From the NCBI GenBank assembly GCA_026225115.1, contig JAMFSE010000036.1, forward strand, positions 1 through 64,000: a DNA stretch of 64,000 nucleotides. Direction: 5' to 3'. The notes under the pieces were generated by a model. It searched no databases and was not told where the DNA came from. It saw only the letters and a list, made by a program, of their open reading frames with translations. Position numbers and translations under genes: made by a program. Each line of letters opens with the position of its first letter. The first letter of the stretch is position 1. Shown here in pieces: positions 1 through 64,000 of this stretch. The DNA comes from Rhodovastum atsumiense (GTDB lineage: Bacteria; Pseudomonadota; Alphaproteobacteria; Acetobacterales; Acetobacteraceae).

Positions 1-344
1 CTGATGACCGGCGTGGATGGCAGCCGGTAGCCGGGCATGACATAGATCACGCCGGTACTCACGCCGGCCGAGGCCAAGGTGTTTACCCAGCTCTGCAGGC
101 TCAGCCCGGTAAGATTGGGCGTGATACTGAACGTCAGGGAGCGCGGACAATCCGGCTCGTCCGCCAGCCCGTCGAACGTCTGCTGGCAGGCTGTTTTGCT
201 GGTGGTCTGCCATCGTGTCATGACGCCGGCAAGGCCGGCGGGATTTTGCGCCGGAACCGATGCGGCGCAAGCCGGCCCGGACGCCAGGGCCAGAAACAAT
301 AGCGTCGAAAAAGCAAAGCATGGAGTCAGATGCGCACGCGGCAT
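1..344 (-). CDS. Secreted protein of unknown function (C-terminus beyond window)
   Basis: An open frame runs from an ATG at 342-344 off the left edge of the window without a stop, giving 114 visible residues. The first 28 residues look like a Sec signal peptide: a basic start (MPRAHL), a hydrophobic core (FSTLLFLALASG) and a likely cleavage after ACA-A. Two cysteines (TACQQTF, EPDCPRS) follow and could form a disulphide in the periplasm. No family was recognised. The downstream neighbour on the same strand is not visible. The frame is convincing because no stop occurs and the signal peptide is well formed, but the function is unknown. Confidence 0.6.
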   Translation of the reverse strand, partial: MPRAHLTPCFAFSTLLFLALASGPACAASVPAQNPAGLAGVMTRWQTTSKTACQQTFDGLADEPDCPRSLTFSITPNLTGLSLQSWVNTLASAGVSTGVIYVMPGYRLPSTPVI

Positions 345-425
345 GGCAAGGATCCGTAGTTTCGCGATCCTTGCTACGCTTTGTGCGTTTAGTCGGAGTT
401 AATGCCCTCCGTGAATTCCTGGCTG

Positions 426-1418
426 CTAGGCCTCGGTTTCATGATCGCCATCGCCGCTATCCGGCCTTTTGCCGGTGCGCTTGAGCTTTCCTTTGGGCGG
501 CGCGGCGCCTTCGCGCTCGCCCGGCAAAGCCTCCGCCTTGGCGTTGCGCGCATTCTGCTTGGCCTCGCGCGCCTGTTTTTTGGCAGCGCGTTCCTGCAGC
601 CTGGCCGCTTTCGCCGCCTGACCCTTGAGCGGCGGCGAAGATCCTTCCGCTGGATTTTCCGTTAACCCTTCAGCCGCGGCCCTGGCCTGCATTTTTTCCG
701 CGCGCGCCTGCAATTTGGCTTCCCGGAGCAACTGCTTGGGCGTTTTCTGCTTGGCTTTTTTGCCGTTGCCGCCGCCGCCTTTTGGCTTGACCGGCATTTC
801 GGGATCGAAATCTTCCAAATCCTGCCACGGCGCCGCCGGCTGGCCGTCCAGCGGCTTGCGCGCCACCGCGATCATCATGGGGACCCGCCCCGTCACGGTT
901 ATTTCCAGAATTTCCAGCCCCTCGCAAAGAACTTCCCCGAAGGCCAGGCGGCTGAAACGCCAGTAGTCCGGGCCTGGCTGCACATCCATCGTTACCGTGG
1001 TCTTGTGGAGCGGCATATTTTCAATGTCGCGTTTCAGCGTGTTACTCGGCACGTAAGCAGGCGCGCCGATGACCAGGATGCCGCCGGGCGCCAGGATGCG
1101 CTTCATTTCATCGAGGGATCGCCAGAAATATTTATCATTCTCGATCACATTGTTCGACAGGATGGTGTTGAAATGCCCGTCATCGAACACGCCTGCCATG
1201 TTATTCGAATTGCAGCGGACGAGATGGATGGCCGTCTCGTCGGCCTCCAGGATTTCTTTTTCAGTGAGGTTGGTGGCGAAGCGCTCCGGTCTGCCCGCAA
1301 AATAATCGCCGGATAGGATGGCGCTGTCTCTGTCCGTCACGCCGATTTCCAGAAATGCGCCCTGCAATTCGTATTTTTCCGCGAGCTTTTGAAATCTATC
1401 GTTCACCTTCGGGTGCAT
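426..1418 (-). CDS. Class I SAM-dependent methyltransferase with a basic C-terminal tail
   Basis: The 330-residue product starts MHPKVNDRFQ. Residues about 15-180 resemble a class I methyltransferase: LEIGV near residue 23 at the AdoMet-binding loop, FNTILSNNVIEN as the motif-II strand, and MKRILAPGGILVIGAP as the post-II helix and strand seen in Methyltransf_11-like proteins. The usual GxGxG loop is weak, so the catalytic assignment rests on overall shape. Residues about 210-330 are a low-complexity tail rich in Lys, Ala, Arg and Gln (repeated KQAREAK-like blocks), probably a charged helix. The substrate is unknown. The gene stands alone, with a bidirectional terminator about 120 bp upstream. 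Confidence 0.72.
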   Translation of the reverse strand: MHPKVNDRFQKLAEKYELQGAFLEIGVTDRDSAILSGDYFAGRPERFATNLTEKEILEADETAIHLVRCNSNNMAGVFDDGHFNTILSNNVIENDKYFWRSLDEMKRILAPGGILVIGAPAYVPSNTLKRDIENMPLHKTTVTMDVQPGPDYWRFSRLAFGEVLCEGLEILEITVTGRVPMMIAVARKPLDGQPAAPWQDLEDFDPEMPVKPKGGGGNGKKAKQKTPKQLLREAKLQARAEKMQARAAAEGLTENPAEGSSPPLKGQAAKAARLQERAAKKQAREAKQNARNAKAEALPGEREGAAPPKGKLKRTGKRPDSGDGDHETEA

Positions 1419-1539
1419 GTCGCAGGTTCTTCCAGACGGGTGGTTCAGCCAAGTTCAGCCAACCGTCAAAAATAGCTTTTGACCGCCAGGGTCAAGCATG
1501 ATCCTGTTACAATCACAAGACATGCAAACATCGACATGC

Positions 1540-1571
1540 AAAAACCGGCGGCCCGCGGACCGCCGGTTTTT
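1540..1571. terminator. Bidirectional intrinsic terminator
   Basis: Arms AAAAACCGGCGG and CCGCCGGTTTTT form a 12-bp perfect stem around an 8-base loop (CCCGCGGA). The T-run on one strand and the complementary A-run on the other let it work in both directions. It separates the luciferase-like gene (ending at 1632 on the minus strand) from the methyltransferase. Confidence 0.75.
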
Positions 1572-1587
1572 GCTGAGGCCGATTCAC

Positions 1588-1622
1588 GTTTTAGGTCTGC
1601 TCGAGCTGAGCAAACCTAAAAC
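1588..1622. repeat. Inverted repeat just after the luciferase-like gene
   Basis: GTTTTAGGT and ACCTAAAAC form the outer arms, and TGCTC/GAGCA form an inner stem after one mismatch. The element begins 10 bases past the stop of the luciferase-like gene and may act as a first terminator or RNA stabiliser ahead of the stronger hairpin at 1540-1571. Confidence 0.5.
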
Positions 1623-1631
1623 GATCGCGCT

Positions 1632-2612
1632 CTAGGGTGATTTGAGCGCCGGCATTACCTGCTCGGTTACGACCCTCAAGTATTTCCAGGCGATTTCCGG
1701 CGGCAGGCCGCCGATCAGCGGATGCAGCGCCAGCGGCATGCCCTGCCGGATGACGGCGACCGCTTCGGCAACCGCGTAGATTTTATGCGTACGGTTCTCG
1801 GCCCGCAGTTCGTCGATCGTTTTCACGAAGCTGACGCTGGCCGGTGCGTCACGGCCGGCATTCCATTCGCCATAGGTCAGCACGTCATGCATCAGATAGG
1901 GACCGAGTTCGGCCCAGGCGGCCTCCACATCTTCGGCGACGAACACCACCTGCGGGACGCCGCTGGGCGGCATCATGCAGTTGCCGGGCGCCAACCCGGC
2001 CTCGCGCGCGGCGTCGTCATAGGCTGTCTTGAACGCCGGATCGGAGGCCTGTGCGACGAAGTCGATGCCAAGGCGGCCGGCGCGCCGGGCTGCCGGTATG
2101 CTGCCGCCGCCGCCGCTGACGCGCATGCCGCCGGGTGTGAGCGGCGGCGGCGTTACGTGGATGTGGCGGCCCTCATATTCGAAAGCCTCGCCGGTTTTGG
2201 CTTTCAACAGCAGTTCGAACTTGGTGTCGGCGATCTTGCCGCGTTTTTTGAAATCGACGCCGGCCATCTCATATTCCGATGGGACGTAGCCGATGCCGGC
2301 GACCAGGCTGACGCGGCCGGCGCTGATGATGTCCAGCACCGCCATCTCCTCGGCCAGGCGGATCGGGTCATAGAGCGGCAGCAGGATCAGCGCGATGGTG
2401 ATATGCGCCTGCTTGGTGCGTGCCGCGATGGCCGATGCCAGGATCAGCGGGGCCGGCAGATAGCCGTCGCTTGAACCGTGATGCTCGCACAGGACGGTGG
2501 CCAGCATGCCGCGGGTTTCGGCATATTCGGCAATATCGATCGCCGCCTGGTAGAGTTCCCGGGCCGGGGCGCCGGTGGCGGGCGCACGCATGTCGAAACG
2601 CAAGGTGAACAT
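1632..2612 (-). CDS. LLM-class flavin-dependent oxidoreductase (luciferase-like)
   Basis: The 326-residue product has the bacterial luciferase-like fold. The N-terminus MFTLRFDMRAP is followed by an early Tyr/Glu segment. A central barrel strand AHITIALILLPLYDPIRLAEEMAVLDIISAGRV carries the typical P-x-R-x-AEE-x-A-x-LD-x-x-S-x-GR signature at about residues 70-105, and VAGIGY follows. This family uses reduced FMN or F420 in monooxygenations; the substrate here is unknown. The start is supported by a GGAGGAAA ribosome site 4 bases before the ATG. The gene lies 29 bp downstream of the DHA2 exporter gene, and the two are probably co-transcribed. Confidence 0.85.
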   Translation of the reverse strand: MFTLRFDMRAPATGAPARELYQAAIDIAEYAETRGMLATVLCEHHGSSDGYLPAPLILASAIAARTKQAHITIALILLPLYDPIRLAEEMAVLDIISAGRVSLVAGIGYVPSEYEMAGVDFKKRGKIADTKFELLLKAKTGEAFEYEGRHIHVTPPPLTPGGMRVSGGGGSIPAARRAGRLGIDFVAQASDPAFKTAYDDAAREAGLAPGNCMMPPSGVPQVVFVAEDVEAAWAELGPYLMHDVLTYGEWNAGRDAPASVSFVKTIDELRAENRTHKIYAVAEAVAVIRQGMPLALHPLIGGLPPEIAWKYLRVVTEQVMPALKSP

Positions 2613-2641
2613 TTATTTTCCTCCGATGATTTGGGCCGGGT

Positions 2642-4180
2642 TCATGCCGGTTTTGCCGCGGGGCTTGTTCCAGGGTTTGGTGCCGGGTTTGATGTTGGCC
2701 GCATCTGCTTTTTGAAGAAGAACAGCAGCGGCAGCGTTGACAGTGTCGTATACATCAAAAATTTATAGTCGTCGTTATAGGCGATCATCTGTGCCTGCTG
2801 GTTCAACACCGCATCGAGGGCGGCGCGTCCATGCGCGGTGAAGGGGTTCCAGAACATCGCTACATGCGGTGCGGTAAGCTGCCGGTTGAAGGCGGTGACC
2901 TGATTGGCGATATTGGCGTGATTCACCTGCACATTATGCGACAGCATGCTGTTGACGATTGAAACCCCGATGCTCTGGCCGAGGTTGCGCGACAGATTAT
3001 AGACGCTGGCCCCTTCCGGCCGCTGCGCCGGCGACATGGTGGCCAGGGTCACCGTGGTCAGCGGGATGAAAACCATGCCCTGTCCGAACCCCTGCACGAA
3101 GCCCTCGACCGCGATCTGCTGCACCGAAACATCGAGCGACCAGCTGCTCATGGCGTAGAACGACCAGCAGGTGATGGCCATGCCCGTGAACAGGATCAGC
3201 CGCGTATCCAGTTTGCCGATCAGCCGGCCGCTCAGCAGCATGGAGATGACGGTGCCCAGCCCGCGCGGTCCCATCACCAGGCCGGAGGTGACGATCGGCT
3301 CGTTCATCAATTCCTGCAGGAAAGGCGGCTGCAGGGAGAAGGCCGCGAACATGGTGACGCCCATGAAGGCGGTGAAGATTGTGCCGGCCAGAAAATTCCG
3401 GTCCCGGAATATGGCCGGCCGGATGAACGGCGAGGTTGAGGTGAAGGTCTGCACCAGGAAGAGGTAGAAGGCGATGCCGGCGATGACCGCCTCGATGATG
3501 ATTTCGGGGGAGGAGAACCAGTCCTGCTCGGTGCCGCGGTCCAGCAGGACCTGCAGCGCGCCGATGGCCAGGCTAAGGGTTCCGAAGCCGATCCAGTCCA
3601 ACTTCAGCCCGGCAGATTTTTTGCTTTCGGGCAGGAAGATGAACACGCCCGTCAGCGCCAGCAGGCCGAGCGGGATGTTGATGTAGAATACCGCGCGCCA
3701 GGAGAAATCGGCGGTGAGCCAGCCGCCCAGCACCGGCCCGATCACGGGGGCGGCCATGGTGACGATGCCGAAGCTGGACATCGCGCGGCCCTGTTTTTCG
3801 GGCGGGTAGATGTTGAACAAAGTGGTCTGTGTCAGCGGGTTGATGGCGGCGCCGAATGCGCCCTGCAGGCAGCGGAACACAACGATCTGCGACAGCGATT
3901 GCGCGGCGCCGCAGAGCATGGAGGCGATGACGAAGCCGGTGATGGAGACCAGCAGCACCCGCCGGATGCCGAAGCGGTTGGCCAGGAACCCGACCGGCGG
4001 CGTCATGATGGCGGTGACGACGATATAGGAGGTCAGCACCCAGGCGATCTCGTCCTGGCTGGCGGAGACGCTGCCTTGCATATAGGGCAAAGCGATATTG
4101 GCGATGGTGGTGTCCAGCGCCTGCATCAGTGTGGCCAGGATCAGCCCGAAGGAAATGGCGAACCGGGTTTTATTATCCAC
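2642..4180 (-). CDS. DHA2-family (EmrB/QacA) MFS multidrug exporter
   Basis: The 512-residue membrane protein has about 14 hydrophobic segments. It shows the DHA2 signatures LDTTIANIALPYMQG near residue 22 (motif D1), the motif A region after TM2 (NRFGIRRVLL) and the motif C region GPVLGGWLT in TM5. DHA2 proteins export drugs or metabolites in exchange for protons, often with an EmrA-type adaptor, but none is adjacent. Translation starts at a GTG (4178-4180). The gene is followed by the luciferase-like oxidoreductase gene on the same strand, which may make or destroy the exported compound (inference). Confidence 0.88.
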   Translation of the reverse strand: MDNKTRFAISFGLILATLMQALDTTIANIALPYMQGSVSASQDEIAWVLTSYIVVTAIMTPPVGFLANRFGIRRVLLVSITGFVIASMLCGAAQSLSQIVVFRCLQGAFGAAINPLTQTTLFNIYPPEKQGRAMSSFGIVTMAAPVIGPVLGGWLTADFSWRAVFYINIPLGLLALTGVFIFLPESKKSAGLKLDWIGFGTLSLAIGALQVLLDRGTEQDWFSSPEIIIEAVIAGIAFYLFLVQTFTSTSPFIRPAIFRDRNFLAGTIFTAFMGVTMFAAFSLQPPFLQELMNEPIVTSGLVMGPRGLGTVISMLLSGRLIGKLDTRLILFTGMAITCWSFYAMSSWSLDVSVQQIAVEGFVQGFGQGMVFIPLTTVTLATMSPAQRPEGASVYNLSRNLGQSIGVSIVNSMLSHNVQVNHANIANQVTAFNRQLTAPHVAMFWNPFTAHGRAALDAVLNQQAQMIAYNDDYKFLMYTTLSTLPLLFFFKKQMRPTSNPAPNPGTSPAAKPA

Positions 4181-4439
4181 GCAGTTTTTGCCCCTTGCGG
4201 CACGGAATACACCGAAAGACCGCGTTCATTACGAAACTTCAGATCGCAGGAGAAAGCCGTACTGCGTTAAAGGCCGGATGAAAAGCCGTTCCAGGACGGC
4301 CCTGCGGGGATCAGCGCCGACGGCAGCATGGCTTCAGGTATTTGGTGGCTTTCGGGTGGAATATGGTTACGATTGCAGGAACGGCTGCCCGATACCGGGG
4401 CCGGCCGGCTGCTAGGGAAACAGTTTGAGGAGAAAGGCG

Positions 4440-5822
4440 ATGTTTGTCAGGCAAGCGTTCGACGGTTCCGTTATCGAAGAGATTGCGACAGATGATGCGG
4501 CCGGGATTGCCGCAAAGCTCGACCGGGCCGCAGCTTGTTTCTCGAACCGTCGCAGCTGGTTGCCGGCCTTCGAGCGCATAGAAATCCTGCGCCGCCTGGC
4601 GAGGCTGGTCGAGCGTGATTTCGAGATTTTCGCGATGCTGATTGCGCGCGAGGGCGGCAAGCCGCTGATTGACGCGCGCATTGAGACGGCGAGAGCCGTC
4701 AATGGGATCGAGGGCGCCGCCGGCGAGCTGGAACACCGGGCCGGACGGGAAATCCCCATGGGGCTGACCGCGGCCAGCCAGGGCCGATGGGCATTTACCA
4801 CCCTGGAGCCGATCGGCATCGTGGCGGCAATATCGGCGTTCAACCATCCGCTTAATCTTATCGTTCACCAGGTGGTGCCGGCCATTGCCACCGGCTGCCC
4901 GGTCATCATCAAGCCGGCGGCAACGACGCCGCTCACCTGCAGGCATTTTGTGGACCTGGTGCATGCGGCGGGGTTGCCGCCGGATTGGTGCCAACTGGCC
5001 GTGGTGGATGACAATGCGCTGGCAGAAAAACTTGTCACCGATACGAGGGTCGGCTTTTTCAGCTTTATCGGCTCGGCCAAGGTGGGATGGTCCCTGCGCT
5101 CAAAACTGGCGCCCGGTGCCCGCTGCGCGCTCGAGCATGGGGGCGCGGCGCCGGTCATTGTCGACCGGTCCGTCGACCTGGGTGCCATCGTGGAGCCGCT
5201 GGTGAAAGGCGGCTATTATCATGCCGGCCAGGTCTGCGTCTCGGTGCAGCGGATATTCGTGCATGAGGACGTCAAAGACGATTTTCTCGCGCGCTTTACC
5301 GCGCGGGTGAAAACATTGCGGGTTGGCGATCCGGCATTGCCGGAGACGGAGATGGGACCGTTGATTTTGCCCAGGGAGGTCTCGCGGGTTGATGACTGGG
5401 TGAAGGCGGCTGCGGCGGCGGGGGCCGGCATTGTTACCGGCGGCAGCAGGGTCAGTGAACATGTCTACGCGCCCACGGTGGTCGTGGAGCCGCCTGCGGA
5501 TGCGAGATTGTCCCGCGAGGAGGTGTTTGGCCCGGTGACCTGCATCTATGGCTATAGCCAGCTTGATGAAGCCATTGCGCGCGCAAACAGTCTTCCGGTT
5601 GCATTTCAGGCCGCGGTGTTCGCACAGGATATCGACGTCGCGTTGCGCGCCGCGAAGCTGCTCGACGCATCCGCGGTGATGGTGAATGATCATACTGCGT
5701 TCCGCGTGGACTGGATGCCGTTTGCCGGCCGCCACCAATCCGGTTACGGAGTCGGCGGCATTCCTTTTACGATGCATGACATGACCAGCGAGAAAATGGT
5801 GGTTTTCAAGATGCATGTTTAG
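4440..5822 (+). CDS. NAD(P)-dependent aldehyde dehydrogenase
   Basis: The 460-residue aldehyde dehydrogenase has the expected order of motifs. AFNHPLNLIVHQV and KPAATTPLT form the cofactor-binding strand region, FIGSAKVGWSLR is the NAD loop, LEHGG stands where most members have LELGG, and GQVCVSVQRI holds the catalytic Cys. EEVFGPVT lies in the C-terminal part. It oxidises an aldehyde to an acid. The closest subgroup by eye is lactaldehyde or phosphonoacetaldehyde dehydrogenase-like, but the substrate is not settled. The ATG at 4440 is chosen because AGGAGA lies 7 bases upstream; an in-frame TTG at 4425 is less likely. The neighbouring catabolic genes are mostly broken. Confidence 0.88.
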   Translation: MFVRQAFDGSVIEEIATDDAAGIAAKLDRAAACFSNRRSWLPAFERIEILRRLARLVERDFEIFAMLIAREGGKPLIDARIETARAVNGIEGAAGELEHRAGREIPMGLTAASQGRWAFTTLEPIGIVAAISAFNHPLNLIVHQVVPAIATGCPVIIKPAATTPLTCRHFVDLVHAAGLPPDWCQLAVVDDNALAEKLVTDTRVGFFSFIGSAKVGWSLRSKLAPGARCALEHGGAAPVIVDRSVDLGAIVEPLVKGGYYHAGQVCVSVQRIFVHEDVKDDFLARFTARVKTLRVGDPALPETEMGPLILPREVSRVDDWVKAAAAAGAGIVTGGSRVSEHVYAPTVVVEPPADARLSREEVFGPVTCIYGYSQLDEAIARANSLPVAFQAAVFAQDIDVALRAAKLLDASAVMVNDHTAFRVDWMPFAGRHQSGYGVGGIPFTMHDMTSEKMVVFKMHV

Positions 5823-6185
5823 CGTTTGGATCGTTGGCGTGCCGGGTGCGATAAAACTGGGCACTGGACTCTCAGGGTTGGTTTTGATGTCAGCCGGCCG
5901 AATGCCGGCCGCGATGGCGTCAATCGATGTTTCGTCCTCAGCATTTTGCCCAAGTCCCGGAATTGCCGGATAGGCGGGGTGATGCAGCACGCCGGTGGCG
6001 GCGATGACGTAGTCCGCAACATCCGTCATTCCGGCTTTGGTGGTGATGTGCCATTTGCCATTTTCATAGATGGCGAGGTTGTGATAGCCGGCCTCGCGCA
6101 GCTTGATGACGGCAAGGACGCCGGCCATGCCGGCGCCGATGATCACGAAACGCTGGTTCTTGGATGCGGCGGATTCCGGGCTCAT
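5823..6185 (-). pseudogene. Remnant of a flavin-containing monooxygenase
   Basis: Read from 6185, the frame starts like an FAD-dependent monooxygenase (FVIIGAGMAGVLAVIKLREAG, the GxGxxG dinucleotide site). After about 42 residues it jumps to an interior piece (WHITTKAG, then DYVIAATGVLHHPAYP, the ATG motif region). The frame then continues into sequence antisense to the aldehyde dehydrogenase gene. The segment between the two pieces, the second dinucleotide site and the whole C-terminal half are missing. It is therefore an internally deleted, 3'-truncated relic of a Baeyer-Villiger or N-hydroxylating type enzyme, not a functional protein. The exact 3' limit of homology is uncertain. Confidence 0.7.
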
Positions 6186-6258
6186 GCTTGCTTCTCCTGA
6201 AAAGGACGGTGACGCCGCGTTTTGCGGCCCTGAATTTTATGAATGATATCGGAATGAA

Positions 6259-6603
6259 CTAGCAGGTGGTCCAACCGCCATCGACCGGAATGATCGCGCC
6301 GTTGACCCGCTTCGAGAAATTATCGAGTACGCCGGCATTGTTGACCAGGATGTCGAGACGGCCATGGCGGGCGAGCGCCGCGTCCACCAGCGCTTCGGCC
6401 TGTTCGCGAATGGCGATGTTGGTCTGAACGGCGGTCATTTCGCCGCCGGCTTCGCGCACCTTGGCCGCCACCGCATCAAGCGTCTCGGTATTGAGGTCGC
6501 CGGCCACAACTTTTGCGCCTTCGCGTGCGTAAAGCTCCGCGGTCGCCTGGCAAAGTCCCGAGGCCGCGCCGGTGATAATCGCAATTTTTCCGCTCAGCCG
6601 CAT
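6259..6603 (-). pseudogene. Short-chain dehydrogenase with a large in-frame internal deletion
   Basis: The 114-residue frame starts as a normal SDR (IAIITGAASGLCQATAELYA, TGxxxGxG cofactor site, and the NNAG motif near residue 90). It then passes within ten residues to a normal SDR C-terminus (GAIIPVDGGWT). About 130 residues, including the catalytic Ser-Tyr-Lys segment, are missing. Since the frame stays open, a short protein could be made, but it cannot be an active SDR. It sits between the monooxygenase relic and the GntR regulator on the opposite strand, inside a patch of broken catabolic genes. Confidence 0.75.
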
Positions 6604-6796
6604 GGCGCTACTCCAATCCTAAAAATTCGGTCGTTGAGACTTTTGTTCGTGGTCATCGGCTGCGCGCCTGTGCGGCCGCGGAAGCGGCCCCCGCGGCCCC
6701 CGCGGCGGATTATTTCATCATCTCCGCTTGCGAGCGCCGCAAGCCGGCGGATTGAGCGGCCGCCGGCGACCCGCCCCCCGCGGAACGCCGACTAGG

Positions 6797-6823
6797 TTGT
6801 ATTATTTAAGGGTTCAATATATT
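6797..6823 (+). promoter_or_regulatory. Possible promoter for the GntR regulator
   Basis: The 345 bp between the truncated SDR and the GntR start hold no gene. The left part is GC-rich with short inverted repeats (CCCGCGG-type). An AT-rich patch at 6790-6840 contains TTGTAT (6797-6802) and TATATT (6818-6823), separated by 15 bases. This is a weak sigma-70 candidate and may overlap an autoregulatory operator. Confidence 0.3.
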
Positions 6824-6948
6824 AGCTTTGTACAGAAATTGCGATGGATGACCGGTTCCGGATCTGGCTGCCGATGCGGTAGCGAAGAATTAGGCCGTTG
6901 ATATTAAATGGAAAGGTTGCCGTACCCCTGGACAACAACGATTTCAAG

Positions 6949-7716
6949 ATGAAGCGAAGCCATCTGGTCCGCGTTCCCAAGGCGGCCGAACTGGTGTCAG
7001 GAGACCTGCGCAAGCAGATCGTCCGCGGCGAGATCAAGGAAGGCTCCACCTTGCTGCCCGAGAGCGAGATGATGGCGAGGTTCGGCGTCTCCCGGCCGAC
7101 CTTGCGTGAGGCCATCCGAATTCTTGAATCCGAAGGGCTGATCACCATCTCCCGCGGCGCCCGCGGCGGTGCGATCGTGCGGCGGCCGAGTGTCGATGTC
7201 GCGACGCGCTATGTTAGTCTGCTCCTGCAAAGCAGCGGCACCACGCTGTCGGATATCTATCGGGTTCACATATTGGTGGAGCCCGCCGCGGCGCGGATTC
7301 TGGCGGAAAAATTCAGCGATACGGCGCCGGCGATTTTGCGGGAAAGCATCGCCGACGGCATCGATAAATTCGACAACGATTTCGCATTCGGCATGGCGAC
7401 CGCGCGCTTCAGGAACAAATTGATCGAGCTTGCCGATGTGCCGCCATTGTCCTTGCTGATGGGAATGCTCAACAGCATTTTCGAAGCCTATTGGGCAAGT
7501 GCCACGGTCGCGGCCGGACAACAGATCGACAATAGTCCGGCCAAGCGCCGCGGTCTTCGCTCGATGGAAAAATTGATCACCTTGATCGAGAGCGGCGATG
7601 GTGATGCGACCGAAGCGCATTGGCGCAAACATACCGAATTCGTGAAGCGGACCATGAATGGCTGGCTCGGCGCCGCCACCGTCATCGATATCATGGACCA
7701 CAGCTTCGTAAAATAG
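6949..7716 (+). CDS. GntR/FadR-family transcriptional regulator (FCD type)
   Basis: The 255-residue protein has an N-terminal winged helix-turn-helix (residues about 8-75). It shows the GntR hallmarks GEIKEGSTLLPESEMMARF, VSRPTLREAIRILESEGLI and a glycine-rich wing (RGARGGAIV). A helical FCD ligand-binding domain (about 95-235) follows. Family members repress catabolic operons until a carboxylate or acyl-CoA-like ligand binds. It probably controlled the surrounding degradation genes, now mostly degraded, and perhaps the intact enoyl-CoA hydratase. The ATG at 6949 is preferred because the domain starts directly after it; a TTG at 6898 would add 17 residues. No strong ribosome site was seen. 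Confidence 0.85.
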   Translation: MKRSHLVRVPKAAELVSGDLRKQIVRGEIKEGSTLLPESEMMARFGVSRPTLREAIRILESEGLITISRGARGGAIVRRPSVDVATRYVSLLLQSSGTTLSDIYRVHILVEPAAARILAEKFSDTAPAILRESIADGIDKFDNDFAFGMATARFRNKLIELADVPPLSLLMGMLNSIFEAYWASATVAAGQQIDNSPAKRRGLRSMEKLITLIESGDGDATEAHWRKHTEFVKRTMNGWLGAATVIDIMDHSFVK

Positions 7717-7783
7717 CCGAGGCCGCTTCTGGAGCGAACGAACTGCGCTAGGCTAAACATCTAACTTAGAATAAGTTGTTCCC

Positions 7784-8437
7784 ATGAATGCGGCGCTTCG
7801 GAATGCGCTGGATCAGGGGGAGGAATGCGGCGGGCTGCTGGCGCAATCCTCCGCGCAGCTTCTCGCCTTCATCCGCTCAAAACCGGAGCTGGTGGCGCCC
7901 GATGTTCAAATGCATATCACGCCGGCTTCAATGAAGCCGGAATCCTACACGGCAAAGCGCATGCTCGCCGATGATTTCCCCGGCCTCAGCTTCGCGCCCT
8001 GCCAGTTGCGGCCGGAATCGCGCGGCCATGTTCATATAAGATCCGCCGACAGCGATGTGCAGCCGGCCATCCTGTTCAATTACCTCAGGGCCCGGGAAGA
8101 TTGTGAAACGCAACTCGCCGCCATGCGCCTGGTGCGCGATGTCGTGGCGGCCGCGCCGCTGGCGGAAATGATCGACCGCTGGCTGATGCCGGTCACGCAT
8201 CTGGAAACCGAGGACGAAATGCTCGCCTATGCGCGCGAAACCGGCACCACCCTGCACCACCCGGTCGGAACCTGCCGGATGGGCAGTGGCGATGGCGCCG
8301 TGGTCGATCCGCAATTGCGGCTGCGCGGCCTGCACGGCCTGCGCGTGGTCGACGCCGCCATCATGTCGCGCCTCATTTCAGGAAACACCAACGCGCCAGT
8401 GATCATGATCGCGGAGAAGGCAGCGGAGCATATTTAA
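7784..8437 (+). pseudogene. C-terminal remnant of a GMC-family oxidoreductase
   Basis: The 217-residue frame matches only the C-terminal half of a GMC (choline/alcohol dehydrogenase type) flavoprotein. It has PDVQMHITPASM, the substrate domain, and the conserved end TTLHHPVGTCRMG with the catalytic His, then GLRVVDAAIMSRLISGNTNA, with NTNAP and the second catalytic residue position. The FAD-binding N-terminal half, including GxGxxG, is absent. The frame begins MNAALRNALDQ directly before mid-protein sequence, suggesting a deletion that removed roughly 300 residues. GMC enzymes need the N-terminal half to bind FAD, so this is scored as a broken gene. Confidence 0.75.
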
Positions 8438-8449
8438 TACGCGTTCCGC

Positions 8450-8863
8450 CACATGCTGCGCCGAGCCGATTCCGCGGAACGGTTGAACCTGCAAATCCTC
8501 CGGCGGCTGCAGCGGGTCTTCCTTTGAATCCCCCGTCAGCATTCTTGTGTTGATCATGCCGGGACATACCGCATTGAGCCGCGCATGCTTGGCGGCGAAG
8601 GCGGGGGCCGCCGATTTCACCAGCCCGATGATGCCATGCTTGGTCGCGCTATAGGTTGCATTGGTATCCCAGCCCATCAGACCGGCCGTGGAAGACATTG
8701 CCACCACCGCACCTTGCGGACGGATGGCGCGGCCGACGCTCTTTAGCCCCAGATAGCAGCCGCGCAGATTAACCGCGACATGCGCTTGTTCATATTTCCT
8801 CCGCCGGTTTATCTGTATGACATCCTGAGACTTGAAAAATCCCGCATTCGCGTTTACCACCAA
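8450..8863 (-). pseudogene. Short-chain dehydrogenase fragment lacking both ends
   Basis: Read on the minus strand, this holds the middle of an SDR: VNLRGCYLGLKSV, MSSTAGLMGWDTNATYSATK (catalytic Ser and YxxxK) and LNAVCPGMINTRM. The N-terminal TGxxxGxG cofactor site is gone; only a garbled piece near VVNANAG remains. The C-terminus runs into the antisense of the GMC remnant without the usual GQVLPVDGG. It is a relic truncated at both ends, tail-to-tail with the GMC fragment. The limits given are those of recognisable homology. Confidence 0.7.
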
Positions 8864-8895
8864 CCGGCAACATAGTTAAATAGTTTTAGGGATTA

Positions 8896-9693
8896 ATGAT
8901 GTACCAGGGCTATGAGACCTTGATCGTTGAGCGCCGCGGAAAAATCGTTACCGTTACGCTGAACCGGCCGGAGGTGCGCAATGCGACCACGCCGCTGATG
9001 CATCAGGAGCTCGAGCGCGTTTTTCCGGAAATTGGCCGCGACCCGGACGCCAAGGTCGTTATTCTCACCGGCGCCGGCAGCGCTTTTTCGGCCGGCGGCG
9101 ATCTCGCGCAGATCAAGTCCAATATGGATAATCACGTGCGCTGGAATGAAAGCATGGGGAAGGCGAAGCGCCTCATCGTCAACCTGCTGGAGTTGGACCG
9201 GCCGGTGATTGCCCGCATCAACGGCCATGCCATCGGCCTTGGCGCGACGCTGGCTTTGTTCTGCGACATCACTTTGGCGCTGAGCACCGCCAAGATCGGC
9301 GACCCGCATGTGAAAGTCGGCATGGTTGCCGGCGACGGCGGGTCGCTCATCTGGCCGATCCTTGCCGGTTATGCGCGCGCGCGCCATCTGCTGCTCACCG
9401 GCGCCAACATCACCGGCGCGCGCGCCGCCGAAATTGGGCTGGTTACGGAAGCCTGCGGCAGTATCGAAGAACTCGACGCCCGGGTAAACGAAATTGCCGA
9501 GGAGCTCGCCGCGGGCGCCGCGGTCGCGATTCGCGGCACCAAGCGGGCCATCAACATGGTGCTGCGCCAGCAGGTGGAAGCGGTGCTGGATGCGCATCTC
9601 GGACTCGAAACGATGTCGCATCTCAGCGAGGATCATCGCGAGGCGGTGACCGCCTTCGTGGAAAAGCGCGACCCCGTTTTCACCGGCCGCTGA
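8896..9693 (+). CDS. Enoyl-CoA hydratase/isomerase family protein
   Basis: The intact 265-residue crotonase-fold protein starts MYQGYETLIV. It has VTLNRPEVRNATT near residue 20, the first oxyanion-hole segment LTGAGSAFSAGGDLAQIK (about 54-72), the second one INGHAIGLGATLALFCDITL (about 110-130), and GDPHVKVGMVAGDGGSLIWP where the general acid/base lies. The GDGG variant is common in one crotonase subgroup. It hydrates or isomerises an enoyl-CoA in beta-oxidation or ring degradation. Its downstream neighbour begins only 2 bp later and is a broken acyl-CoA dehydrogenase, so the former operon is incomplete. Confidence 0.88.
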   Translation: MMYQGYETLIVERRGKIVTVTLNRPEVRNATTPLMHQELERVFPEIGRDPDAKVVILTGAGSAFSAGGDLAQIKSNMDNHVRWNESMGKAKRLIVNLLELDRPVIARINGHAIGLGATLALFCDITLALSTAKIGDPHVKVGMVAGDGGSLIWPILAGYARARHLLLTGANITGARAAEIGLVTEACGSIEELDARVNEIAEELAAGAAVAIRGTKRAINMVLRQQVEAVLDAHLGLETMSHLSEDHREAVTAFVEKRDPVFTGR

Positions 9694-9695
9694 CA

Positions 9696-10040
9696 ATGCG
9701 GCTGATCGAGACGCAGGCGCTCTCGAATTTTCGTGCCGAGGTCCGCGCCTGGCTGGAGCAGAACATTCCGCGCCAGGCCCGCGCCCGCGAAGGCCCGGAA
9801 ATGCGGGAATTCGACATGGCCTGGCAAAAGACTCAGTATGGGGTCGGCTGGGCGGGCATTTCCTGCCCGCGGAATATGGCGGCCGCGGCCTTGCATTAAC
9901 GCATCAGCTCATCTGGCATGAGGAATATAGCCGGGCCGGCGCGCCTTCCAGCGGCAATATGTTCGTCGCCCTCAGCCATGCCGGGCCAACGCTGACCGTT
10001 CAAGGCACGGCTGAACAGCAGGCCTATCATTTGCCGCGCA
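9696..10040 (+). pseudogene. Frameshifted, truncated acyl-CoA dehydrogenase
   Basis: The frame from 9696 reads as an acyl-CoA dehydrogenase N-terminus (FRAEVRAWLEQNIP, then YGVGWAGISCPR) and stops at 9897-9899. Homology continues in another frame from about 9890 (HQLIWHEEYSRAGAP, ALSHAGPTL, QQAYHLPR) and is lost at about 10040. A frameshift plus loss of at least two-thirds of the gene is the simplest reading. From about 10077 to 10245 another open stretch (YLKRALLVAAINSGK, ending AADYS before a TAA) looks protein-like, but I could not assign it. It may be the tail of a further deleted gene. Confidence 0.7.
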
Positions 10041-10287
10041 GGACGGTCGCCGGCGCGCCGCCTTTGCAAACCCGCCGGACGCGCATATCTACCTCAAGCG
10101 CGCCTTGCTGGTTGCGGCGATCAACAGCGGCAAGCGGCAAGCGGCAGGAGCAGGCGCGCATCCCTGCGTCACCCGGGCCTTGAATGAAATTTTGCCTGCG
10201 CGCGCGCCGGGACTGGCATTCGGCAACGCGGCCGATTATTCTTAACGTGCCGTACCGGCACATGTTTTACCGAGGGAGAGAAACAAA

Positions 10288-10587
10288 ATGTCTTTTGACG
10301 GCACATGGAATATTACGCTGAATTCGCCGGTGGGGGCGCAGAAAATGACCTTTGTCGCGATCACCGCGGGCAGCACCATTTCAGGGCCGATTACCGCGGC
10401 GGATGGCACCGTAACTGAAATCAGCAACGGCAAGGTCAATGGCTCGGTCGCAACCTGGGACATCGCGGTGACCAAGCCGATGGCGATAACCCTCGGCATC
10501 ACGGCGAAACTGGAAGGCGATACAATCTTCGGCACCGCCAAGCTCGGCATGTTCGGAAACGCGAAGTTCGAAGGTACGCGCGGTTAA
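10288..10587 (+). CDS. Small beta-rich protein of unknown function
   Basis: The 99-residue product (start MSFDGTWNITL) alternates short hydrophobic and Thr/Gly segments, such as KMTFVAITAGSTISG and GNAKFEGTRG. This pattern suggests an all-beta, lipocalin-like or barrel-like fold. There is no signal peptide, no membrane segment and no cysteine. A GAGGGAGA ribosome site lies 9 bases before the ATG. It follows the broken acyl-CoA dehydrogenase and may have belonged to the same catabolic operon. I do not recognise the family; a ligand-binding role would be a guess. Confidence 0.7.
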   Translation: MSFDGTWNITLNSPVGAQKMTFVAITAGSTISGPITAADGTVTEISNGKVNGSVATWDIAVTKPMAITLGITAKLEGDTIFGTAKLGMFGNAKFEGTRG

Positions 10588-10600
10588 GGCAAGGCAAGCG

Positions 10601-10742
10601 GTTCTTTTTTGAAAAAAGGCTCAGCCGCCCGCAAACCAAAAAACTTTTATGACTCTGGGGCATGGGCGCTGACGCAGCCACAGCCCATAGCCCAGAGTAA
10701 CAAAAGTTTTTTGCGCCGCTTTTTTTCAAAAAAGCGGCTTCT
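10601..10742. repeat. Three-hairpin palindromic repeat, copy A
   Basis: An A/T-rich left element precedes an imperfect central palindrome (10653-10697, arms CTCTGGGGCATGGGC and its near-complement ending CCCAGAG). A right hairpin at 10715-10738 follows (GCCGCTTTTTTT then CAAAAAAGCGGC). The same layout recurs at 12805-12930 and 26718-26907. It lies between the small protein gene and the convergent carbamate kinase gene and may serve as a bidirectional terminator. Confidence 0.75.
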
Positions 10743-10846
10743 CGCTTTCCTCGGCGCAAGGGTGACGCGCCGCACCCGCCTGGAAGCCGCGGGGCAATGG
10801 GCTCTCGCATTTCCGGCTTTAGACCGGCTCAAGTTCGTGGCTGAAC

Positions 10847-11773
10847 TTAAAAATCCTTGTCCGGGTAGATGGCTGTTCCGCGCCGGCCGGCAAGGATTTC
10901 ACAAAGATCGTCCATGGCACCGATCGCCGCCGGCTTCCCGGATTGATGGACAAATTCGCAGGCGGCGGCAATTTTCGGCCCCATTGAACCGGCCTGAAAT
11001 GCTTCGGCATGGGTGGCAAGCGCGCTTGCGCTGGTGTTGCCAAGCACATGCTGATCCCTGGTGCCGTAATCAAGATACACGCCGTCGACATCGGTCAGCA
11101 TTATCAGCATGTCGGCGCCGGCCCGCAGGGCCAGCAATGCACTGGTGGTGTCTTTGTCGATAACGGCCTCAACGCCGGCAAGCTTTCCATCCGGGCCCCG
11201 GTAGACCGGAATGCCGCCGCCACCGCCGCAGATCACGGTTGCGCCGCTATCCACCAGGCGAAGTATGGAAATGATTTCCAAGATCTCCATTGGTTTTGGC
11301 GAGGCGACAACGCGGCGCCAGAATTTACCGTCGGCCGCAACCTGCCAATGGTTCTGTTCCGCGAGAAGCCTCGCGGTGGCTTCATCGTACACCGGGCCGA
11401 TCGGTTTGCCCGGCCGGGAGAACGCCGGATCATCGGCATCCACCAAAGCCTGCGTCATCAACGTGGCGACAATCGCGCCATCGGGCAAGGCGTTGCGCAG
11501 CGCCAGCTCAATCGCATAGCCAATCCAACCCTCGCTTGTCGCCCCCAGCGCATCCAGCGGCAAGCGCGATTCCGCCGGCCCGGCCGCGGATTGCAATGCC
11601 AGCAGCCCGACCTGCGGGCCGTTGCCATGCGTGATGATAAGCTGATGCCCGGCGCCGATGGCTTGCGCCAGAACAGCGGCAGCGCGTGCCGCGGTTTTCT
11701 GCTGCAGGGCGGCGGTAAGCTTCTGGCCGCGGGGAAGCAAAGCGTTTCCGCCCAAAGCGACAACAATCCGCAT
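10847..11773 (-). CDS. arcC: Carbamate kinase
   Basis: The 308-residue amino-acid-kinase fold protein begins MRIVVALGGNALLPRGQ, the phosphate-binding loop. It has HGNGPQVGLLALQ near residue 50, VVASPKPMEI, a glycine-rich CGGGGGIPV segment, DKDTTSALLA and TDVDGVY. It makes ATP from carbamoyl phosphate and ADP, the energy-yielding last step of the arginine deiminase pathway in the cytoplasm. It is the last gene of a minus-strand operon, starting 5 bp after the ornithine carbamoyltransferase stop. The length matches the family. Confidence 0.95.
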   Translation of the reverse strand: MRIVVALGGNALLPRGQKLTAALQQKTAARAAAVLAQAIGAGHQLIITHGNGPQVGLLALQSAAGPAESRLPLDALGATSEGWIGYAIELALRNALPDGAIVATLMTQALVDADDPAFSRPGKPIGPVYDEATARLLAEQNHWQVAADGKFWRRVVASPKPMEILEIISILRLVDSGATVICGGGGGIPVYRGPDGKLAGVEAVIDKDTTSALLALRAGADMLIMLTDVDGVYLDYGTRDQHVLGNTSASALATHAEAFQAGSMGPKIAAACEFVHQSGKPAAIGAMDDLCEILAGRRGTAIYPDKDF

Positions 11774-11778
11774 GATCT

Positions 11779-12777
11779 CTACCCCAGGGTCGCGACGAGA
11801 ATCGCCTTGATGCTGTGCATGCGGTTTTCCGCCTGATCGAAAACGATGGATGCCGGCGATTCGAACACGGCGTCGGTGACCTCCATCGCATCGATACCGA
11901 ATTTATCTTTCATATCCTTGCCCATTTTTGTATCCGCATTATGGAACGATGGCAGGCAATGCATGAATTTCGTGAACGGATTGCCGGTGGCGGCCATCAG
12001 CGCGGCATTGACCTGATAGGGGCGCAGCAGCTCGATCCGCTCGCCCCAGTGCGACGCATCCTCGCCCATCGACAGCCATACATCCGTATAGATGAAATCC
12101 GCGCCATCGACGGCGGCATTGGCATCCGCCGTGAACTTGACGCGGCCGCCGGACTCCTCGCAGATTTTCGCGATCCCACCCAGAAATTTCTCGTCTGGGC
12201 GCAGACTGGCGGGGGCGCCGATGCGGAGGTCCATTCCCAGCTTGGCAGCGCCTACGGCGAGCGAACGCGCCATGTTGTTGCGGCTGTCTCCCATAAAGGC
12301 AAACCGGATATCGGAGAGATGCTTGTGTGTGCATTCCCGCATGGTCATGAAATCCGCGAGAATCTGTGTCGGATGCGAGGAATCGGTGAGCCCGTTGTAA
12401 ACCGGCACGCCGGCATAACGTCCCAGCATTTCCACATCCGCCTGCGCAAAGCCGCGAAACTCGATCGCGTCATACATGCGCCCAAGCACCCGCGCCGTGT
12501 CCTTCACCGTCTCCGACTGGCCCATATGGCTGCCGCTCGGCCCCATATACGTCACATGCGCTCCCTGATCATAGGCCGCTACTTCAAACCCGGCGCGGGT
12601 GCGCGTGGAATCCTTTTCGAATAGCAGGGCGATGTTCTTGCCGGTTAGCTTTTGACGCTCAAAGCCGCCGCGCTTGGCAGCCTTCAGCTCCTTGGCAAGG
12701 TCCAGCAAAAAACGAAGCTCCGCCGAGGTAAAATCTTCGAGCGCTAGAACGCTTCGGCCGTGTAGGTTTAAGGACAT
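11779..12777 (-). CDS. arcB: Ornithine carbamoyltransferase, catabolic type by context
   Basis: The 332-residue protein has the carbamoyl-phosphate site EKDSTRTRAGFEVAAYDQG (STRTR near residue 57), the loop GPSGSHMGQSETVKDTARVL, DSSHPTQILAD and the ornithine-binding HCLPSFHN near residue 270. It splits citrulline with phosphate into ornithine and carbamoyl phosphate when run catabolically. The biosynthetic enzyme is homologous, so the catabolic role rests on its place between arcA and arcC. Repeat copy B (12805-12930) lies between this start and the arcA stop, and may lower expression relative to arcA. Confidence 0.93.
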   Translation of the reverse strand: MSLNLHGRSVLALEDFTSAELRFLLDLAKELKAAKRGGFERQKLTGKNIALLFEKDSTRTRAGFEVAAYDQGAHVTYMGPSGSHMGQSETVKDTARVLGRMYDAIEFRGFAQADVEMLGRYAGVPVYNGLTDSSHPTQILADFMTMRECTHKHLSDIRFAFMGDSRNNMARSLAVGAAKLGMDLRIGAPASLRPDEKFLGGIAKICEESGGRVKFTADANAAVDGADFIYTDVWLSMGEDASHWGERIELLRPYQVNAALMAATGNPFTKFMHCLPSFHNADTKMGKDMKDKFGIDAMEVTDAVFESPASIVFDQAENRMHSIKAILVATLG

Positions 12778-12804
12778 TTATTAAGACTCCAGGGAAGGGA
12801 AGCA

Positions 12805-12930
12805 GTTCTTTTTCTGAAGAAAAAGAACCAAAAAGACTTTTGGATGCTGGGCCATGGGCGTTGTACCGGCCAACGCCCATGGCCCAGAGTAAAAGAAGTT
12901 TTTTGCGTCGCTTTTTTTCAAAAAAGCGAC
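12805..12930. repeat. Three-hairpin palindromic repeat, copy B
   Basis: Hairpin 1 at 12805-12828 has arms GTTCTTTTT and AAAAAGAAC. Hairpin 2 is a perfect 17-bp stem: CTGGGCCATGGGCGTTG (12847-12863) and CAACGCCCATGGCCCAG (12871-12887). Hairpin 3 at 12907-12930 pairs GTCGCTTTTTTT with CAAAAAAGCGAC. This is the best preserved copy, and it sits inside the arc operon between arcA and arcB. Hairpins with T-runs on both strands resemble terminators, so partial termination is possible. Confidence 0.85.
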
Positions 12931-12932
12931 TT

Positions 12933-14159
12933 CTACGCTGCATCTCTGCTAATAGGACAACTCATGCAATGACCGCCGCCGCGGCCGCGGCCAAGTTCCG
13001 CGCCGTCGATGGTGATGACCTCCACGCCGGCTTTGCGCAGCAATGTATTGGTATAGACGTTGCGGCTATAGGCGATGACGACGCCCGGGGCGACGGCCAG
13101 GACATTGTTGCCGTCGTCCCATTGTTCGCGTTCCGCCTCGAAGGCGTCACCGCCGGTTGGGATCTGGCGCAGTTTGCCGATGCCAATGGCGTCGCCGACG
13201 ACGTCGACGAAATTGCCTTGCTCGGCCACGGCGCGGATGCCGTCGCCGGAATCCGTGGGGTAGAGCGAAAATGCGCGCATATGGTTGACGACGTCGGGGT
13301 AGATTGTGACGATATCACGGTCGCAGAAAGAGAAGACGGTATCCAGATGCATGTTGCTGCGCTCGCGCGGCATCAGCCCGGCGATGACGCGGGTTGCGGC
13401 GCCGTTTGCGAATAGGCGGCTGGCATATTCGGTCACTGCCTGCGGCGTTGAGCGTTCGCCCATGCCGATCAGCACCACGCCGTTGCCAAGCGGCATGACA
13501 TCGCCGCCTTCGACGCTCATCACCGCCAGATGTTCCTCGGCGGCGTCGAAATAGCGGGTGAAGGCCTCACCCTTGAAGCGCGGATGGAAGCGGTAGACGG
13601 CGGAGAGATTGATCGCCTCTGGCCGGCGCGCCGGCCAGAACATTGGATTGATGAAGACGCCCTGGCCAACCCAGCATGAGGAGTCGCGCGTAAAAAGCTG
13701 GTTCGGCAACGGCGGCAGAATGAATTGATGATCCTCGCGCGTCATTGAGAACAGACCCTGCGGGGCGAACGGCAGTTCCGCGCGGGCGATGCCGCCGATC
13801 AGGAAAGTTGCGAGATCGCGCGCCGGCATCGCGTCCAGCCAGGCGCGCATTTCCTGCGCCGCGCCGCGGCCGAGATTGGCGATGTCGGCGCGCCGGTCCA
13901 GCAGCCAGGCGCGGGCCCGCGGATCGCCCATGGTCTGCGCCAGCAGATTGCCGAATTCATGAACGATGATATTGCGTTCCCGCAGCGTATCGACGAAGGC
14001 GTCATGTTCGAGCCGAGCCTCCTTCACCCAGATCACATCGTCGAACAGCAGTTCGTGGCAGTTGCCGGGGGTCAGCCGGGTCAGACTGAGATCCGGCCGG
14101 TGCACGATGACTTCGCGCAGAATCCCGACTTCGGAATAGACGCCGAGTTGACTGCTCAT
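12933..14159 (-). CDS. arcA: Arginine deiminase
   Basis: The 408-residue cytoplasmic enzyme converts arginine to citrulline and ammonia. It starts [23 protein letters not shown], as typical for ADI. It has the FDDVIWV substrate loop near residue 38, [42 protein letters not shown] (guanidinium and catalytic Glu/Asp region), HLDTVFSF with the catalytic His, and [11 protein letters not shown] with the nucleophilic Cys near the C-terminus. The ammonia released also raises pH, which suits acid survival. Its start overlaps the upstream decarboxylase stop by 4 bp, so the two genes are translationally coupled. Confidence 0.96.
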
Positions 14160-16519
14160 TCCTGGTTTTCCTTAATTGATGTTTCATTGATCACGTAGGT
14201 ATGGAAACGGATGCGGCCGGCGGCGTCGCGCTCGCTGTAGACTCCCTGAATTTCGCTCTCGAAGCCGGGGAACAGATTGGCGGCCTGTTCGAACATTTTC
14301 AGGTAGTCGAGCATTGGCCGGGCGCGCGCGTCGTAACGTTCGCCCGGGACGATCACCCCGATGCCGGGTGGGTAGACCAGAGCGAGGGAAGCCGCGATAC
14401 GATTTTCGATCTGATCGATCGGCAGGTATTCGACTTCGTTACGGATGAATTTTTGTTCCGCTGCTTGCGGCGACATGGCGATGGCGGGGAAATGTTCCGG
14501 GCGGAATTGTTCGCGCTGCAGGTCGCAGACATGGTGCGCGCGGTAAAAATCATGCATTTCATGGCATAGATCGTAGAGGCCGAGCCCCGCGTAGCGCGCG
14601 CCGTGACGGCGCGCGAAAGCGGGAATAACTTCGCTGAGCGGCGCGTTGCGGTCGTGCAGCTGTTTGAAGGCGGACAGTGCGCTCAGCAGTGTTCCTGCCT
14701 TGCTTTCTTCCAGGCCTGGCGTCAGCAGAAAGAGGATACTGTTGAGGTCGTTCTTCTCCGCCACGATTTGATTCTCACGCAGATATTCGGCGAGAATCGC
14801 GGCCGGAATGCCATGCGCCTGGTATTCGCCGGTCATGCGGTCAATGCCCGGAGTTAGCAGCGTTAGTTTGTTCGGATCCGTCATGGCAAAACCGGGTACG
14901 ACGTCCCCGAAGCCATGCCAGGCGGCGTGGGGCACCAGTTCCCACAATGCCGGATCACTCGCCAGGCGATCGGTCGGCACGTTCTCCCAGCAGATTTTGC
15001 CGTCACGCTCGGGCAGCGTGACAAATACCGGCACAAACGGATCGAAGAACCAATTTTTCTCCGGGCTCGAAACATCGTGCTCATAACCAGCTTTGATCGC
15101 ACGGATTTTTTTGCGTAGCTCAATGCCCAGCCTGATCGTATCGTCCCAGAGCACTTCGCCGGCGCGTCCTTTCATCATCTGCGCCCCGACATCGAGCGAG
15201 GCGAAAAGCGGGTAAAAGGGGGAGGTGGATGCATGCAGCATGAAGGAATCGTTGAAGCGGCGGTGCGAGACATGGCGCCGCTCAGCCGCGGTGTGGGCAT
15301 CCTTCACATGGATCTGGGATGCCTGCGAGAAGCCCGCGAGTTGCTTATGCGTGGATTGGGTGGCGATGATGCCGGCATCGCCAGGCCTGGGCTGCAGCCC
15401 CATGGCGAAGCGGCCCATGAAGATCGGGTGGAATTTCATGAACCCGGCCCAGGCTTCGTCGAACAGGATGTAGTCGCAAAGCGGGCTCAGTTTTTCGAAG
15501 ATCATCTGGGCGTCGTAGATCGTGCCGTCATAGGAGCATTGTTCGATGATCGCGAGACGGAACGGTTTTTTTCTCCGCCAGGCAGCCGGATCGGTGATCA
15601 GCGGATGGCTTTTAATTTTCTGCCGCAGATTGGCTTCATCCAGCGCCGCGTAGTCGATCGGCCCGATCAATCCATGCGCGTTGCGGGCGGTTTCCAGGTA
15701 TACGGGTATGCCGCCGGCCAGCACCAGCGCGCCGTGATGGTTGGATTTGTGGTTGTTGCGATCGAACAATACGAGGTCGCCTTGCGCGACGATGGCGGAG
15801 CTGACGATTTTGTTGGAGGTGGAGGTGCCGTTCAGCACGAAATAAGTACGCTCCGCGCCGAAGATTTTGGCGGCTTCCTTCTGCGCCTGCAGCGCCGGGC
15901 CCTCGTGGATCAGCAAGTCGCCAAGTTCGACCACGGAATTATCCAGATCGTTGCGGAAGATCGCCTCGCCGAGATGTTCGACGAAAAGCCGGCCGACCGG
16001 GCTTTTCCAGTAAAAAATCCCGCCGTTATGGCCGGGACAGGTCCAGACCTGATTGCCGGCCTCGGCATATTCCTGCATGGCGCCAAAAAATGGGGTTCGC
16101 AGCGTGTCTGCATAGGTTTTGACATGGCCGCTGATGTTTCTGGCGACGAAATCGGGAATGTCTTCGGCGAGAAAAATCGTGCCGGTCACATGTTCGATCA
16201 GCTGGTCCGGGACATCGCTTAGATCATGATGACGGATCAGTAGGAAAATCGGTGCCTCCAAACCGCGCGAGCGAATCGTAAGAATCAGTTCCTGGATTTC
16301 CTGCCGGCAGGCTTGCTCGCCCCATTCCAGAAGCAGGGCGCCCAGAGCGGCATCCGAACGGATCGCGGTGGCCGCGTCTTCGACTGAATTTTCCTCCGCG
16401 ACCGGATGACCGAGTGCTTTCAACGCGGCGATGATGGCGTGAAGATGCAGGGCATCCGGTGCGCCGGCGGGCAGCGGCTGCGTATAGACGAGGATGCGGA
16501 AGCGGGATTCGAAGGACAT
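14156..16519 (-). CDS. PLP-dependent Orn/Lys/Arg decarboxylase (first copy)
   Basis: The 787-residue protein has the three parts of biodegradative decarboxylases: an N-terminal CheY-like wing (about 1-135), a fold-I PLP core (about 150-590) and a C-terminal domain. The PLP lysine is in [37 protein letters not shown] and the DRNNHKS His segment are present. It decarboxylates a basic amino acid, consuming a proton. Ornithine is attractive because the arc pathway produces it, but arginine or lysine cannot be excluded by eye. It lies between the antiporter and arcA, overlaps arcA by 4 bp and shares the FNR-box promoter. The wing has no clear phospho-Asp signature. Confidence 0.9.
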
Positions 16520-16604
16520 GCGCAGACTCCATATCAGGGGGGTGACATCATCTGCCGGGACCCGGCCAGGCTGCGGCCGGATCCCCGTCTTTGAAGGGCG
16601 GGCC

Positions 16605-18080
16605 TCAGCTTATGCTGACGGCGCCGTTGGAAAACAGTACCAAGGCAACGACCGCGACGGCAAGCAGCGCACCCACGGCGGCTTTTTCCTTTGATGAAAA
16701 TACCGCCGCATGCGGGAAATGCTCGCGCTTGGCGTACCAGAACACCGGAATGCCGATTGCGAAGACGACGGTGGACATCAGCACAAATTCCGGCCCTGCC
16801 GCGTAGAGCAGCCAGGTTGAATAGACCGCGGCAAGCAGCCCGGTGATGATCGCGTTCTTGCGGCCTTCGGAATGCGTGGCGACGTAGCCGGGCTTGGTGG
16901 CATACAGCGTCAGGAACAAAGCGCTTGCCAGATAAGGCGGCAGGATCATGACGCCGGTAATGTCCACCAGCCACAGCCAGGCATTATGGGCGAACAGAAC
17001 GACGAACAATGTGGCCTGCATGACGAGGCTGGAAATGAACAGCGAAGGGGCCGCCGCGTGGAAGCGGTTTTCCTTGGCCAGGAATTTCGGGAACACCCCG
17101 CCTTTGGCGCCTTCGAAGGGCAGTTCGGCCACCAGGATCGTCCAGGCCAGCCAGCAGCTCAATACCGCCAGCAACAGCGAGACATTGATGAATACCGCGC
17201 CCCATTTGCCGACGACGGATTGCAGAATATAGGCGGTCGACGGGTTGGAAAGACCGGCAATATTGCCCTGATGCATGATCCCGAACGGCAGGATTGAAAG
17301 CAAGGCGTAGAGCAATGTGCAGACGCCGAGGCCGATAAACGTGGCGGGACCGATATCCGACATTTTCTTGGCGCGGTCGGAAAGCACGACCGCGGCCTCG
17401 ATGCCGATGAAAACCCAGAGTGTTACCAGCATGGTGCTCTTCACCTGGGTGAAGATGCTGCCGAGATGATTCTGCTGACCCCAGATGTCGAAGGTGAATT
17501 TGCCGCCGGTCATGAAGAACGCCATCACGATCAGCGCAAGGCTGATGGTGGTGATGTTGAGGATGCTCGCCAGCACGCTGAGTGCCGCGGTACGTTTCAC
17601 CCCTGAGAGCACGATGCCGAACATCACCCAGATGAGAATGGAGCCGCCGATGATCGAGGCCCAGTTCTGGCCGTTTCCGAAGACCGGGAAGAAATAGCTG
17701 AGGATTTGCATGATGAGTACGGCAAAGGCGACATTGCCGAAGGCCGAACTCAGCCAATACCCCCAGGCCATCTGGAAGCCGGCGAAGGGTCCGAAGCCGG
17801 CCTGCGCATAAGAGTAGATGCCGCCTTTCAGATCCGGCCGTTTGTCCGACAGGATGCGGAAACTGTTGGAGAGGAAATACATGCCGATGAAGGTCACCAC
17901 CCAGGCGATGGCGATGGCGACCAGGCCGGCGCCGCCGGCCATATTGGCGGGCAGGTTGAACGAGCCGCCGCCGATCATCGAGCCGACGACAACGCCGGTC
18001 AGGAGCAGGATGCCAAGCTTGCGGCTCTCAGGCTGTGCCGATTTTGTGGCCGCTGCCGGCAATGAAACATTTTGATCCAC
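16605..18080 (-). CDS. APC-family basic amino acid/polyamine antiporter (ArcD-like)
   Basis: The 491-residue protein has about 12-13 hydrophobic helices. It carries the APC TM1 signature GVVVGSMIGGGSFNLP (residues about 30-45) with the unwound Gly-rich substrate site, KGGIYSYAQAGFGPF in TM3, and FIGIEAAVVLSDRAKKMSDI in the TM6 region. APA-group carriers exchange arginine for ornithine, or an amino acid for its decarboxylation amine. Here it would import arginine and export ornithine or putrescine for the adjacent enzymes. It is the first gene of the minus-strand operon and starts 61 bp from a perfect FNR/FixK box. Exact substrates are inferred from context. Confidence 0.88.
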   Translation of the reverse strand: MDQNVSLPAAATKSAQPESRKLGILLLTGVVVGSMIGGGSFNLPANMAGGAGLVAIAIAWVVTFIGMYFLSNSFRILSDKRPDLKGGIYSYAQAGFGPFAGFQMAWGYWLSSAFGNVAFAVLIMQILSYFFPVFGNGQNWASIIGGSILIWVMFGIVLSGVKRTAALSVLASILNITTISLALIVMAFFMTGGKFTFDIWGQQNHLGSIFTQVKSTMLVTLWVFIGIEAAVVLSDRAKKMSDIGPATFIGLGVCTLLYALLSILPFGIMHQGNIAGLSNPSTAYILQSVVGKWGAVFINVSLLLAVLSCWLAWTILVAELPFEGAKGGVFPKFLAKENRFHAAAPSLFISSLVMQATLFVVLFAHNAWLWLVDITGVMILPPYLASALFLTLYATKPGYVATHSEGRKNAIITGLLAAVYSTWLLYAAGPEFVLMSTVVFAIGIPVFWYAKREHFPHAAVFSSKEKAAVGALLAVAVVALVLFSNGAVSIS

Positions 18081-18140
18081 GAGAGCCTCCCGGTTCTGTA
18101 CAACGTGGCGCTTAGCTACCTTCGCCGCGGCATTCCCGCA

Positions 18141-18154
18141 TTGATCTCGATCAA
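18141..18154. promoter_or_regulatory. FNR/FixK box shared by the arginine operon and second decarboxylase
   Basis: TTGATCTCGATCAA is a perfect TTGAT-N4-ATCAA palindrome. Its centre is about 67 bp from the antiporter start (minus) and about 70 bp from the second decarboxylase start (plus), a symmetrical divergent arrangement. On the minus strand TAGCTA (18113-18118) falls where a -10 would lie for a site centred at -41.5. Confidence 0.85.
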
Positions 18155-18216
18155 TGCTTTGATACTGCGGAGATGCAGACTGAAGGCCCAGAGATCCCTC
18201 TGCGGAGACATCGGTA

Positions 18217-20484
18217 ATGCACGTGAAAATGATGAACCGAAAAAATTCGGTGTTGATCGTGAATAACGAGATTCACGCCGAGACGGCTGATGGCCGCGCA
18301 ATTCGCGCGCTCGCAGCGGCGTTGCCGGACTATAACGTTCTGGTCGCGGCGACGTCTGCCGATGCAATGGCCATCATCCGCGCCGATGCCTCACTGCATG
18401 CGGCCATCATCGACTGGGATCTCGGGCAGACCGGGGATCATCGGGCGGCAGCGGAAACGCTGACGGCGCTGCGCGCCAAAAACGCCGGCATGCCGGTCTT
18501 TCTATTGGCCGAGCGTACCCGCATGCCGGAAATCCCCGTCGGTGTTCTGCAACAGTGCGACGATTTCATCTGGCTGCTCGAAGACACCCCGGATTTCATC
18601 GCCGGCAGGGTCATCGCGGCGATCCGGCGCTATGAGAGCCAGTTGCTGCCGCCGATGCTGCGCGCCTTGGTGGATTTCTCGAACATTCATGAATATTCCT
18701 GGCACACGCCGGGACATACCGGCGGCACGGCATTTTTGAAATCACCGGCTGGGCGCGTGTTTCATGAATTCTTCGGTGAAAACCTGTTACGCTCCGATTT
18801 ATCGATTTCGGTGGGCGAGCTTGGATCGCTGCTGGATCATTCGGGACCGATCGGCGCCGGCGAGGCGTATGCGGCGCGCGTATTCGGCGCCGATCGCAGC
18901 TATTACGTTACCAATGGCACGTCGACATCCAACCGCGTCGTGGTGATGGCGTCGGTCACCCAGGGTCAGATCGCGCTATGCGACCGCAACTGCCATAAAT
19001 CGATCGAGCACGCGATGACGATTTCCGGTGCGATTCCGGTTTACCTGATGCCTTCGCGCAATCATCTGGGAATCATCGGCCCGGTTCGGCCGGAATTGCT
19101 GAAGCCGGGCGCCATTCAATCGGCGATCAAGGCCAATCCGCTGACGCGGAACGCCGTCAAACCGGATGCGGCACTCGCCATTCTCACGAACTCCACTTAT
19201 GATGGCCTTTGCTACAATATCCGTGATGTCGAGCCGCAACTGGCGCGATCGGTCGACCGCATCCTGTTCGATGAGGCCTGGTTCGCCTATGCCAAATTCC
19301 ACCCGTTATATGACGGCCGCTTCGGCATGCATGAACGGCCGCCCGGCGCCAGCGGCGCCACGGTATTCGCCACGCAATCGACCCATAAACTGCTTGCCGC
19401 GCTGTCGCAGGCCTCGATGATCCACGTCCATGACGGTGCGCGGCCGATCCCGCATGCATTGTTCAACGAGGCGTTCATGATGCACGCCTCGACCTCGCCG
19501 CAATACGCCATCATCGCTTCCAACGACGTCAGCGCCGCCATGATGGATGGCCCGGGCGGCACCGCGCTGATTGCGGAATCCATCGATGAGGCGATTGCCT
19601 TCCGGCAGATGCTGGCCAGGCTGCAGGCGGAATTCGAAGCCGCCGGCGACTGGTTCTTTGGGGTCTGGCAGCCAACGCATATCGATCGCAAAACGCTGTT
19701 TCATCAGGCGCCGCCGGAGCTTCTGGCAACCGATCCGGCGTGCTGGATGCTGGCGCCGGACGCCGCCTGGCATGGCTTTGGCGATCTCGGTCCGGATCAC
19801 TGCATGCTCGACCCGATCAAGGTCACCGTCACTACGCCTGCCGCCGAAGAGAAACACGGCATTCCGGCGCAGATCCTATCCGCCTATCTCGATGCGCAAG
19901 GGATCGTTCCTGAGAAAACCGGTGATTTCTCCATCCTGTTTCTGTTCTCGCTTGGCATCACCAAGGGAAAATGGGGAACGCTCATCAACGCGCTGCTGGA
20001 TTTCAAACGCGACTACGATGCCAATATTCCGCTGACACGGGCATTGCCGGCTTTGGTGGCGGCGCATCCGGCACGCTATCAAAAGCTTGGCCTTAAAGAC
20101 CTTACCACGGATATGTTCGCGAAAATGCGGGAACTTGAGCTCGGCGGGCGCCTTGAATCCGCCTTCTCCGCATTGCCGGAGCCGGTCTGCACGCCCGCCG
20201 ATGCGTACCGGCAACTGGTCGAGGGAAATGTCGAGCGTGTTGCCCTGCGTGAAATGGCGGGACGCATTGCCGCGACCGGGGTCGTGCCCTATCCGCCGGG
20301 CATCCCGCTCGCCATGCCGGGCGAATATCTGGGCGCGGCAGATGGGCCGGTGCTTGCGTATCTCAGCGCGCTGGAAAGTTTTGACGCAGTGTTTCCCGGT
20401 TTTGCGCATGATATTCACGGAATTGAAAATTCAGACGGCCGCTATCACGCGATGTGCCTGACCCGTCAATCGGGCCGTGTTTGA
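18217..20484 (+). CDS. PLP-dependent Orn/Lys/Arg decarboxylase (second copy)
   Basis: The 755-residue paralogue of the decarboxylase at 14156-16519 has the same layout: a receiver-like wing (about 1-135), a PLP core with TPGHTGGTAF, NGTSTSNRVV, FDEAWFAYAKF and the PLP lysine in TQSTHKLLAALSQ, and a C-terminal domain ending near FAHDIHG. The wing here has DWDLGQ at a position reminiscent of a receiver Asp, though the family wing is not known to be phosphorylated. It lacks insertions present in the first copy, so the substrates may differ. It is transcribed alone, divergent from the arc operon and under the same box. ATGs at residues 5 and 6 are alternative starts. Confidence 0.9.
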   Translation: MHVKMMNRKNSVLIVNNEIHAETADGRAIRALAAALPDYNVLVAATSADAMAIIRADASLHAAIIDWDLGQTGDHRAAAETLTALRAKNAGMPVFLLAERTRMPEIPVGVLQQCDDFIWLLEDTPDFIAGRVIAAIRRYESQLLPPMLRALVDFSNIHEYSWHTPGHTGGTAFLKSPAGRVFHEFFGENLLRSDLSISVGELGSLLDHSGPIGAGEAYAARVFGADRSYYVTNGTSTSNRVVVMASVTQGQIALCDRNCHKSIEHAMTISGAIPVYLMPSRNHLGIIGPVRPELLKPGAIQSAIKANPLTRNAVKPDAALAILTNSTYDGLCYNIRDVEPQLARSVDRILFDEAWFAYAKFHPLYDGRFGMHERPPGASGATVFATQSTHKLLAALSQASMIHVHDGARPIPHALFNEAFMMHASTSPQYAIIASNDVSAAMMDGPGGTALIAESIDEAIAFRQMLARLQAEFEAAGDWFFGVWQPTHIDRKTLFHQAPPELLATDPACWMLAPDAAWHGFGDLGPDHCMLDPIKVTVTTPAAEEKHGIPAQILSAYLDAQGIVPEKTGDFSILFLFSLGITKGKWGTLINALLDFKRDYDANIPLTRALPALVAAHPARYQKLGLKDLTTDMFAKMRELELGGRLESAFSALPEPVCTPADAYRQLVEGNVERVALREMAGRIAATGVVPYPPGIPLAMPGEYLGAADGPVLAYLSALESFDAVFPGFAHDIHGIENSDGRYHAMCLTRQSGRV

Positions 20485-20508
20485 AGCGCGCCCATTGGCC
20501 AATAGGCT

Positions 20509-20541
20509 GGCCGCGCCGGAACAAATCTGACCGGCGCGGCC
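20509..20541. terminator. Hairpin between convergent decarboxylase and adh genes
   Basis: GGCCGCGCCGG (20509-20519) and CCGGCGCGGCC (20531-20541) form a perfect 11-bp stem with an 11-base loop. It lies between two convergent stops (20484 and 20550). The T-tract is short, so it may be a weak or factor-assisted terminator. Confidence 0.6.
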
Positions 20542-20549
20542 GCGCCGTT

Positions 20550-21575
20550 CTATTCGAGGTTAAGTACCACGCGGCCGTCGATGCCGCCTTTTTGCATTAC
20601 CGCAAAAATTTCGTTGATGTTTTCCAAGCGATCCCAGGAGAAATGCGCCGCCACTTTGCCCTCGCCGCCGAACGCCAGCGCCTCTTCCAGATCCTGCCTG
20701 GTGCCGACAATGGAGCCACGGATGGTGATGCGCTTCAACACGGTATCGAAAATCGGCATGCAGAATTTTCCGGGCGGCAAACCGACCAGCGCCATCGTAC
20801 CGTGCGCGCGCAACAGGCCGAAAGCCTGATCGAAGGCGGTCGGCGCGACCGCGGTGACCAGCACGCCATGCGCGCCGCCCGCCTGTCTCTGAAAATCCGC
20901 AACCATGCCGGGATCATTGCCGTCGAGCGTGACATCCGCACCCAGGCTTTTCGCGAGCGCAAGTTTTTCCGGTAAAATATCCAACGCGGCAACATGCATG
21001 CCCATCGCCTTCGCATATTGCACCGCCATATGGCCAAGACCGCCAATGCCGGAAATAACCACCCACTCGCCCGGCCGCACCTCGGTTTCCTTCAGCCCCT
21101 TATAAACCGTCACGCCGGCGCAGAGCAGCGGCGCCGCGGCGCCGCTTTCCAGCCGGTCAGGAATGCGGCCGACATAATTGGGGTCGGCCAGCGCATATTC
21201 GGCGAAGCTGCCATTGATGGAATAGCCGGAATTTTGCTGCTCCGCGCATAAGGTCTCCCATCCCGTGCGGCAATGCGGACAGGTGCCACAGGCCGAGTGC
21301 AGCCAGGGAATGCCGACGCGGTCGCCCTCCTTCACCCGGCGGACGTTTTTGCCCAGCTTTGCGACATGGCCGACGCCTTCATGACCGGGAATAAACGGCG
21401 GTTTCGGCCGCACCGGCCAGTCTCCCTTGGCCGCATGCAAATCCGTGTGGCACACGCCGGTGGCGGCGATGCGGACAAGAATTTCGTCATCGCCCGGCTC
21501 CGGGAGGGGCACTTCCATGATCTGCAACGGTTTTGCAAAGTCCTGAACAACGGCTGCCTTCATCATCTGCGCCAT
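20550..21575 (-). CDS. Zinc-dependent alcohol dehydrogenase (AdhP-type)
   Basis: The 341-residue medium-chain dehydrogenase has the catalytic zinc ligands in GVCHTDLHAAKGDWP and PGHEGVGHV, the structural zinc cluster CGTCPHCRTGWETLC, and the NAD site GIGGLGHMAVQYAKAMG. It interconverts acetaldehyde (or other short aldehydes) and alcohols with NAD, regenerating NAD under low oxygen. The start is set at the ATG at 21573-21575 (MAQMMKAAVV), preceded by AAAGGAA; a longer frame upstream has no support. A FNR-type box lies about 65 bp upstream, placing it with the hypoxia genes. Confidence 0.93.
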   Translation of the reverse strand: MAQMMKAAVVQDFAKPLQIMEVPLPEPGDDEILVRIAATGVCHTDLHAAKGDWPVRPKPPFIPGHEGVGHVAKLGKNVRRVKEGDRVGIPWLHSACGTCPHCRTGWETLCAEQQNSGYSINGSFAEYALADPNYVGRIPDRLESGAAAPLLCAGVTVYKGLKETEVRPGEWVVISGIGGLGHMAVQYAKAMGMHVAALDILPEKLALAKSLGADVTLDGNDPGMVADFQRQAGGAHGVLVTAVAPTAFDQAFGLLRAHGTMALVGLPPGKFCMPIFDTVLKRITIRGSIVGTRQDLEEALAFGGEGKVAAHFSWDRLENINEIFAVMQKGGIDGRVVLNLE

Positions 21576-21633
21576 ATCGCATTCCTTTCGCTGATCGAAT
21601 GCGCGATCATCGGCCGGAAGCGGCGCGCTTGCC

Positions 21634-21647
21634 TTGAGGCAGGTCAA
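21634..21647 (-). promoter_or_regulatory. FNR/FixK-like box upstream of adh
   Basis: TTGAGGCAGGTCAA keeps TTGA-N6-TCAA. Its centre is 65 bp upstream of the adh start, the same distance as the stronger boxes in this window. GATGAT sits at the expected -10 position on the minus strand. Confidence 0.6.
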
Positions 21648-21684
21648 ACGGTTCGCGGGAATATGCACCACCGGACAAAGAAAT

Positions 21685-21709
21685 CCCCGCCGCTGGTGTC
21701 GCGGCGGGG
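21685..21709 (-). terminator. Terminator after ompW
   Basis: CCCCGCCGC (21685-21693) and GCGGCGGGG (21701-21709) make a 9-bp GC stem with a 7-base loop. On the minus strand it is followed by ATTTCTTT. It lies about 100 bp past the ompW stop and insulates adh from ompW transcription. Confidence 0.65.
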
Positions 21710-21812
21710 GAGTTGTTGGGGCTTTTGATAATCCCGAACAGGGATGATGAAATTTAGCCTGGCCGAATTTTCCTTCCTTGATCCAGGTTAAATTCGGTCG
21801 GGTTTTTAGCTT

Positions 21813-22481
21813 TCAGAAGAGATAGCCAATGCCCGCACCGACGACCGTCGGGCTGAGTGAATCATGCGCGACGATCGCGCCGTTATTGATGCGGGCCTCG
21901 GTGCTGATGAACATCTGCTTGACGTCGAAATTCGCAAACCAGTTGCCGCAGAGGGCGTAGTCGAAACCGGCGTCCAGCGCCGGCCCGACGGCGGTGCTGT
22001 AGCCGGCCTTGGTCACGGTCGGACCGGCGGCGTGGCTGTCATAGAAGAAGGCAACCGTCAGGCCGATCCCCGCGTAGGGGCGAAAGCGGCCCGACGGGTT
22101 CAGATGATATTGCAGCGTCACGGTCGGCGGCAATACCCAGAGGCTGCCGACATCGACGTTGCCGATTGAAGTGCCGCCAGCCGAGACCTCGTGCCGTGTC
22201 GTCGCCGCGATCGCCTCCACGGAGAAATGGTCGTTGATGAAGTAGGAAAGATCGGCTTCCGGCGCTGCCTGATCGGTCGTATCGACATGACCGCCGATGA
22301 CGGATACCGAGCTCGAGAAATTCTGCGGCAGAACGCCGATGGCGCGCAGGTGAACCAGAAGATCGCCGGCTTGAAAAGATGTGGCGGTTGGGCCGGCGGA
22401 TTGGGCGACGGCGGGCAGAGGGCAGGCCAGTGCAATGGCTCCGAGCAGGCGGATGTGGAGATGTAGTTTCACGCAAGACAT
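21813..22481 (-). CDS. ompW: OmpW-family outer membrane protein
   Basis: The 222-residue product has a signal peptide (LLGAIALACPLPAVAQS, cleavage near residue 27). An eight-stranded barrel pattern follows: DLLVHLRAIGVLP, YFINDHFSVEAIAATTRHEV, LPPTVTLQYHLNPSGRFRPYAGIGL, then a C-terminal strand ending GAGIGYLF with a terminal Phe, as BAM substrates have. The motif PxxxLQYHF-P....PYxGxGxN is typical of OmpW. OmpW forms a small hydrophobic channel, and in other bacteria it is induced under oxygen limitation. ATG 22481 overlaps the AAGGA sequence; a GTG at 22472 has better ribosome-site spacing and may be the true start. Confidence 0.88.
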   Translation of the reverse strand: MSCVKLHLHIRLLGAIALACPLPAVAQSAGPTATSFQAGDLLVHLRAIGVLPQNFSSSVSVIGGHVDTTDQAAPEADLSYFINDHFSVEAIAATTRHEVSAGGTSIGNVDVGSLWVLPPTVTLQYHLNPSGRFRPYAGIGLTVAFFYDSHAAGPTVTKAGYSTAVGPALDAGFDYALCGNWFANFDVKQMFISTEARINNGAIVAHDSLSPTVVGAGIGYLF

Positions 22482-22542
22482 CCTTGAAAAAATGGTCTTG
22501 AATAGGCCGGGAATTCTTAACCGGGTCTTACGGTCAGCGCGG

Positions 22543-23241
22543 TCACGCAACCGGAATCGACAGTCCGGAGGTCGGATCGACAAAGACAAGGTGGTCCCGC
22601 ACTTCTTTCACCCCAGGCGTGGTTTCGGCCACGACGCGGATGGCGCGGCGCTCCTGATCGCTGACGACGACACCGTCGAGATCGACCACGCCGTCCGCGA
22701 CCTTGATGACGATCCCGGATTTCGGCGCCCATTTCTCGGTTTCCAATGTTGCCAGAATATGGTGTTTGATATCAGATTCCGTGAACGGATCGGTCGTTTC
22801 GAGCAAATGCCGGGCGAGGCACGCCAGCAGGTCGGCGCGGCTGATCACGCCGACTAGCTTGCCGCTCCATTCAACCGGCAGGCGCTTGATGTGGCGGTCG
22901 CACATCAGCTTGGCGGCCTCGGCAAGCGGCGTATCCGGCGTTACGGAAATTGCCGGCTTGGTCATGACGTCGCGGACAAAGCGGCCATGGGTCTGCACAT
23001 ATTCGCCGGCCAGGCTGCCGGGCAGGAAGAATGCCCGCATCCAGCTGTGTTTTTCCTGCGCCGTTTGGATTTCGACGCGGCTCAGCAAATCGCCTTCGCT
23101 GACCACTCCGACCAGGCGGCCGTCTTCCACGACGGGAAGGCCGCTGACATGCTGGCTGATCATGATGCGCGCGGCATCCGCCAGGGTCGTGCCGGGCGCT
23201 ACCGTTGCCGGCTCGTACTTCATCAATTCGGAAACAAACAT
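22543..23241 (-). CDS. CBS-domain pair plus BON domain protein
   Basis: The 232-residue cytoplasmic protein has two CBS domains (about 7-62 with ISQHVSGLPVVEDGRLVGVVSEGDLL, and about 92-150 with CDRHIKRLPVEWSGKLVGVISRADLL). A C-terminal BON domain follows (about 160-230, GVVDLDGVVVSDQERRAIRV). CBS pairs bind adenine nucleotides and sense energy charge; BON domains bind membranes or partners. A second CBS protein is at 34751. Start: ATG 23239-23241 with GGAG 7 bases upstream; a longer frame to 23376 crosses the promoter. TATTCA (23266-23271, minus) is at the -10 position for the box at 23294. Confidence 0.88.
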   Translation of the reverse strand: MFVSELMKYEPATVAPGTTLADAARIMISQHVSGLPVVEDGRLVGVVSEGDLLSRVEIQTAQEKHSWMRAFFLPGSLAGEYVQTHGRFVRDVMTKPAISVTPDTPLAEAAKLMCDRHIKRLPVEWSGKLVGVISRADLLACLARHLLETTDPFTESDIKHHILATLETEKWAPKSGIVIKVADGVVDLDGVVVSDQERRAIRVVAETTPGVKEVRDHLVFVDPTSGLSIPVA

Positions 23242-23293
23242 GACACACTCCATGAAAGTTGACTCTGAATACGACGCAAGCGGCATGTAAGCT

Positions 23294-23307
23294 TTGATTT
23301 GGGTCAA
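23294..23307 (-). promoter_or_regulatory. FNR/FixK-like box for the CBS-BON gene
   Basis: TTGATTTGGGTCAA matches TTGAT-N4-rTCAA with one half-site change. It is centred about 60 bp upstream of the CBS-BON start, with TATTCA at the expected -10 and a predicted start of transcription near 23259. Confidence 0.7.
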
Positions 23308-23353
23308 CCGGTGCGAAAAATGACGCATGCAAGCCCGCCCGGCGGACCGGCGT

Positions 23354-23367
23354 TTGATATAGATCAA
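23354..23367 (+). promoter_or_regulatory. FNR/FixK box for the cyd operon
   Basis: TTGATATAGATCAA is a perfect palindrome. TATCAC (23391-23396) lies at the -10 position for a class II site, predicting transcription from about 23402, right at the cydP ATG (23403). The first message may therefore be nearly leaderless. Confidence 0.8.
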
Positions 23368-23402
23368 CGCGGCCACCCAAAGTGCTGGCTTATCACAGAA
23401 TC

Positions 23403-23603
23403 ATGTTGCGCGACCGTACAGCCAAGGATCTCCTGCTCCTCACATTGGTGAAGGGCGCCGCCATCGCCGCGGTCTATTATTTATGCTTCGCGGCTTATGA
23501 CGGCCGCCCGGTCGATACTGTTTCGCATCTATTGGGGCCGGCCGCGGGACCGGCCGACGCGGCACCGCCCTCCGCGGGCCCAAACTTGAACCAAGGACAA
23601 TGA
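23403..23603 (+). CDS. cydP: CydP-like small subunit of cytochrome bd oxidase
   Basis: The 66-residue product MLRDRTAKDLLLL has one transmembrane helix (about residues 8-30, LLLTLVKGAAIAAVYYLCFAAY). A Pro/Ala-rich tail ends two bases before the cydA start. The small-protein pattern (charged start, single helix, directly upstream of cydA) matches the putative CydP subunit described for proteobacterial bd oxidases; this call is by length, shape and position. A GTG at 23382 would extend it by seven residues but lies upstream of the predicted transcription start. Confidence 0.65.
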   Translation: MLRDRTAKDLLLLTLVKGAAIAAVYYLCFAAYDGRPVDTVSHLLGPAAGPADAAPPSAGPNLNQGQ

Positions 23604-23604
23604 C

Positions 23605-25176
23605 ATGGATGTTGTAGCGCTCTCGCGGCTTCAATTCGGACTGACGGCACTTTACCATTTTCTGTTCGTGCCGCTGACCCTCGGACTGGCCATTCTCCTG
23701 GTGATCATGGAGGTGGTCTATGTGAGCACCGGCAGAACCATCTGGCGGGACATGGTAAAATTCTGGGGCGTGCTGTTTGGCATCAACTTCGTCATGGGCG
23801 TTGCCACCGGCATCACGATGGAGTTCCAGTTCGGCACCAACTGGGCCTATTACTCGCATTATGTCGGCGATATTTTCGGTGCGCCGCTGGCGATCGAAGG
23901 GTTGATGGCATTCTTTCTTGAAGCCACCTTTGTCGGCATGTTTTTCTTCGGCTGGGACCGGCTGAGCAAGGTGCAGCATCTGATCGTCACGGTCATGGTG
24001 GCCGTCGGCACCAATCTCTCGGCGCTTTGGATTTTGATCGCCAATGGCTGGATGCAGCATCCGGTGGGCGCAAAATTCAGCATGGCGACGATGTCCATGC
24101 AGGTCTCGGATTTTTCCGCCGTGCTGATGAATGAGAATGCGCAGGATAAGTTCGTGCATACCGTCGCCGCCGGCTATGTCGTCGGTTCGATGTTCATGCT
24201 GTCGATTTCGGCCATGTATCTGCTGATGGGCAAGCATCGCGCCATCGCGCTCCGTTCGATGACGGTTGCGGCCAGTTTCGGCCTGGCGTCCTCGCTCGCG
24301 GTGGTGAGCCTTGGGGACGCCTCGGGTTTCACGATCGCGCATGACCAGCCGATGAAAATGGCGGCGATCGAGGGCATGTGGCAGACCGAGCCGGCGCCGG
24401 CCAGCTTCAATATTGTCGGCCTGCCGGACCAGGCGACGCATGTGACGCGCGACGCGATTCACATTCCCTATGCGCTTGGGCTGATCGCCACCCATTCCAC
24501 CAGCACGCCCATCCTCGGCATCGATCAGCTGGTGCAGCAGAACGCGCTGCGCGTGGCGAGCGGCGCGCAGGCTTACGGCGCGCTGGAGAGCCTGCGGGCC
24601 AATCCGAACGACGCCGCGGCCTTGTCGATTTTCAACGCGCATGAGCCGGATCTCGGCTACGGGCTGCTGCTGAAAACCATCGATCCGGTGGTGACCGATG
24701 CGACACCGGCGCAGATCCAGCAGGCCGCCTGGGCCACCGTGCCGCCGGTCGCCACCGTGTTCTGGTCGTTCCGGATCATGGTCGGCCTCGGCTTCTATTT
24801 CATCGCGCTGTTTGCAACGCTTTTCTACCGCGCCTGCACCCGCAGACTGGACACCGCCCGCTGGCTGCTCTGGCTGACCGCGTTCTCGCTGCCGCTGCCC
24901 TGGATTGCCGCCGAGCTCGGCTGGACCACCGCCGAGGTCGGACGGCAGCCCTGGACGATCGACGGCGTGCTGCCGACCGCACTTTCCGTCTCCTCGGTGC
25001 CGGCGATGAATGTAGCGATCTCGATTGCCGCCTTCGTCATCATCTATTCGGCGCTGTTCGTGGTGGAAATGTTCCTGATGGTGCGGACCATTCGCAAAGG
25101 CCCGGGCCAGGTCCATCCAGCGCCCATTTTCATCACGCGAAGCCCGATCGTTCCGGCGTCGCAGCCGGCCGAATAA
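23605..25176 (+). CDS. cydA: Cytochrome bd ubiquinol oxidase subunit I
   Basis: The 523-residue inner-membrane protein is the haem-bearing subunit of the high-affinity quinol oxidase. The haem ligand positions are visible: His18 (LTALYHFLF), His185 (DKFVHTVAAGY) and Met in FWSFRIMVGLG. The GRQPW motif near residue 450 is typical. It oxidises quinol and reduces O2 to water without proton pumping, supporting respiration at very low oxygen and under acid or nitrosative stress. The Q-loop region around residues 240-330 carries no obvious long insertion. It forms an operon with cydP, cydB, cydX and ybgE under a perfect FNR box. Confidence 0.96.
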   Translation: MDVVALSRLQFGLTALYHFLFVPLTLGLAILLVIMEVVYVSTGRTIWRDMVKFWGVLFGINFVMGVATGITMEFQFGTNWAYYSHYVGDIFGAPLAIEGLMAFFLEATFVGMFFFGWDRLSKVQHLIVTVMVAVGTNLSALWILIANGWMQHPVGAKFSMATMSMQVSDFSAVLMNENAQDKFVHTVAAGYVVGSMFMLSISAMYLLMGKHRAIALRSMTVAASFGLASSLAVVSLGDASGFTIAHDQPMKMAAIEGMWQTEPAPASFNIVGLPDQATHVTRDAIHIPYALGLIATHSTSTPILGIDQLVQQNALRVASGAQAYGALESLRANPNDAAALSIFNAHEPDLGYGLLLKTIDPVVTDATPAQIQQAAWATVPPVATVFWSFRIMVGLGFYFIALFATLFYRACTRRLDTARWLLWLTAFSLPLPWIAAELGWTTAEVGRQPWTIDGVLPTALSVSSVPAMNVAISIAAFVIIYSALFVVEMFLMVRTIRKGPGQVHPAPIFITRSPIVPASQPAE

Positions 25177-25186
25177 GGAGAACACG

Positions 25187-26326
25187 ATGAACACGTATGA
25201 AATTTTCCGCTTGATCTGGTGGGCCATCCTCGGCGTGCTGCTGATCGGGCTGGCGGTAATGGACGGGTTCGATCTGGGGGCGGCGATGCTCTCTCCCATT
25301 ATCGGCAAAACCGACAGCGAGCGGCGCGTGGTCATCAACACCGTGGGACCGGTCTGGGAAGGCAACCAGGTCTGGCTGATCCTGGGCGGCGGTGCGATTT
25401 TTGCCGCCTGGCCGATGCTCTACGCTGTGGCGTTTTCCGGTTTCTACTTCGCCATGCTGCTGCTGTTGATGGCGCTGATCCTGCGTCCTGTCGGTTTCAA
25501 ATATCGCAGCAAATTGCAGAGCACAGCCTGGCGGAATTTCTGGGACGCAGCGCTGTTCGTGGGCGGGCTGGTGCCGGCGCTGGTGTACGGTGTTGCGTTC
25601 GGCAATGTGCTGCAGGGGGTGCCGTTCACCTTCGATAATTTTCTGCGCATTAGCTATACCGGGACTTTCCTCGGGTTGTTTAACCCGTTTGCGCTGCTTT
25701 GCGGAATTATTTCCGTCTCCATGCTGCTCATGCACGGCGGCGCTTATGTGGCCTGCAAGACCGAGGGTGAGATAAGGGCGCGGGCGCAATGCGCCGCCGA
25801 CATCGCCGCGATTTGCACCATTATCCTGTTTGCCATGGCCGGCGTATGGGCCGCGCATATCAATTTCTATACGGTGACCAGCTTTGCCGGAACCGGCGCG
25901 CCATCCGACATGATGGCCAAAACCGTGAGCAGGACGGCAGGCGGCCTGCTTGCCAATTACAAGGCGCTGCCGATAACCTTGGCGGTTCCGGCGATTGCCT
26001 TCATCAGCGCGCTGTTCACTTTGCTGCTGCTGCGCCGCGCCAGGCGCCCCGGCCTCACCTTCATCACATCGGGCCTTACCGTCGCAGCCATTATCGGCAC
26101 CGCCGGGGTGTCGCTGTTTCCGTTCCTGCTGCCGTCTTCGAGCGATCCAGGCGCCAGCCTGATCGTCTGGGACAGCTCGTCGGGGCTGCTGACGCTGCAG
26201 ATCATGCTGGTGGCAACCATCATCTTCCTGCCGCTTATCCTGCTCTATACGAGCTGGATCTATTACGTGCTGCGCGGCCCCGTCACCGTCGCGCATATCG
26301 AAAGCAACGATCACAGCGTTTACTGA
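25187..26326 (+). CDS. cydB: Cytochrome bd ubiquinol oxidase subunit II
   Basis: The 379-residue protein has about eight to nine membrane helices. The family opening YEIFRLIWWAILGVLLIGLA is followed by VMDGFDLGAAML, with the conserved Asp of the proton pathway. GPVWEGNQVWLILGGGAIFAAWP and a C-terminal helix pair ending near SWIYYVLRGPV are also typical. It pairs with CydA to form the oxidase. A GGAGAA ribosome site precedes the start, and the gene follows cydA by 10 bp. Confidence 0.96.
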   Translation: MNTYEIFRLIWWAILGVLLIGLAVMDGFDLGAAMLSPIIGKTDSERRVVINTVGPVWEGNQVWLILGGGAIFAAWPMLYAVAFSGFYFAMLLLLMALILRPVGFKYRSKLQSTAWRNFWDAALFVGGLVPALVYGVAFGNVLQGVPFTFDNFLRISYTGTFLGLFNPFALLCGIISVSMLLMHGGAYVACKTEGEIRARAQCAADIAAICTIILFAMAGVWAAHINFYTVTSFAGTGAPSDMMAKTVSRTAGGLLANYKALPITLAVPAIAFISALFTLLLLRRARRPGLTFITSGLTVAAIIGTAGVSLFPFLLPSSSDPGASLIVWDSSSGLLTLQIMLVATIIFLPLILLYTSWIYYVLRGPVTVAHIESNDHSVY

Positions 26327-26340
26327 AGGAGTTTTCAATC

Positions 26341-26463
26341 ATGTGGTATTTCACCTGGATCCTCGGCCTTGGTTTTGCCGCCGCCTTCGCCGCCATGAAT
26401 GCAATGTGGCTGGAACTGAACCCCGGCGCCTTCGAAGGCCAGTTGGCCGAGCCCGATGACTAG
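26341..26463 (+). CDS. cydX: CydX, small cytochrome bd subunit
   Basis: The 40-residue single-helix protein opens MWYFTWILGLGFAAAFAAMN and ends in an acidic tail (EPDD). The MWYF-WILG start and the length are diagnostic of CydX, which stabilises the haems of cytochrome bd. AAGGAG lies 11 bases before the ATG. It starts 14 bp after cydB, and its last bases overlap the ybgE start by 8 bp. Confidence 0.92.
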   Translation: MWYFTWILGLGFAAAFAAMNAMWLELNPGAFEGQLAEPDD

Positions 26464-26710
26464 AAGCATCTCACTCTGCCTTGCGGTCACGCTCAGCCTG
26501 GTGGGGATGGTTTTCCCCTTCCTGCTGGGCGCGCACGCAACCGGGCTGAACCAGAGCATATTGATGCTGATGATGCTGGGTATCGCCGGCGCCTTTATCC
26601 ACGGCGCCGGATTTCGGCCGGCGCAGCCCTGGCTCCGGTGGCTGATTTCCCCGGCCGTTGCCTGGACCGTGATGCTGGTCTCGAGCGGGCTTTTAGTATC
26701 TATGCGCTAA
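26456..26710 (+). CDS. ybgE: YbgE-family cyd operon membrane protein
   Basis: The 84-residue protein has three hydrophobic stretches (about 5-22, 33-52 and 62-81), the helix count of YbgE, encoded at the end of cyd operons. The middle GIAGAFIHGAGFRP segment with its conserved His fits the family. Its role in oxidase assembly is not well defined. The start overlaps cydX, so translation is coupled. Repeat copy C follows directly. Confidence 0.82.
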   Translation: MTRSISLCLAVTLSLVGMVFPFLLGAHATGLNQSILMLMMLGIAGAFIHGAGFRPAQPWLRWLISPAVAWTVMLVSSGLLVSMR

Positions 26711-26717
26711 GTAAGAA

Positions 26718-26907
26718 GCCGCTTTTTTAAAAAAAGCGGCGCAAAAAATTTTGTTATGCTGGGCCATGGGCGTTAGCGTGGACATCGCCTATGCCTTGCC
26801 GGGTGGAAAAGATGGATTGCCGCGCTTCGCTCGCAATGACGCGATGGTGACAGCGCCCATGACCCAGATTGAAAAAAGTTTTTTGCTTCTTTTTTTCAAA
26901 AAAGAAG
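26718..26907. repeat. Three-hairpin palindromic repeat, copy C, with an insertion
   Basis: Hairpin 1 (26718-26740) pairs GCCGCTTTTTT with AAAAAAGCGGC. The central palindrome begins CTGGGCCATGGGCGTT (26759) and its other arm (GCGCCCATGACCCAG) ends near 26867. About 75 bases lie between the arms, against 7 in copy B. Hairpin 3 (26886-26907) pairs CTTCTTTTTTT with CAAAAAAGAAG. The spacer includes GATTGCCGCGCTTCGCTCGC, which looks like another short dispersed repeat. It lies between convergent ybgE and ackA. Confidence 0.75.
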
Positions 26908-26914
26908 TGCTTCC

Positions 26915-28084
26915 TCAGATAAAATCCAAACAATGCTTCGCGATCATGGCCTCTTCGTCTGTAGGGATGACGCGGATTTCTATTTTACTGTCGGACGTGC
27001 TGATGATTGGGGCATTTTGTTCGTTGGCCTCCGGCGAGATTTCAGCGCCGAGCCAGGCGAGTTTTTCGCAGATGGCGGCGCGGACGGGCGGGGCGTGTTC
27101 GCCGATGCCGGCGGTGAAAACCAGGCCGTCCAGGCCGCCGAGGCTGGTTGCGAGTGCGCCGGCGTGGCGGGCGGCCGTATAGGTAAACAATGCGACAGCC
27201 TCCGCCGCGGCCGGGTCCTTGCTGGCAAGCAGATGCCGCATATCCGCTGACAGGCCGGAGACGCCGAGCAGGCCGGATTGCCTGTACAACAAATTGGTAA
27301 TCTCGTCGGCCGACATCCCGCGCGCCTGCATCAAATACAATGCAACGCCGGCGTCCAGGGTGCCGCAGCGCGTGCCCATGACCAGCCCGTCCAGGGCGGT
27401 GAATCCCATGGTGGAATCAACCGATTTTCCATCCAGCATGGCGCAGAGACTGGCGCCGTTGCCAAGATGCGCGGCAATGACGCGGCCCGCCGCCAGCCGC
27501 GGCGCAATCTGGCGCAGCCGCGAGGCGATGTATTCGTAGGAGATGCCGTGGAAGCCGTAGCGCCGTACGCCTTCATCGTGAAGATGGCGGGGCAGCGCAA
27601 AGCGCGTCGCGACTTCCGGCATGCCATGGTGAAACGCCGTGTCGAAACAGCCGATCTGCGGAACATCCGGCCGCAGCGATCGCACCGCCTGCACCGCGGC
27701 AAGATTATGCGGCTCATGCAGCGGCGCCAGCGCATTCAGTTTCGCAAGCTCCGCCAGCCCGCCTCGGTCCAGCCGCACCGGATCCACGAAGCGGGAGCCG
27801 CCATGGACGATACGATGCCCGGTGGCGGCAAGCCGGACCTGGCCCATTTGCGCCTCGATCCAATCCAGAATCGACCCAAACAGGTCCTCATGGCTCAGGC
27901 TTTCGCCCTGCGGCCAGCTTTGCTCATATGGCGCGCGATCAGTCATGCGAATCTTCAGATGCGGTGCTAAGCCGATGCGCTCGATCTCACCCGCGGCAAT
28001 TTTGCAAAGTTCGGAATTTGCCTCAAACAGGGCAAATTTGATACTCGAAGATCCGGCATTCACCGTCAGAATGGCGTCATCCAT
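26915..28084 (-). CDS. ackA: Acetate kinase
   Basis: The 389-residue ASKHA-fold kinase has ILTVNAGSSSIKFALF at the N-terminus, GHRIVHGG near residue 85, the phosphate-binding segments HLGNGASLCAMLDGKSVDSTMGFT and GTRCGTLD, and VFTAGIGEHAP near residue 320. It makes ATP from acetyl phosphate. The ATG at 28084 is chosen because VNAGSSS must be close to the start. It overlaps the phosphotransacetylase-fusion stop by 8 bp, giving an ordered route from acetyl-CoA to acetate and ATP under low oxygen. It is the last gene of the pha/pta operon. Confidence 0.95.
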   Translation of the reverse strand: MDDAILTVNAGSSSIKFALFEANSELCKIAAGEIERIGLAPHLKIRMTDRAPYEQSWPQGESLSHEDLFGSILDWIEAQMGQVRLAATGHRIVHGGSRFVDPVRLDRGGLAELAKLNALAPLHEPHNLAAVQAVRSLRPDVPQIGCFDTAFHHGMPEVATRFALPRHLHDEGVRRYGFHGISYEYIASRLRQIAPRLAAGRVIAAHLGNGASLCAMLDGKSVDSTMGFTALDGLVMGTRCGTLDAGVALYLMQARGMSADEITNLLYRQSGLLGVSGLSADMRHLLASKDPAAAEAVALFTYTAARHAGALATSLGGLDGLVFTAGIGEHAPPVRAAICEKLAWLGAEISPEANEQNAPIISTSDSKIEIRVIPTDEEAMIAKHCLDFI

Positions 28085-29489
28085 GCGGAACCGGCCGGTG
28101 ATGTCCCGCAACCATCGCCGCCAGCGCGCAGGAGGCAATGCGCGTGCGGGCGTCATCGGCGCGGCTGGTCAAGATGATGGGCACGGCGGCGCCGAGTACA
28201 ATGCCGGCGGCATCGGCATTGGCAAGAAATGTCAACTGCTTGGCAAGGATATTGCCGGATTCGATATTCGGTACGACCAGAATATCGGCAAGACCCGCGA
28301 CCGGCGAGGCAATGCCTTTCTGCGTGGCGGCAGCGGCGCTGACAGCATTATCGAAAGCCAGCGGGCCATCGAGCGTACCGCCGGTAATCTGTCCGCGTTC
28401 GGCCATCTTGCACAGGGCGGCGGCATCCAGCGTTGCCGGCATTGCCGGATTAATGGTCTCCACAGCTGCCAGAATCGCAACCAGCGGATTGGCGATCCCA
28501 AGGATATGCGCAAGGTCGATCGCGTTCTGGATGATGCATTGTTTATCCGCCAGGCTCGGCGCGATATTGATCGCGGCGTCCGTCACCAGCAGTGGCCGCG
28601 GGTAGGACGGCACGTCCATGACATAGACATGGCTGAGCCTGCGGCCGGTCCGCAGCCCGGTCTCGGCCATCACTTCATGCAGCAATTCATCGGTATGCAA
28701 AGCGCCTTTCATCAGCATTTTGACATCGCCTTCCCGGGCCAGCGCCACCGCGCGCGCGGCGGCGGCGTGGCTGTGCGGAACATGCTCGATCCAGAACCTT
28801 GAAATATCGATGCCAAACGCCGCGGCCACGGAACGGATTTTGGGCTCGGGTCCGACCAGGATCGGCGTGATGAGCCCGGCCGACGCCGCTTCGGCCGCGG
28901 CTCGCAGCGAGACCTCGTCGCAGGGATGCACGATGGCGGTAAGCAACGGCGTCGCGGCGGATTGCGTTAATAGGGTACGAAATCTTTCATGCCGCAGCAG
29001 CCGCACCTCCGGCAGCACGGTCGCGCGCCGGCTGACTTTTTCCGTCGGCGCCTGCACTGTCGCGGTACCGCGGATAACTTCCACCCCAGCCTGGTTGACG
29101 CAATGGCAATCGAGAATCAGCCGGTGCTTTTCAGGCTGGCGTTCGGTCACTGTCACCGTTGCGGTGATGCTGTCCCCGGGGCTGACCGGCGCCCGGAATT
29201 TCAAATCCTGCGCAAGATAGATGGTCCCGGGACCCGGCAGCTTGGTGCCAAGCACGGCCGAGATCAGCCCGGCCGTCAGCACCCCCTGCGCGATAATGTG
29301 ATGAAACAGGTCGCTGGCCGCGTAGTCGGCATCCAGATGCGCAGGGTTGATGTCGCCGGAGATCACCGAGAACAATGCGATATCATCCAGCGTGATCGTC
29401 TTGGTGAGGCTCGCAGAATCGCCGACGGCTATTTCGTCGAATATGCGATTTTCAAGCAGCTCGGTTTGCATGTCCATGATCGGCTCCAT
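28077..29489 (-). CDS. MaoC-type hydratase fused to phosphate acetyltransferase
   Basis: The 470-residue fusion has a MaoC hot-dog domain at about 10-150 (FSVISGDINPAHLDADYA holds the Asp/His hydratase dyad; HHIIAQGVLTAGLISAVLG follows) and a Pta/Ptb phosphotransacylase domain at about 170-465 (HPCDEVSLRAAAEAASAGLI, MKGALHTDELLHEV, TDAAINIAPSLADKQCI, VPNIESGNILAKQL). It converts acetyl-CoA and phosphate to acetyl phosphate. The MaoC part could supply or consume (R)-3-hydroxyacyl-CoA for the adjacent PHA synthase. Starts at 29489 and 29477 both have ribosome sites; the longer frame to 29780 overlaps phaC and is rejected. Confidence 0.88.
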   Translation of the reverse strand: MEPIMDMQTELLENRIFDEIAVGDSASLTKTITLDDIALFSVISGDINPAHLDADYAASDLFHHIIAQGVLTAGLISAVLGTKLPGPGTIYLAQDLKFRAPVSPGDSITATVTVTERQPEKHRLILDCHCVNQAGVEVIRGTATVQAPTEKVSRRATVLPEVRLLRHERFRTLLTQSAATPLLTAIVHPCDEVSLRAAAEAASAGLITPILVGPEPKIRSVAAAFGIDISRFWIEHVPHSHAAAARAVALAREGDVKMLMKGALHTDELLHEVMAETGLRTGRRLSHVYVMDVPSYPRPLLVTDAAINIAPSLADKQCIIQNAIDLAHILGIANPLVAILAAVETINPAMPATLDAAALCKMAERGQITGGTLDGPLAFDNAVSAAAATQKGIASPVAGLADILVVPNIESGNILAKQLTFLANADAAGIVLGAAVPIILTSRADDARTRIASCALAAMVAGHHRPVPHG

Positions 29490-29538
29490 AATTTCCACAA
29501 TATTTCTTCTGCAAATCTTTCGTAACCCGTACCGAATT

Positions 29539-31290
29539 TCAGCGCTGCAAGACGTATTCTCCGGGCGCCGGCTCCATCGCGGCAAATCCGGCTTCGGGCG
29601 CACCGATATCTGGTGGCGCTGCCGGCGCTCCTGAATGCGCATCAAGCCAGCCCACCCACGCCTCCCACCAGGAGCCTTGCCGGCTGAGTGCTGCGTCCTG
29701 CCAGTCTTCCGGCGGCACAAACAAATCACCGGCTTTGCGTTCGAGCAGGCAGAAATGCCGATTTGCATGCCCCGGTTCACTCACCACGCCGGCGTTATGG
29801 CCGCCTGACGTCAACACAAAAGTCACGTCGCCGGCGTTCAGCTGCAGGAATTTATAGACCGAATGCCAGGGCGCGATGTGATCCGTTTCCGTGCCGATGA
29901 CGAAGACCGGGACATGGATATCGGCCAGCGAGATTTTGCGGCCGCCGGCAAGCATGCGGCCTTCGGCGAGGTCGTTGTCGAGAAAGAGTTTACGCAGATA
30001 TTCCGAATGCATGCGGTAGGGCATGCGCGTCGCGTCCATGTTCCAGGACATCATGTCGTTGGGGTGATCGGCCTCGCCCAGATAATAGCGGCGGACCAGA
30101 TGCGACCAGATGAGTTCGTTGGCGCGCAGCATCTGGAAGGCGCCGGCCATTTGGCTGGAGTCGAGATAGCCCTGGCGCCACATGATGTCGTCGAGAAACG
30201 CGAGCTGGGATTCGTTGATGAAGAGCTGCAGCTCGCCGGCCTCCGTGAAGTCGGTCTGGGCGGCGAGCAGCGTGATGCTGGCGAGGCGTTCGTCGTGGTC
30301 GCGCGCCATGGCGGCGGCGGCGATGGAAAGCAGCGTGCCGCCGAGGCAGTAGCCGGTGGCGTGGATTTTTTTGCTGCCCGCGATCGCACTCACCGCGCCG
30401 ATTGCCGCCATCACGCCGTCCCGGCGATAATCATCCAGCCCGATATCGCGCATCGATGCATCCGGGTTGCGCCAGGAGATGCAGAACACCGTGTAGCCCT
30501 GACCGACCAGATAGCGGATCATCGAGTTTTGCGGCGACAGGTCGAGGATGTAATATTTCATGATCCAGGCTGGGACGATCAGGACCGGTTCGGGATGGGT
30601 GGTTTCGGTCGTGGGCGAATATTGCAGCAATTCGATCAGCGCGTTGCGGAAAACGACCTGGCCCGGGGTGATGGCGACGTCGCGGCCCGGTAGCAACGGC
30701 AAGGGCTGGTTGCTGCCGCCGGCGTTGCGCAGGTCGACCGCCAGATTTGCGGCGCCCGCGCGCAAATTCTCGCCGCCGCTGGCCTGCGTCGCGGCGATCA
30801 CCTCGGGGTTGAGAAACGGCATGTTGGTCGGCGCAACCACGTCCAGCATCTGCCGGGTCAGGAACCCCACGATGCGCGCATTGGCTTTCGAAAGGCCGGG
30901 AATATTGCTGGTGGCATCTGACCAGAAACGTTCTTTGCGCAGAAATTTCTGGGCCGCCAGCGCGGCCACGCCGTGCTGCCAGCCGGGGCCGTTGAAACGG
31001 CGGTCGCCGGCTTCGGGCAGCACCGGTTCAACCGGCAGGCCCAGCGCCTGGCGCCAGATGGCGGTAGCGTCACTCGCGGCCTGGCGGCAGAGTTCGGCCT
31101 GGCGTCCCGGCTGGCCGGCCAGATGGATGCACCAGTCCGCCCAGGCGAGCCCGAGTGCGGCCGGCGACAGGCCGCCGGTGAAGCGGGCTTCGGCGGCGTG
31201 CAGGTTGCGATCGAAGATTGATGCCGCGGTTGGCGCCGGGATTGAGGTTTTGATGTCGGTAGAGATGGCGGGCGAGCCGATGTTGTTCAT
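29539..31290 (-). CDS. Class I-type polyhydroxyalkanoate synthase (PhaC-like)
   Basis: The 583-residue protein has the PhaC N-terminal domain (about 60-200) and an alpha/beta-hydrolase core. The catalytic Cys is in the lipase-like box GYCLGGTLLS near residue 319, followed by the Asp in GTETDHIAPWHSV and the His in SGGHNAGVV. VPAWIMKYYILDLSPQNSMIRYLV and VFCISWRNPD are family hallmarks. It polymerises 3-hydroxyacyl-CoA into storage granules. Its operon partners are a phasin-like protein, an enoyl reductase and MaoC-Pta/AckA rather than phaA-phaB, suggesting PHA serves as an electron and carbon sink under low oxygen. Confidence 0.92.
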   Translation of the reverse strand: MNNIGSPAISTDIKTSIPAPTAASIFDRNLHAAEARFTGGLSPAALGLAWADWCIHLAGQPGRQAELCRQAASDATAIWRQALGLPVEPVLPEAGDRRFNGPGWQHGVAALAAQKFLRKERFWSDATSNIPGLSKANARIVGFLTRQMLDVVAPTNMPFLNPEVIAATQASGGENLRAGAANLAVDLRNAGGSNQPLPLLPGRDVAITPGQVVFRNALIELLQYSPTTETTHPEPVLIVPAWIMKYYILDLSPQNSMIRYLVGQGYTVFCISWRNPDASMRDIGLDDYRRDGVMAAIGAVSAIAGSKKIHATGYCLGGTLLSIAAAAMARDHDERLASITLLAAQTDFTEAGELQLFINESQLAFLDDIMWRQGYLDSSQMAGAFQMLRANELIWSHLVRRYYLGEADHPNDMMSWNMDATRMPYRMHSEYLRKLFLDNDLAEGRMLAGGRKISLADIHVPVFVIGTETDHIAPWHSVYKFLQLNAGDVTFVLTSGGHNAGVVSEPGHANRHFCLLERKAGDLFVPPEDWQDAALSRQGSWWEAWVGWLDAHSGAPAAPPDIGAPEAGFAAMEPAPGEYVLQR

Positions 31291-31306
31291 GATGGGCGCT
31301 CCTGAT

Positions 31307-32104
31307 TCAGGCGAGCAGATGCTGGCCGCCGTCGACGGGGATGACCGTGCCGGTGATCATTTTGGCGGCGTCGCTGACCAGGAAGGCGGCGAGACCGCCG
31401 ACATCCTCGATCGTTACCGGCTGGTTTTCCGGCGCGGTGGCGGAAGTGCGGGCGAGCAGCTCATCGAAACGCTCGATCCCGCTGGCGGCGCGGGTCATGA
31501 TCGGGCCGGGTGAAATAGCGTGCACGCGGATGCCCTTTGCGCCAAGCTCTGCCGCAGCGTAGCGCACGCTGCTTTCCAGCGCGGCTTTCACCGGGCCCAT
31601 CAGATTGTAATGCGCGACGACGCGCTCCGAGCCGTAGAATGTCACGGCCAGCAGCGTGCCGCCGCTTTGCATCAGCGGCTCCGCGAGTTTTGCGGCGCGC
31701 AGGAAGGAATGACAGGAAATATCCATGGCGCTGGCAAAACCGGCGGCCGAACAATCGACGACGCGGCCGTGCAAATCGTCGCGCGGCGCGAAGGCGATGG
31801 CGTGCAGCAGGAAATCGAGCCTGCCCCAGCTTCGGGTGATTTCCGCGAATACCGCTTCCAGCATGCCGGGTTCGCGCACATCGCCGGGGAGTAAAATTTC
31901 GCAGGGCAGCGTGTCCGTCACCGCGGTGACATAGGGTTTCGACTTTTCGTTCAGATAGGTGGCGGCCAGGGTGGCGCCGCAGGCGGCGAAGGCGCGGGCG
32001 CAGCCTGCGGCGATGCTATGTTCATTGGCAATGCCGAGCACCAGTCCGCGCTTGCCGGTAAGATCGAACATCCCCGCCAGTGCCGGCGCGAGGGGGGCGG
32101 GCAT
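31307..32104 (-). CDS. FabI-like enoyl-ACP reductase (SDR)
   Basis: The 265-residue SDR is of the divergent FabI type: GLVLGIANEHSIAAGCARAF (G-x-A-N-x-x-S-I cofactor loop), LLHAIAFAPRDDL, FYGSERVVAHYNLMGPVKAALE with the widely spaced Tyr-x6-Lys pair, and GPIMTRAASGI followed by IPVDGG. Housekeeping FabI acts in fatty acid synthesis; this copy is embedded in a PHA/acetate operon, so it may be a dedicated low-oxygen enoyl reductase (inference). Its start overlaps the stop of the small phasin-like gene by one base (TGATG), so the two are coupled. Confidence 0.85.
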   Translation of the reverse strand: MPAPLAPALAGMFDLTGKRGLVLGIANEHSIAAGCARAFAACGATLAATYLNEKSKPYVTAVTDTLPCEILLPGDVREPGMLEAVFAEITRSWGRLDFLLHAIAFAPRDDLHGRVVDCSAAGFASAMDISCHSFLRAAKLAEPLMQSGGTLLAVTFYGSERVVAHYNLMGPVKAALESSVRYAAAELGAKGIRVHAISPGPIMTRAASGIERFDELLARTSATAPENQPVTIEDVGGLAAFLVSDAAKMITGTVIPVDGGQHLLA

Positions 32105-32367
32105 CAGGCAGGAATCGATGATTTTGCCACGACGCTCGGCCGGACATCGCGCTCGGCAGTGGAGGATGGCTGCAGGAATGCGCCGACCAGCATCGCGTTC
32201 GCGCGCATCAATGCCTGGCCGTATTGCGCCTGCGCGGTTGCGACGATGCGCGCCGCCTCGCTGATATGCCCGAACAGCGCGCCTGTGGGCAGAAATTTAT
32301 TCTGCGCCTCGAACAGGTCCTTGGAGATTTGAAGCGTTCCAAATGGATCGGAGAGGTTTTCGCTCAT
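32104..32367 (-). CDS. Small phasin-like protein
   Basis: The 87-residue hydrophilic protein has a central amphipathic helix rich in Ala and Gln (ISEAARIVATAQAQYGQALM), resembling the helical core of small phasins that coat PHA granules. It is the first gene of the operon leading to fabI-like, phaC, maoC-pta and ackA, which supports that role. No signal peptide or membrane segment is present. Family membership is by resemblance only. A CTCGAGAA-type leader and a perfect FNR box (32427-32440) lie upstream. Confidence 0.65.
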   Translation of the reverse strand: MSENLSDPFGTLQISKDLFEAQNKFLPTGALFGHISEAARIVATAQAQYGQALMRANAMLVGAFLQPSSTAERDVRPSVVAKSSIPA

Positions 32368-32426
32368 CTCGAGAACTCCTTTGTTGCAGCTGCAAGCGTA
32401 AATGCGCCGCTTTGCAGCATAGGGCG

Positions 32427-32440
32427 TTGATCTGCATCAA
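32427..32440. promoter_or_regulatory. FNR/FixK box between the pha operon and the GNAT gene
   Basis: TTGATCTGCATCAA is a perfect TTGAT-N4-ATCAA palindrome, centred 66 bp upstream of the phasin-like start (minus) and 94 bp upstream of the GNAT start (plus). On the plus strand TATACT (32464-32469) is a near-consensus -10 at class II spacing. The site probably serves both directions. Confidence 0.85.
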
Positions 32441-32527
32441 GTCGCGTTACCTTTTGGTGGCGGTATACTGCCATCCGCGTGCAACCGGCCTAGGCCGAGC
32501 GCGACCGCATTTGAAACGGATGATAGA

Positions 32528-34706
<2,179 letters not shown>

Positions 34707-34750
34707 GCCGCACAACAAGCGTTGCGTAAATTTCAACAGGAGCCATCGCC

Positions 34751-35221
34751 ATGACCAGCACCGCCGCCGACATCATGTCCCGCAATGTCATTTCCGTCGC
34801 ACCGGATGCCGGGGTGCCGGAAATTGCGGCAATTCTTGGCAAGCACGATATCAGTGCGGTGCCGGTGATCGATTTCAACGGCCGGCTTGTCGGGATGATC
34901 AGCGAACGCGATCTGTTGTCGCCGTTCAGCAGCAGCAATAAGGCCAGGTGCGCCTGGTGGCTCGAGATGCTGGCGGAGGGCGAAGCGCTGGCGCCGGAAT
35001 TCATTCAATATGCCAGTCTCGACCGCCACGCCGCCATGGATCTGATGAACCGTCAACTCGTTACCGCCAAAGAGGATACGCCGGTTGCAGAGATTGCCGA
35101 AATGCTGCTGAAGCATGGTATCAAACGGGTCCCGATATTGCGGGACGGACATGTTGTCGGCATCGTCAGCCGCGCCGACATCGTGCGTGCGCTCTGCGCC
35201 CATCCGGCTGAACAGGGCTGA
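34751..35221 (+). CDS. Two-CBS-domain protein
   Basis: The 156-residue protein consists of a CBS pair: MSRNVISVAPDAGVPEIAAIL, then HDISAVPVIDFNGRLVGMISERDLL (first domain), a middle linker rich in Trp and Glu, then MNRQLVTAKEDTPVAEIAEML and HGIKRVPILRDGHVVGIVSRADI (second). It shares the layout of the CBS half of the BON-fused protein at 22543 but lacks BON. CBS pairs usually sense AMP, ADP or ATP. It follows the CoA-transferase gene by 44 bp with AACAGGAG before the ATG and is probably in the same transcript. Confidence 0.88.
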   Translation: MTSTAADIMSRNVISVAPDAGVPEIAAILGKHDISAVPVIDFNGRLVGMISERDLLSPFSSSNKARCAWWLEMLAEGEALAPEFIQYASLDRHAAMDLMNRQLVTAKEDTPVAEIAEMLLKHGIKRVPILRDGHVVGIVSRADIVRALCAHPAEQG

Positions 35222-35335
35222 GGGCACCGCTTTGAGATAAATATGACGCCCGGAACGCGCGCGAGGCGGCAAGATAGGCGATGCCGGTTGTCAGAAAATT
35301 CACGCCGAGAAGGATTCTTTGGATTTCGCCGGGTG

Positions 35336-36040
35336 TCAGGCGAGAAGCTGCCTCAGCATTGCGCGGTTCTTCAGAATGATTCGGCGCGATGTCGCCAAGG
35401 CAATAATGCCGTCGCGCTCGAATTGCGATAAGGTCCGCGAGACGGTCTCGATCGTCAGCCCGAGATAATCCGCAATGTCCTGCCGCGTCATCGCCAGTTC
35501 AATATCGGTATTGCCTGGCTTGGCGGCGAACAAGTCGCTCAGGAATGTGGCGAGCTTCTGCGCAGCACTACCGCGGCCAAGCAGCAGCGCATGGGCGCGG
35601 GAGCGCTGTACGCATTGCATGGCGTAGGAGAAAAGTTTCAGCGCCATCGCATCGTTTCCGGCCACCATCCGCTCCAGGCCGTTGCGGCGAACCGGGGTCA
35701 GCGTGCAGTTTGTAACGCCTTCGGCACAAAACTCGTAGGTCTCGCCGGCTTCAAAGCCGAACACATCGCCGGCGGTATAGAAGGCGTCGATCTGCCGGCG
35801 GCCATCGCTCAGATATTTGCAAACCCGGACGACGCCCTGCTCCACCCGATAGAAGAAGGATGCGGCATCGCCCTCGGCGTATATTTCCTCATCCGCCTCG
35901 ACGCGCATCGCCGTGCCTTGCATGGCGGTATTCAGAAAAAATTGTTCCGGCTTTGGCGCGAGGTCGCGTTCGAGCAATGCGGCGGCTGCCTGGGCAGCGG
36001 CAAATCCGTGACTGGCGTGGGTTGATACAGTTGCCGACAT
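35336..36040 (-). CDS. Crp/Fnr-family regulator, FixK-like
   Basis: The 234-residue protein has a cyclic-nucleotide-type beta-roll at about 40-125 (DEEIYAEGDAASFFYRVEQGVVRVCKYLSDGRR), a dimerisation helix and a winged helix-turn-helix at about 184-212 (MTRQDIADYLGLTIETVSRTL). The recognition helix E-T-V-S-R is that of Fnr/FixK proteins that read TTGAT-N4-ATCAA. The N-terminus lacks the four-Cys cluster of O2-sensing FNR, so it fits FixK, made when FixJ is active. It is the obvious candidate to bind the boxes in this window. A CTACGTAG site lies 84 bp upstream. Its own start region shows no TTGAT box. Confidence 0.9.
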   Translation of the reverse strand: MSATVSTHASHGFAAAQAAAALLERDLAPKPEQFFLNTAMQGTAMRVEADEEIYAEGDAASFFYRVEQGVVRVCKYLSDGRRQIDAFYTAGDVFGFEAGETYEFCAEGVTNCTLTPVRRNGLERMVAGNDAMALKLFSYAMQCVQRSRAHALLLGRGSAAQKLATFLSDLFAAKPGNTDIELAMTRQDIADYLGLTIETVSRTLSQFERDGIIALATSRRIILKNRAMLRQLLA

Positions 36041-36120
36041 GAAACCCCCTGGATCGAAGTGATGCAGCCTGCGTACAGGAGGGATGCGGTTGGCTGTATT
36101 CGGTTTTATGCTACGGGATT

Positions 36121-36128
36121 CTACGTAG
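36121..36128 (-). promoter_or_regulatory. Candidate FixJ-binding site upstream of the fixK-like gene
   Basis: CTACGTAG agrees with the YTAMGTAG half-site that I recall for rhizobial FixJ. A partial second copy, CTACGGGA, begins at 36111. The site is centred about 84 bp before the fixK-like start and overlaps the stop codon of the receiver gene. Confidence 0.45.
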
Positions 36129-36522
36129 CCGAGAGACCACCCGGTGCGTGGCCGTGCTGGACGATCGTCAGCACGCCATCGAGTAAAGCGTTGTCCAGTA
36201 TAGGTTTTTCCAGCACGAGCAGAATGCCGGCAGCACTGGCGCGCGCCCGCAGCCGGGGGGTGGCGTTGGCCGTTAGCAGGATCGCCGGAGGAACCAGATC
36301 GCAGGCGCGCAGAAACCGCATCACCTCCAGACCATCCATATCCGGCATGCCGTCCTTCAGGATCAGGCAGTCCGCGCGCCTGAGGTCGGGGTCGGCCACC
36401 AGTTCAGCGCCGCTGCGGTGTGCGCGGACTTCGAAATTCTCCAGCCGGAGGGCGAATTGCAACGCGTTGCGCATGGCGTCATCGTCGTTGGCGACCAGCA
36501 CGAGAGATTGCCGCTGCGGCAT
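36121..36522 (-). CDS. Single-domain response regulator with altered phospho-acceptor site
   Basis: The 133-residue protein is a stand-alone receiver fold: LVLVANDDDAMRNALQFAL (acidic pair), DCLILKDGMPDMDGLEVM, ILLTANAT and LEKPI (switch Thr and Lys). Aligned on the MP-x-MDG segment, the usual Asp acceptor position is Lys56 and an Asp sits one residue later, so normal phosphorylation is doubtful. In alphaproteobacteria a small receiver, FixT, inhibits FixL; this gene, between fixJ and fixK-like, could play that part, but the name is not assigned. GGAG 8 bases before the ATG at 36522 supports this start over 36561. Confidence 0.75.
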   Translation of the reverse strand: MPQRQSLVLVANDDDAMRNALQFALRLENFEVRAHRSGAELVADPDLRRADCLILKDGMPDMDGLEVMRFLRACDLVPPAILLTANATPRLRARASAAGILLVLEKPILDNALLDGVLTIVQHGHAPGGLSAT

Positions 36523-36653
36523 CCGGATGTCTCCAACATTGCGAGCCGGATTGGCTTGCACATCAGACCACGCAATAGCCCGGAACGGGCGGCCGCGATT
36601 TGATCCAGCGCAAACAGAAAAGTATTTTGGCTACAATGCCGCTTCGAGGGAAT

Positions 36654-37274
36654 TCAGGCGCCGGCCGCGGAGCGCAAATGAAAAACCATCCGCACCAGTT
36701 CGGCCAGGCTGGCGGCATGCATTTTCGTCATGATATTGGCGCGATGCACTTCGACCGTGCGCGCGCTGATGTTCAAATCATAGGCGATGGTCTTGTTCGG
36801 CAAGCCGTCCACCAGGCCATTTAGAATTTCGGACTCGCGCGCGGTCAGCGTTTTGAGCCTGGCGGCAACCGCCGCGGTCTCCCGGTGCTGCGCCGCCTCG
36901 CGCGAATGCCGGTCGATCGCGCTGCCGATCGCGGCAATGATGGTGTCATCGCTGAATGGTTTCTCGATGAAATCCACGGCGCCCGCCTTCATCGCTTCAA
37001 CCGCAAGGGCGATGTCGCCATGCCCGGTCATGACAATCACCGGCAGGACGACGTGCCGCGCCTTTAACTGCTGTTGCAATGCGAGCCCGGAGATTCCCGG
37101 CATGCGGATATCGGTGACAATGCAGCCCGGCTGGATGCGGTCCAGCGTTTCCAGAAAGGCCGAGGCCGATTCATAGACGCGGACGGCGAATCCGGAGCTG
37201 GTCAGCAGAAAGGCCAGGGATTTGCGCACCGCCTCATCGTCATCGATCACATGCACGACGCCGTCAGTCGTCAT
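36654..37274 (-). CDS. fixJ: FixJ-type response regulator
   Basis: The 206-residue regulator has an N-terminal receiver with Asp10-13 cluster (VIDDDEAVRKSL), phospho-acceptor Asp55 in IVTDIRMPGISG, MTGHGDI and FIEKPF. A C-terminal LuxR/FixJ helix-turn-helix follows (TARESEILNGLVDGLPNKTIAYDL, ISARTVEVHRANIMTKM). It is phosphorylated by FixL and activates fixK-type genes at low oxygen. Its start overlaps the fixL stop by 11 bp (ATG at 37272-37274; an ATG two codons earlier is possible), so the pair is made together. Confidence 0.93.
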   Translation of the reverse strand: MTTDGVVHVIDDDEAVRKSLAFLLTSSGFAVRVYESASAFLETLDRIQPGCIVTDIRMPGISGLALQQQLKARHVVLPVIVMTGHGDIALAVEAMKAGAVDFIEKPFSDDTIIAAIGSAIDRHSREAAQHRETAAVAARLKTLTARESEILNGLVDGLPNKTIAYDLNISARTVEVHRANIMTKMHAASLAELVRMVFHLRSAAGA

Positions 37275-39153
37275 CGGCATGCTCGCCGGCCATGGTCCGC
37301 AGCGTCATGTGGAAGGCGGTGCCGCCGCCCGGATTGGGTTCGACCCAGAGCCGCCCACCATGCGCCTCCACAATGGTGCGGGAGATCGACAATCCGATGC
37401 CCATTCCCTTGGCCTTGGAGGTAACGAACGGTTGAAATAACTGCGCGGTGATCTGCTCCGAGACGCCGGGCCCGGTATCGGCCACCCGGATTTCGGCCAT
37501 GGCGCCCGCGGCACGTGTGGATATCGTCAGCTCCCGGCGCGGGCTGTCCTGCATGGCCTCCATGGCGTTGCGAATGAGGTTGAGGAGCACCTGCTGGATC
37601 TGAATCTTATCGGCGAAAACGGTCCCGGCTTCCGGGCCGAAGTCGAACTGGACGCGCACCTCATATTGGCCGGCGCCGACCAGGGCCAGAGCGCTGGCTT
37701 CCTCGATCAGTTTCGGAAGGTTTTCGGTTCGCCGTTCGGTCTCGCCACGGGCAACGAACTCGCGCAGGCGCCGGATGATCTGGCCGGCCCGCATCGCCTG
37801 TTCGGCGGCGCGCTCGATCCCTTCGTTGAGCATCTCGGGATCGGCGGCGGCGCCGCGCGCCAGCAGCCGCCGGCAGCCATTCAGATAGCTGACCGCCGCG
37901 GTCAGCGGCTGATTGAGCTCATGCGCCAGGGTCGAGGCCATCTCCCCCATCGCGGTGAAACGCGACATATGCGCCAGCTCCGATTGCAATTCGTGCAGCC
38001 GCTGCTGCGTTTGCTGGCGTTCGGTGAGATCCCGGACAAAGCCGGTGAACTGCCGCTGCTGCTGTCCGGAGGTTTCGCCGATCGAAAGCTCCATCGGGAA
38101 GGTCGTGCCGTCCTGGCGCTGGCCGATGACCACCCGGCTGCTGCCGATGATGTGCTTGTCCCCGGTCGTCAGGTACCGGTGCAGATAGAAGTCATGCTGC
38201 TCGCGATAGGGCGATGGCATCAGCAGACTGACATTGCGGCCGATGATTTCATCCGCGCGATAGCCGAACAGCCGTTCGGCGGTGACGCTGAAGGAGCGGA
38301 TACGGCCTTGCGCGTCGATAACGACCATGGCGTCCGGCACGGTATCCAGGATCGATTGCAAATGCTCCTCGCGCTCCTGCAGCGCGGCCTGCGCGCGTTT
38401 CGCTGCCGTGATATCACGGGCAACTTTCGAGGCGCCGAGCAGGCGTCCATCGCGATCCCGCACGGCCGAGACCGTGACCGAAACATCGATGATCTCACCG
38501 TCCTTGCGGCGCCGGCGGGCCTCAAACAGCTGCACCCGCTCGCCGCGCCGCACGCGCTCCAGAATCAGCAGGGATTCATCGGCATGGCCTTCCGGCATCA
38601 GCCGCGCGATCGTCGTGCCCACCATTTCGGCGGCGCCATAGCCGAAGATCGCCTCGGCCCCGGCGTTCCAATCGGTGATGACGCCATCGAGCGTCTTGCC
38701 GACGATGGCCGCCTCCGAAGTTGAAAGGATGGCGGCAAAGCGGCTGTTCTGCGCTTCGGTCTGCTTATAGCCCGAAATATCCGTGAAAACGCCGGCAATC
38801 GCGCGGGGTGCTTCGTCCGCGAAACCTTGTCCGCGCGCATTGATCCAGCGGGCGGCAGCCGCCGGCGAGGCCGTCCGGAAATCGAGATCGACGCCATGGT
38901 CCGCGTCATGCGAGCGCAGCGCCGTATCGAGATTTTCGCGGTCATCGGCATGCACCAGCGTCAGAAAATCGTCGTATCCCATCGCCTTGCCCGCGGGACA
39001 GCCCAACAGGGCCGCAGCCGAGGCGGAAAGATCGACCTCGCCGGCCGGGTCCAAACGCCATATGCCGGTCCCTGCCGCCGCAAGAATGCGCCCGGCATGG
39101 GCTTCGAGGCGCTCAGGCGCAACGGAGCCTGTCGTTTTGCCGCCTGGTTCCAT
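37264..39153 (-). CDS. fixL: FixL oxygen-sensing histidine kinase with three PAS domains
   Basis: The 629-residue soluble kinase has PAS domains at about 20-130, 137-255 and 262-380. The third is the FixL haem PAS: His320 (REQHDFYLHRY) is the proximal haem ligand by alignment, and the distal residues Arg326, His334 and Arg340 (GDKHIIGSSR) match the known FixL set. A HisKA domain with phospho-acceptor His411 (LAHELNQPLTAA) and a HATPase_c domain (NLIRNAMEAM, ADTGPGVS, GMGIGLSI) follow. O2 binding to haem turns the kinase off. No membrane helices are seen, unlike Sinorhizobium FixL. It starts 15 bp after the nagZ-like stop. Confidence 0.95.
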   Translation of the reverse strand: MEPGGKTTGSVAPERLEAHAGRILAAAGTGIWRLDPAGEVDLSASAAALLGCPAGKAMGYDDFLTLVHADDRENLDTALRSHDADHGVDLDFRTASPAAAARWINARGQGFADEAPRAIAGVFTDISGYKQTEAQNSRFAAILSTSEAAIVGKTLDGVITDWNAGAEAIFGYGAAEMVGTTIARLMPEGHADESLLILERVRRGERVQLFEARRRRKDGEIIDVSVTVSAVRDRDGRLLGASKVARDITAAKRAQAALQEREEHLQSILDTVPDAMVVIDAQGRIRSFSVTAERLFGYRADEIIGRNVSLLMPSPYREQHDFYLHRYLTTGDKHIIGSSRVVIGQRQDGTTFPMELSIGETSGQQQRQFTGFVRDLTERQQTQQRLHELQSELAHMSRFTAMGEMASTLAHELNQPLTAAVSYLNGCRRLLARGAAADPEMLNEGIERAAEQAMRAGQIIRRLREFVARGETERRTENLPKLIEEASALALVGAGQYEVRVQFDFGPEAGTVFADKIQIQQVLLNLIRNAMEAMQDSPRRELTISTRAAGAMAEIRVADTGPGVSEQITAQLFQPFVTSKAKGMGIGLSISRTIVEAHGGRLWVEPNPGGGTAFHMTLRTMAGEHADDD

Positions 39154-39168
39154 GCCGCGAATAAAGCA

Positions 39169-40320
39169 TCAACGCGGCCGGTTGGGTACTGGTGGGTGAC
39201 TGAGATGCCGGGCGGCGCGGATACGGCTGGCGGACTCCATGATCCGTGCTTCGGATAGCCTGCCCTCCAGGATCGCCTGGCGCACCCAGGCGGTGATGTG
39301 CCGCGGCAGGGAAGGATCATAGCCGAACAGATTCTTGATCAGGAGCAGGTCGTTACCCGCGGCGATGGCCTGGATCACCGCCTCCCGGCGCGTCATGGTC
39401 CCGCTGACCGCGCCCATGTCCAGATCATCCGTCAGAATGACGCCGGTGAAGTTGAGCTTGCGGCGCAGCAGGTCCGTGACGATGCGCCGCGAAAGGGTTG
39501 CCGCCGCGCCGCCGGGTTCGAGTGCGCGCAGGCGAAGATGTCCGCCCATCACCATCATCGGCTGGCCTTTTCGGATCAGGCTTTCGAACGGCGCCAGCTC
39601 CGCCGGCGTCCAGAGGGCGGAGATATCGGCGGCGCCGTCATGGCTGTCGTCCTGCGCGTGTCCATGGCCTGGAAAATGCTTCGCGGCGCATAGAATGCCG
39701 GCCTCCGCGAAGCCCTCCAGAAAGGCCGAGGCGTAGGCGGCGATCTGGCCGAGGCCGCCGAACGAGCGCCCGTGCCGGCCGATGGCCGGATTATCCGGAA
39801 CATCGATATCGACAACCGGCGCCAGGTTGATGTCGAAGCCGAGCGCCGCCAGCTCGCCGCCGGCCCGCGCATAGAGCGCCTTCGCTTGGTCCGGCGTCAT
39901 GCTTGCCGCAACCTCCCGCGCGGGTGGCAAAGGCGTAAAGCCGTGGGCGGCATGAAGCCGCTGGACCACACCGCCTTCGTGGTCGATTGCCAATAGGGGC
40001 GCCAATAGCGGATCGCAACCGGCGCGGAACAATGCGATGAGGCTGCCAACCTCATCCCGGCTGCCGATGTTCTGCAGGACGAAAAAGACACCGCCGGCGC
40101 GCCCGGCGCGCAATTGCGCCGCGAGCAGGCGGGCGGAGATCGCGTTGGTGCTGTGGCCGTAGAAACCCAGCATCAGCATCTGGCCGATGGCAAAGTCCAG
40201 CGGGTCGCGGGCAGGGGTGTTGCGGAGCCAGGCGAGGGGAATGGCGAGCGCGCCGGCGAGCAGCGCCGATCCCGCCTTGATCTGCCTGATGAGCCGGCGC
40301 GCAACCCTGTGGCGCGTCAA
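39169..40320 (-). CDS. GH3 beta-N-acetylhexosaminidase (NagZ-like) with N-terminal anchor
   Basis: The 383-residue glycoside hydrolase family 3 enzyme has DFAIGQMLMLGFYG, LAIDHEGGVVQRL, FDINLAPVVDIDVP, the His-bearing loop AAKHFPGHGHAQDDSH and the nucleophile Asp in VILTDDLDMGAV. NagZ removes terminal GlcNAc from wall fragments. Before the catalytic domain, residues about 12-30 (AGSALLAGALAIPLAWLR) form a hydrophobic segment after a basic stretch, suggesting a membrane anchor or signal, whereas standard NagZ is cytoplasmic. The TTG at 40318-40320 is preferred because it overlaps the stop of the upstream gene (TTGA); a longer frame to 40404 would overlap it by 88 bp. Confidence 0.82.
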   Translation of the reverse strand: MTRHRVARRLIRQIKAGSALLAGALAIPLAWLRNTPARDPLDFAIGQMLMLGFYGHSTNAISARLLAAQLRAGRAGGVFFVLQNIGSRDEVGSLIALFRAGCDPLLAPLLAIDHEGGVVQRLHAAHGFTPLPPAREVAASMTPDQAKALYARAGGELAALGFDINLAPVVDIDVPDNPAIGRHGRSFGGLGQIAAYASAFLEGFAEAGILCAAKHFPGHGHAQDDSHDGAADISALWTPAELAPFESLIRKGQPMMVMGGHLRLRALEPGGAAATLSRRIVTDLLRRKLNFTGVILTDDLDMGAVSGTMTRREAVIQAIAAGNDLLLIKNLFGYDPSLPRHITAWVRQAILEGRLSEARIMESASRIRAARHLSHPPVPNRPR

Positions 40321-43300
40321 ATTGCGCCTGGCGTGGGCGCCATCACCCCGGCCAGGCGGCGGACCACATGCTGGGCAAGGGCGCGCACCGCCGGTTCGAC
40401 GCATTCATGGCCGTGACTGCTCTCCACCAGATCGATCGTATAGCCGGCCGGAAAAGCTGTTCGGAAAGGCGCTTCGCCGCCGTCCTGCCGGCGCGGGTTG
40501 CGGAAGCTGCCGTCACCGCAAATGAGCGCCACCTTGCCGGGGTAGAACCGCGGCTGCGTCGGTTCGATCAAGACCAGCAAGGCGATGTTGCGGCCGCGTT
40601 TCGAGAGCGCCTCGGCGACCATCTGCGCGATCACGCCGCCTTGGCAAACCCCCGCGATCACCAGCACGCCGCGCGGATTTATCTGCTCGATTTCCGCGAC
40701 ATAATGCGCGGTGAGTTGCCGCAGGCCGCCGGGCCCCTGGTCGATCACCAGATGGCCCGACCGCATCGCATGCGTGCGGTATGACGCCGGCAGCCAGCGT
40801 GCGAGATCGCTGAACTCGCGTTCGATCTGGCAGCAGAGGAACAGATCGCGATCCGCCATGGCGGCGCCAAGGCTGCTGATCAGGCTGTCCGGGTGCCGGC
40901 GCTCGCCCGGCCAGTTCGCGCAAATTGCGAATAATTGCCGGAAGATGCGGGTGTCCTTGAAGCCTGAGCCCTGCGGCAATGGGCCATTGTCCCGATCCCA
41001 GAATAATTCGGCAAGGGCCACGGCCATTTTCGGAATGGTTGTCAGCCGGCCGAGATAGCCGGGCGGAATGGTCACCTGAAATTCGGTCTCGATGGCGATC
41101 ACCAACTGCAATCCGGCAAGGGAATCGCCGCCGAGCTGGGCGAAGCGGTCGATCATGCCGACATCGCGGTCGAGTTGCAGCAGGTCGCGCCACAGCTCGG
41201 CCAGGCGGGTTTCCAGCGCGGTATTGGGCGGCAGGAATTCATCGGCCCAGGTGATGATCCGGGTGGCGTGCTCCGCCAGCAGCCGGCGGCGGTCTTTTTT
41301 GCCGCTGGGGGTCATCGGCATGCCGGCGATCGGCACGATATGCGCCGGGATTGCGCTCGGAGGCAGCCAGGCGGCCAGTTGTTCCCGGAAGGCGGCGGCA
41401 TCGAAGCGAAAACCTGGTGCTGGGAGAACAAAGCAGACGAGGGCTTTGCGTTCGCCGGACAAAACGCCGGCCGCGGCATCGGCGATGCCTTCCTGGCGCC
41501 GGGCGGTTTGCTCGATCTCTGCAAGTTCAAGCCGGTTTCCGAGCAGTTTTATCTGGTCGTCGGCGCGTCCGACGAAAGACAAGGCTCCTGACGGCGCGCG
41601 GCGGACCATGTCGCCGGTGCGGTAAAACCGGCCCTGGGGAGTGCGCGGGAAACGCTGCGCGGTCTCCTCGGGCTGCCCGATATAGCCTTCGGCAAGCCCG
41701 ATCCCCGAGAGCCATAGCTCGCCGATTTCGCCGTCCGGCAGCGGGCACCGCGCCGCGTCGAGCACATGCGCCGCCAGATGCCCGAGTGCCGTGCCGATGG
41801 TGACCTCCTGTTCCGGCCGGCACAGGTCAGCGGTGGCATAGATGGTTGCTTCGGTCGGGCCGTAGACGTTGAAGAACCGCCGGCCAGGCGGTGCCCATGC
41901 GCGCATCAGCGCGGACGGACAGGCCTCGCCGGCGGCGATGATGACCTGCAGTGCTGGCAGGCTGCGGGGTTTCATGCTGGCCAGAACCGTCGGCGTGACG
42001 CAGAGATGGGTGACCTCCGCGCGCGCCAGAAATTCGCCGAGCCGGTCTCCCACCATCGGGCGCGTGGCGCCGATGACCAGCGCGGCGCCGGCCGCCAGCG
42101 TGGCGCAGAGCTCGAACAGCGAGACGTCGAAACCAATCGAGGTGTTGAGCGCCATGCGCGACCCGGGCCCGATGCCGAAGCGGTGGACCGCATCGCCGAG
42201 CAGCGCGAAGAGCGAGGCGTGCGAAACCGTGATGCCCTTCGGCTGGCCGGTTGATCCGGATGTGAAACAGATATAGGCGGGAGCGGTTTTGCCGGGACCG
42301 GGCGGGACAGGATGTTTTCCCGAATTCAGCGCGTCGAACCGCAGGTTGGGGCAGCCGGTTTGCGCATCGCGCGTGATGCAGGCGGCGGCGCCCGCGCGCT
42401 CCAGCATGAAGGCGATGCGGGCCGCGGGGAGCGCCGTATCGAGCGGCAAATAGGTGGCGCCGGCCTTCAGGATGCCCAGCATGGCAACGACCAGGTCGAG
42501 CGATTGCGGCAGGCGCACACCGATGACGCGGCCTTTGAGGCCGTTGGCCGCGAGGTTACCCGCAACCGTATCGCTTGCCGCATCCAGCCAGGCGTAGGAA
42601 ACGGCACCCCCCGGATGATGCAGCGCCGGGCTGGCGGGATCGGCACGCACGGCGCGCCGGAACAGGTCGACAATTGATGCCGGCGGACGCAGGCGGCCGC
42701 TCACCCGGGTGATCCAGCTGCGCCGGCTGGCCCCGGCAGGGCGCGCCGCTCGCCCTGAAAGCCTTGCATGCAGGCGCTGCGCGACATCCTCCATGCCGCG
42801 CCCGCCCATGACCAGCACGAAGTCGCCCGCTTTGAGGTCGGCCGGGGCATACTCGATGAGATCGCCGGTATTTCCGCGCAGTTGGACGGCCGTGCCAAGG
42901 CGCTGCAGCCCTTCGGCGATCAGCCAGCTGCCGGCCGCGGCGCCGAGTTCTCCGCCGCTGTCGAGGTCGAGCAGCAGCACGGCATCGGCGTTTGAGAGGC
43001 TCTCCGCAAATGCCGCGTGCAGGCGCTGCAGGCGCGAGCCGAGCAGCGGCTGAAACACCGCGATGAGGCGCGCGCCGGGCGCCGCTGCCCTTGCGGTCCG
43101 CAGACTGGCGAGGATTTCGGCGGGATGATGCGCGTAGTCGTCGACGATCCGTACGCCCGCGGCAACGCCGATCTCCTCCCAGCGGCGGGCAACGCCGGTG
43201 AACTGCGCCAGTCCGCGGGCGATGGTCTGGAACGGCAGGTCGATCGCCAGCCCGGCCGCGACCGCGGCCAAAGCGTTCCGGCGCATATGGTCGCCCGGAA

Positions 43301-44087
43301 GGGGGAGCCGCACGGCGCCGGCCTCGCTGCCGCGGATACGGACCGAGAAGGCGGCGGGCTCGGGCGCCGCTGAGATATCGCAATCAGCGTGCAGTCCGAA
43401 GCTGGTCACCGGGCCGAGCGCGGCGCGGATCCGGGCGATGCCCGGGTCTTCGCCCGAGACGATGCGGGTGCCGGCGCGGTTCGCGAAATCCGCGAAGGCG
43501 GCATCGAGTTTGGTTTGCGAGGCGTAATGGTTCACGTGCTCGTCGTCGATATTGGTGATGATCGCGATATCGGGATTGAAGCAGTCGAGATTTTGGAACG
43601 CCTCGCAGGCTTCGATGACGGCAAAGGCGCCCGCACCGGCCCGCGCCTGGGTATTTCCGAGGCAACGGATATCGGCCCCCAGGATGAAGCTGGGATCGAG
43701 CCCGGCGGCATCGAGCACGCAGGCGATCATCGCGGCGGTGGTGGACTTGCCGTGCGAGCCGGCGACCATCAGGCTGCGTTGCGGCTGCGCCAGGGCGTCC
43801 AGGCATTCGGCGCGGCGCAGGAGGGGAATCCGGCGGGATCGTGCGGCCTCGATCTCGACATTGTCGGTGGCGATCGCATCGCTGACGACCACCAGTTCAC
43901 TGCCGTCCACGCTTGCCGCCTGATGGCCGTAGGTGATCGATGCGCCTGCGGCCTGCAGGCGCTGGCAGGCGGGTGAGTCCCTTGTGTCGCTGCCGGAGAC
44001 GCTGCGCCCGGTGCCGATGAGGTAATGCGCCAGCGCCGCCATGCCGGCGCCGCCGATACCGATCAGGTGCAGGCGCGACGGGATCAT
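40317..44087 (-). CDS. MurC-type ligase fused to an NRPS adenylation-carrier-thioesterase module
   Basis: One uninterrupted 1256-residue frame. Residues 1-450 resemble MurC/Mpl ligases: Rossmann loop HLIGIGGAGM (7-16), ATP loop GSHGKSTT (110-117), ITNIDDEHVNHY (177-188), RRWEEIG then VDDYAHHPAEI (301-325). The MurC FQPHRY segment reads FQPLLGS. Residues about 470-940 are an amino-acid adenylation domain: FTSGSTGQPKG (A3), FDVSLFEL (A4), NVYGPTEATIY (A5), YRTGD (A7), Lys930 in A10. A carrier domain follows (LGGDSL, Ser989). The C-terminus is an alpha/beta-hydrolase thioesterase with Cys1148 (GVCQGG) in place of Ser. There is no condensation domain. By eye the specificity residues read D-V-F-C-I-A-V-I-Y-K, no family I know. 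The product is unknown. The ATG at 44087 overlaps the DUF218 stop (TGATG). Confidence 0.85.
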   Translation of the reverse strand: MIPSRLHLIGIGGAGMAALAHYLIGTGRSVSGSDTRDSPACQRLQAAGASITYGHQAASVDGSELVVVSDAIATDNVEIEAARSRRIPLLRRAECLDALAQPQRSLMVAGSHGKSTTAAMIACVLDAAGLDPSFILGADIRCLGNTQARAGAGAFAVIEACEAFQNLDCFNPDIAIITNIDDEHVNHYASQTKLDAAFADFANRAGTRIVSGEDPGIARIRAALGPVTSFGLHADCDISAAPEPAAFSVRIRGSEAGAVRLPLPGDHMRRNALAAVAAGLAIDLPFQTIARGLAQFTGVARRWEEIGVAAGVRIVDDYAHHPAEILASLRTARAAAPGARLIAVFQPLLGSRLQRLHAAFAESLSNADAVLLLDLDSGGELGAAAGSWLIAEGLQRLGTAVQLRGNTGDLIEYAPADLKAGDFVLVMGGRGMEDVAQRLHARLSGRAARPAGASRRSWITRVSGRLRPPASIVDLFRRAVRADPASPALHHPGGAVSYAWLDAASDTVAGNLAANGLKGRVIGVRLPQSLDLVVAMLGILKAGATYLPLDTALPAARIAFMLERAGAAACITRDAQTGCPNLRFDALNSGKHPVPPGPGKTAPAYICFTSGSTGQPKGITVSHASLFALLGDAVHRFGIGPGSRMALNTSIGFDVSLFELCATLAAGAALVIGATRPMVGDRLGEFLARAEVTHLCVTPTVLASMKPRSLPALQVIIAAGEACPSALMRAWAPPGRRFFNVYGPTEATIYATADLCRPEQEVTIGTALGHLAAHVLDAARCPLPDGEIGELWLSGIGLAEGYIGQPEETAQRFPRTPQGRFYRTGDMVRRAPSGALSFVGRADDQIKLLGNRLELAEIEQTARRQEGIADAAAGVLSGERKALVCFVLPAPGFRFDAAAFREQLAAWLPPSAIPAHIVPIAGMPMTPSGKKDRRRLLAEHATRIITWADEFLPPNTALETRLAELWRDLLQLDRDVGMIDRFAQLGGDSLAGLQLVIAIETEFQVTIPPGYLGRLTTIPKMAVALAELFWDRDNGPLPQGSGFKDTRIFRQLFAICANWPGERRHPDSLISSLGAAMADRDLFLCCQIEREFSDLARWLPASYRTHAMRSGHLVIDQGPGGLRQLTAHYVAEIEQINPRGVLVIAGVCQGGVIAQMVAEALSKRGRNIALLVLIEPTQPRFYPGKVALICGDGSFRNPRRQDGGEAPFRTAFPAGYTIDLVESSHGHECVEPAVRALAQHVVRRLAGVMAPTPGAI

Positions 44088-44674
44088 CAAAAACCGCCGA
44101 TGTCGCCTTGCAGCGCGTAGGTGCCGATGGCCTGCAGTTCCCGCAGCACGAACGCCCGCCCGGTTTGCGTTTGCCACCAGGTCGCCGCCGGCGGGTCATC
44201 CGGCGCTTCGGAGGGCCGGGCCAACAGGCGCAGATGTGCTGGCCAATGGGCGCGCGCGGTCATGATCGCGCGGCGCGCGTGGAAGGGTTTCGAGACGATT
44301 GCAACGCTGTTGATATGCTCCCAGCCAAAGCGCCCGGCGATGATGGGGTGCGATAAAACAAAGTTGTCGCGGGTGTTCGTTGCAGCAGTTTCAAGCAGGA
44401 TGGCCTCCGCGGGCACGCCGCGCGCGAGCGCGTAATCCCGGAAAATTTCGCTCTCCGGGATGTCCTGCGGCGCCGGTCCATGGCCGGAAATCATGATTGC
44501 TGGGGTGAGCCTTTGGCGATAGAGCGCGATCGCCGGGTCCATGTTGCTGGGGGTTGGGCACCCCAGAACGAAGCAAAGGTCTACGGGCGCCGGCGGATCC
44601 TCGAGGAACAGGAAGGCGGTGATCGCGCTGCGTGATGCGAGGAAATCCGGTGCCGGCGCGTTCCCATGGGTCAT
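44087..44674 (-). CDS. DUF218 (YdcF/SanA/ElyC-like) family protein
   Basis: The 195-residue protein has the DUF218 fold markers: an early hydrophobic strand VDLCFVLGCPTPSN, PAIMISGHGPAPQD, SEIFRDYALARGVP with the conserved Glu, LETAATNTRDNFVLS with TxxN, and VAIVSKPFHARRA with the conserved His-Ala-Arg. Relatives are linked to envelope integrity and lipid-carrier or peptidoglycan precursor handling in E. coli. This one has no N-terminal membrane helix, so it is probably cytosolic. It is first in the operon with the MurC-NRPS fusion and NagZ-like genes. Confidence 0.83.
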   Translation of the reverse strand: MTHGNAPAPDFLASRSAITAFLFLEDPPAPVDLCFVLGCPTPSNMDPAIALYRQRLTPAIMISGHGPAPQDIPESEIFRDYALARGVPAEAILLETAATNTRDNFVLSHPIIAGRFGWEHINSVAIVSKPFHARRAIMTARAHWPAHLRLLARPSEAPDDPPAATWWQTQTGRAFVLRELQAIGTYALQGDIGGF

Positions 44675-44904
44675 GTCCCTGCCTTTCCGGCGTCGTTAAT
44701 ATTGCGGGCCTGATCGTTGGGGTTGCAGCGTTTTGCGGCAACCGGGCGCGTCAATCAGGCTCCGACGAGAAGCGAAATACTGACGATCGCTTTGGTCCTT
44801 GGCAAGGGATCGCGCGCGCCCGGCCGGGAAGCCTTGGATGGCCGATGCTTCTGGCGCCGCCCGTGCCGGCGTGCAAGAGTTACGCGCAAACCTGGAGGGA
44901 ACCA

Positions 44905-45642
44905 ATGAACGCCAGCCTTTATGCCGTTGCGCCCCAGGTGTCCGCGGGCGATTGTGACTTCTACCACAGCATGGATATTCCCGGCCACGGACATGTCGAC
45001 GGGCAATGGGATCTGCGCGCCGGCATCGATGCCTATGTCGGTGGCGTCGACTTCGCGGGCAAGCGGGTTTTGGAGATCGGGCCGGCCAGCGGCTTCCTCA
45101 CGATGGAGATGGAAAAACGCGGTGCCGATGTCGTCGCGCTGGAGGTCCAGGACGACCCCGGATGGGATTTCGTGCCGCAGCCCGCCGCTGTCCTGAAGCC
45201 GATGTTTCCCGCGCGCCGGCTGCACATGGCGCGGATCAAGGCGTCCTTCTGGTTCACGCACCAGGCACACCGCTCGCGCGCCAAACTGCTGTACGCCGAT
45301 GCCTACAACATCCCGGAGATCGGGCGCTTTGATATCGCGGTGATGGGAAGCGTGCTGCTGCATACCAGGGCGCCGCTGCAAATTATCGAACAATGCGCCC
45401 TGCGGGCTGACAGCATCGTGGTCACCGATCTGCTGGTCCCGGAAATCGAAGGCACGCCGGTTTGCCGGCTGGTGCCGACCGCGGATAACAAAGTCACCGA
45501 CACCTGGTGGGAGTTTTCATCGACCCTGATCAGCCAGTTCCTGGGTGTGCTCGGCTATCGCCGGATCGAGACGACGACCCATGCCCAGCAGCATATGCAC
45601 CGGACATTCGAGCTGTTTACCGTTGTTGGGCGGCGCGACTAA
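44905..45642 (+). CDS. SAM-dependent methyltransferase of an envelope/glycan cluster
   Basis: The 245-residue class I methyltransferase has the AdoMet loop VLEIGPASGFLTMEME (residues about 51-66), VVALEVQD with the acidic ribose-binding residue, and FDIAVMGSVLLHTRAPLQI. YHSMDIPGHGHVDGQWDLR near the start resembles the tRNA-U34 carboxymethyltransferase CmoB-like/DUF1698 group and O-antigen methyltransferases. The substrate may be a sugar or lipid-linked glycan, given the glycosyltransferase next to it. The ATG at 44905 follows GGAGGGA. A 230-bp region upstream, divergent from the DUF218 gene, should hold promoters; no clear boxes were found. Confidence 0.82.
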   Translation: MNASLYAVAPQVSAGDCDFYHSMDIPGHGHVDGQWDLRAGIDAYVGGVDFAGKRVLEIGPASGFLTMEMEKRGADVVALEVQDDPGWDFVPQPAAVLKPMFPARRLHMARIKASFWFTHQAHRSRAKLLYADAYNIPEIGRFDIAVMGSVLLHTRAPLQIIEQCALRADSIVVTDLLVPEIEGTPVCRLVPTADNKVTDTWWEFSSTLISQFLGVLGYRRIETTTHAQQHMHRTFELFTVVGRRD

Positions 45643-45748
45643 CGGCGGCGGACGCGACGTTAGAATAGCCCGGCATCGGGACAGCGGTTGAGCCTCGGCA
45701 TAGGTTCCGGCTATTGCCTGCAATCGGCATAAACCCCACACTGCGCCT

Positions 45749-48661
45749 ATGGGTGGACTTGCAAAAACTTTAGAGCGGGCCGAAATCTCCTTCCGCGCGC
45801 TCACGCCCAACGGCGGCCTTGAACGGCTGGTGGTGGCCAGGGCGATTTTGCGCCATGGATTGCCGCGCCGCGCCACCGCCGGTAGCCTCGCCAGACTGCA
45901 ATTGCGAATTTTTGAATCGCTCCGCGATCGGCGTCAGATCCAATATGGCGACTGGCTGCGGCTGTACGCGCCGCAAGACGCGCCTATTGCGGCGAATGAA
46001 GGCCAGATTGCGTCGGCCTGCGCCGTGCTGGTTCCGGCCGGCGCATCCGTGGCGGCGTTGCGCCGCTGCTTGCGGGCACTCGGGCAGCAGGCGTGTCTGC
46101 CACGCAAGGTAATCATTCTGTGCCCAACATGGCTTGGCCGGTTAAAGGCTGCCCTGGCATGCCGTCTCGAACACCGGGCCGTGACGGTGGTCCGCAATAC
46201 CGCCGGTGCCGGGCTGCGGCTGCAAGGCGATGTGCTGTTGATGAAAGGCGCGCCGATCCTGCGGCCGCGCGCACTGGCTCGCCTGACGGCGGAATTGCGG
46301 GCGCATCCCGCAGCCCAGGCGGCTTATGGCGATGAGGACCAGCTGCGCGATTCACGCTTCCGGCGGCCATTCTTCAAGCCGGATTTCTCGCCCGTTCTTG
46401 GCCGGCAGTATGACTACGCAGGGAACGTCATTTTGCTCCGCCGCGGTTTCTTTGAACGGACGGTGCTGCCGGAACTGACCACCGCCGGCCTGCCATCCTG
46501 GATCGGCGATTCGGCGCTGCGGCGCGACGCGATCATTCACTTGCCCGAAATCCTGCATGCCGAACCCTCGGCGCGCCGGCTTTCATATGTTGCGGGACCG
46601 GCATTTGATGCCGCGCTGGCGGCGGGGTGCCGCCGCACGCCGTGCCTGCCCAGGGTCGCCATCATCATCCCGACCAAGGACCGTGCCGAGCTGCTGCGAG
46701 ACTGCGTCGCGAGCATCTTCGAGATGACCGCGTATGATCGCGCAAAGCTCGAACTGGTCATTGTGGATAATGGCTCGAAGGCGGCGGACGCCTGCAGCCT
46801 GCTTGCCGAATTGCAGGACCGGCCGGCGATCACCGTGCTGCGCCGGCCGGGGCGTTTCAATTATTCCTATTTGTGCAACCAGGGTGCGGCGGCGGCGGCG
46901 GCGGATGTTCTGGTGTTCCTGAACAATGACACGCTGATCCGCGACCCGGACTGGATCGCGAAGCTGGCGGGCGCCGTCGCACTGCCTGGTACCGGCGTGG
47001 TCGGGTGCAAGCTGCTCTATGCCGACGGCCTGGTGCAGCATGCCGGCGTCATCCTTGGGATCCAGGGGCTGGCCGGTCATGTCGGCGTCGGCGCTGCCGA
47101 GGATGACGGGGTTTACTTCGATCTCGCAAACCATACGCGTGAGGTCTCGGCCGTTACCGGGGCGCTGGTGGCGATAGACAGCGTGCTGTTCGAACGCGCC
47201 GGCGGGTATGATGAAAGGCTAGCCGTGGCGTTCAGCGACACCGCTTTGTGTCTCGCCTGCAATCACCTCGGCCATCAGACGCTATGCCTGCAATCCGCGC
47301 TCGCCTTTCACCTGGAAGGCGCTTCCCGCGGACGCGACGATGCGGATCCGGCCAAGCGCCTGCGGCTGTTGCAGGAGTGCCAGCAAATCCTCTCGATATG
47401 GTCCGGCTTCAAGTCTGATCCGTTCTACAATTCCAACCTCAGCCTGCTGAAACCTTACGAACTGGCGCATCCGCCGCGGAATTTCCTGCCGGCGGAAGGC
47501 GGCGACAGGGCGCCGCATGTTCTGATGCTGAGCTGGACATTTCAATTCGGGTCAGGAATTGCCGTTGTCGTTGATATTCTGGCGCGCGCCTTGCAGGCGA
47601 AAGGGGCCAGGGTCTCGATTGCGGCACCCGCAAATGCGGGGGACCTGGCATGGCCCGCCGGGGAGCGCCATGACGTGAGCACGGTGGACGCGGCGGTGGC
47701 GCTGGCGGCGAAGATCGGCGCCGATGTGGTCATGGTGCATACGCCGCCATTTTATGCGGTGTTTCGTTACCTGCCGGCGCATATCGCCGGCATTGCCTAT
47801 GATCATGGTGAACCGCCCCCGGAACTGTTCCCGGATGCGGTGGAACGCCGCCTGGTGAACGGCGATAAATACGCCGCCATGCGGCATGCGGATCGCGTGC
47901 TGGCGATTTCGGACGCGGTCCGCGACGGCAGCCCGTTTTTCGATTGCGGCCTGCTGCCGCTAGGCAACACGCATCTGGCGCGCTGGAACGAGGGGTCGCC
48001 GGGGCTGCGCCTCAAGGCGCGCGCTTTGCGTGGCTGGCACGGTCAGCTGGTCATCCTGAATGTCTGCAGGTTCTTTGAGGCCGAGCGATATTACAAGGGG
48101 ATCGATTTCTATATGAACCTGCGGCGGGCCGTGGAATTATTGCATCCCGAGGTGGCGGCGCTGACGCGATTCGTGCTGACGGGACGCGGCGCGTCACAGG
48201 ATGCGGCCTATGCCTCCGCCGGCGGGATCGACGTCATCCTCAGCCCATCCGACGACGCCCTCGCAGGGCTCTACCACGCCGCCGACAGATATATGAATTT
48301 CAGCCGCTGGGAGGGGTACAATCTCGGCATTGGCCAGGCGCTTGCAATGGGCCTGCCGGTTTTGGCTTCGGACATTCCGGCGCACCGCGCCTTCGGGATT
48401 CCCGTTGCACGATCGCTGCAGGACGCCGTCGAAGCGGTGGTGCAGGCCTTTTATCATCCGCAACGCTCGGAGGGGATGGAGCATCGGCAACCCGCGCTGC
48501 AGGAATGGGGGCCAAGCGCCGAGCGGCTTTGGGTGGAGATCGAACAGCTGCGCCTGCGCGACCCGGGATCCGGCCCTGGGTTTTTGGCGGGCGCCACCGC
48601 AGCGGCCGGTCCGATCCCGCTGCGTGCGCAAGCCCCGCTGGACGCAGCCGGGGCGCCGTGA
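45749..48661 (+). CDS. Large glycosyltransferase with GT2 and GT4 domains
   Basis: The 970-residue protein has three regions. About 90-290 is a GT2-like domain with weak signatures (YGDEDQLRDSRFRRPFFKPD, typical of long O-antigen transferases). About 300-560 is a full GT2 domain (VAIIIPTKDRAELLRDCVAS, LVIVDNGSK, LVFLNNDTLIRDPDW as the metal-binding NDT segment). About 590-940 is a GT4-type domain (SWTFQFGSGIAVVVDILARA, FVLTGRG, FSRWEGYNLGIGQALAMGLPVLASD). Such proteins build O-antigen or exopolysaccharide chains on the cytosolic membrane face. It overlaps the following membrane protein gene by 4 bp (GTGA). Confidence 0.88.
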   Translation: MGGLAKTLERAEISFRALTPNGGLERLVVARAILRHGLPRRATAGSLARLQLRIFESLRDRRQIQYGDWLRLYAPQDAPIAANEGQIASACAVLVPAGASVAALRRCLRALGQQACLPRKVIILCPTWLGRLKAALACRLEHRAVTVVRNTAGAGLRLQGDVLLMKGAPILRPRALARLTAELRAHPAAQAAYGDEDQLRDSRFRRPFFKPDFSPVLGRQYDYAGNVILLRRGFFERTVLPELTTAGLPSWIGDSALRRDAIIHLPEILHAEPSARRLSYVAGPAFDAALAAGCRRTPCLPRVAIIIPTKDRAELLRDCVASIFEMTAYDRAKLELVIVDNGSKAADACSLLAELQDRPAITVLRRPGRFNYSYLCNQGAAAAAADVLVFLNNDTLIRDPDWIAKLAGAVALPGTGVVGCKLLYADGLVQHAGVILGIQGLAGHVGVGAAEDDGVYFDLANHTREVSAVTGALVAIDSVLFERAGGYDERLAVAFSDTALCLACNHLGHQTLCLQSALAFHLEGASRGRDDADPAKRLRLLQECQQILSIWSGFKSDPFYNSNLSLLKPYELAHPPRNFLPAEGGDRAPHVLMLSWTFQFGSGIAVVVDILARALQAKGARVSIAAPANAGDLAWPAGERHDVSTVDAAVALAAKIGADVVMVHTPPFYAVFRYLPAHIAGIAYDHGEPPPELFPDAVERRLVNGDKYAAMRHADRVLAISDAVRDGSPFFDCGLLPLGNTHLARWNEGSPGLRLKARALRGWHGQLVILNVCRFFEAERYYKGIDFYMNLRRAVELLHPEVAALTRFVLTGRGASQDAAYASAGGIDVILSPSDDALAGLYHAADRYMNFSRWEGYNLGIGQALAMGLPVLASDIPAHRAFGIPVARSLQDAVEAVVQAFYHPQRSEGMEHRQPALQEWGPSAERLWVEIEQLRLRDPGSGPGFLAGATAAAGPIPLRAQAPLDAAGAP

Positions 48662-50508
48662 GGCTTGGCCACCGGCGCTTCGACTGGCTGCTCCCCTGGG
48701 TCATCTGCCTGATCGGAATTCTGATTTATCATCGCTATACGATTCTGAGCGGCTTTGACCTGGTGCAGGCGGATTTTGGCGACAGCCGGTTCATCGCATT
48801 CCTGCTCGAGCATTGGAACGATGTGGTTCAGGGCCGCGCCCGCTGGCAGTCGCCGCTGATCTTCTATCCGGTGCAGGGAACGCTGGCATATTCGGACATG
48901 CTGCTGGGAATGGGGTTGCCGCATGCGGTGCTGCGCCGCGCTGGCCTTGGCGTTTTCACGGCGATGAATGTGCAATTGATTTTGCTGACCGGGCTCGCCT
49001 TTGCGTCCTGCCATGCTTTCCTGCGGCGCGGGTTTCAGCTGAGCCTGCCTGCTTGTTGCGCGGGCGCCTATTTCTTCGCATTCGGCTGGCCGCGGTTTGC
49101 GGAACTGGTCCATGTGCAATTGCAGTTCACCGCGCCGCTGCCGCTGATGGCGCTGTTTGCATTGCAGTTTCTTCGCGACGGGCTGACGCTTTCGCGTCTG
49201 CATTGCTTTTTGATCCTGTCCGGGCTGGCGGGGCTGGAGGCGTTGCTCTTCATAACTACGTCGTATTACGCGCTGTTTTTCGGCCTGGGTCTCGGGGTCG
49301 CCATTTTGCTGTGCCTGATGGCACCGGGTCCGCGGTTGCAAATGGCGGCGGTGCTGCGCCGTCATGTCCTGCCGCTGGCCGGCGCGACCTTGCTGCTGGT
49401 TGTTCTGCTGATTCCGGTGGCGCAGCTTTATTTGCCCGTGATGCATGCGAGCGGCGGCCGGCAATGGCGCGAGGTCAACCCGTTCCTGCCGCATCCCACC
49501 GACCTGTTCTGGATGGGCACCGAGAACTACGCCTGGGGTTGGCTGTTCAGCCGGTTTCCGGCGCGCGCGCTGGCGAACTGGCCCGGACTGCGCCTGGGAA
49601 CCGGGCTTGCCGTGTCGGTGTTTTGGATCGCGGCCATTGGCTGGGCAACATGCCTGGCATGGGACTCACGCGGCGGGCGCGGCGCCGGCCGCCGCGGCGC
49701 CGTTCCGGCAACCACCGGGGCGGCGGCGATTTTCATTTTATCGGGCGCCATTCTGCAATTTTTGATGCTGAAATTGCCGCTGCATCTGACGTTGTGGCGC
49801 ATTATTTTCGAGGTGTTGCCCGGTTTCGGCGGCATACGGGCGGTGTCAAGGCTGCAGCTGGTGGTCATGTTGCCGATGGCGCTGGCAATCGCGCTCGGCA
49901 CTGAATGGCTCTGGGATGAGGGCAGGCATCGCCTTTGGCTGCGGCCGGCACTCGCGGCCGTGCTGCTGTTTGGCGCCGCCGAGCAGACCGGTGCGGTCTA
50001 TCTTTATTCCGGGCGGCAGGCAGAGGCGCTGGCATGGCGCGTCGCCAATGCTGTCCCTAGCGGCTGCCGTGCCTTCTATGTCGTGGCTCCGGCCGAGGTG
50101 ATCCCTGCCGCGCCGCCCATCGTCAGCGAGAAAAACTTTGATGCGCGGGCTTACTTGCAGGCAAATCCGGATGTGGCGCGGGCCTGGCACGGAACCGCGT
50201 GGCAGCATTATGTGCTGTTCGGCCGCGCCGAGCATCGTTACCTCGATCCGGCAGCCGCTCAGCGGTATGACGCATTGCATTTTTTCTATGCCTATACGGT
50301 GCCGCTGGCGGCGGAGCTGATCGGCAAGCCTGCCGTAAATGGGTTGAGCGGTTGGGAGCCGCCCGGCTATGATCTGGGCGATTCTCTGGCGCCTGACGCA
50401 TCCACCCGGCTGCATCGCTGGCTCGCGCGATACGGATTATCTGTCGGCAGCGTGTGCAACCTGGCCATCCCGCTCACGCGCTCGGACCTGCCGGAACGCG
50501 GCAGGTGA
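48658..50508 (+). CDS. Polytopic membrane protein, possibly a GT-C type glycosyltransferase
   Basis: The 616-residue protein starts at a GTG overlapping the upstream stop. It has about 10-11 hydrophobic helices between residues 8 and 440 (first WLLPWVICLIGILIYHRYTI). The DFGDSRF motif in the first outer loop, with acidic residues, is what one sees in lipid-linked sugar transferases of the GT-C type. After the last helix a soluble tail includes FDARAYLQANPDVARAWHG, a short module found repeatedly in polysaccharide enzymes (F-D-x-x-x-Y-L-x-x-N-P-D-V). Function is inferred from the neighbouring glycosyltransferase; no exact family was recognised. Confidence 0.72.
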   Translation: MRLGHRRFDWLLPWVICLIGILIYHRYTILSGFDLVQADFGDSRFIAFLLEHWNDVVQGRARWQSPLIFYPVQGTLAYSDMLLGMGLPHAVLRRAGLGVFTAMNVQLILLTGLAFASCHAFLRRGFQLSLPACCAGAYFFAFGWPRFAELVHVQLQFTAPLPLMALFALQFLRDGLTLSRLHCFLILSGLAGLEALLFITTSYYALFFGLGLGVAILLCLMAPGPRLQMAAVLRRHVLPLAGATLLLVVLLIPVAQLYLPVMHASGGRQWREVNPFLPHPTDLFWMGTENYAWGWLFSRFPARALANWPGLRLGTGLAVSVFWIAAIGWATCLAWDSRGGRGAGRRGAVPATTGAAAIFILSGAILQFLMLKLPLHLTLWRIIFEVLPGFGGIRAVSRLQLVVMLPMALAIALGTEWLWDEGRHRLWLRPALAAVLLFGAAEQTGAVYLYSGRQAEALAWRVANAVPSGCRAFYVVAPAEVIPAAPPIVSEKNFDARAYLQANPDVARAWHGTAWQHYVLFGRAEHRYLDPAAAQRYDALHFFYAYTVPLAAELIGKPAVNGLSGWEPPGYDLGDSLAPDASTRLHRWLARYGLSVGSVCNLAIPLTRSDLPERGR

Positions 50509-50515
50509 ATTATGG

Positions 50516-51898
50516 CTAAATCGGCATGCCACCGGCTAGACCGATGATCACTTTCACGCCCGGCGCATTATCCTTGATGACGATATCGCCTGAATGCAGT
50601 GCGGCAATGGCGCGCGCCAGCGGAAGACCAAGCCCGTATCCTGGCCGTTGCCGCGAAGCATCGAGCCGGACGAAACGCTGCAGGACGCGCGTGCTCTCTT
50701 CGCTTAGAATTCCGCTCCCATTGTCGGTTATTGTAACGAAAATCTTTTGACCGAGCGCTTGCGCGCTAATCGACGCGGCGGATGCGTCTGCGGCATGGAG
50801 AAAGATATTATCCAGTACATTGGTAAAGAGCTGCGCCAGCAGCTCCTGATCGCCACGCATCGCGAGATCGGGTGCGATGTGGGTTTCGATGGAAATGCCC
50901 GCGGAAGTGAATGACGGTTCATAGCTTTCGGCCAGCATCGTCAACATCGGGGAGAGCGCAATTTCGGTGAAATGCGAGCGCCGCGACCCCGCTTCCACCT
51001 CGGCGATGCGCAGCATGGCGGCAAAAATATCGAGCGCCTGGTCCGTCTGCGCCAGTGCTTCGGCGAAAACCTCCTGTAATGCCGGCGCCTGGTATTTTGC
51101 GCGCGATCGTTCGAGATGCTCGCGAAGCCGCGCCAAAGGCGATCGCAGGTCATGCGAAATATCGGCCGTGACCTGCCGCAAATTATCCATCAATTCCTGC
51201 AGCCGCTGCAGCATCGCGTTCATGCCCGCCGCCAGGCGATCGAACTCATCTGCCGCCGGTGTCACCTCGATGCGGCGCGCCAGATCGCCATGCATGATGT
51301 CGCGCAGCGTGGTGGCAAAGCCATCGACGCGGCGCTGGGCCGCGCGGGCCGCAAGGAAGCCGTTGAGCAGGCCGAGCGCCATGATGATGCTGAACACGGC
51401 CAGAAACGATCGTGCGATCACCTTGTTCAGACTGAGCAAGGCGGTTGCATCGGCGGCGATAATCAAGGTCTCGCCATCCGCAAAATGATGCGCAATGCCG
51501 CGAACGGCCTGCACCCGGGGCGGCAGCGCAAGGCGAGCGCGCACCCGGAAGGTTTGCAGGCCATTCCAGCGCGCGGCCAATGCCGGGCCGGGCCGGAAAT
51601 TACCCGCCTCCCACTGTCCGTCTTTGCCGATATCGGCAAAGAACAGGCCGCCGCCTTCCGCCAAAGTCGCATTCACATTCTGCGGTACGGGTAACTGATT
51701 GCGCTGAATATCCCCCAGAATATCGCGGAGCGCCGCGGTGACCGCGTCGTTAAGCTGTCCGCGCCACGCGGTCTCGGCGGCATGATGAATGATTGCAAAA
51801 ACCAGGATCGCGCCGGCAAGCGACAGCGCCAGGCTACGCAGCGCCAGCCGGAAACCCGAATTTTTCAGCAGCAGCCGGGACGGCGCGTCAGGCCACAT
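50516..51898 (-). CDS. Sensor histidine kinase of the efflux-linked two-component system
   Basis: The 460-residue membrane kinase has TM1 (about 20-40), a periplasmic sensor loop (about 42-160, no recognised domain), TM2 (about 163-185), a HAMP domain (about 186-240), a HisKA domain with His249 in TADISHDLRSPLARL and an ATPase domain (NVLDNIFLHAADAS, TDNGSGI, GYGLGLPLARAI). It would phosphorylate the OmpR-type regulator encoded just upstream, whose gene overlaps it by 11 bp. The pair is divergent from the TolC/RND operon and probably controls it in response to an envelope or toxic signal. Confidence 0.9.
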   Translation of the reverse strand: MWPDAPSRLLLKNSGFRLALRSLALSLAGAILVFAIIHHAAETAWRGQLNDAVTAALRDILGDIQRNQLPVPQNVNATLAEGGGLFFADIGKDGQWEAGNFRPGPALAARWNGLQTFRVRARLALPPRVQAVRGIAHHFADGETLIIAADATALLSLNKVIARSFLAVFSIIMALGLLNGFLAARAAQRRVDGFATTLRDIMHGDLARRIEVTPAADEFDRLAAGMNAMLQRLQELMDNLRQVTADISHDLRSPLARLREHLERSRAKYQAPALQEVFAEALAQTDQALDIFAAMLRIAEVEAGSRRSHFTEIALSPMLTMLAESYEPSFTSAGISIETHIAPDLAMRGDQELLAQLFTNVLDNIFLHAADASAASISAQALGQKIFVTITDNGSGILSEESTRVLQRFVRLDASRQRPGYGLGLPLARAIAALHSGDIVIKDNAPGVKVIIGLAGGMPI

Positions 51899-52562
51899 CG
51901 ATCTTATATCCGGCGCCGCGATAGGTATGGATCAAAGCCGGAGAGAAGCCGCTGTCGATCTTGCCGCGCAGCCGGCTGATATGCGCCTCGACGATGCTGG
52001 TTTGCGGAACGAAATGAAATCCCCAGACATCCTCCAGCAGCATCGTGCGCGTCACGACCTGGCCGGGACTGCGCATCAGATACTCCAGCACATCGTATTC
52101 GCGTGGTTTCAGCAGGATTTTTTGCCCGGCCCGGCGCACGATACGCGTGCTCCGGTCGAGTTCGAGATCGGCGATCTGCTGCACGATCGGCTTTTGCGGC
52201 GTGGGGTTGCGCCTTGCCAAAGCCGCGAGCCGTGCCGAGAGCTCGGCCATGGCGAAGGGTTTGACCAAATAGTCATCGCCGCCGGCGCGCAGGCCGGTCA
52301 GCCGGTCATCCAGCCCGCCCAAAGCGGTGAGGAACAACGCCGGCGTGTGGATGCCGGCGCCGCGCAAGGTCTGCAGGACGGAGATGCCGTCCAGCCCCGG
52401 CAGCATCCGGTCGATAATCAGCACATCGAAGCTGCCCGCGGCCGCGGTGATCAGGCCGGTGCGCCCATCGGCAGTCACTTCCACCTGATGCCCTTCCGGC
52501 GCCAGCCCTTCGCATAAATTGGCGGCAGCCTTGGCGTCATCCTCGATCAGTAGAATCCTCAT
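51888..52562 (-). CDS. OmpR-family response regulator
   Basis: The 224-residue protein has a receiver (LLIEDDAKAAANL, phospho-Asp51 in DVLIIDRMLPGLDG, LFLTALGGLDDRL, LVKPFAMAEL). A winged-helix DNA-binding domain at about 130-222 follows (LLKPREYDVLEYLMRSPGQV, TSIVEAHISRLRGKID, TYRGAGYKI). It belongs to the CopR/QseB-like subgroup by length and spacing. It is transcribed first, followed by the sensor kinase, and diverges from the efflux operon with about 107 bp between the starts. Confidence 0.93.
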   Translation of the reverse strand: MRILLIEDDAKAAANLCEGLAPEGHQVEVTADGRTGLITAAAGSFDVLIIDRMLPGLDGISVLQTLRGAGIHTPALFLTALGGLDDRLTGLRAGGDDYLVKPFAMAELSARLAALARRNPTPQKPIVQQIADLELDRSTRIVRRAGQKILLKPREYDVLEYLMRSPGQVVTRTMLLEDVWGFHFVPQTSIVEAHISRLRGKIDSGFSPALIHTYRGAGYKIDVA

Positions 52563-52669
52563 GGGTCCGGGTTAGCAGAAGCGCGATGACGCCGCACACC
52601 GAAAGATTAAAATCCGACAAGCTTGCCGCAACGCCTTGGGCAGCCAGGCGCAGGCAGTTTCCTCCGCAG

Positions 52670-53992
52670 ATGCGATTTTTAGCCTTCACGTTCATTGCCG
52701 CGCTGCTGACCGGCTGCGCCGCCTACCACGCTGCGCCACTCCCTGTGGCACCCGGTCTGGCGAGCGATCCGGGCTTGTTGGCGCAGCAATTGCCGGACGG
52801 GGCGCGGATCGATACCGCAGCACCGCTGTCCCTGCGGACGATCGCAGCGCTGGCGGTGCTGAACAACCCCGATCTTATGGCGGCGCGCGCCCAGCACGAT
52901 GTTTCCGCCGCCGAATTAATGGCGGCCGGCGCGCTGCCCGACCCCTCGATTTCCGGCGGCTTCGCGGCCTTGCTGGGCGGCCCAGGCACTATGTCCGCCA
53001 TCTCGGGCGCGTTGACGCAGGATATTGGCGCGTTGATTACCTACAGGGCCGACAAACAGGCGGCCTCGGCCGGGCTGAAGCAAGTGGATGCCGGCATCCT
53101 CTGGCAGGAATGGCAGACCGCCGCCCAGGCCGAGCAGCTCGCCGTGGCCCTCTGCGCCGACCAGGACATATTGCGGAGCCTGCGGCAGGATACGGCGTTG
53201 CTGTCTGGCATCGACCAGGCCACGCAATCCGAGATCAGCCATAATAATCTGACGCTGAACGACGGCGCCGCAAGCATGGCGGCACTTGCCGTGACGCAAA
53301 CGGCGCTGGCATCGGCAGCGCAGGCCGCCCAGCATGACGAGGCCGCTTTGGACGCGCTGCTCGGCCTGCAACCCGGCATCGCGATTGCCGTAGTGACACC
53401 GGTGCTGCCGGCGCAGCCGCCTGGTAATGTGACGCTGGCTTTGGCCTCATTGCCGGAGCGCCGGCCCGACCTGATTGCGCTGCGCTACGGCTACGAACAG
53501 GCGGATGCCAAATTGCGCGCCGCCATTCTCACCCAGTTTCTGCCCTTGAGCCTGGGCGCCGCCGGCGGCCGCGATACCACCGGCGTCATCTCCGCCGGGC
53601 CGCAGGTCACCCTGACCTTGCCGTTATTCAACCGCAACCGCGGCGCCATCAAAACGGCGGAGGCGACGCGCGCCGTGCTGGCAGCGCAGTACCAGGCGGC
53701 GCTCGATACCGCGGCGGGCGGCGCGCAGGCGCTGGCTTTGAGCATCGCGCTGCTGCAATCGCAGACCGCGGCGGCGCAGGCCGGCGCTGAGCGGGCGGCA
53801 ACCATGGCGGCGGCGGCGCGTACCGCGTTCGCGCAGGGGCAGATCGACGCGACCGCCTTATCGAACCTGCAAACCGCCGCGGGCGACCGGGAGCGCAATT
53901 TCGTCAGCCTGCGCAGCCAGCTGCAGAGCGCGGAAATCTCACTTGTCATCTTGCTCGGCCTCGGGCTGCCGCCGCTGCGAGGAGTATCATGA
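52670..53992 (+). CDS. TolC-family outer membrane efflux lipoprotein
   Basis: The 440-residue protein has a lipoprotein signal peptide (MRFLAFTFIAALLTGCAAYH, lipobox Cys16), then two OEP repeats rich in Ala and Gln with helical barrel pattern, for example FGGA-like and LPERRPDLIALRYGYEQADAKLRAAI. It forms the outer channel of a tripartite pump. The ATG at 52670 gives the signal peptide directly; an ATG at 52586 would put 28 residues before it. The next gene overlaps by 4 bp (ATGA), confirming an operon. Confidence 0.88.
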   Translation: MRFLAFTFIAALLTGCAAYHAAPLPVAPGLASDPGLLAQQLPDGARIDTAAPLSLRTIAALAVLNNPDLMAARAQHDVSAAELMAAGALPDPSISGGFAALLGGPGTMSAISGALTQDIGALITYRADKQAASAGLKQVDAGILWQEWQTAAQAEQLAVALCADQDILRSLRQDTALLSGIDQATQSEISHNNLTLNDGAASMAALAVTQTALASAAQAAQHDEAALDALLGLQPGIAIAVVTPVLPAQPPGNVTLALASLPERRPDLIALRYGYEQADAKLRAAILTQFLPLSLGAAGGRDTTGVISAGPQVTLTLPLFNRNRGAIKTAEATRAVLAAQYQAALDTAAGGAQALALSIALLQSQTAAAQAGAERAATMAAAARTAFAQGQIDATALSNLQTAAGDRERNFVSLRSQLQSAEISLVILLGLGLPPLRGVS

Positions 53993-55035
53993 AAACGCGC
54001 TATCTGATTTTTGGCATGGCTGCGCTGGCGATTTGCGCCGCGCTGTATTTCTGGAGCCGGCCGTCCGCGCCCGCCGCCGCGGCGCCGGCGCCGAGCGCCA
54101 CGGTTCGTGCCGTGACGCTGACGCGCCAGACGGTGCCGATGCAGATCGAGGCTGCTGGCAATATCGTCGCCGGCGTGGCGCAAACCGATATCACCCTGGC
54201 GGCGCCCGGCATCGTCGCCGGGTTCAGCGTGCAGCCGGGTCAGGCCGTGACCAAAGGCCAGACGCTGGCGGAAATTCTGCCCGACCCGCAATCGATCGCC
54301 ACGCTGCATAAGGCGCAGTCGGCCGTCGAGGCCGCAGCCGCCGCGCGCAATCATGTTGCCGCCTTGCTGTCGGAGCATCTGGCGACGCAAGCGGATCTTG
54401 CCGGCGCCACCCAGACATTGCAAAGCGCCGAGGCAGATGTCGCGGCATTGCGCGCCGCCGGAACGGGACAGAAACTGCGCATTCAGGCGCCGTTCGACGG
54501 CACGGTTGTTGCCATTCCCACAGCAGCCGGCAGCATGCTGCAAGCCGGCACGGCGTTGCTGCAGCTGGCCGCCGCTGGAGCGTTGCGCATTCGCGCCGGC
54601 TTCACGGAGGCTGATGCGCTGCACATCCAGCCGGGCAATCCCGCAACGGTGACGTTGCTCAATGCCGGGACCACGCTCACCGCAACGGTCGCGCAGCGCA
54701 GCGCCATGCTGGACGCTACCGGCCTGATCGATGTCACGCTGCTCCCGCAAGGGCCGGTGCTGCTGGGCGAACCGGTGGATGTAAAAATCAATTCAGGCAG
54801 CGTCACCGGCGACGTCGTGCCGCGCGATGCGGTGCTGAGCGATGACCAGGGCGACTACGTCTTCCTTCTGGATGGCAAGAACATCGCGCATCGCAAAAAC
54901 GTCCAGGTGCTGGAATCGGTGGACGAAAGCATCGTGCTGGCGCCGGGTCTCGACCCCGCCATGCGCCTCGCGACAACGGGCGCCTACCAGCTCTCCGACG
55001 GCATGACGGCAACCTTGCAAACTGCCGCCCCTTGA
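53989..55035 (+). CDS. RND efflux periplasmic adaptor (MFP) subunit
   Basis: The 348-residue protein has an N-terminal membrane anchor (LIFGMAALAICAALYFWS), a lipoyl-like hairpin (GIVAGFSVQPGQAVTKGQTLAEI), a short helical hairpin and a beta-barrel domain (RIQAPFDGTVVAIPTAAGSML with KLRIQAPF and GTVV, the classic second lipoyl half). It bridges the inner-membrane pump and the TolC channel. GGAG lies directly before the ATG that overlaps the TolC stop. The stop overlaps the permease gene region, so the three genes are tightly linked. Confidence 0.9.
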   Translation: MKTRYLIFGMAALAICAALYFWSRPSAPAAAAPAPSATVRAVTLTRQTVPMQIEAAGNIVAGVAQTDITLAAPGIVAGFSVQPGQAVTKGQTLAEILPDPQSIATLHKAQSAVEAAAAARNHVAALLSEHLATQADLAGATQTLQSAEADVAALRAAGTGQKLRIQAPFDGTVVAIPTAAGSMLQAGTALLQLAAAGALRIRAGFTEADALHIQPGNPATVTLLNAGTTLTATVAQRSAMLDATGLIDVTLLPQGPVLLGEPVDVKINSGSVTGDVVPRDAVLSDDQGDYVFLLDGKNIAHRKNVQVLESVDESIVLAPGLDPAMRLATTGAYQLSDGMTATLQTAAP

Positions 55036-55037
55036 AC

Positions 55038-58000
55038 ATGACTTCCTGGCTTGACCGGCATCGACGCTCGGTTCTGACCCTTGCCGCGGCGCTGGCGCTG
55101 GCCGGCATCACGGCGGCGATCAGCCTGCCGATCGGGCTGTATCCGGATGCCTCGTTTCCGCGCGTTCGCGTGACCATCGATGCCGGCAGCCAGCCGGCTT
55201 CGCAAATGGTGTTGCAGACCACCCAGCCCATCGAGCAGGCGATCCGGGCGGTGCCCGGCGTGGTGGATATCGTATCCACGACCGCGCGCGGCTCGGCGCA
55301 GATCACGGTGGATTTTGCCTGGGGCACGGAGATGACCTCGGCCACGCTCGCCGTGAATGCGGCGATGGCGCAAAGCGTCGCCGGGCTTCCGGCTGGCACG
55401 AACTACACGGTGCTGCGGATGACGCCGAACGTGTTTCCCTTCATGGCCTACGCGCTCACGTCCGCCACGGTCAGCCAGGCGAAGCTGCAGGCGCTTGCCA
55501 CCTACCGACTGGTGCCGCTGCTTTCCGGCGTAACCGGCATGGCGCAGGCGCAGGTGCAGGGCGGCGATACCACCGAAATGGAAGTCAGCGCCGATCCGCG
55601 GCGCCTGGCCGCCTTTCATCTCACGCTGCAGGACCTGGTGGCAGCCCTCAGTGCCGCCAACACGCTGCAATCGGTGGGACGGGTGGAGGATCACGATCTG
55701 CTCTATCTCGTCATGGCCAATAACGCCTTGCACGGGCTGGATGATGTGAAACAGGCCGTCATCCGGGCGGCACCGGGTGCCGTGGTCCGGCTGGCCGATG
55801 TCGCCGATGTGCGGATCGGGGTGATCCCGCAATTCCTCGGCGTTGACGCCAACGGCAAGCGGGCGGTGACCTTGCTGCTGTACCAGCAGCCCGGCACGGA
55901 TATGGTGCATATCGCGCGTGCCGCCGATGCGGCATTGGCGGGATTTGCGCCGCAGCTGCCGCCGGATGTTGCTTTAACGAAATGGTATGATCAGAGCGCG
56001 CTGGTGCTGGCCGCCGCCGGCTCGGTCCGCGATGCCATCCTCATCGGCATTGTGCTCGCCGCGATTGTATTGCTGGTGTTCCTGCGCAACTGGCGGATCA
56101 CCTTGCTCGCCATCGCCATCGTTCCGGCTTCGCTGGCTGCCGCCATATTGGTGCTCTCCCTGTTCGGGCTCAGCTTCAACATCATGACGCTTGGCGGGCT
56201 CGCTGCCTCGGTCGGGCTGGTGATCGACGATGTGATCGTGATGATCGAACATATCGCCCGCCGCAGTTCGGAAGGCGCGCGCCAGCACGGCCGCCTGTGG
56301 ATCCTGGATGCCGGCGCGGAATTTTTGCGTCCGCTCACCGGTTCGTCCGCCGCCACCCTGATCGTGTTCGCGCCGCTGGGATTTCTTTCAGGCGTGACGG
56401 GCGCATTTTTCAAGGCGCTGTCGCTGACGATGACCGCGACCTTGCTGGCCTCCTTCGCGCTGACCGCCTTGGCCGTGCCGCTGCTGGCGGGCTTGCTGAT
56501 CGATTTTGAGACCTGGCACGACCCCGGTGCTGACCGCAAGGGCTGGCTGGACCGGCTGCATGGCGGGTTGTTGGGTGGCTTGTTCCGCCGCCCCGCGCTG
56601 CTGGTCCTGCCCGGGGCGCTGCTGCTCGGCATCGGCTGGTTTTCATATTCCCATGTGCAGACCGGCTTCATGCCGGATCTGGATGAGGGCGGGTTTGTTC
56701 TGGACTATCTCACGGCACCGGGAACCTCGCTCACCGAAAGCGAGCGCGAAATGCGCGAAATCGAGGCCATCCTGCGCGCCGATCCGGGGGTGGCGGATTA
56801 TTCCCTGCGCGTCGGCGCCGGCTTCGGCGGCGATCTGCATGAAGCCAATTCCGGCGATTTCGTGATTCGCCTGAAACCGCTGAACCAGCGCGACGGCATC
56901 AACATCGTGATGAACCGCATCAGCGACGCCGTTACCGCGCAGGTTCCGGGCGTGCAGATCGATCCGCACCAGCTGATGGGCGACGAGATCGGCGACCTCA
57001 CCGGCGTGCCGCAGCCAATCGAGATCAAGCTCGCCGCTGCCGATCCGGCGCAGCTTGACCCCGCGGCCGCGCGGGTCGCCGATGCGATCAGCAGAATCGC
57101 CGGCGTGAACTCGGTGGATGACGGGATCATCCCCGCCGGCGACGCGATGAATATCAGCGTCGATCCGGCCCGCGCCGCCGCTTTGGGGCTGAACCCCGCG
57201 CAGGTGGCGGCGATGGTGCAGAGCGAACTGGCCGGCACGGTTGCCACGCAATATCAAGGTCCGGAGCAGCTCATCGGCATACGCGTGCGTTTGAGCGGCG
57301 CCGCGCAACTCAACAGCGACGATCTGCAATCCTTGCCGATCGCAACGCCCGGCGGGGCGCTGGTGCCGCTGAAAAGCATTGCCAGCTTCAGCATCGTTTC
57401 CGGGCAGCCGGAAATCACGCGGGAGAATTTGCAGCAGGTCGTTGACGTCACGGCGCGGCTTGATGGACGCGGCCTTGGCGCCGGCATCGCCGATGTGAAA
57501 GCCGCCCTCGCCAAGCCCGGCATATTGGGCGCCGGCGTGACCTATACGCTGGGTGGATTGTATCAGCAGCAGCAGATCGCTTTCGCCGGCCTCGCACGGG
57601 TATTCGCCGCCGCCCTGCTGGCGGAATTCATTTTACTGCTGCTGCTGTACGAGCGTTTCACCTGGGTGCTGGCGATCATATGCACCTCGCTGCTTTCCAC
57701 CACCGCGGTGTTCACCGGCCTGTACGTCGCCGGCGTGGCGCTCAACATCACCGCCATGATGGGCATGGTGATGATTGTCGGCATCGCCACCGAAATGGCG
57801 ATCTTCTACGTCTCCGAGGTACAGTTATTGCTCGCAACCGTGCCGCCGCAGCAGGCCTTGATGCTGGCCAGCGCCAATCGGCTGCGGCCGATCGCGATGA
57901 CGACGCTCGCCGCCATTCTGACGCTGCTGCCGCTGGCGCTCGATCTCGGCCAGGGTGCCGGCATGCAGCAGCCGCTGGCGGTCGCCATCATCGCCGGGCT

Positions 58001-58088
58001 TCTGGTGCAGTTTCCGCTTGTTCTTCTGGCATTGCCGGTTCTGCTTTCATTTCTGATCCATCCTCGGAAGCCATCTGTTTCCATCTGA
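55038..58088 (+). CDS. RND-family efflux pump permease
   Basis: The 1016-residue inner-membrane transporter has the RND layout: TM1 near residues 11-30, a large periplasmic loop, TM2-6, then the second repeat. The TM4 Asp pair is in VGLVIDDVIVMIEHIARR, where proton coupling occurs. In TM10 the HAE1 lysine position reads as T/E in GIATEMAIFYVSEV, so it is nearer to heavy-metal or unusual RND members than to AcrB; the substrate is open. The ATG at 55038 is used because the frame's first codon at 55032 is a TTG overlapping the adaptor stop. Confidence 0.9.
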   Translation: MTSWLDRHRRSVLTLAAALALAGITAAISLPIGLYPDASFPRVRVTIDAGSQPASQMVLQTTQPIEQAIRAVPGVVDIVSTTARGSAQITVDFAWGTEMTSATLAVNAAMAQSVAGLPAGTNYTVLRMTPNVFPFMAYALTSATVSQAKLQALATYRLVPLLSGVTGMAQAQVQGGDTTEMEVSADPRRLAAFHLTLQDLVAALSAANTLQSVGRVEDHDLLYLVMANNALHGLDDVKQAVIRAAPGAVVRLADVADVRIGVIPQFLGVDANGKRAVTLLLYQQPGTDMVHIARAADAALAGFAPQLPPDVALTKWYDQSALVLAAAGSVRDAILIGIVLAAIVLLVFLRNWRITLLAIAIVPASLAAAILVLSLFGLSFNIMTLGGLAASVGLVIDDVIVMIEHIARRSSEGARQHGRLWILDAGAEFLRPLTGSSAATLIVFAPLGFLSGVTGAFFKALSLTMTATLLASFALTALAVPLLAGLLIDFETWHDPGADRKGWLDRLHGGLLGGLFRRPALLVLPGALLLGIGWFSYSHVQTGFMPDLDEGGFVLDYLTAPGTSLTESEREMREIEAILRADPGVADYSLRVGAGFGGDLHEANSGDFVIRLKPLNQRDGINIVMNRISDAVTAQVPGVQIDPHQLMGDEIGDLTGVPQPIEIKLAAADPAQLDPAAARVADAISRIAGVNSVDDGIIPAGDAMNISVDPARAAALGLNPAQVAAMVQSELAGTVATQYQGPEQLIGIRVRLSGAAQLNSDDLQSLPIATPGGALVPLKSIASFSIVSGQPEITRENLQQVVDVTARLDGRGLGAGIADVKAALAKPGILGAGVTYTLGGLYQQQQIAFAGLARVFAAALLAEFILLLLLYERFTWVLAIICTSLLSTTAVFTGLYVAGVALNITAMMGMVMIVGIATEMAIFYVSEVQLLLATVPPQQALMLASANRLRPIAMTTLAAILTLLPLALDLGQGAGMQQPLAVAIIAGLLVQFPLVLLALPVLLSFLIHPRKPSVSI

Positions 58089-58195
58089 ACATTGCGGAAA
58101 AGCTTGCGAGAAAATTCTGCTTTGCCGCGTCGCTTGCGAGCATGTTTCTGGCGGCGGGGCGCCGCTGCCTGCGGCCCCCGCCTAGCGGCTCGCGG

Positions 58196-58470
58196 CAACC
58201 GTTCCGCTCGGCGGTGTGAAATGGGACGATCTGTATTTCGATCCGATCACGCATCATGTTGATGTCTCCCACGGCTCGGAACTGAGCGTGGTGACCCCGC
58301 CGGCTTCAAGCTGGTCGGTCATGTGACAGGCTTGCCGGGGAGCCACGGCATCGCTGTCAATCCGGCGACCGGACCTGGCTATGCCGATAGCGGCAAGACC
58401 GGGACGGCAGGCATTTTCGACGTCAGATCGCTGCACGTCATCAGGCAACGCAATCAGGCGGTCCGTTAAC
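58196..58470 (+). pseudogene. Remnant of a YncE-like beta-propeller protein
   Basis: Two protein-like pieces in different frames lie after the RND gene. The first reads VKWDDLYFDPITHHV then SHGSELSVVTPP. The second, after a frameshift near 58305, reads GFKLVGHVTGLPGSHGIAV, then NPATG and YADSGKTGTAGIFDVRSL. Both look like blades of a cytochrome D1-like or YncE propeller (NPxTG-type blades). There is no start codon and little of the protein is left, so it is a relic. The rest of 58089-58529 shows nothing recognisable. Confidence 0.55.
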
Positions 58471-58529
58471 GTTGAAAAATATCCTGCCACAAGCTTGTCG
58501 GTTTTAGTAAAACTGTTTGCGCATATTTT

Positions 58530-59324
58530 TTAAGTCTCACCCGAGACGGCGTGTGGAAAATGGACCATTGAGCCGCCATCCACCACCAGGCATTGCCCGG
58601 TCATGAATGAAGCAAGCCCGGATAACAAGAACACCAGCGGCCCGGCAATCTCCTCGGGCCGGCCGAATCTTCCCAGCGGCACCCGTTGCCTGGCTGCCGA
58701 CTTGTCAAGGATTGCGAGCGCCTCCTCGGCAGGCAATCCGAAACGATCAACCAGCCGCGGCGTTGCGATAACATCGGGCGCCACGGTATTAACGCGGATA
58801 TTGTCCGGACCCCACTCATCGGCCAGCGTTCGCGCCAGTGACAGCACGCCCGCCTTCGCGGCGCCGTAAGCCGCATGCCGGCGCGCCCCATAGATGCCGC
58901 TCACCGAAGCCAGCATGGCGATCGCGCCACCGCCGGCCGCCACCAGATGCGGTCTCGCGGCGTGGCAGACATGCATATGATGGATCAGATTTATCCGAAG
59001 CTGCGCATCCCATAAATCCTGGCCGGTATCCTTAAATTCGGCAAAATCGCCAAACCCGACAATGTTGGCCACACGCGTCAACCCGCCAAGCATCTCGCGC
59101 GCTTCAGAAACAACCGTCTTGGCGCCTGCTTCCGTGGTGACATCGCCCGCAACAGCATAACCGCCGATTTCACGCGCCACCTTCTCGGCCCGTCCAAGCT
59201 CAATATCGGCAACCGCCACCCGAGCCCCGGCCTTGGCCAGCAATTTTGCCGTGGCCTCGCCAATTCCAAATCCGCCACCCACGACAAGCGCAAGCTGGCC
59301 CTCGAGTCCAAAAGCTAGTTTCAT
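58530..59324 (-). CDS. Short-chain dehydrogenase/reductase
   Basis: The 264-residue classical SDR has VVGGGFGIGEATAKLLAKAG (cofactor loop near residue 13), AVADIE (acidic NAD-type specificity), ANIVGFGD where most have NNAG, ASVSGIYGARRHAAYGAAK with catalytic Ser, Tyr and Lys, NTVAPDVI, and GQCLVVDGG. The ATG at 59324 has GGAGG 8 bases upstream. It is divergent from the Baeyer-Villiger-type monooxygenase, 222 bp away by the chosen starts, and probably oxidises an alcohol to the ketone that the monooxygenase attacks. Confidence 0.88.
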   Translation of the reverse strand: MKLAFGLEGQLALVVGGGFGIGEATAKLLAKAGARVAVADIELGRAEKVAREIGGYAVAGDVTTEAGAKTVVSEAREMLGGLTRVANIVGFGDFAEFKDTGQDLWDAQLRINLIHHMHVCHAARPHLVAAGGGAIAMLASVSGIYGARRHAAYGAAKAGVLSLARTLADEWGPDNIRVNTVAPDVIATPRLVDRFGLPAEEALAILDKSAARQRVPLGRFGRPEEIAGPLVFLLSGLASFMTGQCLVVDGGSMVHFPHAVSGET

Positions 59325-59545
59325 GATCCGACCTCCTCCCAAAAACTTTCATGCTTATTGAGCCAATGCAACCTCGCCTGGCCTTATGCATATATATGTA
59401 TTTGCTGGGAAAAGCCGCTTCTCGGTTGCGCATGCCAAAAGCCGCTTCTATTTACAGGTTTGCCGAAGGTATTTTGTTGCACCGCGGAAATAACAACATC
59501 GCCGCAATTGCAGCGCTCAAAAGCTCGGACGGAAAGGTGATTTTA

Positions 59546-61516
59546 ATGGGTGCAAGACATGAGCTGCTGGCCGCCAGCGACGAGACCATCGAGGACGCCG
59601 TAAAATACGCCGATCCGCTCACGCTCCGCGGCCTGCTTTATTTTCTCACGAATGACGAAGAGCTGCCGGCAATGCAGCCCGCGGATGATCTCACGCGCTA
59701 CGCTTTGGGCAGCGGCATGGCCAACGATGCCGATCTTCCCAGGCTTTTTTCAAAAGCCGCAAATTTCCTGAAAGCCTATCGCGATGCCGGTGCCGCTGAC
59801 CTGGAGATCGATTCCGAAGACCGGCTGGTCGACTGCCTTGCATTGTCCGCAGGTGTTGAAATCCCGCCGCATGAGCGTGAAATCTGGCTCGAAGAGGCGG
59901 CATTCGATCCCTGGGTCCGCGGCATCACCTGGCGCCGCAAGCCGACGCCGGAGCAGCTTGAAAACTTCACCGTCGGCATTATCGGCACCGGCCTGTCCGG
60001 CCTGAACGCCGCGGCGCAATTGAAACGCGCCGGCATCCCGTTTGTCGCACTGGAGAAAAACCCGGAGGTGGGCGGCACCTGGTTCGAGAACCAGTATCCC
60101 GGCGCTCGCGTCGACACGCCGAGCCGCGGCTACACCCACACTTTCGGCGTCGACTACGCCTATCCCTACGCCTTCTGCCCGCGTGACGAGAATCTGAAAT
60201 ACATGCAATGGGTAGCGGACGGCTTCGGCCTGCGGCAGCATATTGAATTCAACACCGAAGTTACCTCGATCATCTGGGACGAAGCCGCCGAGCTCTGGGA
60301 GATCACCGGGCGCGGACCCGCGGGCGAGAAATCCTGGCGCGTCAACGCGGTGATCAGCTGCGTCGGATTTCTATCCCGCCCGCAGAACCCCAGCATCGAA
60401 GGGATGGACTCCTTTAACGGCGTCGCCTGCCATACGGCAGTTTGGCCCGCCGGCCTCAGCCTGTCGGGCAAGCGCGTCGCCGTCATCGGTTCCGGCGCCT
60501 CCGGCTATCAGACGGTGCCGGAAATCGCCAAAGCCGCGGACCACACCATCCTTTTTCAGCGCAACCCGAGCTGGTGTTTCGAAGCCCCCTCTTACGTCAA
60601 GGCGCTGCCGCCGCAGGCTACCTGGCTCGACCGCAACTTCCCCTTTTACGTAAACTTCGCGCGTTTCCGGCTCAGCGCGCAGCTCGCCCCGGAATCGGTA
60701 AAAATCGGCGCCCGCATCGACCCAGGGTTCGCAGACCCGCACGCCGTCAGCGTCGCCAATAGAGCCGTACGGGAAAAATGTATCGGCTTCGTTCAAAAAA
60801 AGCTGGCAAGCAAACCGGAACTCATCGCGAAGATGATCCCGAATGCCCCGCCAATGTCCTCCCGCCCGATCCGTATCGACCCGGAAGACAGCATCTTCGA
60901 TGCGCTCATGAAAGACAACGTGGCGTTGGTAAGCGACCGGATCGAAAAAATCACCCCGGCGGGAATCCTCGCAGGCGGCGTCGAATATCCTGTGGACGTC
61001 ATCGTCTTCGCAACCGGCTTTAAGGCCAACGAATATCTCTGGCCAATGGAAGTGCGCGGGCGCGGCGGCATCCGTGTCGAGGAACTCTGGGCCAAGGACG
61101 GCCCCCGCGCCTATCTCGGCGCCATGATGCCGGGCTTTCCCAATTTCTTCATGTCCTACGGCCCGAACAGCAATAATTTCGGCGGCTTCCAGGTCATCGA
61201 CCTGCTGGAAATCGTCACCCGATTTGCCTTGCAATGCATCGCCGAACTCATCATCCGCGACAAGCACTCTGTCGACGTAACCGCCGAAGCCTATGCCCGA
61301 TTCAACGACGAGCTGGACCGCGAAGAAAAAATGATGATCTACATGGATCGCCGCGCCAAGAACTACTACCAGAACGGCGCCGGCCGCTCCAGCGTCAACG
61401 GCCCGATTGATATCCGTAGAATGTGGCGATGGATGCGCGATCCGGCCGCAAGCCCGCCTGAGACCACGGATGCGGGAATGAAACCGTATTTCGGCGAAGA
61501 TCTCGTTCTCGCCTGA
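59546..61516 (+). CDS. Flavin-dependent Baeyer-Villiger-type monooxygenase
   Basis: The 656-residue protein begins with a helical region of about 130 residues, as in 4-hydroxyacetophenone monooxygenases. Then come an FAD site GIIGTGLSGLNAAAQLKRAG, GGTWFENQYPGARVD, the BVMO fingerprint F-x-G-x-x-x-H-x-x-x-W in FNGVACHTAVW, and the NADPH site VAVIGSGASGYQTV. It inserts O into ketones to give esters or lactones, using NADPH and O2. The ATG at 59546 follows GGAAAGG; the longer frame from 59351 is poorly supported. With the divergent SDR it forms an alcohol to ketone to ester route. Confidence 0.9.
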   Translation: MGARHELLAASDETIEDAVKYADPLTLRGLLYFLTNDEELPAMQPADDLTRYALGSGMANDADLPRLFSKAANFLKAYRDAGAADLEIDSEDRLVDCLALSAGVEIPPHEREIWLEEAAFDPWVRGITWRRKPTPEQLENFTVGIIGTGLSGLNAAAQLKRAGIPFVALEKNPEVGGTWFENQYPGARVDTPSRGYTHTFGVDYAYPYAFCPRDENLKYMQWVADGFGLRQHIEFNTEVTSIIWDEAAELWEITGRGPAGEKSWRVNAVISCVGFLSRPQNPSIEGMDSFNGVACHTAVWPAGLSLSGKRVAVIGSGASGYQTVPEIAKAADHTILFQRNPSWCFEAPSYVKALPPQATWLDRNFPFYVNFARFRLSAQLAPESVKIGARIDPGFADPHAVSVANRAVREKCIGFVQKKLASKPELIAKMIPNAPPMSSRPIRIDPEDSIFDALMKDNVALVSDRIEKITPAGILAGGVEYPVDVIVFATGFKANEYLWPMEVRGRGGIRVEELWAKDGPRAYLGAMMPGFPNFFMSYGPNSNNFGGFQVIDLLEIVTRFALQCIAELIIRDKHSVDVTAEAYARFNDELDREEKMMIYMDRRAKNYYQNGAGRSSVNGPIDIRRMWRWMRDPAASPPETTDAGMKPYFGEDLVLA

Positions 61517-61578
61517 CGCGATCTGAGTTGTTTTCGGCAATCGCGGATCGATCATTCACCGCATGGCTGGCGAATTCG

Positions 61579-62826
61579 CTAGTCAGCCACTGCGCGTTTT
61601 GGTCCGCGGCTAATGCTGAAGACCACCGGGAACGTCAACACACTAAGCGCAACAACCGCCAGAATAACATTGTGATAACTTCCGCTTCTGGCGAAAATTA
61701 AGGAAGCGATCGGCACGCATATTACTGTAAAAGGCAATGCAACCAGATTCGCCATTCCATATGCCCGGCTGAAATCCCTCTTCGCAAACACTTCGGACAA
61801 CGACATTCCCAGCGTCGGCGCAGCACCCACGGCATGAAATCCGATTAGTCCAAAGATAACCAGCAAAACGGCGAATGGGGGATGCAATAGCAATACAGCC
61901 CATAACACGGCGGAATCGAGGACCAGCAGTGTTAACGTAAGCGGTCCGCCAAGCCTGTCGCTGAGCCAGCCGAAAAACAGCGGGCCGGCCAGGGAGACGA
62001 TCGAAAATGCGGTTTGCAGGGTGGCGGCCGCCGTGGCCGTATTTCCCCAGGATATCGCCATGGGCACCATATGGGCAGTCAGGACAAGCGACCCGACAAT
62101 GGCGACATTGGCGCCAATGGCCAGTATCCAGAACCGCGGATTCACTAACAACCCAGACAGCGGCGTTACACCCGGGGTGAGGTTGCGACCGGAAACCGAT
62201 TCAGAGGCGGTGGATGAAATTTTTGTAGCGGCAACCGGCGGGTCGCTAATGAACAAATTGGCGATCACGGTTACCAGCAACAGCACCGCCACCATCAGAT
62301 AGGTCATGCGAAGTCCATAGACGTGCACGGCCCAGGTGGCGCCCAGCGGCATCAGCGGATAAACTGCCGGAATGCCTGCAAACCCCAGTGCTCTTCCGCG
62401 CTTGACCACGAACCAACGGGTCACAAGCGTCGAAGGCATGACGGTGGCAACCGCGAGGCCGGGGCCCAATAATAAAGCGAACGCGGCCAGGTACAACGGA
62501 TAGCTGGCGGACAGCGCCAGGACGAGAAAGCCGGCAACGCTCAAAACCGATCCTGTCAAGGTCACCAGGCGCATGGGGTATTTCGCCGCCAGAATACCGA
62601 CAACAGGTGAAAGCCCGGCAAACACCACCATCATCAGCGGAACGGCGAGCGTGCTCATCTCGCGATTGATCCCCAACCGCGCTTCGTTGGCACTCAGCAA
62701 CGCGCTGAATGAGCCCCAGATGCAACCCACTGGGATAGCCTGGTTCAGAAAAGCGATGATGCCCATCCGAATCGCAAGGGGATGGTTTTCCCCGGTCTCC
62801 GTCTCTTGCGGTGTTGATAGCAACAT
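61579..62826 (-). CDS. MFS transporter
   Basis: The 415-residue protein has about 12 membrane helices in two bundles. The motif A region (NREMSTLAVPL then LAAKYPMRL) is loose, and a charged central loop separates halves (FISDPPVAATKISSTASESV). It resembles monocarboxylate/OFA-like carriers by eye and probably imports a catabolic substrate for the adjacent enzymes. It lies between the monooxygenase gene (convergent) and the Rieske oxygenase gene (same strand, ending 137 bp upstream). Confidence 0.85.
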   Translation of the reverse strand: MLLSTPQETETGENHPLAIRMGIIAFLNQAIPVGCIWGSFSALLSANEARLGINREMSTLAVPLMMVVFAGLSPVVGILAAKYPMRLVTLTGSVLSVAGFLVLALSASYPLYLAAFALLLGPGLAVATVMPSTLVTRWFVVKRGRALGFAGIPAVYPLMPLGATWAVHVYGLRMTYLMVAVLLLVTVIANLFISDPPVAATKISSTASESVSGRNLTPGVTPLSGLLVNPRFWILAIGANVAIVGSLVLTAHMVPMAISWGNTATAAATLQTAFSIVSLAGPLFFGWLSDRLGGPLTLTLLVLDSAVLWAVLLLHPPFAVLLVIFGLIGFHAVGAAPTLGMSLSEVFAKRDFSRAYGMANLVALPFTVICVPIASLIFARSGSYHNVILAVVALSVLTFPVVFSISRGPKRAVAD

Positions 62827-62962
62827 CGATGTCCTCCCTTGATTTTTCTCGTTGTCGATCGCCGGTAACGTCTCTGCTTGGTTGGTCTGGACGATATACG
62901 CCTATATGCCGCCAGGCTGCGCCGCAGGCTCGGATAAGCGAGGTCAATCAGCCGCCGGAATT

Positions 62963-64000
62963 TTAAAAACCGATATCCACGATTGGCGATTCAAAACCAC
63001 AATTCACAATTTGCGATGCCCGGGCCAGCGTCGCCGGGTCGAGCCTTGCAAGATAGCCGTCGATAAGCCGCTGGTAATTGCTGATCATGCCTTCGCTTTG
63101 GTGCGACAGCCGCATGAATTTGAATTCACCGGCGTGCAGGCCCAGCTGCTGGCGGGGTAGGTTTGAATAATCCTGCTGTGGAACTTCAGGGAACTCCGTC
63201 GAATCATATGGTAGAATTGTTGGCCGCTTCGGGGTCGCAAATTCCTGGTCTTCGGGCCGCAGCGCCAGCGACCAAATCTCGAACAGGCAGGTTTCGGGCG
63301 TCAGCGGCCGGATGCGATAGGATGACATGGCGCCGAGCATGGGTAACAGAAAATAATGCGGGAACATGAACTCCACTGCGTGGAACTCCACCTCCTGCGC
63401 CACCTTGGCGATGTCAAACATCGGTACCCCGCGCTCCAGGGCGTCTTTGGTGACTTCCTCATGCGCCCGGGCATAGAACGCCATCGTGGCCCCCATCGGG
63501 TCCTCGGGAACCTCCATGTCGCGAAGCTTCTCAAGTACGGCGACTTCAGACTCATGGACCATGCCGCCCATGCCCGAACTCAGCCGCGCAAGAAAATCAA
63601 TATGCATATTGACCGTCTCGCGTCCCGTGAGGCCGTGATTTGCGGTCAGCTCATCGGAATCCGTGCCGTAGGCATTGCCAAGTGCCGAGAGTTTATGAAG
63701 CTGCGGATGCGTCTTCATGGTGTGATAACCCTCCTGGAACGCTTCCATCGCGAGCTTCCAGTTGGTTGGAAGGACGGTTGCGTACCACCAATCCATTTTC
63801 AGCCTGTCAGCATGGCGGGCGTTCATCCGATCGGCCACCGGCCCCAGCGATTCCAGCAGCGAAGGCGCAGCGTTGTCGAAATTAATAAAGGCGCAGCCGG
63901 CCCAAAATTCGATCCGGCAGGGTTTCAGATCGATTTCAGCCTTGTTCAGCAACGCTTCGTTGAAGACCTGTTTTCCGAAAACGAACGTGTTTTGCCCCTC
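62963..64000 (-). CDS. Rieske non-haem iron oxygenase, catalytic domain (N-terminus beyond window)
   Basis: The frame stays open to the right edge of the window, showing 345 residues. They contain the mononuclear iron site of ring-hydroxylating oxygenase alpha subunits: NWKLAMEAFQEGYHTMKTHP with the two His ligands (YH-x3-TH) and, further on, a large alpha/beta domain. The Rieske [2Fe-2S] domain, expected upstream, is outside the window. It hydroxylates an aromatic or terpenoid compound, probably with a reductase encoded elsewhere. It is the last visible gene of the catabolic group. Confidence 0.85.
   Translation of the reverse strand, partial: EGQNTFVFGKQVFNEALLNKAEIDLKPCRIEFWAGCAFINFDNAAPSLLESLGPVADRMNARHADRLKMDWWYATVLPTNWKLAMEAFQEGYHTMKTHPQLHKLSALGNAYGTDSDELTANHGLTGRETVNMHIDFLARLSSGMGGMVHESEVAVLEKLRDMEVPEDPMGATMAFYARAHEEVTKDALERGVPMFDIAKVAQEVEFHAVEFMFPHYFLLPMLGAMSSYRIRPLTPETCLFEIWSLALRPEDQEFATPKRPTILPYDSTEFPEVPQQDYSNLPRQQLGLHAGEFKFMRLSHQSEGMISNYQRLIDGYLARLDPATLARASQIVNCGFESPIVDIGF

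Follow-up and report, generated by a model that had tools for sequence, protein, structure and literature searches.

A MurC-type ligase fused to a single non-ribosomal peptide synthetase module: a candidate substitute for a condensation domain

Why should a peptidoglycan ligase share a polypeptide with the adenylation (A), carrier (PCP) and thioesterase (TE) domains of a non-ribosomal peptide synthetase (NRPS)? The question is raised by a gene in a 64,000-nt stretch of Rhodovastum atsumiense DNA (GCA_026225115.1, contig JAMFSE010000036.1, positions 1–64,000), which we call the window. A preliminary description made from the sequence alone had placed there a 1,256-residue open frame joining a MurC/Mpl-like ligase to A-PCP-TE without a condensation (C) domain. 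Its coordinates and length held, to which we add that the frame lies on the minus strand, running from an ATG at 44087 to a TGA at 40319–40317; a longer, GTG-started version extends to 44177. Pfam recovered the same architecture in this single frame: Mur_ligase (residues 6–102, 2e-21), Mur_ligase_M (108–278, 3e-14) and Mur_ligase_C (301–428, 5e-19), followed by AMP-binding (476–802, 8e-64), PP-binding (961–1021, 3e-7) and Thioesterase (1091–1179, 1e-8). No Pfam Condensation match was found in any of the seven fusions considered below, and all motifs quoted in that description (GIGGAGM, GSHGKSTT, DDYAHHPAEI, GGDSL with Ser989, GVCQGG with Cys1148, and FQPLLGS) are present. The features are listed in Table 1.

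Table 1. Coordinates of the cassette genes and of the domains of the fusion protein within the window
Feature	Coordinates	Strand	Basis
DUF218/YdcF-type protein, 195 aa, first cassette gene	44087..44674	minus	Pfam
MurC-A-PCP-TE fusion, 1256 aa	40317..44087	minus	ORF and Pfam
MurC-type ligase domain (aa 1-443), with intact catalytic residues and changed amino-acid contacts	42759..44087	minus	Pfam, alignment, model
Adenylation domain (about aa 470-940), Asp654 and Lys930 kept	41268..42680	minus	Pfam, NCBIfam, alignment
Carrier (PCP) domain (about aa 955-1025), Ser989 codon 41121-41123	41013..41225	minus	Pfam, alignment
Cys-type thioesterase domain (about aa 1045-1246), Cys1148 codon 40644-40646, His1225	40350..40955	minus	Pfam, profile match, alignment
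GH3 (NagZ-like) beta-N-acetylglucosaminidase-type protein	39169..40320	minus	Pfam, profile match

The fusion gene is real, and it is rare. At least six further full-length copies with the MurC-A-PCP-TE order, each in one frame, occur in other genomes and plasmids, including Roseococcus pinisoli and the Paracoccus aminophilus plasmid pAMI4. This recurrence is far more than chance would produce. They are 35–56% identical to the window protein, and pairwise identity across the seven full-length fusions, window included, is 35–69%. The homologue search covered the best 80 of 587 matches, another listing 20 of 333 records, and genome-by-genome scoring at most 8 candidates per genome. These copies rule out an assembly join at the ligase/adenylation boundary (42,670–42,740). 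Although the window assembly is fragmented (149 contigs), it is exceedingly improbable that the gene is decayed or an artefact of sequencing or assembly, because six other copies share an identical domain order, two of them in named records, and the core motifs are intact.

The ligase domain is of the MurC type. Against the NCBIfam MurC model TIGR01082 the window protein scored 345.9 bits (cut-off 335.1), a result for this protein alone, whereas its score against mpl, 155.8 bits, lies far below the cut-off of 388.7; the 'MurC/Mpl-like' label thus stands in its MurC part, and an Mpl identity is rejected on profile score. The structural model of the window Mur domain has a pLDDT of 94.6, and its best solved match is the substrate-bound MurC 1p3d_A (Z 51.5, rmsd 1.9, 442 residues). 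One Mur-domain alignment (A9) comprised 38 rows, made up of the Mur domains of the window and of the fusion copy L020 with 36 of 74 MurC rows. For residue counts we used 84 control MurC sequences, that is, 89 rows minus the fusion copies L020 and L103 and three MurD-like rows. In Haemophilus influenzae MurC numbering, Asp49, Lys129, Glu173, His198, Asp345, His348 and Arg380 are intact in all seven fusions, and the P-loop Lys, the metal-binding Glu and His and the UDP-contacting Asp are kept in 7/7 fusions and 84/84 controls. Judged from these residues, Mur catalysis looks intact throughout the family. The uracil contact at position 87 (Ile or Val) is present in 7/7, and that of His70 in five, being lost in two; around Glu173, all seven fusions carry Ala163 and Leu167, where the controls mostly have Ser or Tyr and Phe.

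The amino-acid end of the active site is altered. The replacement of FQPHRY by FQPLLGS, pointed out in the preliminary description, proved to be part of a family-wide pattern: in 7/7 fusions His376 is replaced by Leu or Gln, Arg377 by Leu or Ser, and the neighbouring Tyr378 by Gly or His. Single changes occur in ordinary MurC (His376 to Gln in 6/84 controls, Arg377 to Leu in 11/84), and none of the 84 controls lacks His376, Arg/Thr/Lys377 and Tyr/Phe378 all together. The incoming amino acid in MurC is contacted by His376, Arg377, Arg380, Tyr346 and His348, as given in an excerpt of PMC3060825. The fusions lack the complete set, with His348 and Arg380 in all seven, Tyr346 in two, and His376 and Arg377 in none.

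With a quick tree method the fusions formed one Mur clade (SH-aLRT 99), with five fusions in one tree and seven in another; the latter combined the seven with 44 of the 84 controls, three long-branch controls having been removed beforehand. In the five-fusion tree the clade adjoins two long-branched Armatimonadota MurC, and the host murC groups with those of its own genus and Roseococcus, apart from the fusions. That host gene is the separate, ordinary murC whose presence the preliminary description had proposed to check (G000:C102:8362-9843). The fusion ligase as a recent copy of the host murC is rejected, since the fusions form a clade of their own.

In the NRPS half, the window protein exceeded the cut-off of TIGR01733 for amino acid adenylation (349.6 against 317.4 bits), and both AMP-binding and PP-binding are above their Pfam cut-offs in 7/7 fusions. 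The attachment serine, Ser989, is invariant in a five-row alignment and was recognized by eye in the other two fusions. Pfam Thioesterase is above cut-off in four (window, Roseococcus, G616 and G980) and gave a weaker match in three; in the alignment the thioesterase Cys and His are conserved in 7/7, whereas some rows allowed no assignment of the third member of the triad. The window thioesterase also has a profile match to 4zxh (6.5e-13). The host genome has two phosphopantetheinyl-transferase-type frames of the ACPS family: one is AcpS-sized, and the other, of 234 aa, neighbours a different NRPS.

Ten-residue A-domain codes, extracted manually via the motif anchors of GrsA, read DVFCIAVIYK in the window, DVASICVIYK in Roseococcus, DVGSIAAVEK in Paracoccus and G1165, DSHGGGYIYK in G750, DSHGGGYVYK in G616 and DAHGMGFIYK in G980; for the seven fusions they point to no nameable substrate. 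In a tree that placed the fusions alongside 44 other A domains, the case for exchange between groups rests on a p-AU of 0.033, with weak deep branches. The A domain may have been exchanged between fusion groups while the Mur domain stayed a single clade, as if the amino acid varied and the Mur step remained constant.

The fusion does not stand alone. Its ATG overlaps the TGA of a DUF218 gene by one base (TGATG), and a DUF218 relative lies upstream of 7/7 fusions, detected by Pfam in five and by alignment and blastp in the other two. The window DUF218 protein scored 79.4 bits against PF02698 (cut-off 27.6), which was exceeded in all five scanned, and has a profile match to YdcF 3ca8 (3e-4); a two-sequence model of it was of low quality (pLDDT 53.4) and was set aside. 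We know of no reaction for DUF218, and SanA, going by a paper title, is said to act in peptidoglycan synthesis. The same role is described for ElyC, a DUF218 protein, in an excerpt of PMC3879167.

On the other side, a GH3 gene lies downstream of the fusion in 4/7 loci; G750 is unreadable there, and since G616 and G980 have no such gene next to the fusion, the core step does not depend on it. In the window its open frame extends to 40404, and its start is likely to be the TTG at 40320, which overlaps the fusion stop (TTGA). The best profile match is to GH3 beta-N-acetylglucosaminidases, although the window GH3 protein falls below the beta-N-acetylhexosaminidase equivalog cut-off (156.9 vs 207 bits). 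By eye, KHFPG(H/Q)G...DSH and TDD(L/V)DM are present in 4/4 GH3 partners, the window GH3 protein having been aligned with 6k5j, and we take these Asp and His motifs to be the catalytic pair. Membrane anchoring or export of the GH3 protein found no support in a crude Kyte–Doolittle scan (no 19-residue window above 1.72 in the four proteins). A second GH3 gene is present in the host genome, and PADLOC gave no match for the DUF218 and GH3 proteins.

Six fusion loci (one of them split in two) and two C-A-PCP-TE loci were compared with the window, which clearly shares only the three cassette genes with them; beyond these it matched two-component proteins, a glycosyltransferase (weakly) and antisense frames. 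A link between the cassette and the divergent methyltransferase and glycosyltransferases at 44632–50508 was rejected, as these are not common to the other loci. The partner genes point to wall-sugar chemistry, and the distribution is sporadic and partly on mobile elements, the cassette apparently being mobile. It is probably a dedicated, horizontally moving and cytoplasmic cassette.

What, then, does the ligase do there? The two closest uncut relatives of the Cys-type thioesterase among the retrieved loci, Rhodobacter L105 and Methylomagnum L104, are both C-A-PCP-TE proteins (the third-closest, L100, is cut at a contig end), and it is their C domain whose position the Mur ligase occupies. We tentatively favour, at somewhat less than an even chance, a reading in which the Mur domain replaces the C domain and joins a carrier-held amino acid to UDP-MurNAc or another UDP-sugar acid like it, the thioesterase releasing the conjugate. 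By standard NRPS logic and from the intact motifs, the A domain would activate an amino acid X and load it onto the carrier; the MurC-type domain would phosphorylate UDP-MurNAc, or a near relative of it, on the lactyl carboxylate; the amino group of the carrier-held X would attack the phosphorylated carboxylate; and the Cys-thioesterase would free UDP-MurNAc-X by hydrolysis or by transfer to another acceptor. The DUF218 protein would work before or after conjugation, as would the NagZ-like GH3 protein in those members of the family that have it. The broader proposal, a Mur ligase serving as an NRPS condensation domain for a family of muramoyl-amino acids, with A-domain exchange changing the amino acid and spread on plasmids with a dedicated DUF218 partner, is a little more doubtful still. 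The first idea of the preliminary description, a carrier-activated amino acid joined to a UDP-sugar-linked acid, is thus the one that we favour; its account of the fusion, of the lack of a C domain and of the change in FQPHRY stands, as does its expectation of a separate murC, refined by the MurC type of the ligase and its membership of a cassette.

The alternatives differ in how much of the architecture they use. The two halves might act separately. In that case the Mur domain would couple UDP-MurNAc with a free amine or with some amino acid other than L-Ala, and A-PCP-TE would transfer a further aminoacyl group to the resulting product or to a different acceptor, such as a sugar hydroxyl or an amine. 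With His348 and Arg380 kept in 7/7, the site could still accept a free amino acid whose carboxylate is unblocked, and the plasmid regions around the thioesterase relatives L104 and L105 contain glycosyltransferases, a setting in which aminoacylation of sugars is plausible. Yet two acceptors would be required, and the ligase at the C-domain position and the four domains per chain in 7/7 are explained less well; we consider this account rather unlikely. The tailored wall precursor that the preliminary description also proposed is possible, and improbable in the form in which MurD–F extend UDP-MurNAc-X into peptidoglycan with a changed stem position 1, for example to protect the cell from an enzyme or compound that targets the wall. 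A MurC-type ligase with DUF218 and NagZ-like partners would suit this role, as would the sporadic, partly mobile spread, protective traits often being sporadic and carried on mobile elements; but a plain MurC variant would suffice without A, PCP and TE, and the window and the compared loci have no wall-precursor gene in common outside the cassette's three genes. No more probable is a Mur domain that uses another carboxylated UDP-sugar or nucleotide in place of UDP-MurNAc to make a secondary metabolite unrelated to the wall: the loss of the uracil contact His70 in 2/7 and the different surroundings of Glu173 (Ala163 and Leu167 in 7/7) would fit, but the overall model and the remaining residues are MurC-like.

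If a Mur ligase does stand in for the C domain, NRPS would have a new bond-making route in which acyl-phosphate chemistry does the work of a condensation domain, natural-product enzymes would be linked directly to peptidoglycan precursors, and an undescribed class of metabolites would be predicted. The poorly understood DUF218/YdcF family would gain a defined partner with a testable substrate. Plasmid pAMI4 is readily removed from P. aminophilus, as stated in an excerpt of PMC3925955, so strains with and without the cassette can be compared.

Among the matches listed, we found no description of a Mur–NRPS fusion in the open-access literature, in keeping with the earlier impression that no such system had been described, and the nearest known systems each share part of it. 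MurC has the same three-domain fold, P-loop and metal and UDP contacts, as the TIGR01082 score and the match to 1p3d attest, whereas the fusions carry A-PCP-TE, have His376, Arg377 and Tyr378 replaced, and form a clade apart from host murC with a dedicated DUF218 partner. Mpl, likewise a Mur ligase, uses UDP-MurNAc and a larger amine in wall recycling (an excerpt of PMC3060825), but the window protein's score is far below its cut-off and its structures match the window model less well (3hn7, Z 32.4 vs 51.5, partly since apo 3hn7 is open; truncated 3eag, Z 36.7). MurC–Ddl fusions (NF011171), which the window protein matches over the Mur part only, also join MurC to a peptide-forming enzyme, but there a D-Ala-D-Ala ligase takes the place of the NRPS module. 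In Desulfovibrio aespoeensis, a Mur ligase gene beside a cyclodipeptide-synthase gene has a predicted role in non-ribosomal peptide making (an excerpt of PMC2922099), although the genes are separate and the partner enzymes are others. Single-module C-A-PCP-TE synthetases (Rhodobacter CZR27 L105 and Methylomagnum L104, and the solved AB3403 and ObiF1) share the A-PCP-TE order and a Cys in the thioesterase elbow, which is catalytic in the ObiF thioesterase (an excerpt of PMC6668435), and differ in having a C domain where the fusion has its MurC-type ligase.

The fusion frame that the preliminary description had proposed is open throughout its length in the window, and by Pfam and NCBIfam its product combines a complete MurC-type ligase with an amino-acid adenylation (A) domain, a carrier and a thioesterase; neither database yields a match to a condensation (C) domain, as had been anticipated. 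Of the MurC/Mpl-like character first ascribed to the ligase, the MurC part stands and the Mpl part does not: the protein scores 345.9 bits with the murC model (curated cut-off 335.1) and 155.8 bits with the mpl model, far under its cut-off of 388.7. A separate murC is indeed present in the host genome (G000:C102), which also carries a second GH3 gene (G000:C72) and two ACPS-family frames (C57 and C120), one of them adjoining another non-ribosomal peptide synthetase (NRPS). This other NRPS frame of 1515 aa (loci L002 and L152) and the 234-aa frame of the ACPS family are separated by a few kb.

Searching with the fused protein for the same architecture returned six further full-length fusions. 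A genome-contig scan gave one full-length relative among the best 80 of 587 loci, that of Roseococcus pinisoli (L020, 56%), which we take to be an alphaproteobacterium. A search of 72,556 plasmid records, of which 333 had a match and 20 of these 333 were among the matches listed, placed another on plasmid pAMI4 of the alphaproteobacterium Paracoccus aminophilus JCM 7686 (WP_020952399.1), annotated as 'amino acid adenylation domain-containing protein' and also containing Mur domains. Four more came from whole-genome searches. Full-length matches occurred in 3/397 genomes of the GTDB family to which the Roseococcus genome belongs, this genome included (adding genomes G750 and G616), in 3/398 genomes of a phylum sample, the window's own included (adding G1165 and G980, both of the window's class), in 1/347 genomes of the family of G980 and in 1/385 genomes of the class sample, this one being the window's own. 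The latter was also the sole full-length match among those listed for the 37 genomes of its genus. Because full-length matches are so few in these genus, family, class and phylum samples, the fusion gene is rare and sporadic.

When the window was compared with the six other fusion loci and two C–A–carrier–thioesterase loci, the clear genes in common were the three of the cassette; beyond these, matches were confined to antisense frames, proteins of two-component systems and a single weak hit to a glycosyltransferase. The Roseococcus cassette adjoins integrase parts in two frames, a serine recombinase lies upstream of the G750 fusion, and the G980 fusion, which has a transposase nearby, sits on a contig of 68 kb in a genome of 6 contigs. 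No signs of mobility were seen in the parts scanned for G616, G1165 and the window. The Paracoccus copy is plasmid-borne, and pAMI4 is counted among the dispensable plasmids of its host in the genome paper, the main text of which does not contain 'peptide synthetase', 'non-ribosomal' or 'peptidoglycan' (PMC3925955). Elsewhere in the window, two nearby Orn/Lys/Arg decarboxylase genes lie on opposite strands, and a frame of 667 aa adjoining a double glycosyltransferase matches nothing in Pfam at E values up to 0.05.

Coordinates of the fusion and of other features in the window and compared loci
Feature	Location	Strand	Remark
MurC–A–carrier–thioesterase fusion	window 44087 down to 40317	minus	1256 residues
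Cassette	window 39169-44674		67.6% G+C (whole window 62.1%)
Orn/Lys/Arg decarboxylase	window 14156-16519	minus	
Orn/Lys/Arg decarboxylase	window 18217-20484	plus	
Phosphate acetyl/butyryl transferase with fused MaoC-like domain	window 28077-29780	minus	overlaps the next frame
PhaC-type polymer synthase	window 29539-31290		
Double glycosyltransferase	window 45749-48661		
667-aa frame	window 48505-50508	plus	
Cys-type-thioesterase NRPS protein	L105:6615-10502		Rhodobacter CZR27
Cys-type-thioesterase NRPS protein	L104:8579-14635		Methylomagnum; also sulfotransferase and TPR parts
Cys-type-thioesterase NRPS protein	L100:3-3737		truncated by the contig's end
Convergent methyltransferase	L129:12351-13205	plus	3′ end of a group-B fusion
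Convergent methyltransferase	L150:8410-9261	plus	3′ end of a group-B fusion
Other host NRPS frame	G000:C120:8126-14630		

A DUF218/YdcF gene lies directly upstream of the fusion in 7/7 loci, overlapping or abutting it (TGATG in the window); Pfam confirmed five of these genes, and the remaining two were recognised from blastp and an alignment (56% and 51% to the window protein). At the thresholds applied, this subfamily was seen only alongside the fusion: at 1e-30 in 1/385 class genomes, the window's own, and at 1e-6 among plasmids in pAMI4 only. The DUF218 protein ElyC is described as required for Escherichia coli peptidoglycan synthesis, and YdcF as predicted to be cytoplasmic with a fold resembling adenine nucleotide alpha hydrolases (PMC3879167). 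In four loci (window, Roseococcus, Paracoccus and G1165) the fusion is followed by a GH3 gene. The product of this gene keeps the Asp/His motifs and by profile best matches GH3 beta-N-acetylglucosaminidases, falling under the NagZ-type equivalog cut-off; with the Paracoccus protein as query, pAMI4 was the only plasmid matched at 1e-50. Convergent methyltransferase genes, 41% identical to each other, take its place in G616 and G980, and the G750 contig stops about 107 bases past the fusion. Elsewhere in their genomes, G616 and G750 have only a single GH3 match each, a weaker one comparable to the second match in G000 and in genome G421.

The seven Mur domains form a single clade (SH-aLRT 99, quick-method tree; an earlier tree covered five), adjoining two long-branched Armatimonadota MurC and separate from the murC genes of Roseococcus and of the genus of the host. 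In Haemophilus influenzae MurC numbering, mapped by us, Lys129, Glu173, His198, Asp345, His348, Arg380 and the UDP contact Asp49 are kept in 7/7 fusions and 84/84 ordinary MurC controls; four fusions have Ser in place of Thr130. The window domain, modelled with AlphaFold2 (38 sequences, pLDDT 94.6), best matches substrate-bound MurC 1p3d_A (Z 51.5, rmsd 1.9, 442 aligned, 32% identity); Mpl 3hn7, an apo structure whose domains are rotated, gives a lower match (Z 32.4, rmsd 5.0). Five MurC contacts to the incoming amino acid are named, namely His348, Arg380, Tyr346, His376 and Arg377 (PMC3060825). Of these, the fusions keep His348 and Arg380, and Tyr346 reads Y/Y/F/F/C/C/F. The alteration already noted in the FQPHRY segment extends to all seven: position 376 reads L/L/Q/Q/Q/Q/L in place of His (78 controls have H and 6 Q), Arg377 gives way to L in six fusions and to S in the seventh (R in 54 controls, T in 19, L in 11), and the neighbouring Tyr378 is replaced by G or H (Y in 77 controls, F in 6, P in 1). 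None of the 84 controls jointly lacks His376, Arg/Thr/Lys377 and Tyr/Phe378.

In the NRPS half, a five-row alignment shows no variation at Asp654 and Lys930 of the A-domain core or at Ser989 of the carrier, and reading by eye finds the three residues present in the other two fusions. Pfam Thioesterase is above cut-off in four (window, Roseococcus, G616 and G980) and under it in three, and the Cys noted in the window's thioesterase-like domain recurs at the nucleophile elbow of all seven, as well as in L100, L104 and L105. A His is at the expected place in all seven fusions and L105 and absent from L100 and L104; the third triad residue is not assignable in every aligned row. In a small tree these ten rows group (89/87) apart from the Ser thioesterases of other NRPSs, with the fusions not resolved as a clade. 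L105 and L104 are C–A–carrier–thioesterase proteins encoded in plasmid regions that also carry glycosyltransferases, and the three relatives are possibly sugar-aminoacylating synthetases. Because L105 and L104 have this order, the Mur ligase of the fusions stands where those two proteins have their C domain. The A domains fall into two clades: one (95/91) comprises those of the window, Roseococcus, Paracoccus and G1165, and the other (100/100), which groups with A domains from other NRPSs (96/81 and 96/94), those of G750, G616 and G980. A constraint that keeps the seven in one group has a cost of 21.2 log units (p-AU 0.033). These trees suggest, but do not prove, that the A domain, and hence the amino acid, was exchanged between fusion groups.

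Given the fusion itself, the cassette, the Mur domain and the NRPS half, we favour a mechanism, each chemical step of which we infer, in which the amino acid loaded on the carrier would be coupled through its amino group, by the Mur domain, to the acid of UDP-MurNAc or a close relative of it, and the Cys-thioesterase would release the conjugate. Loss of His376, Arg377 and Tyr378 fits an amino acid whose carboxylate is masked as a thioester, but could instead reflect use of another free amino acid, and the retained Arg380 and His348 argue against a carrier-bound substrate. The open-access literature searched yielded no description of an NRPS module joined to a Mur ligase. The component parts are of known kinds; their arrangement and the bond-forming logic that it implies are, to our knowledge, new.
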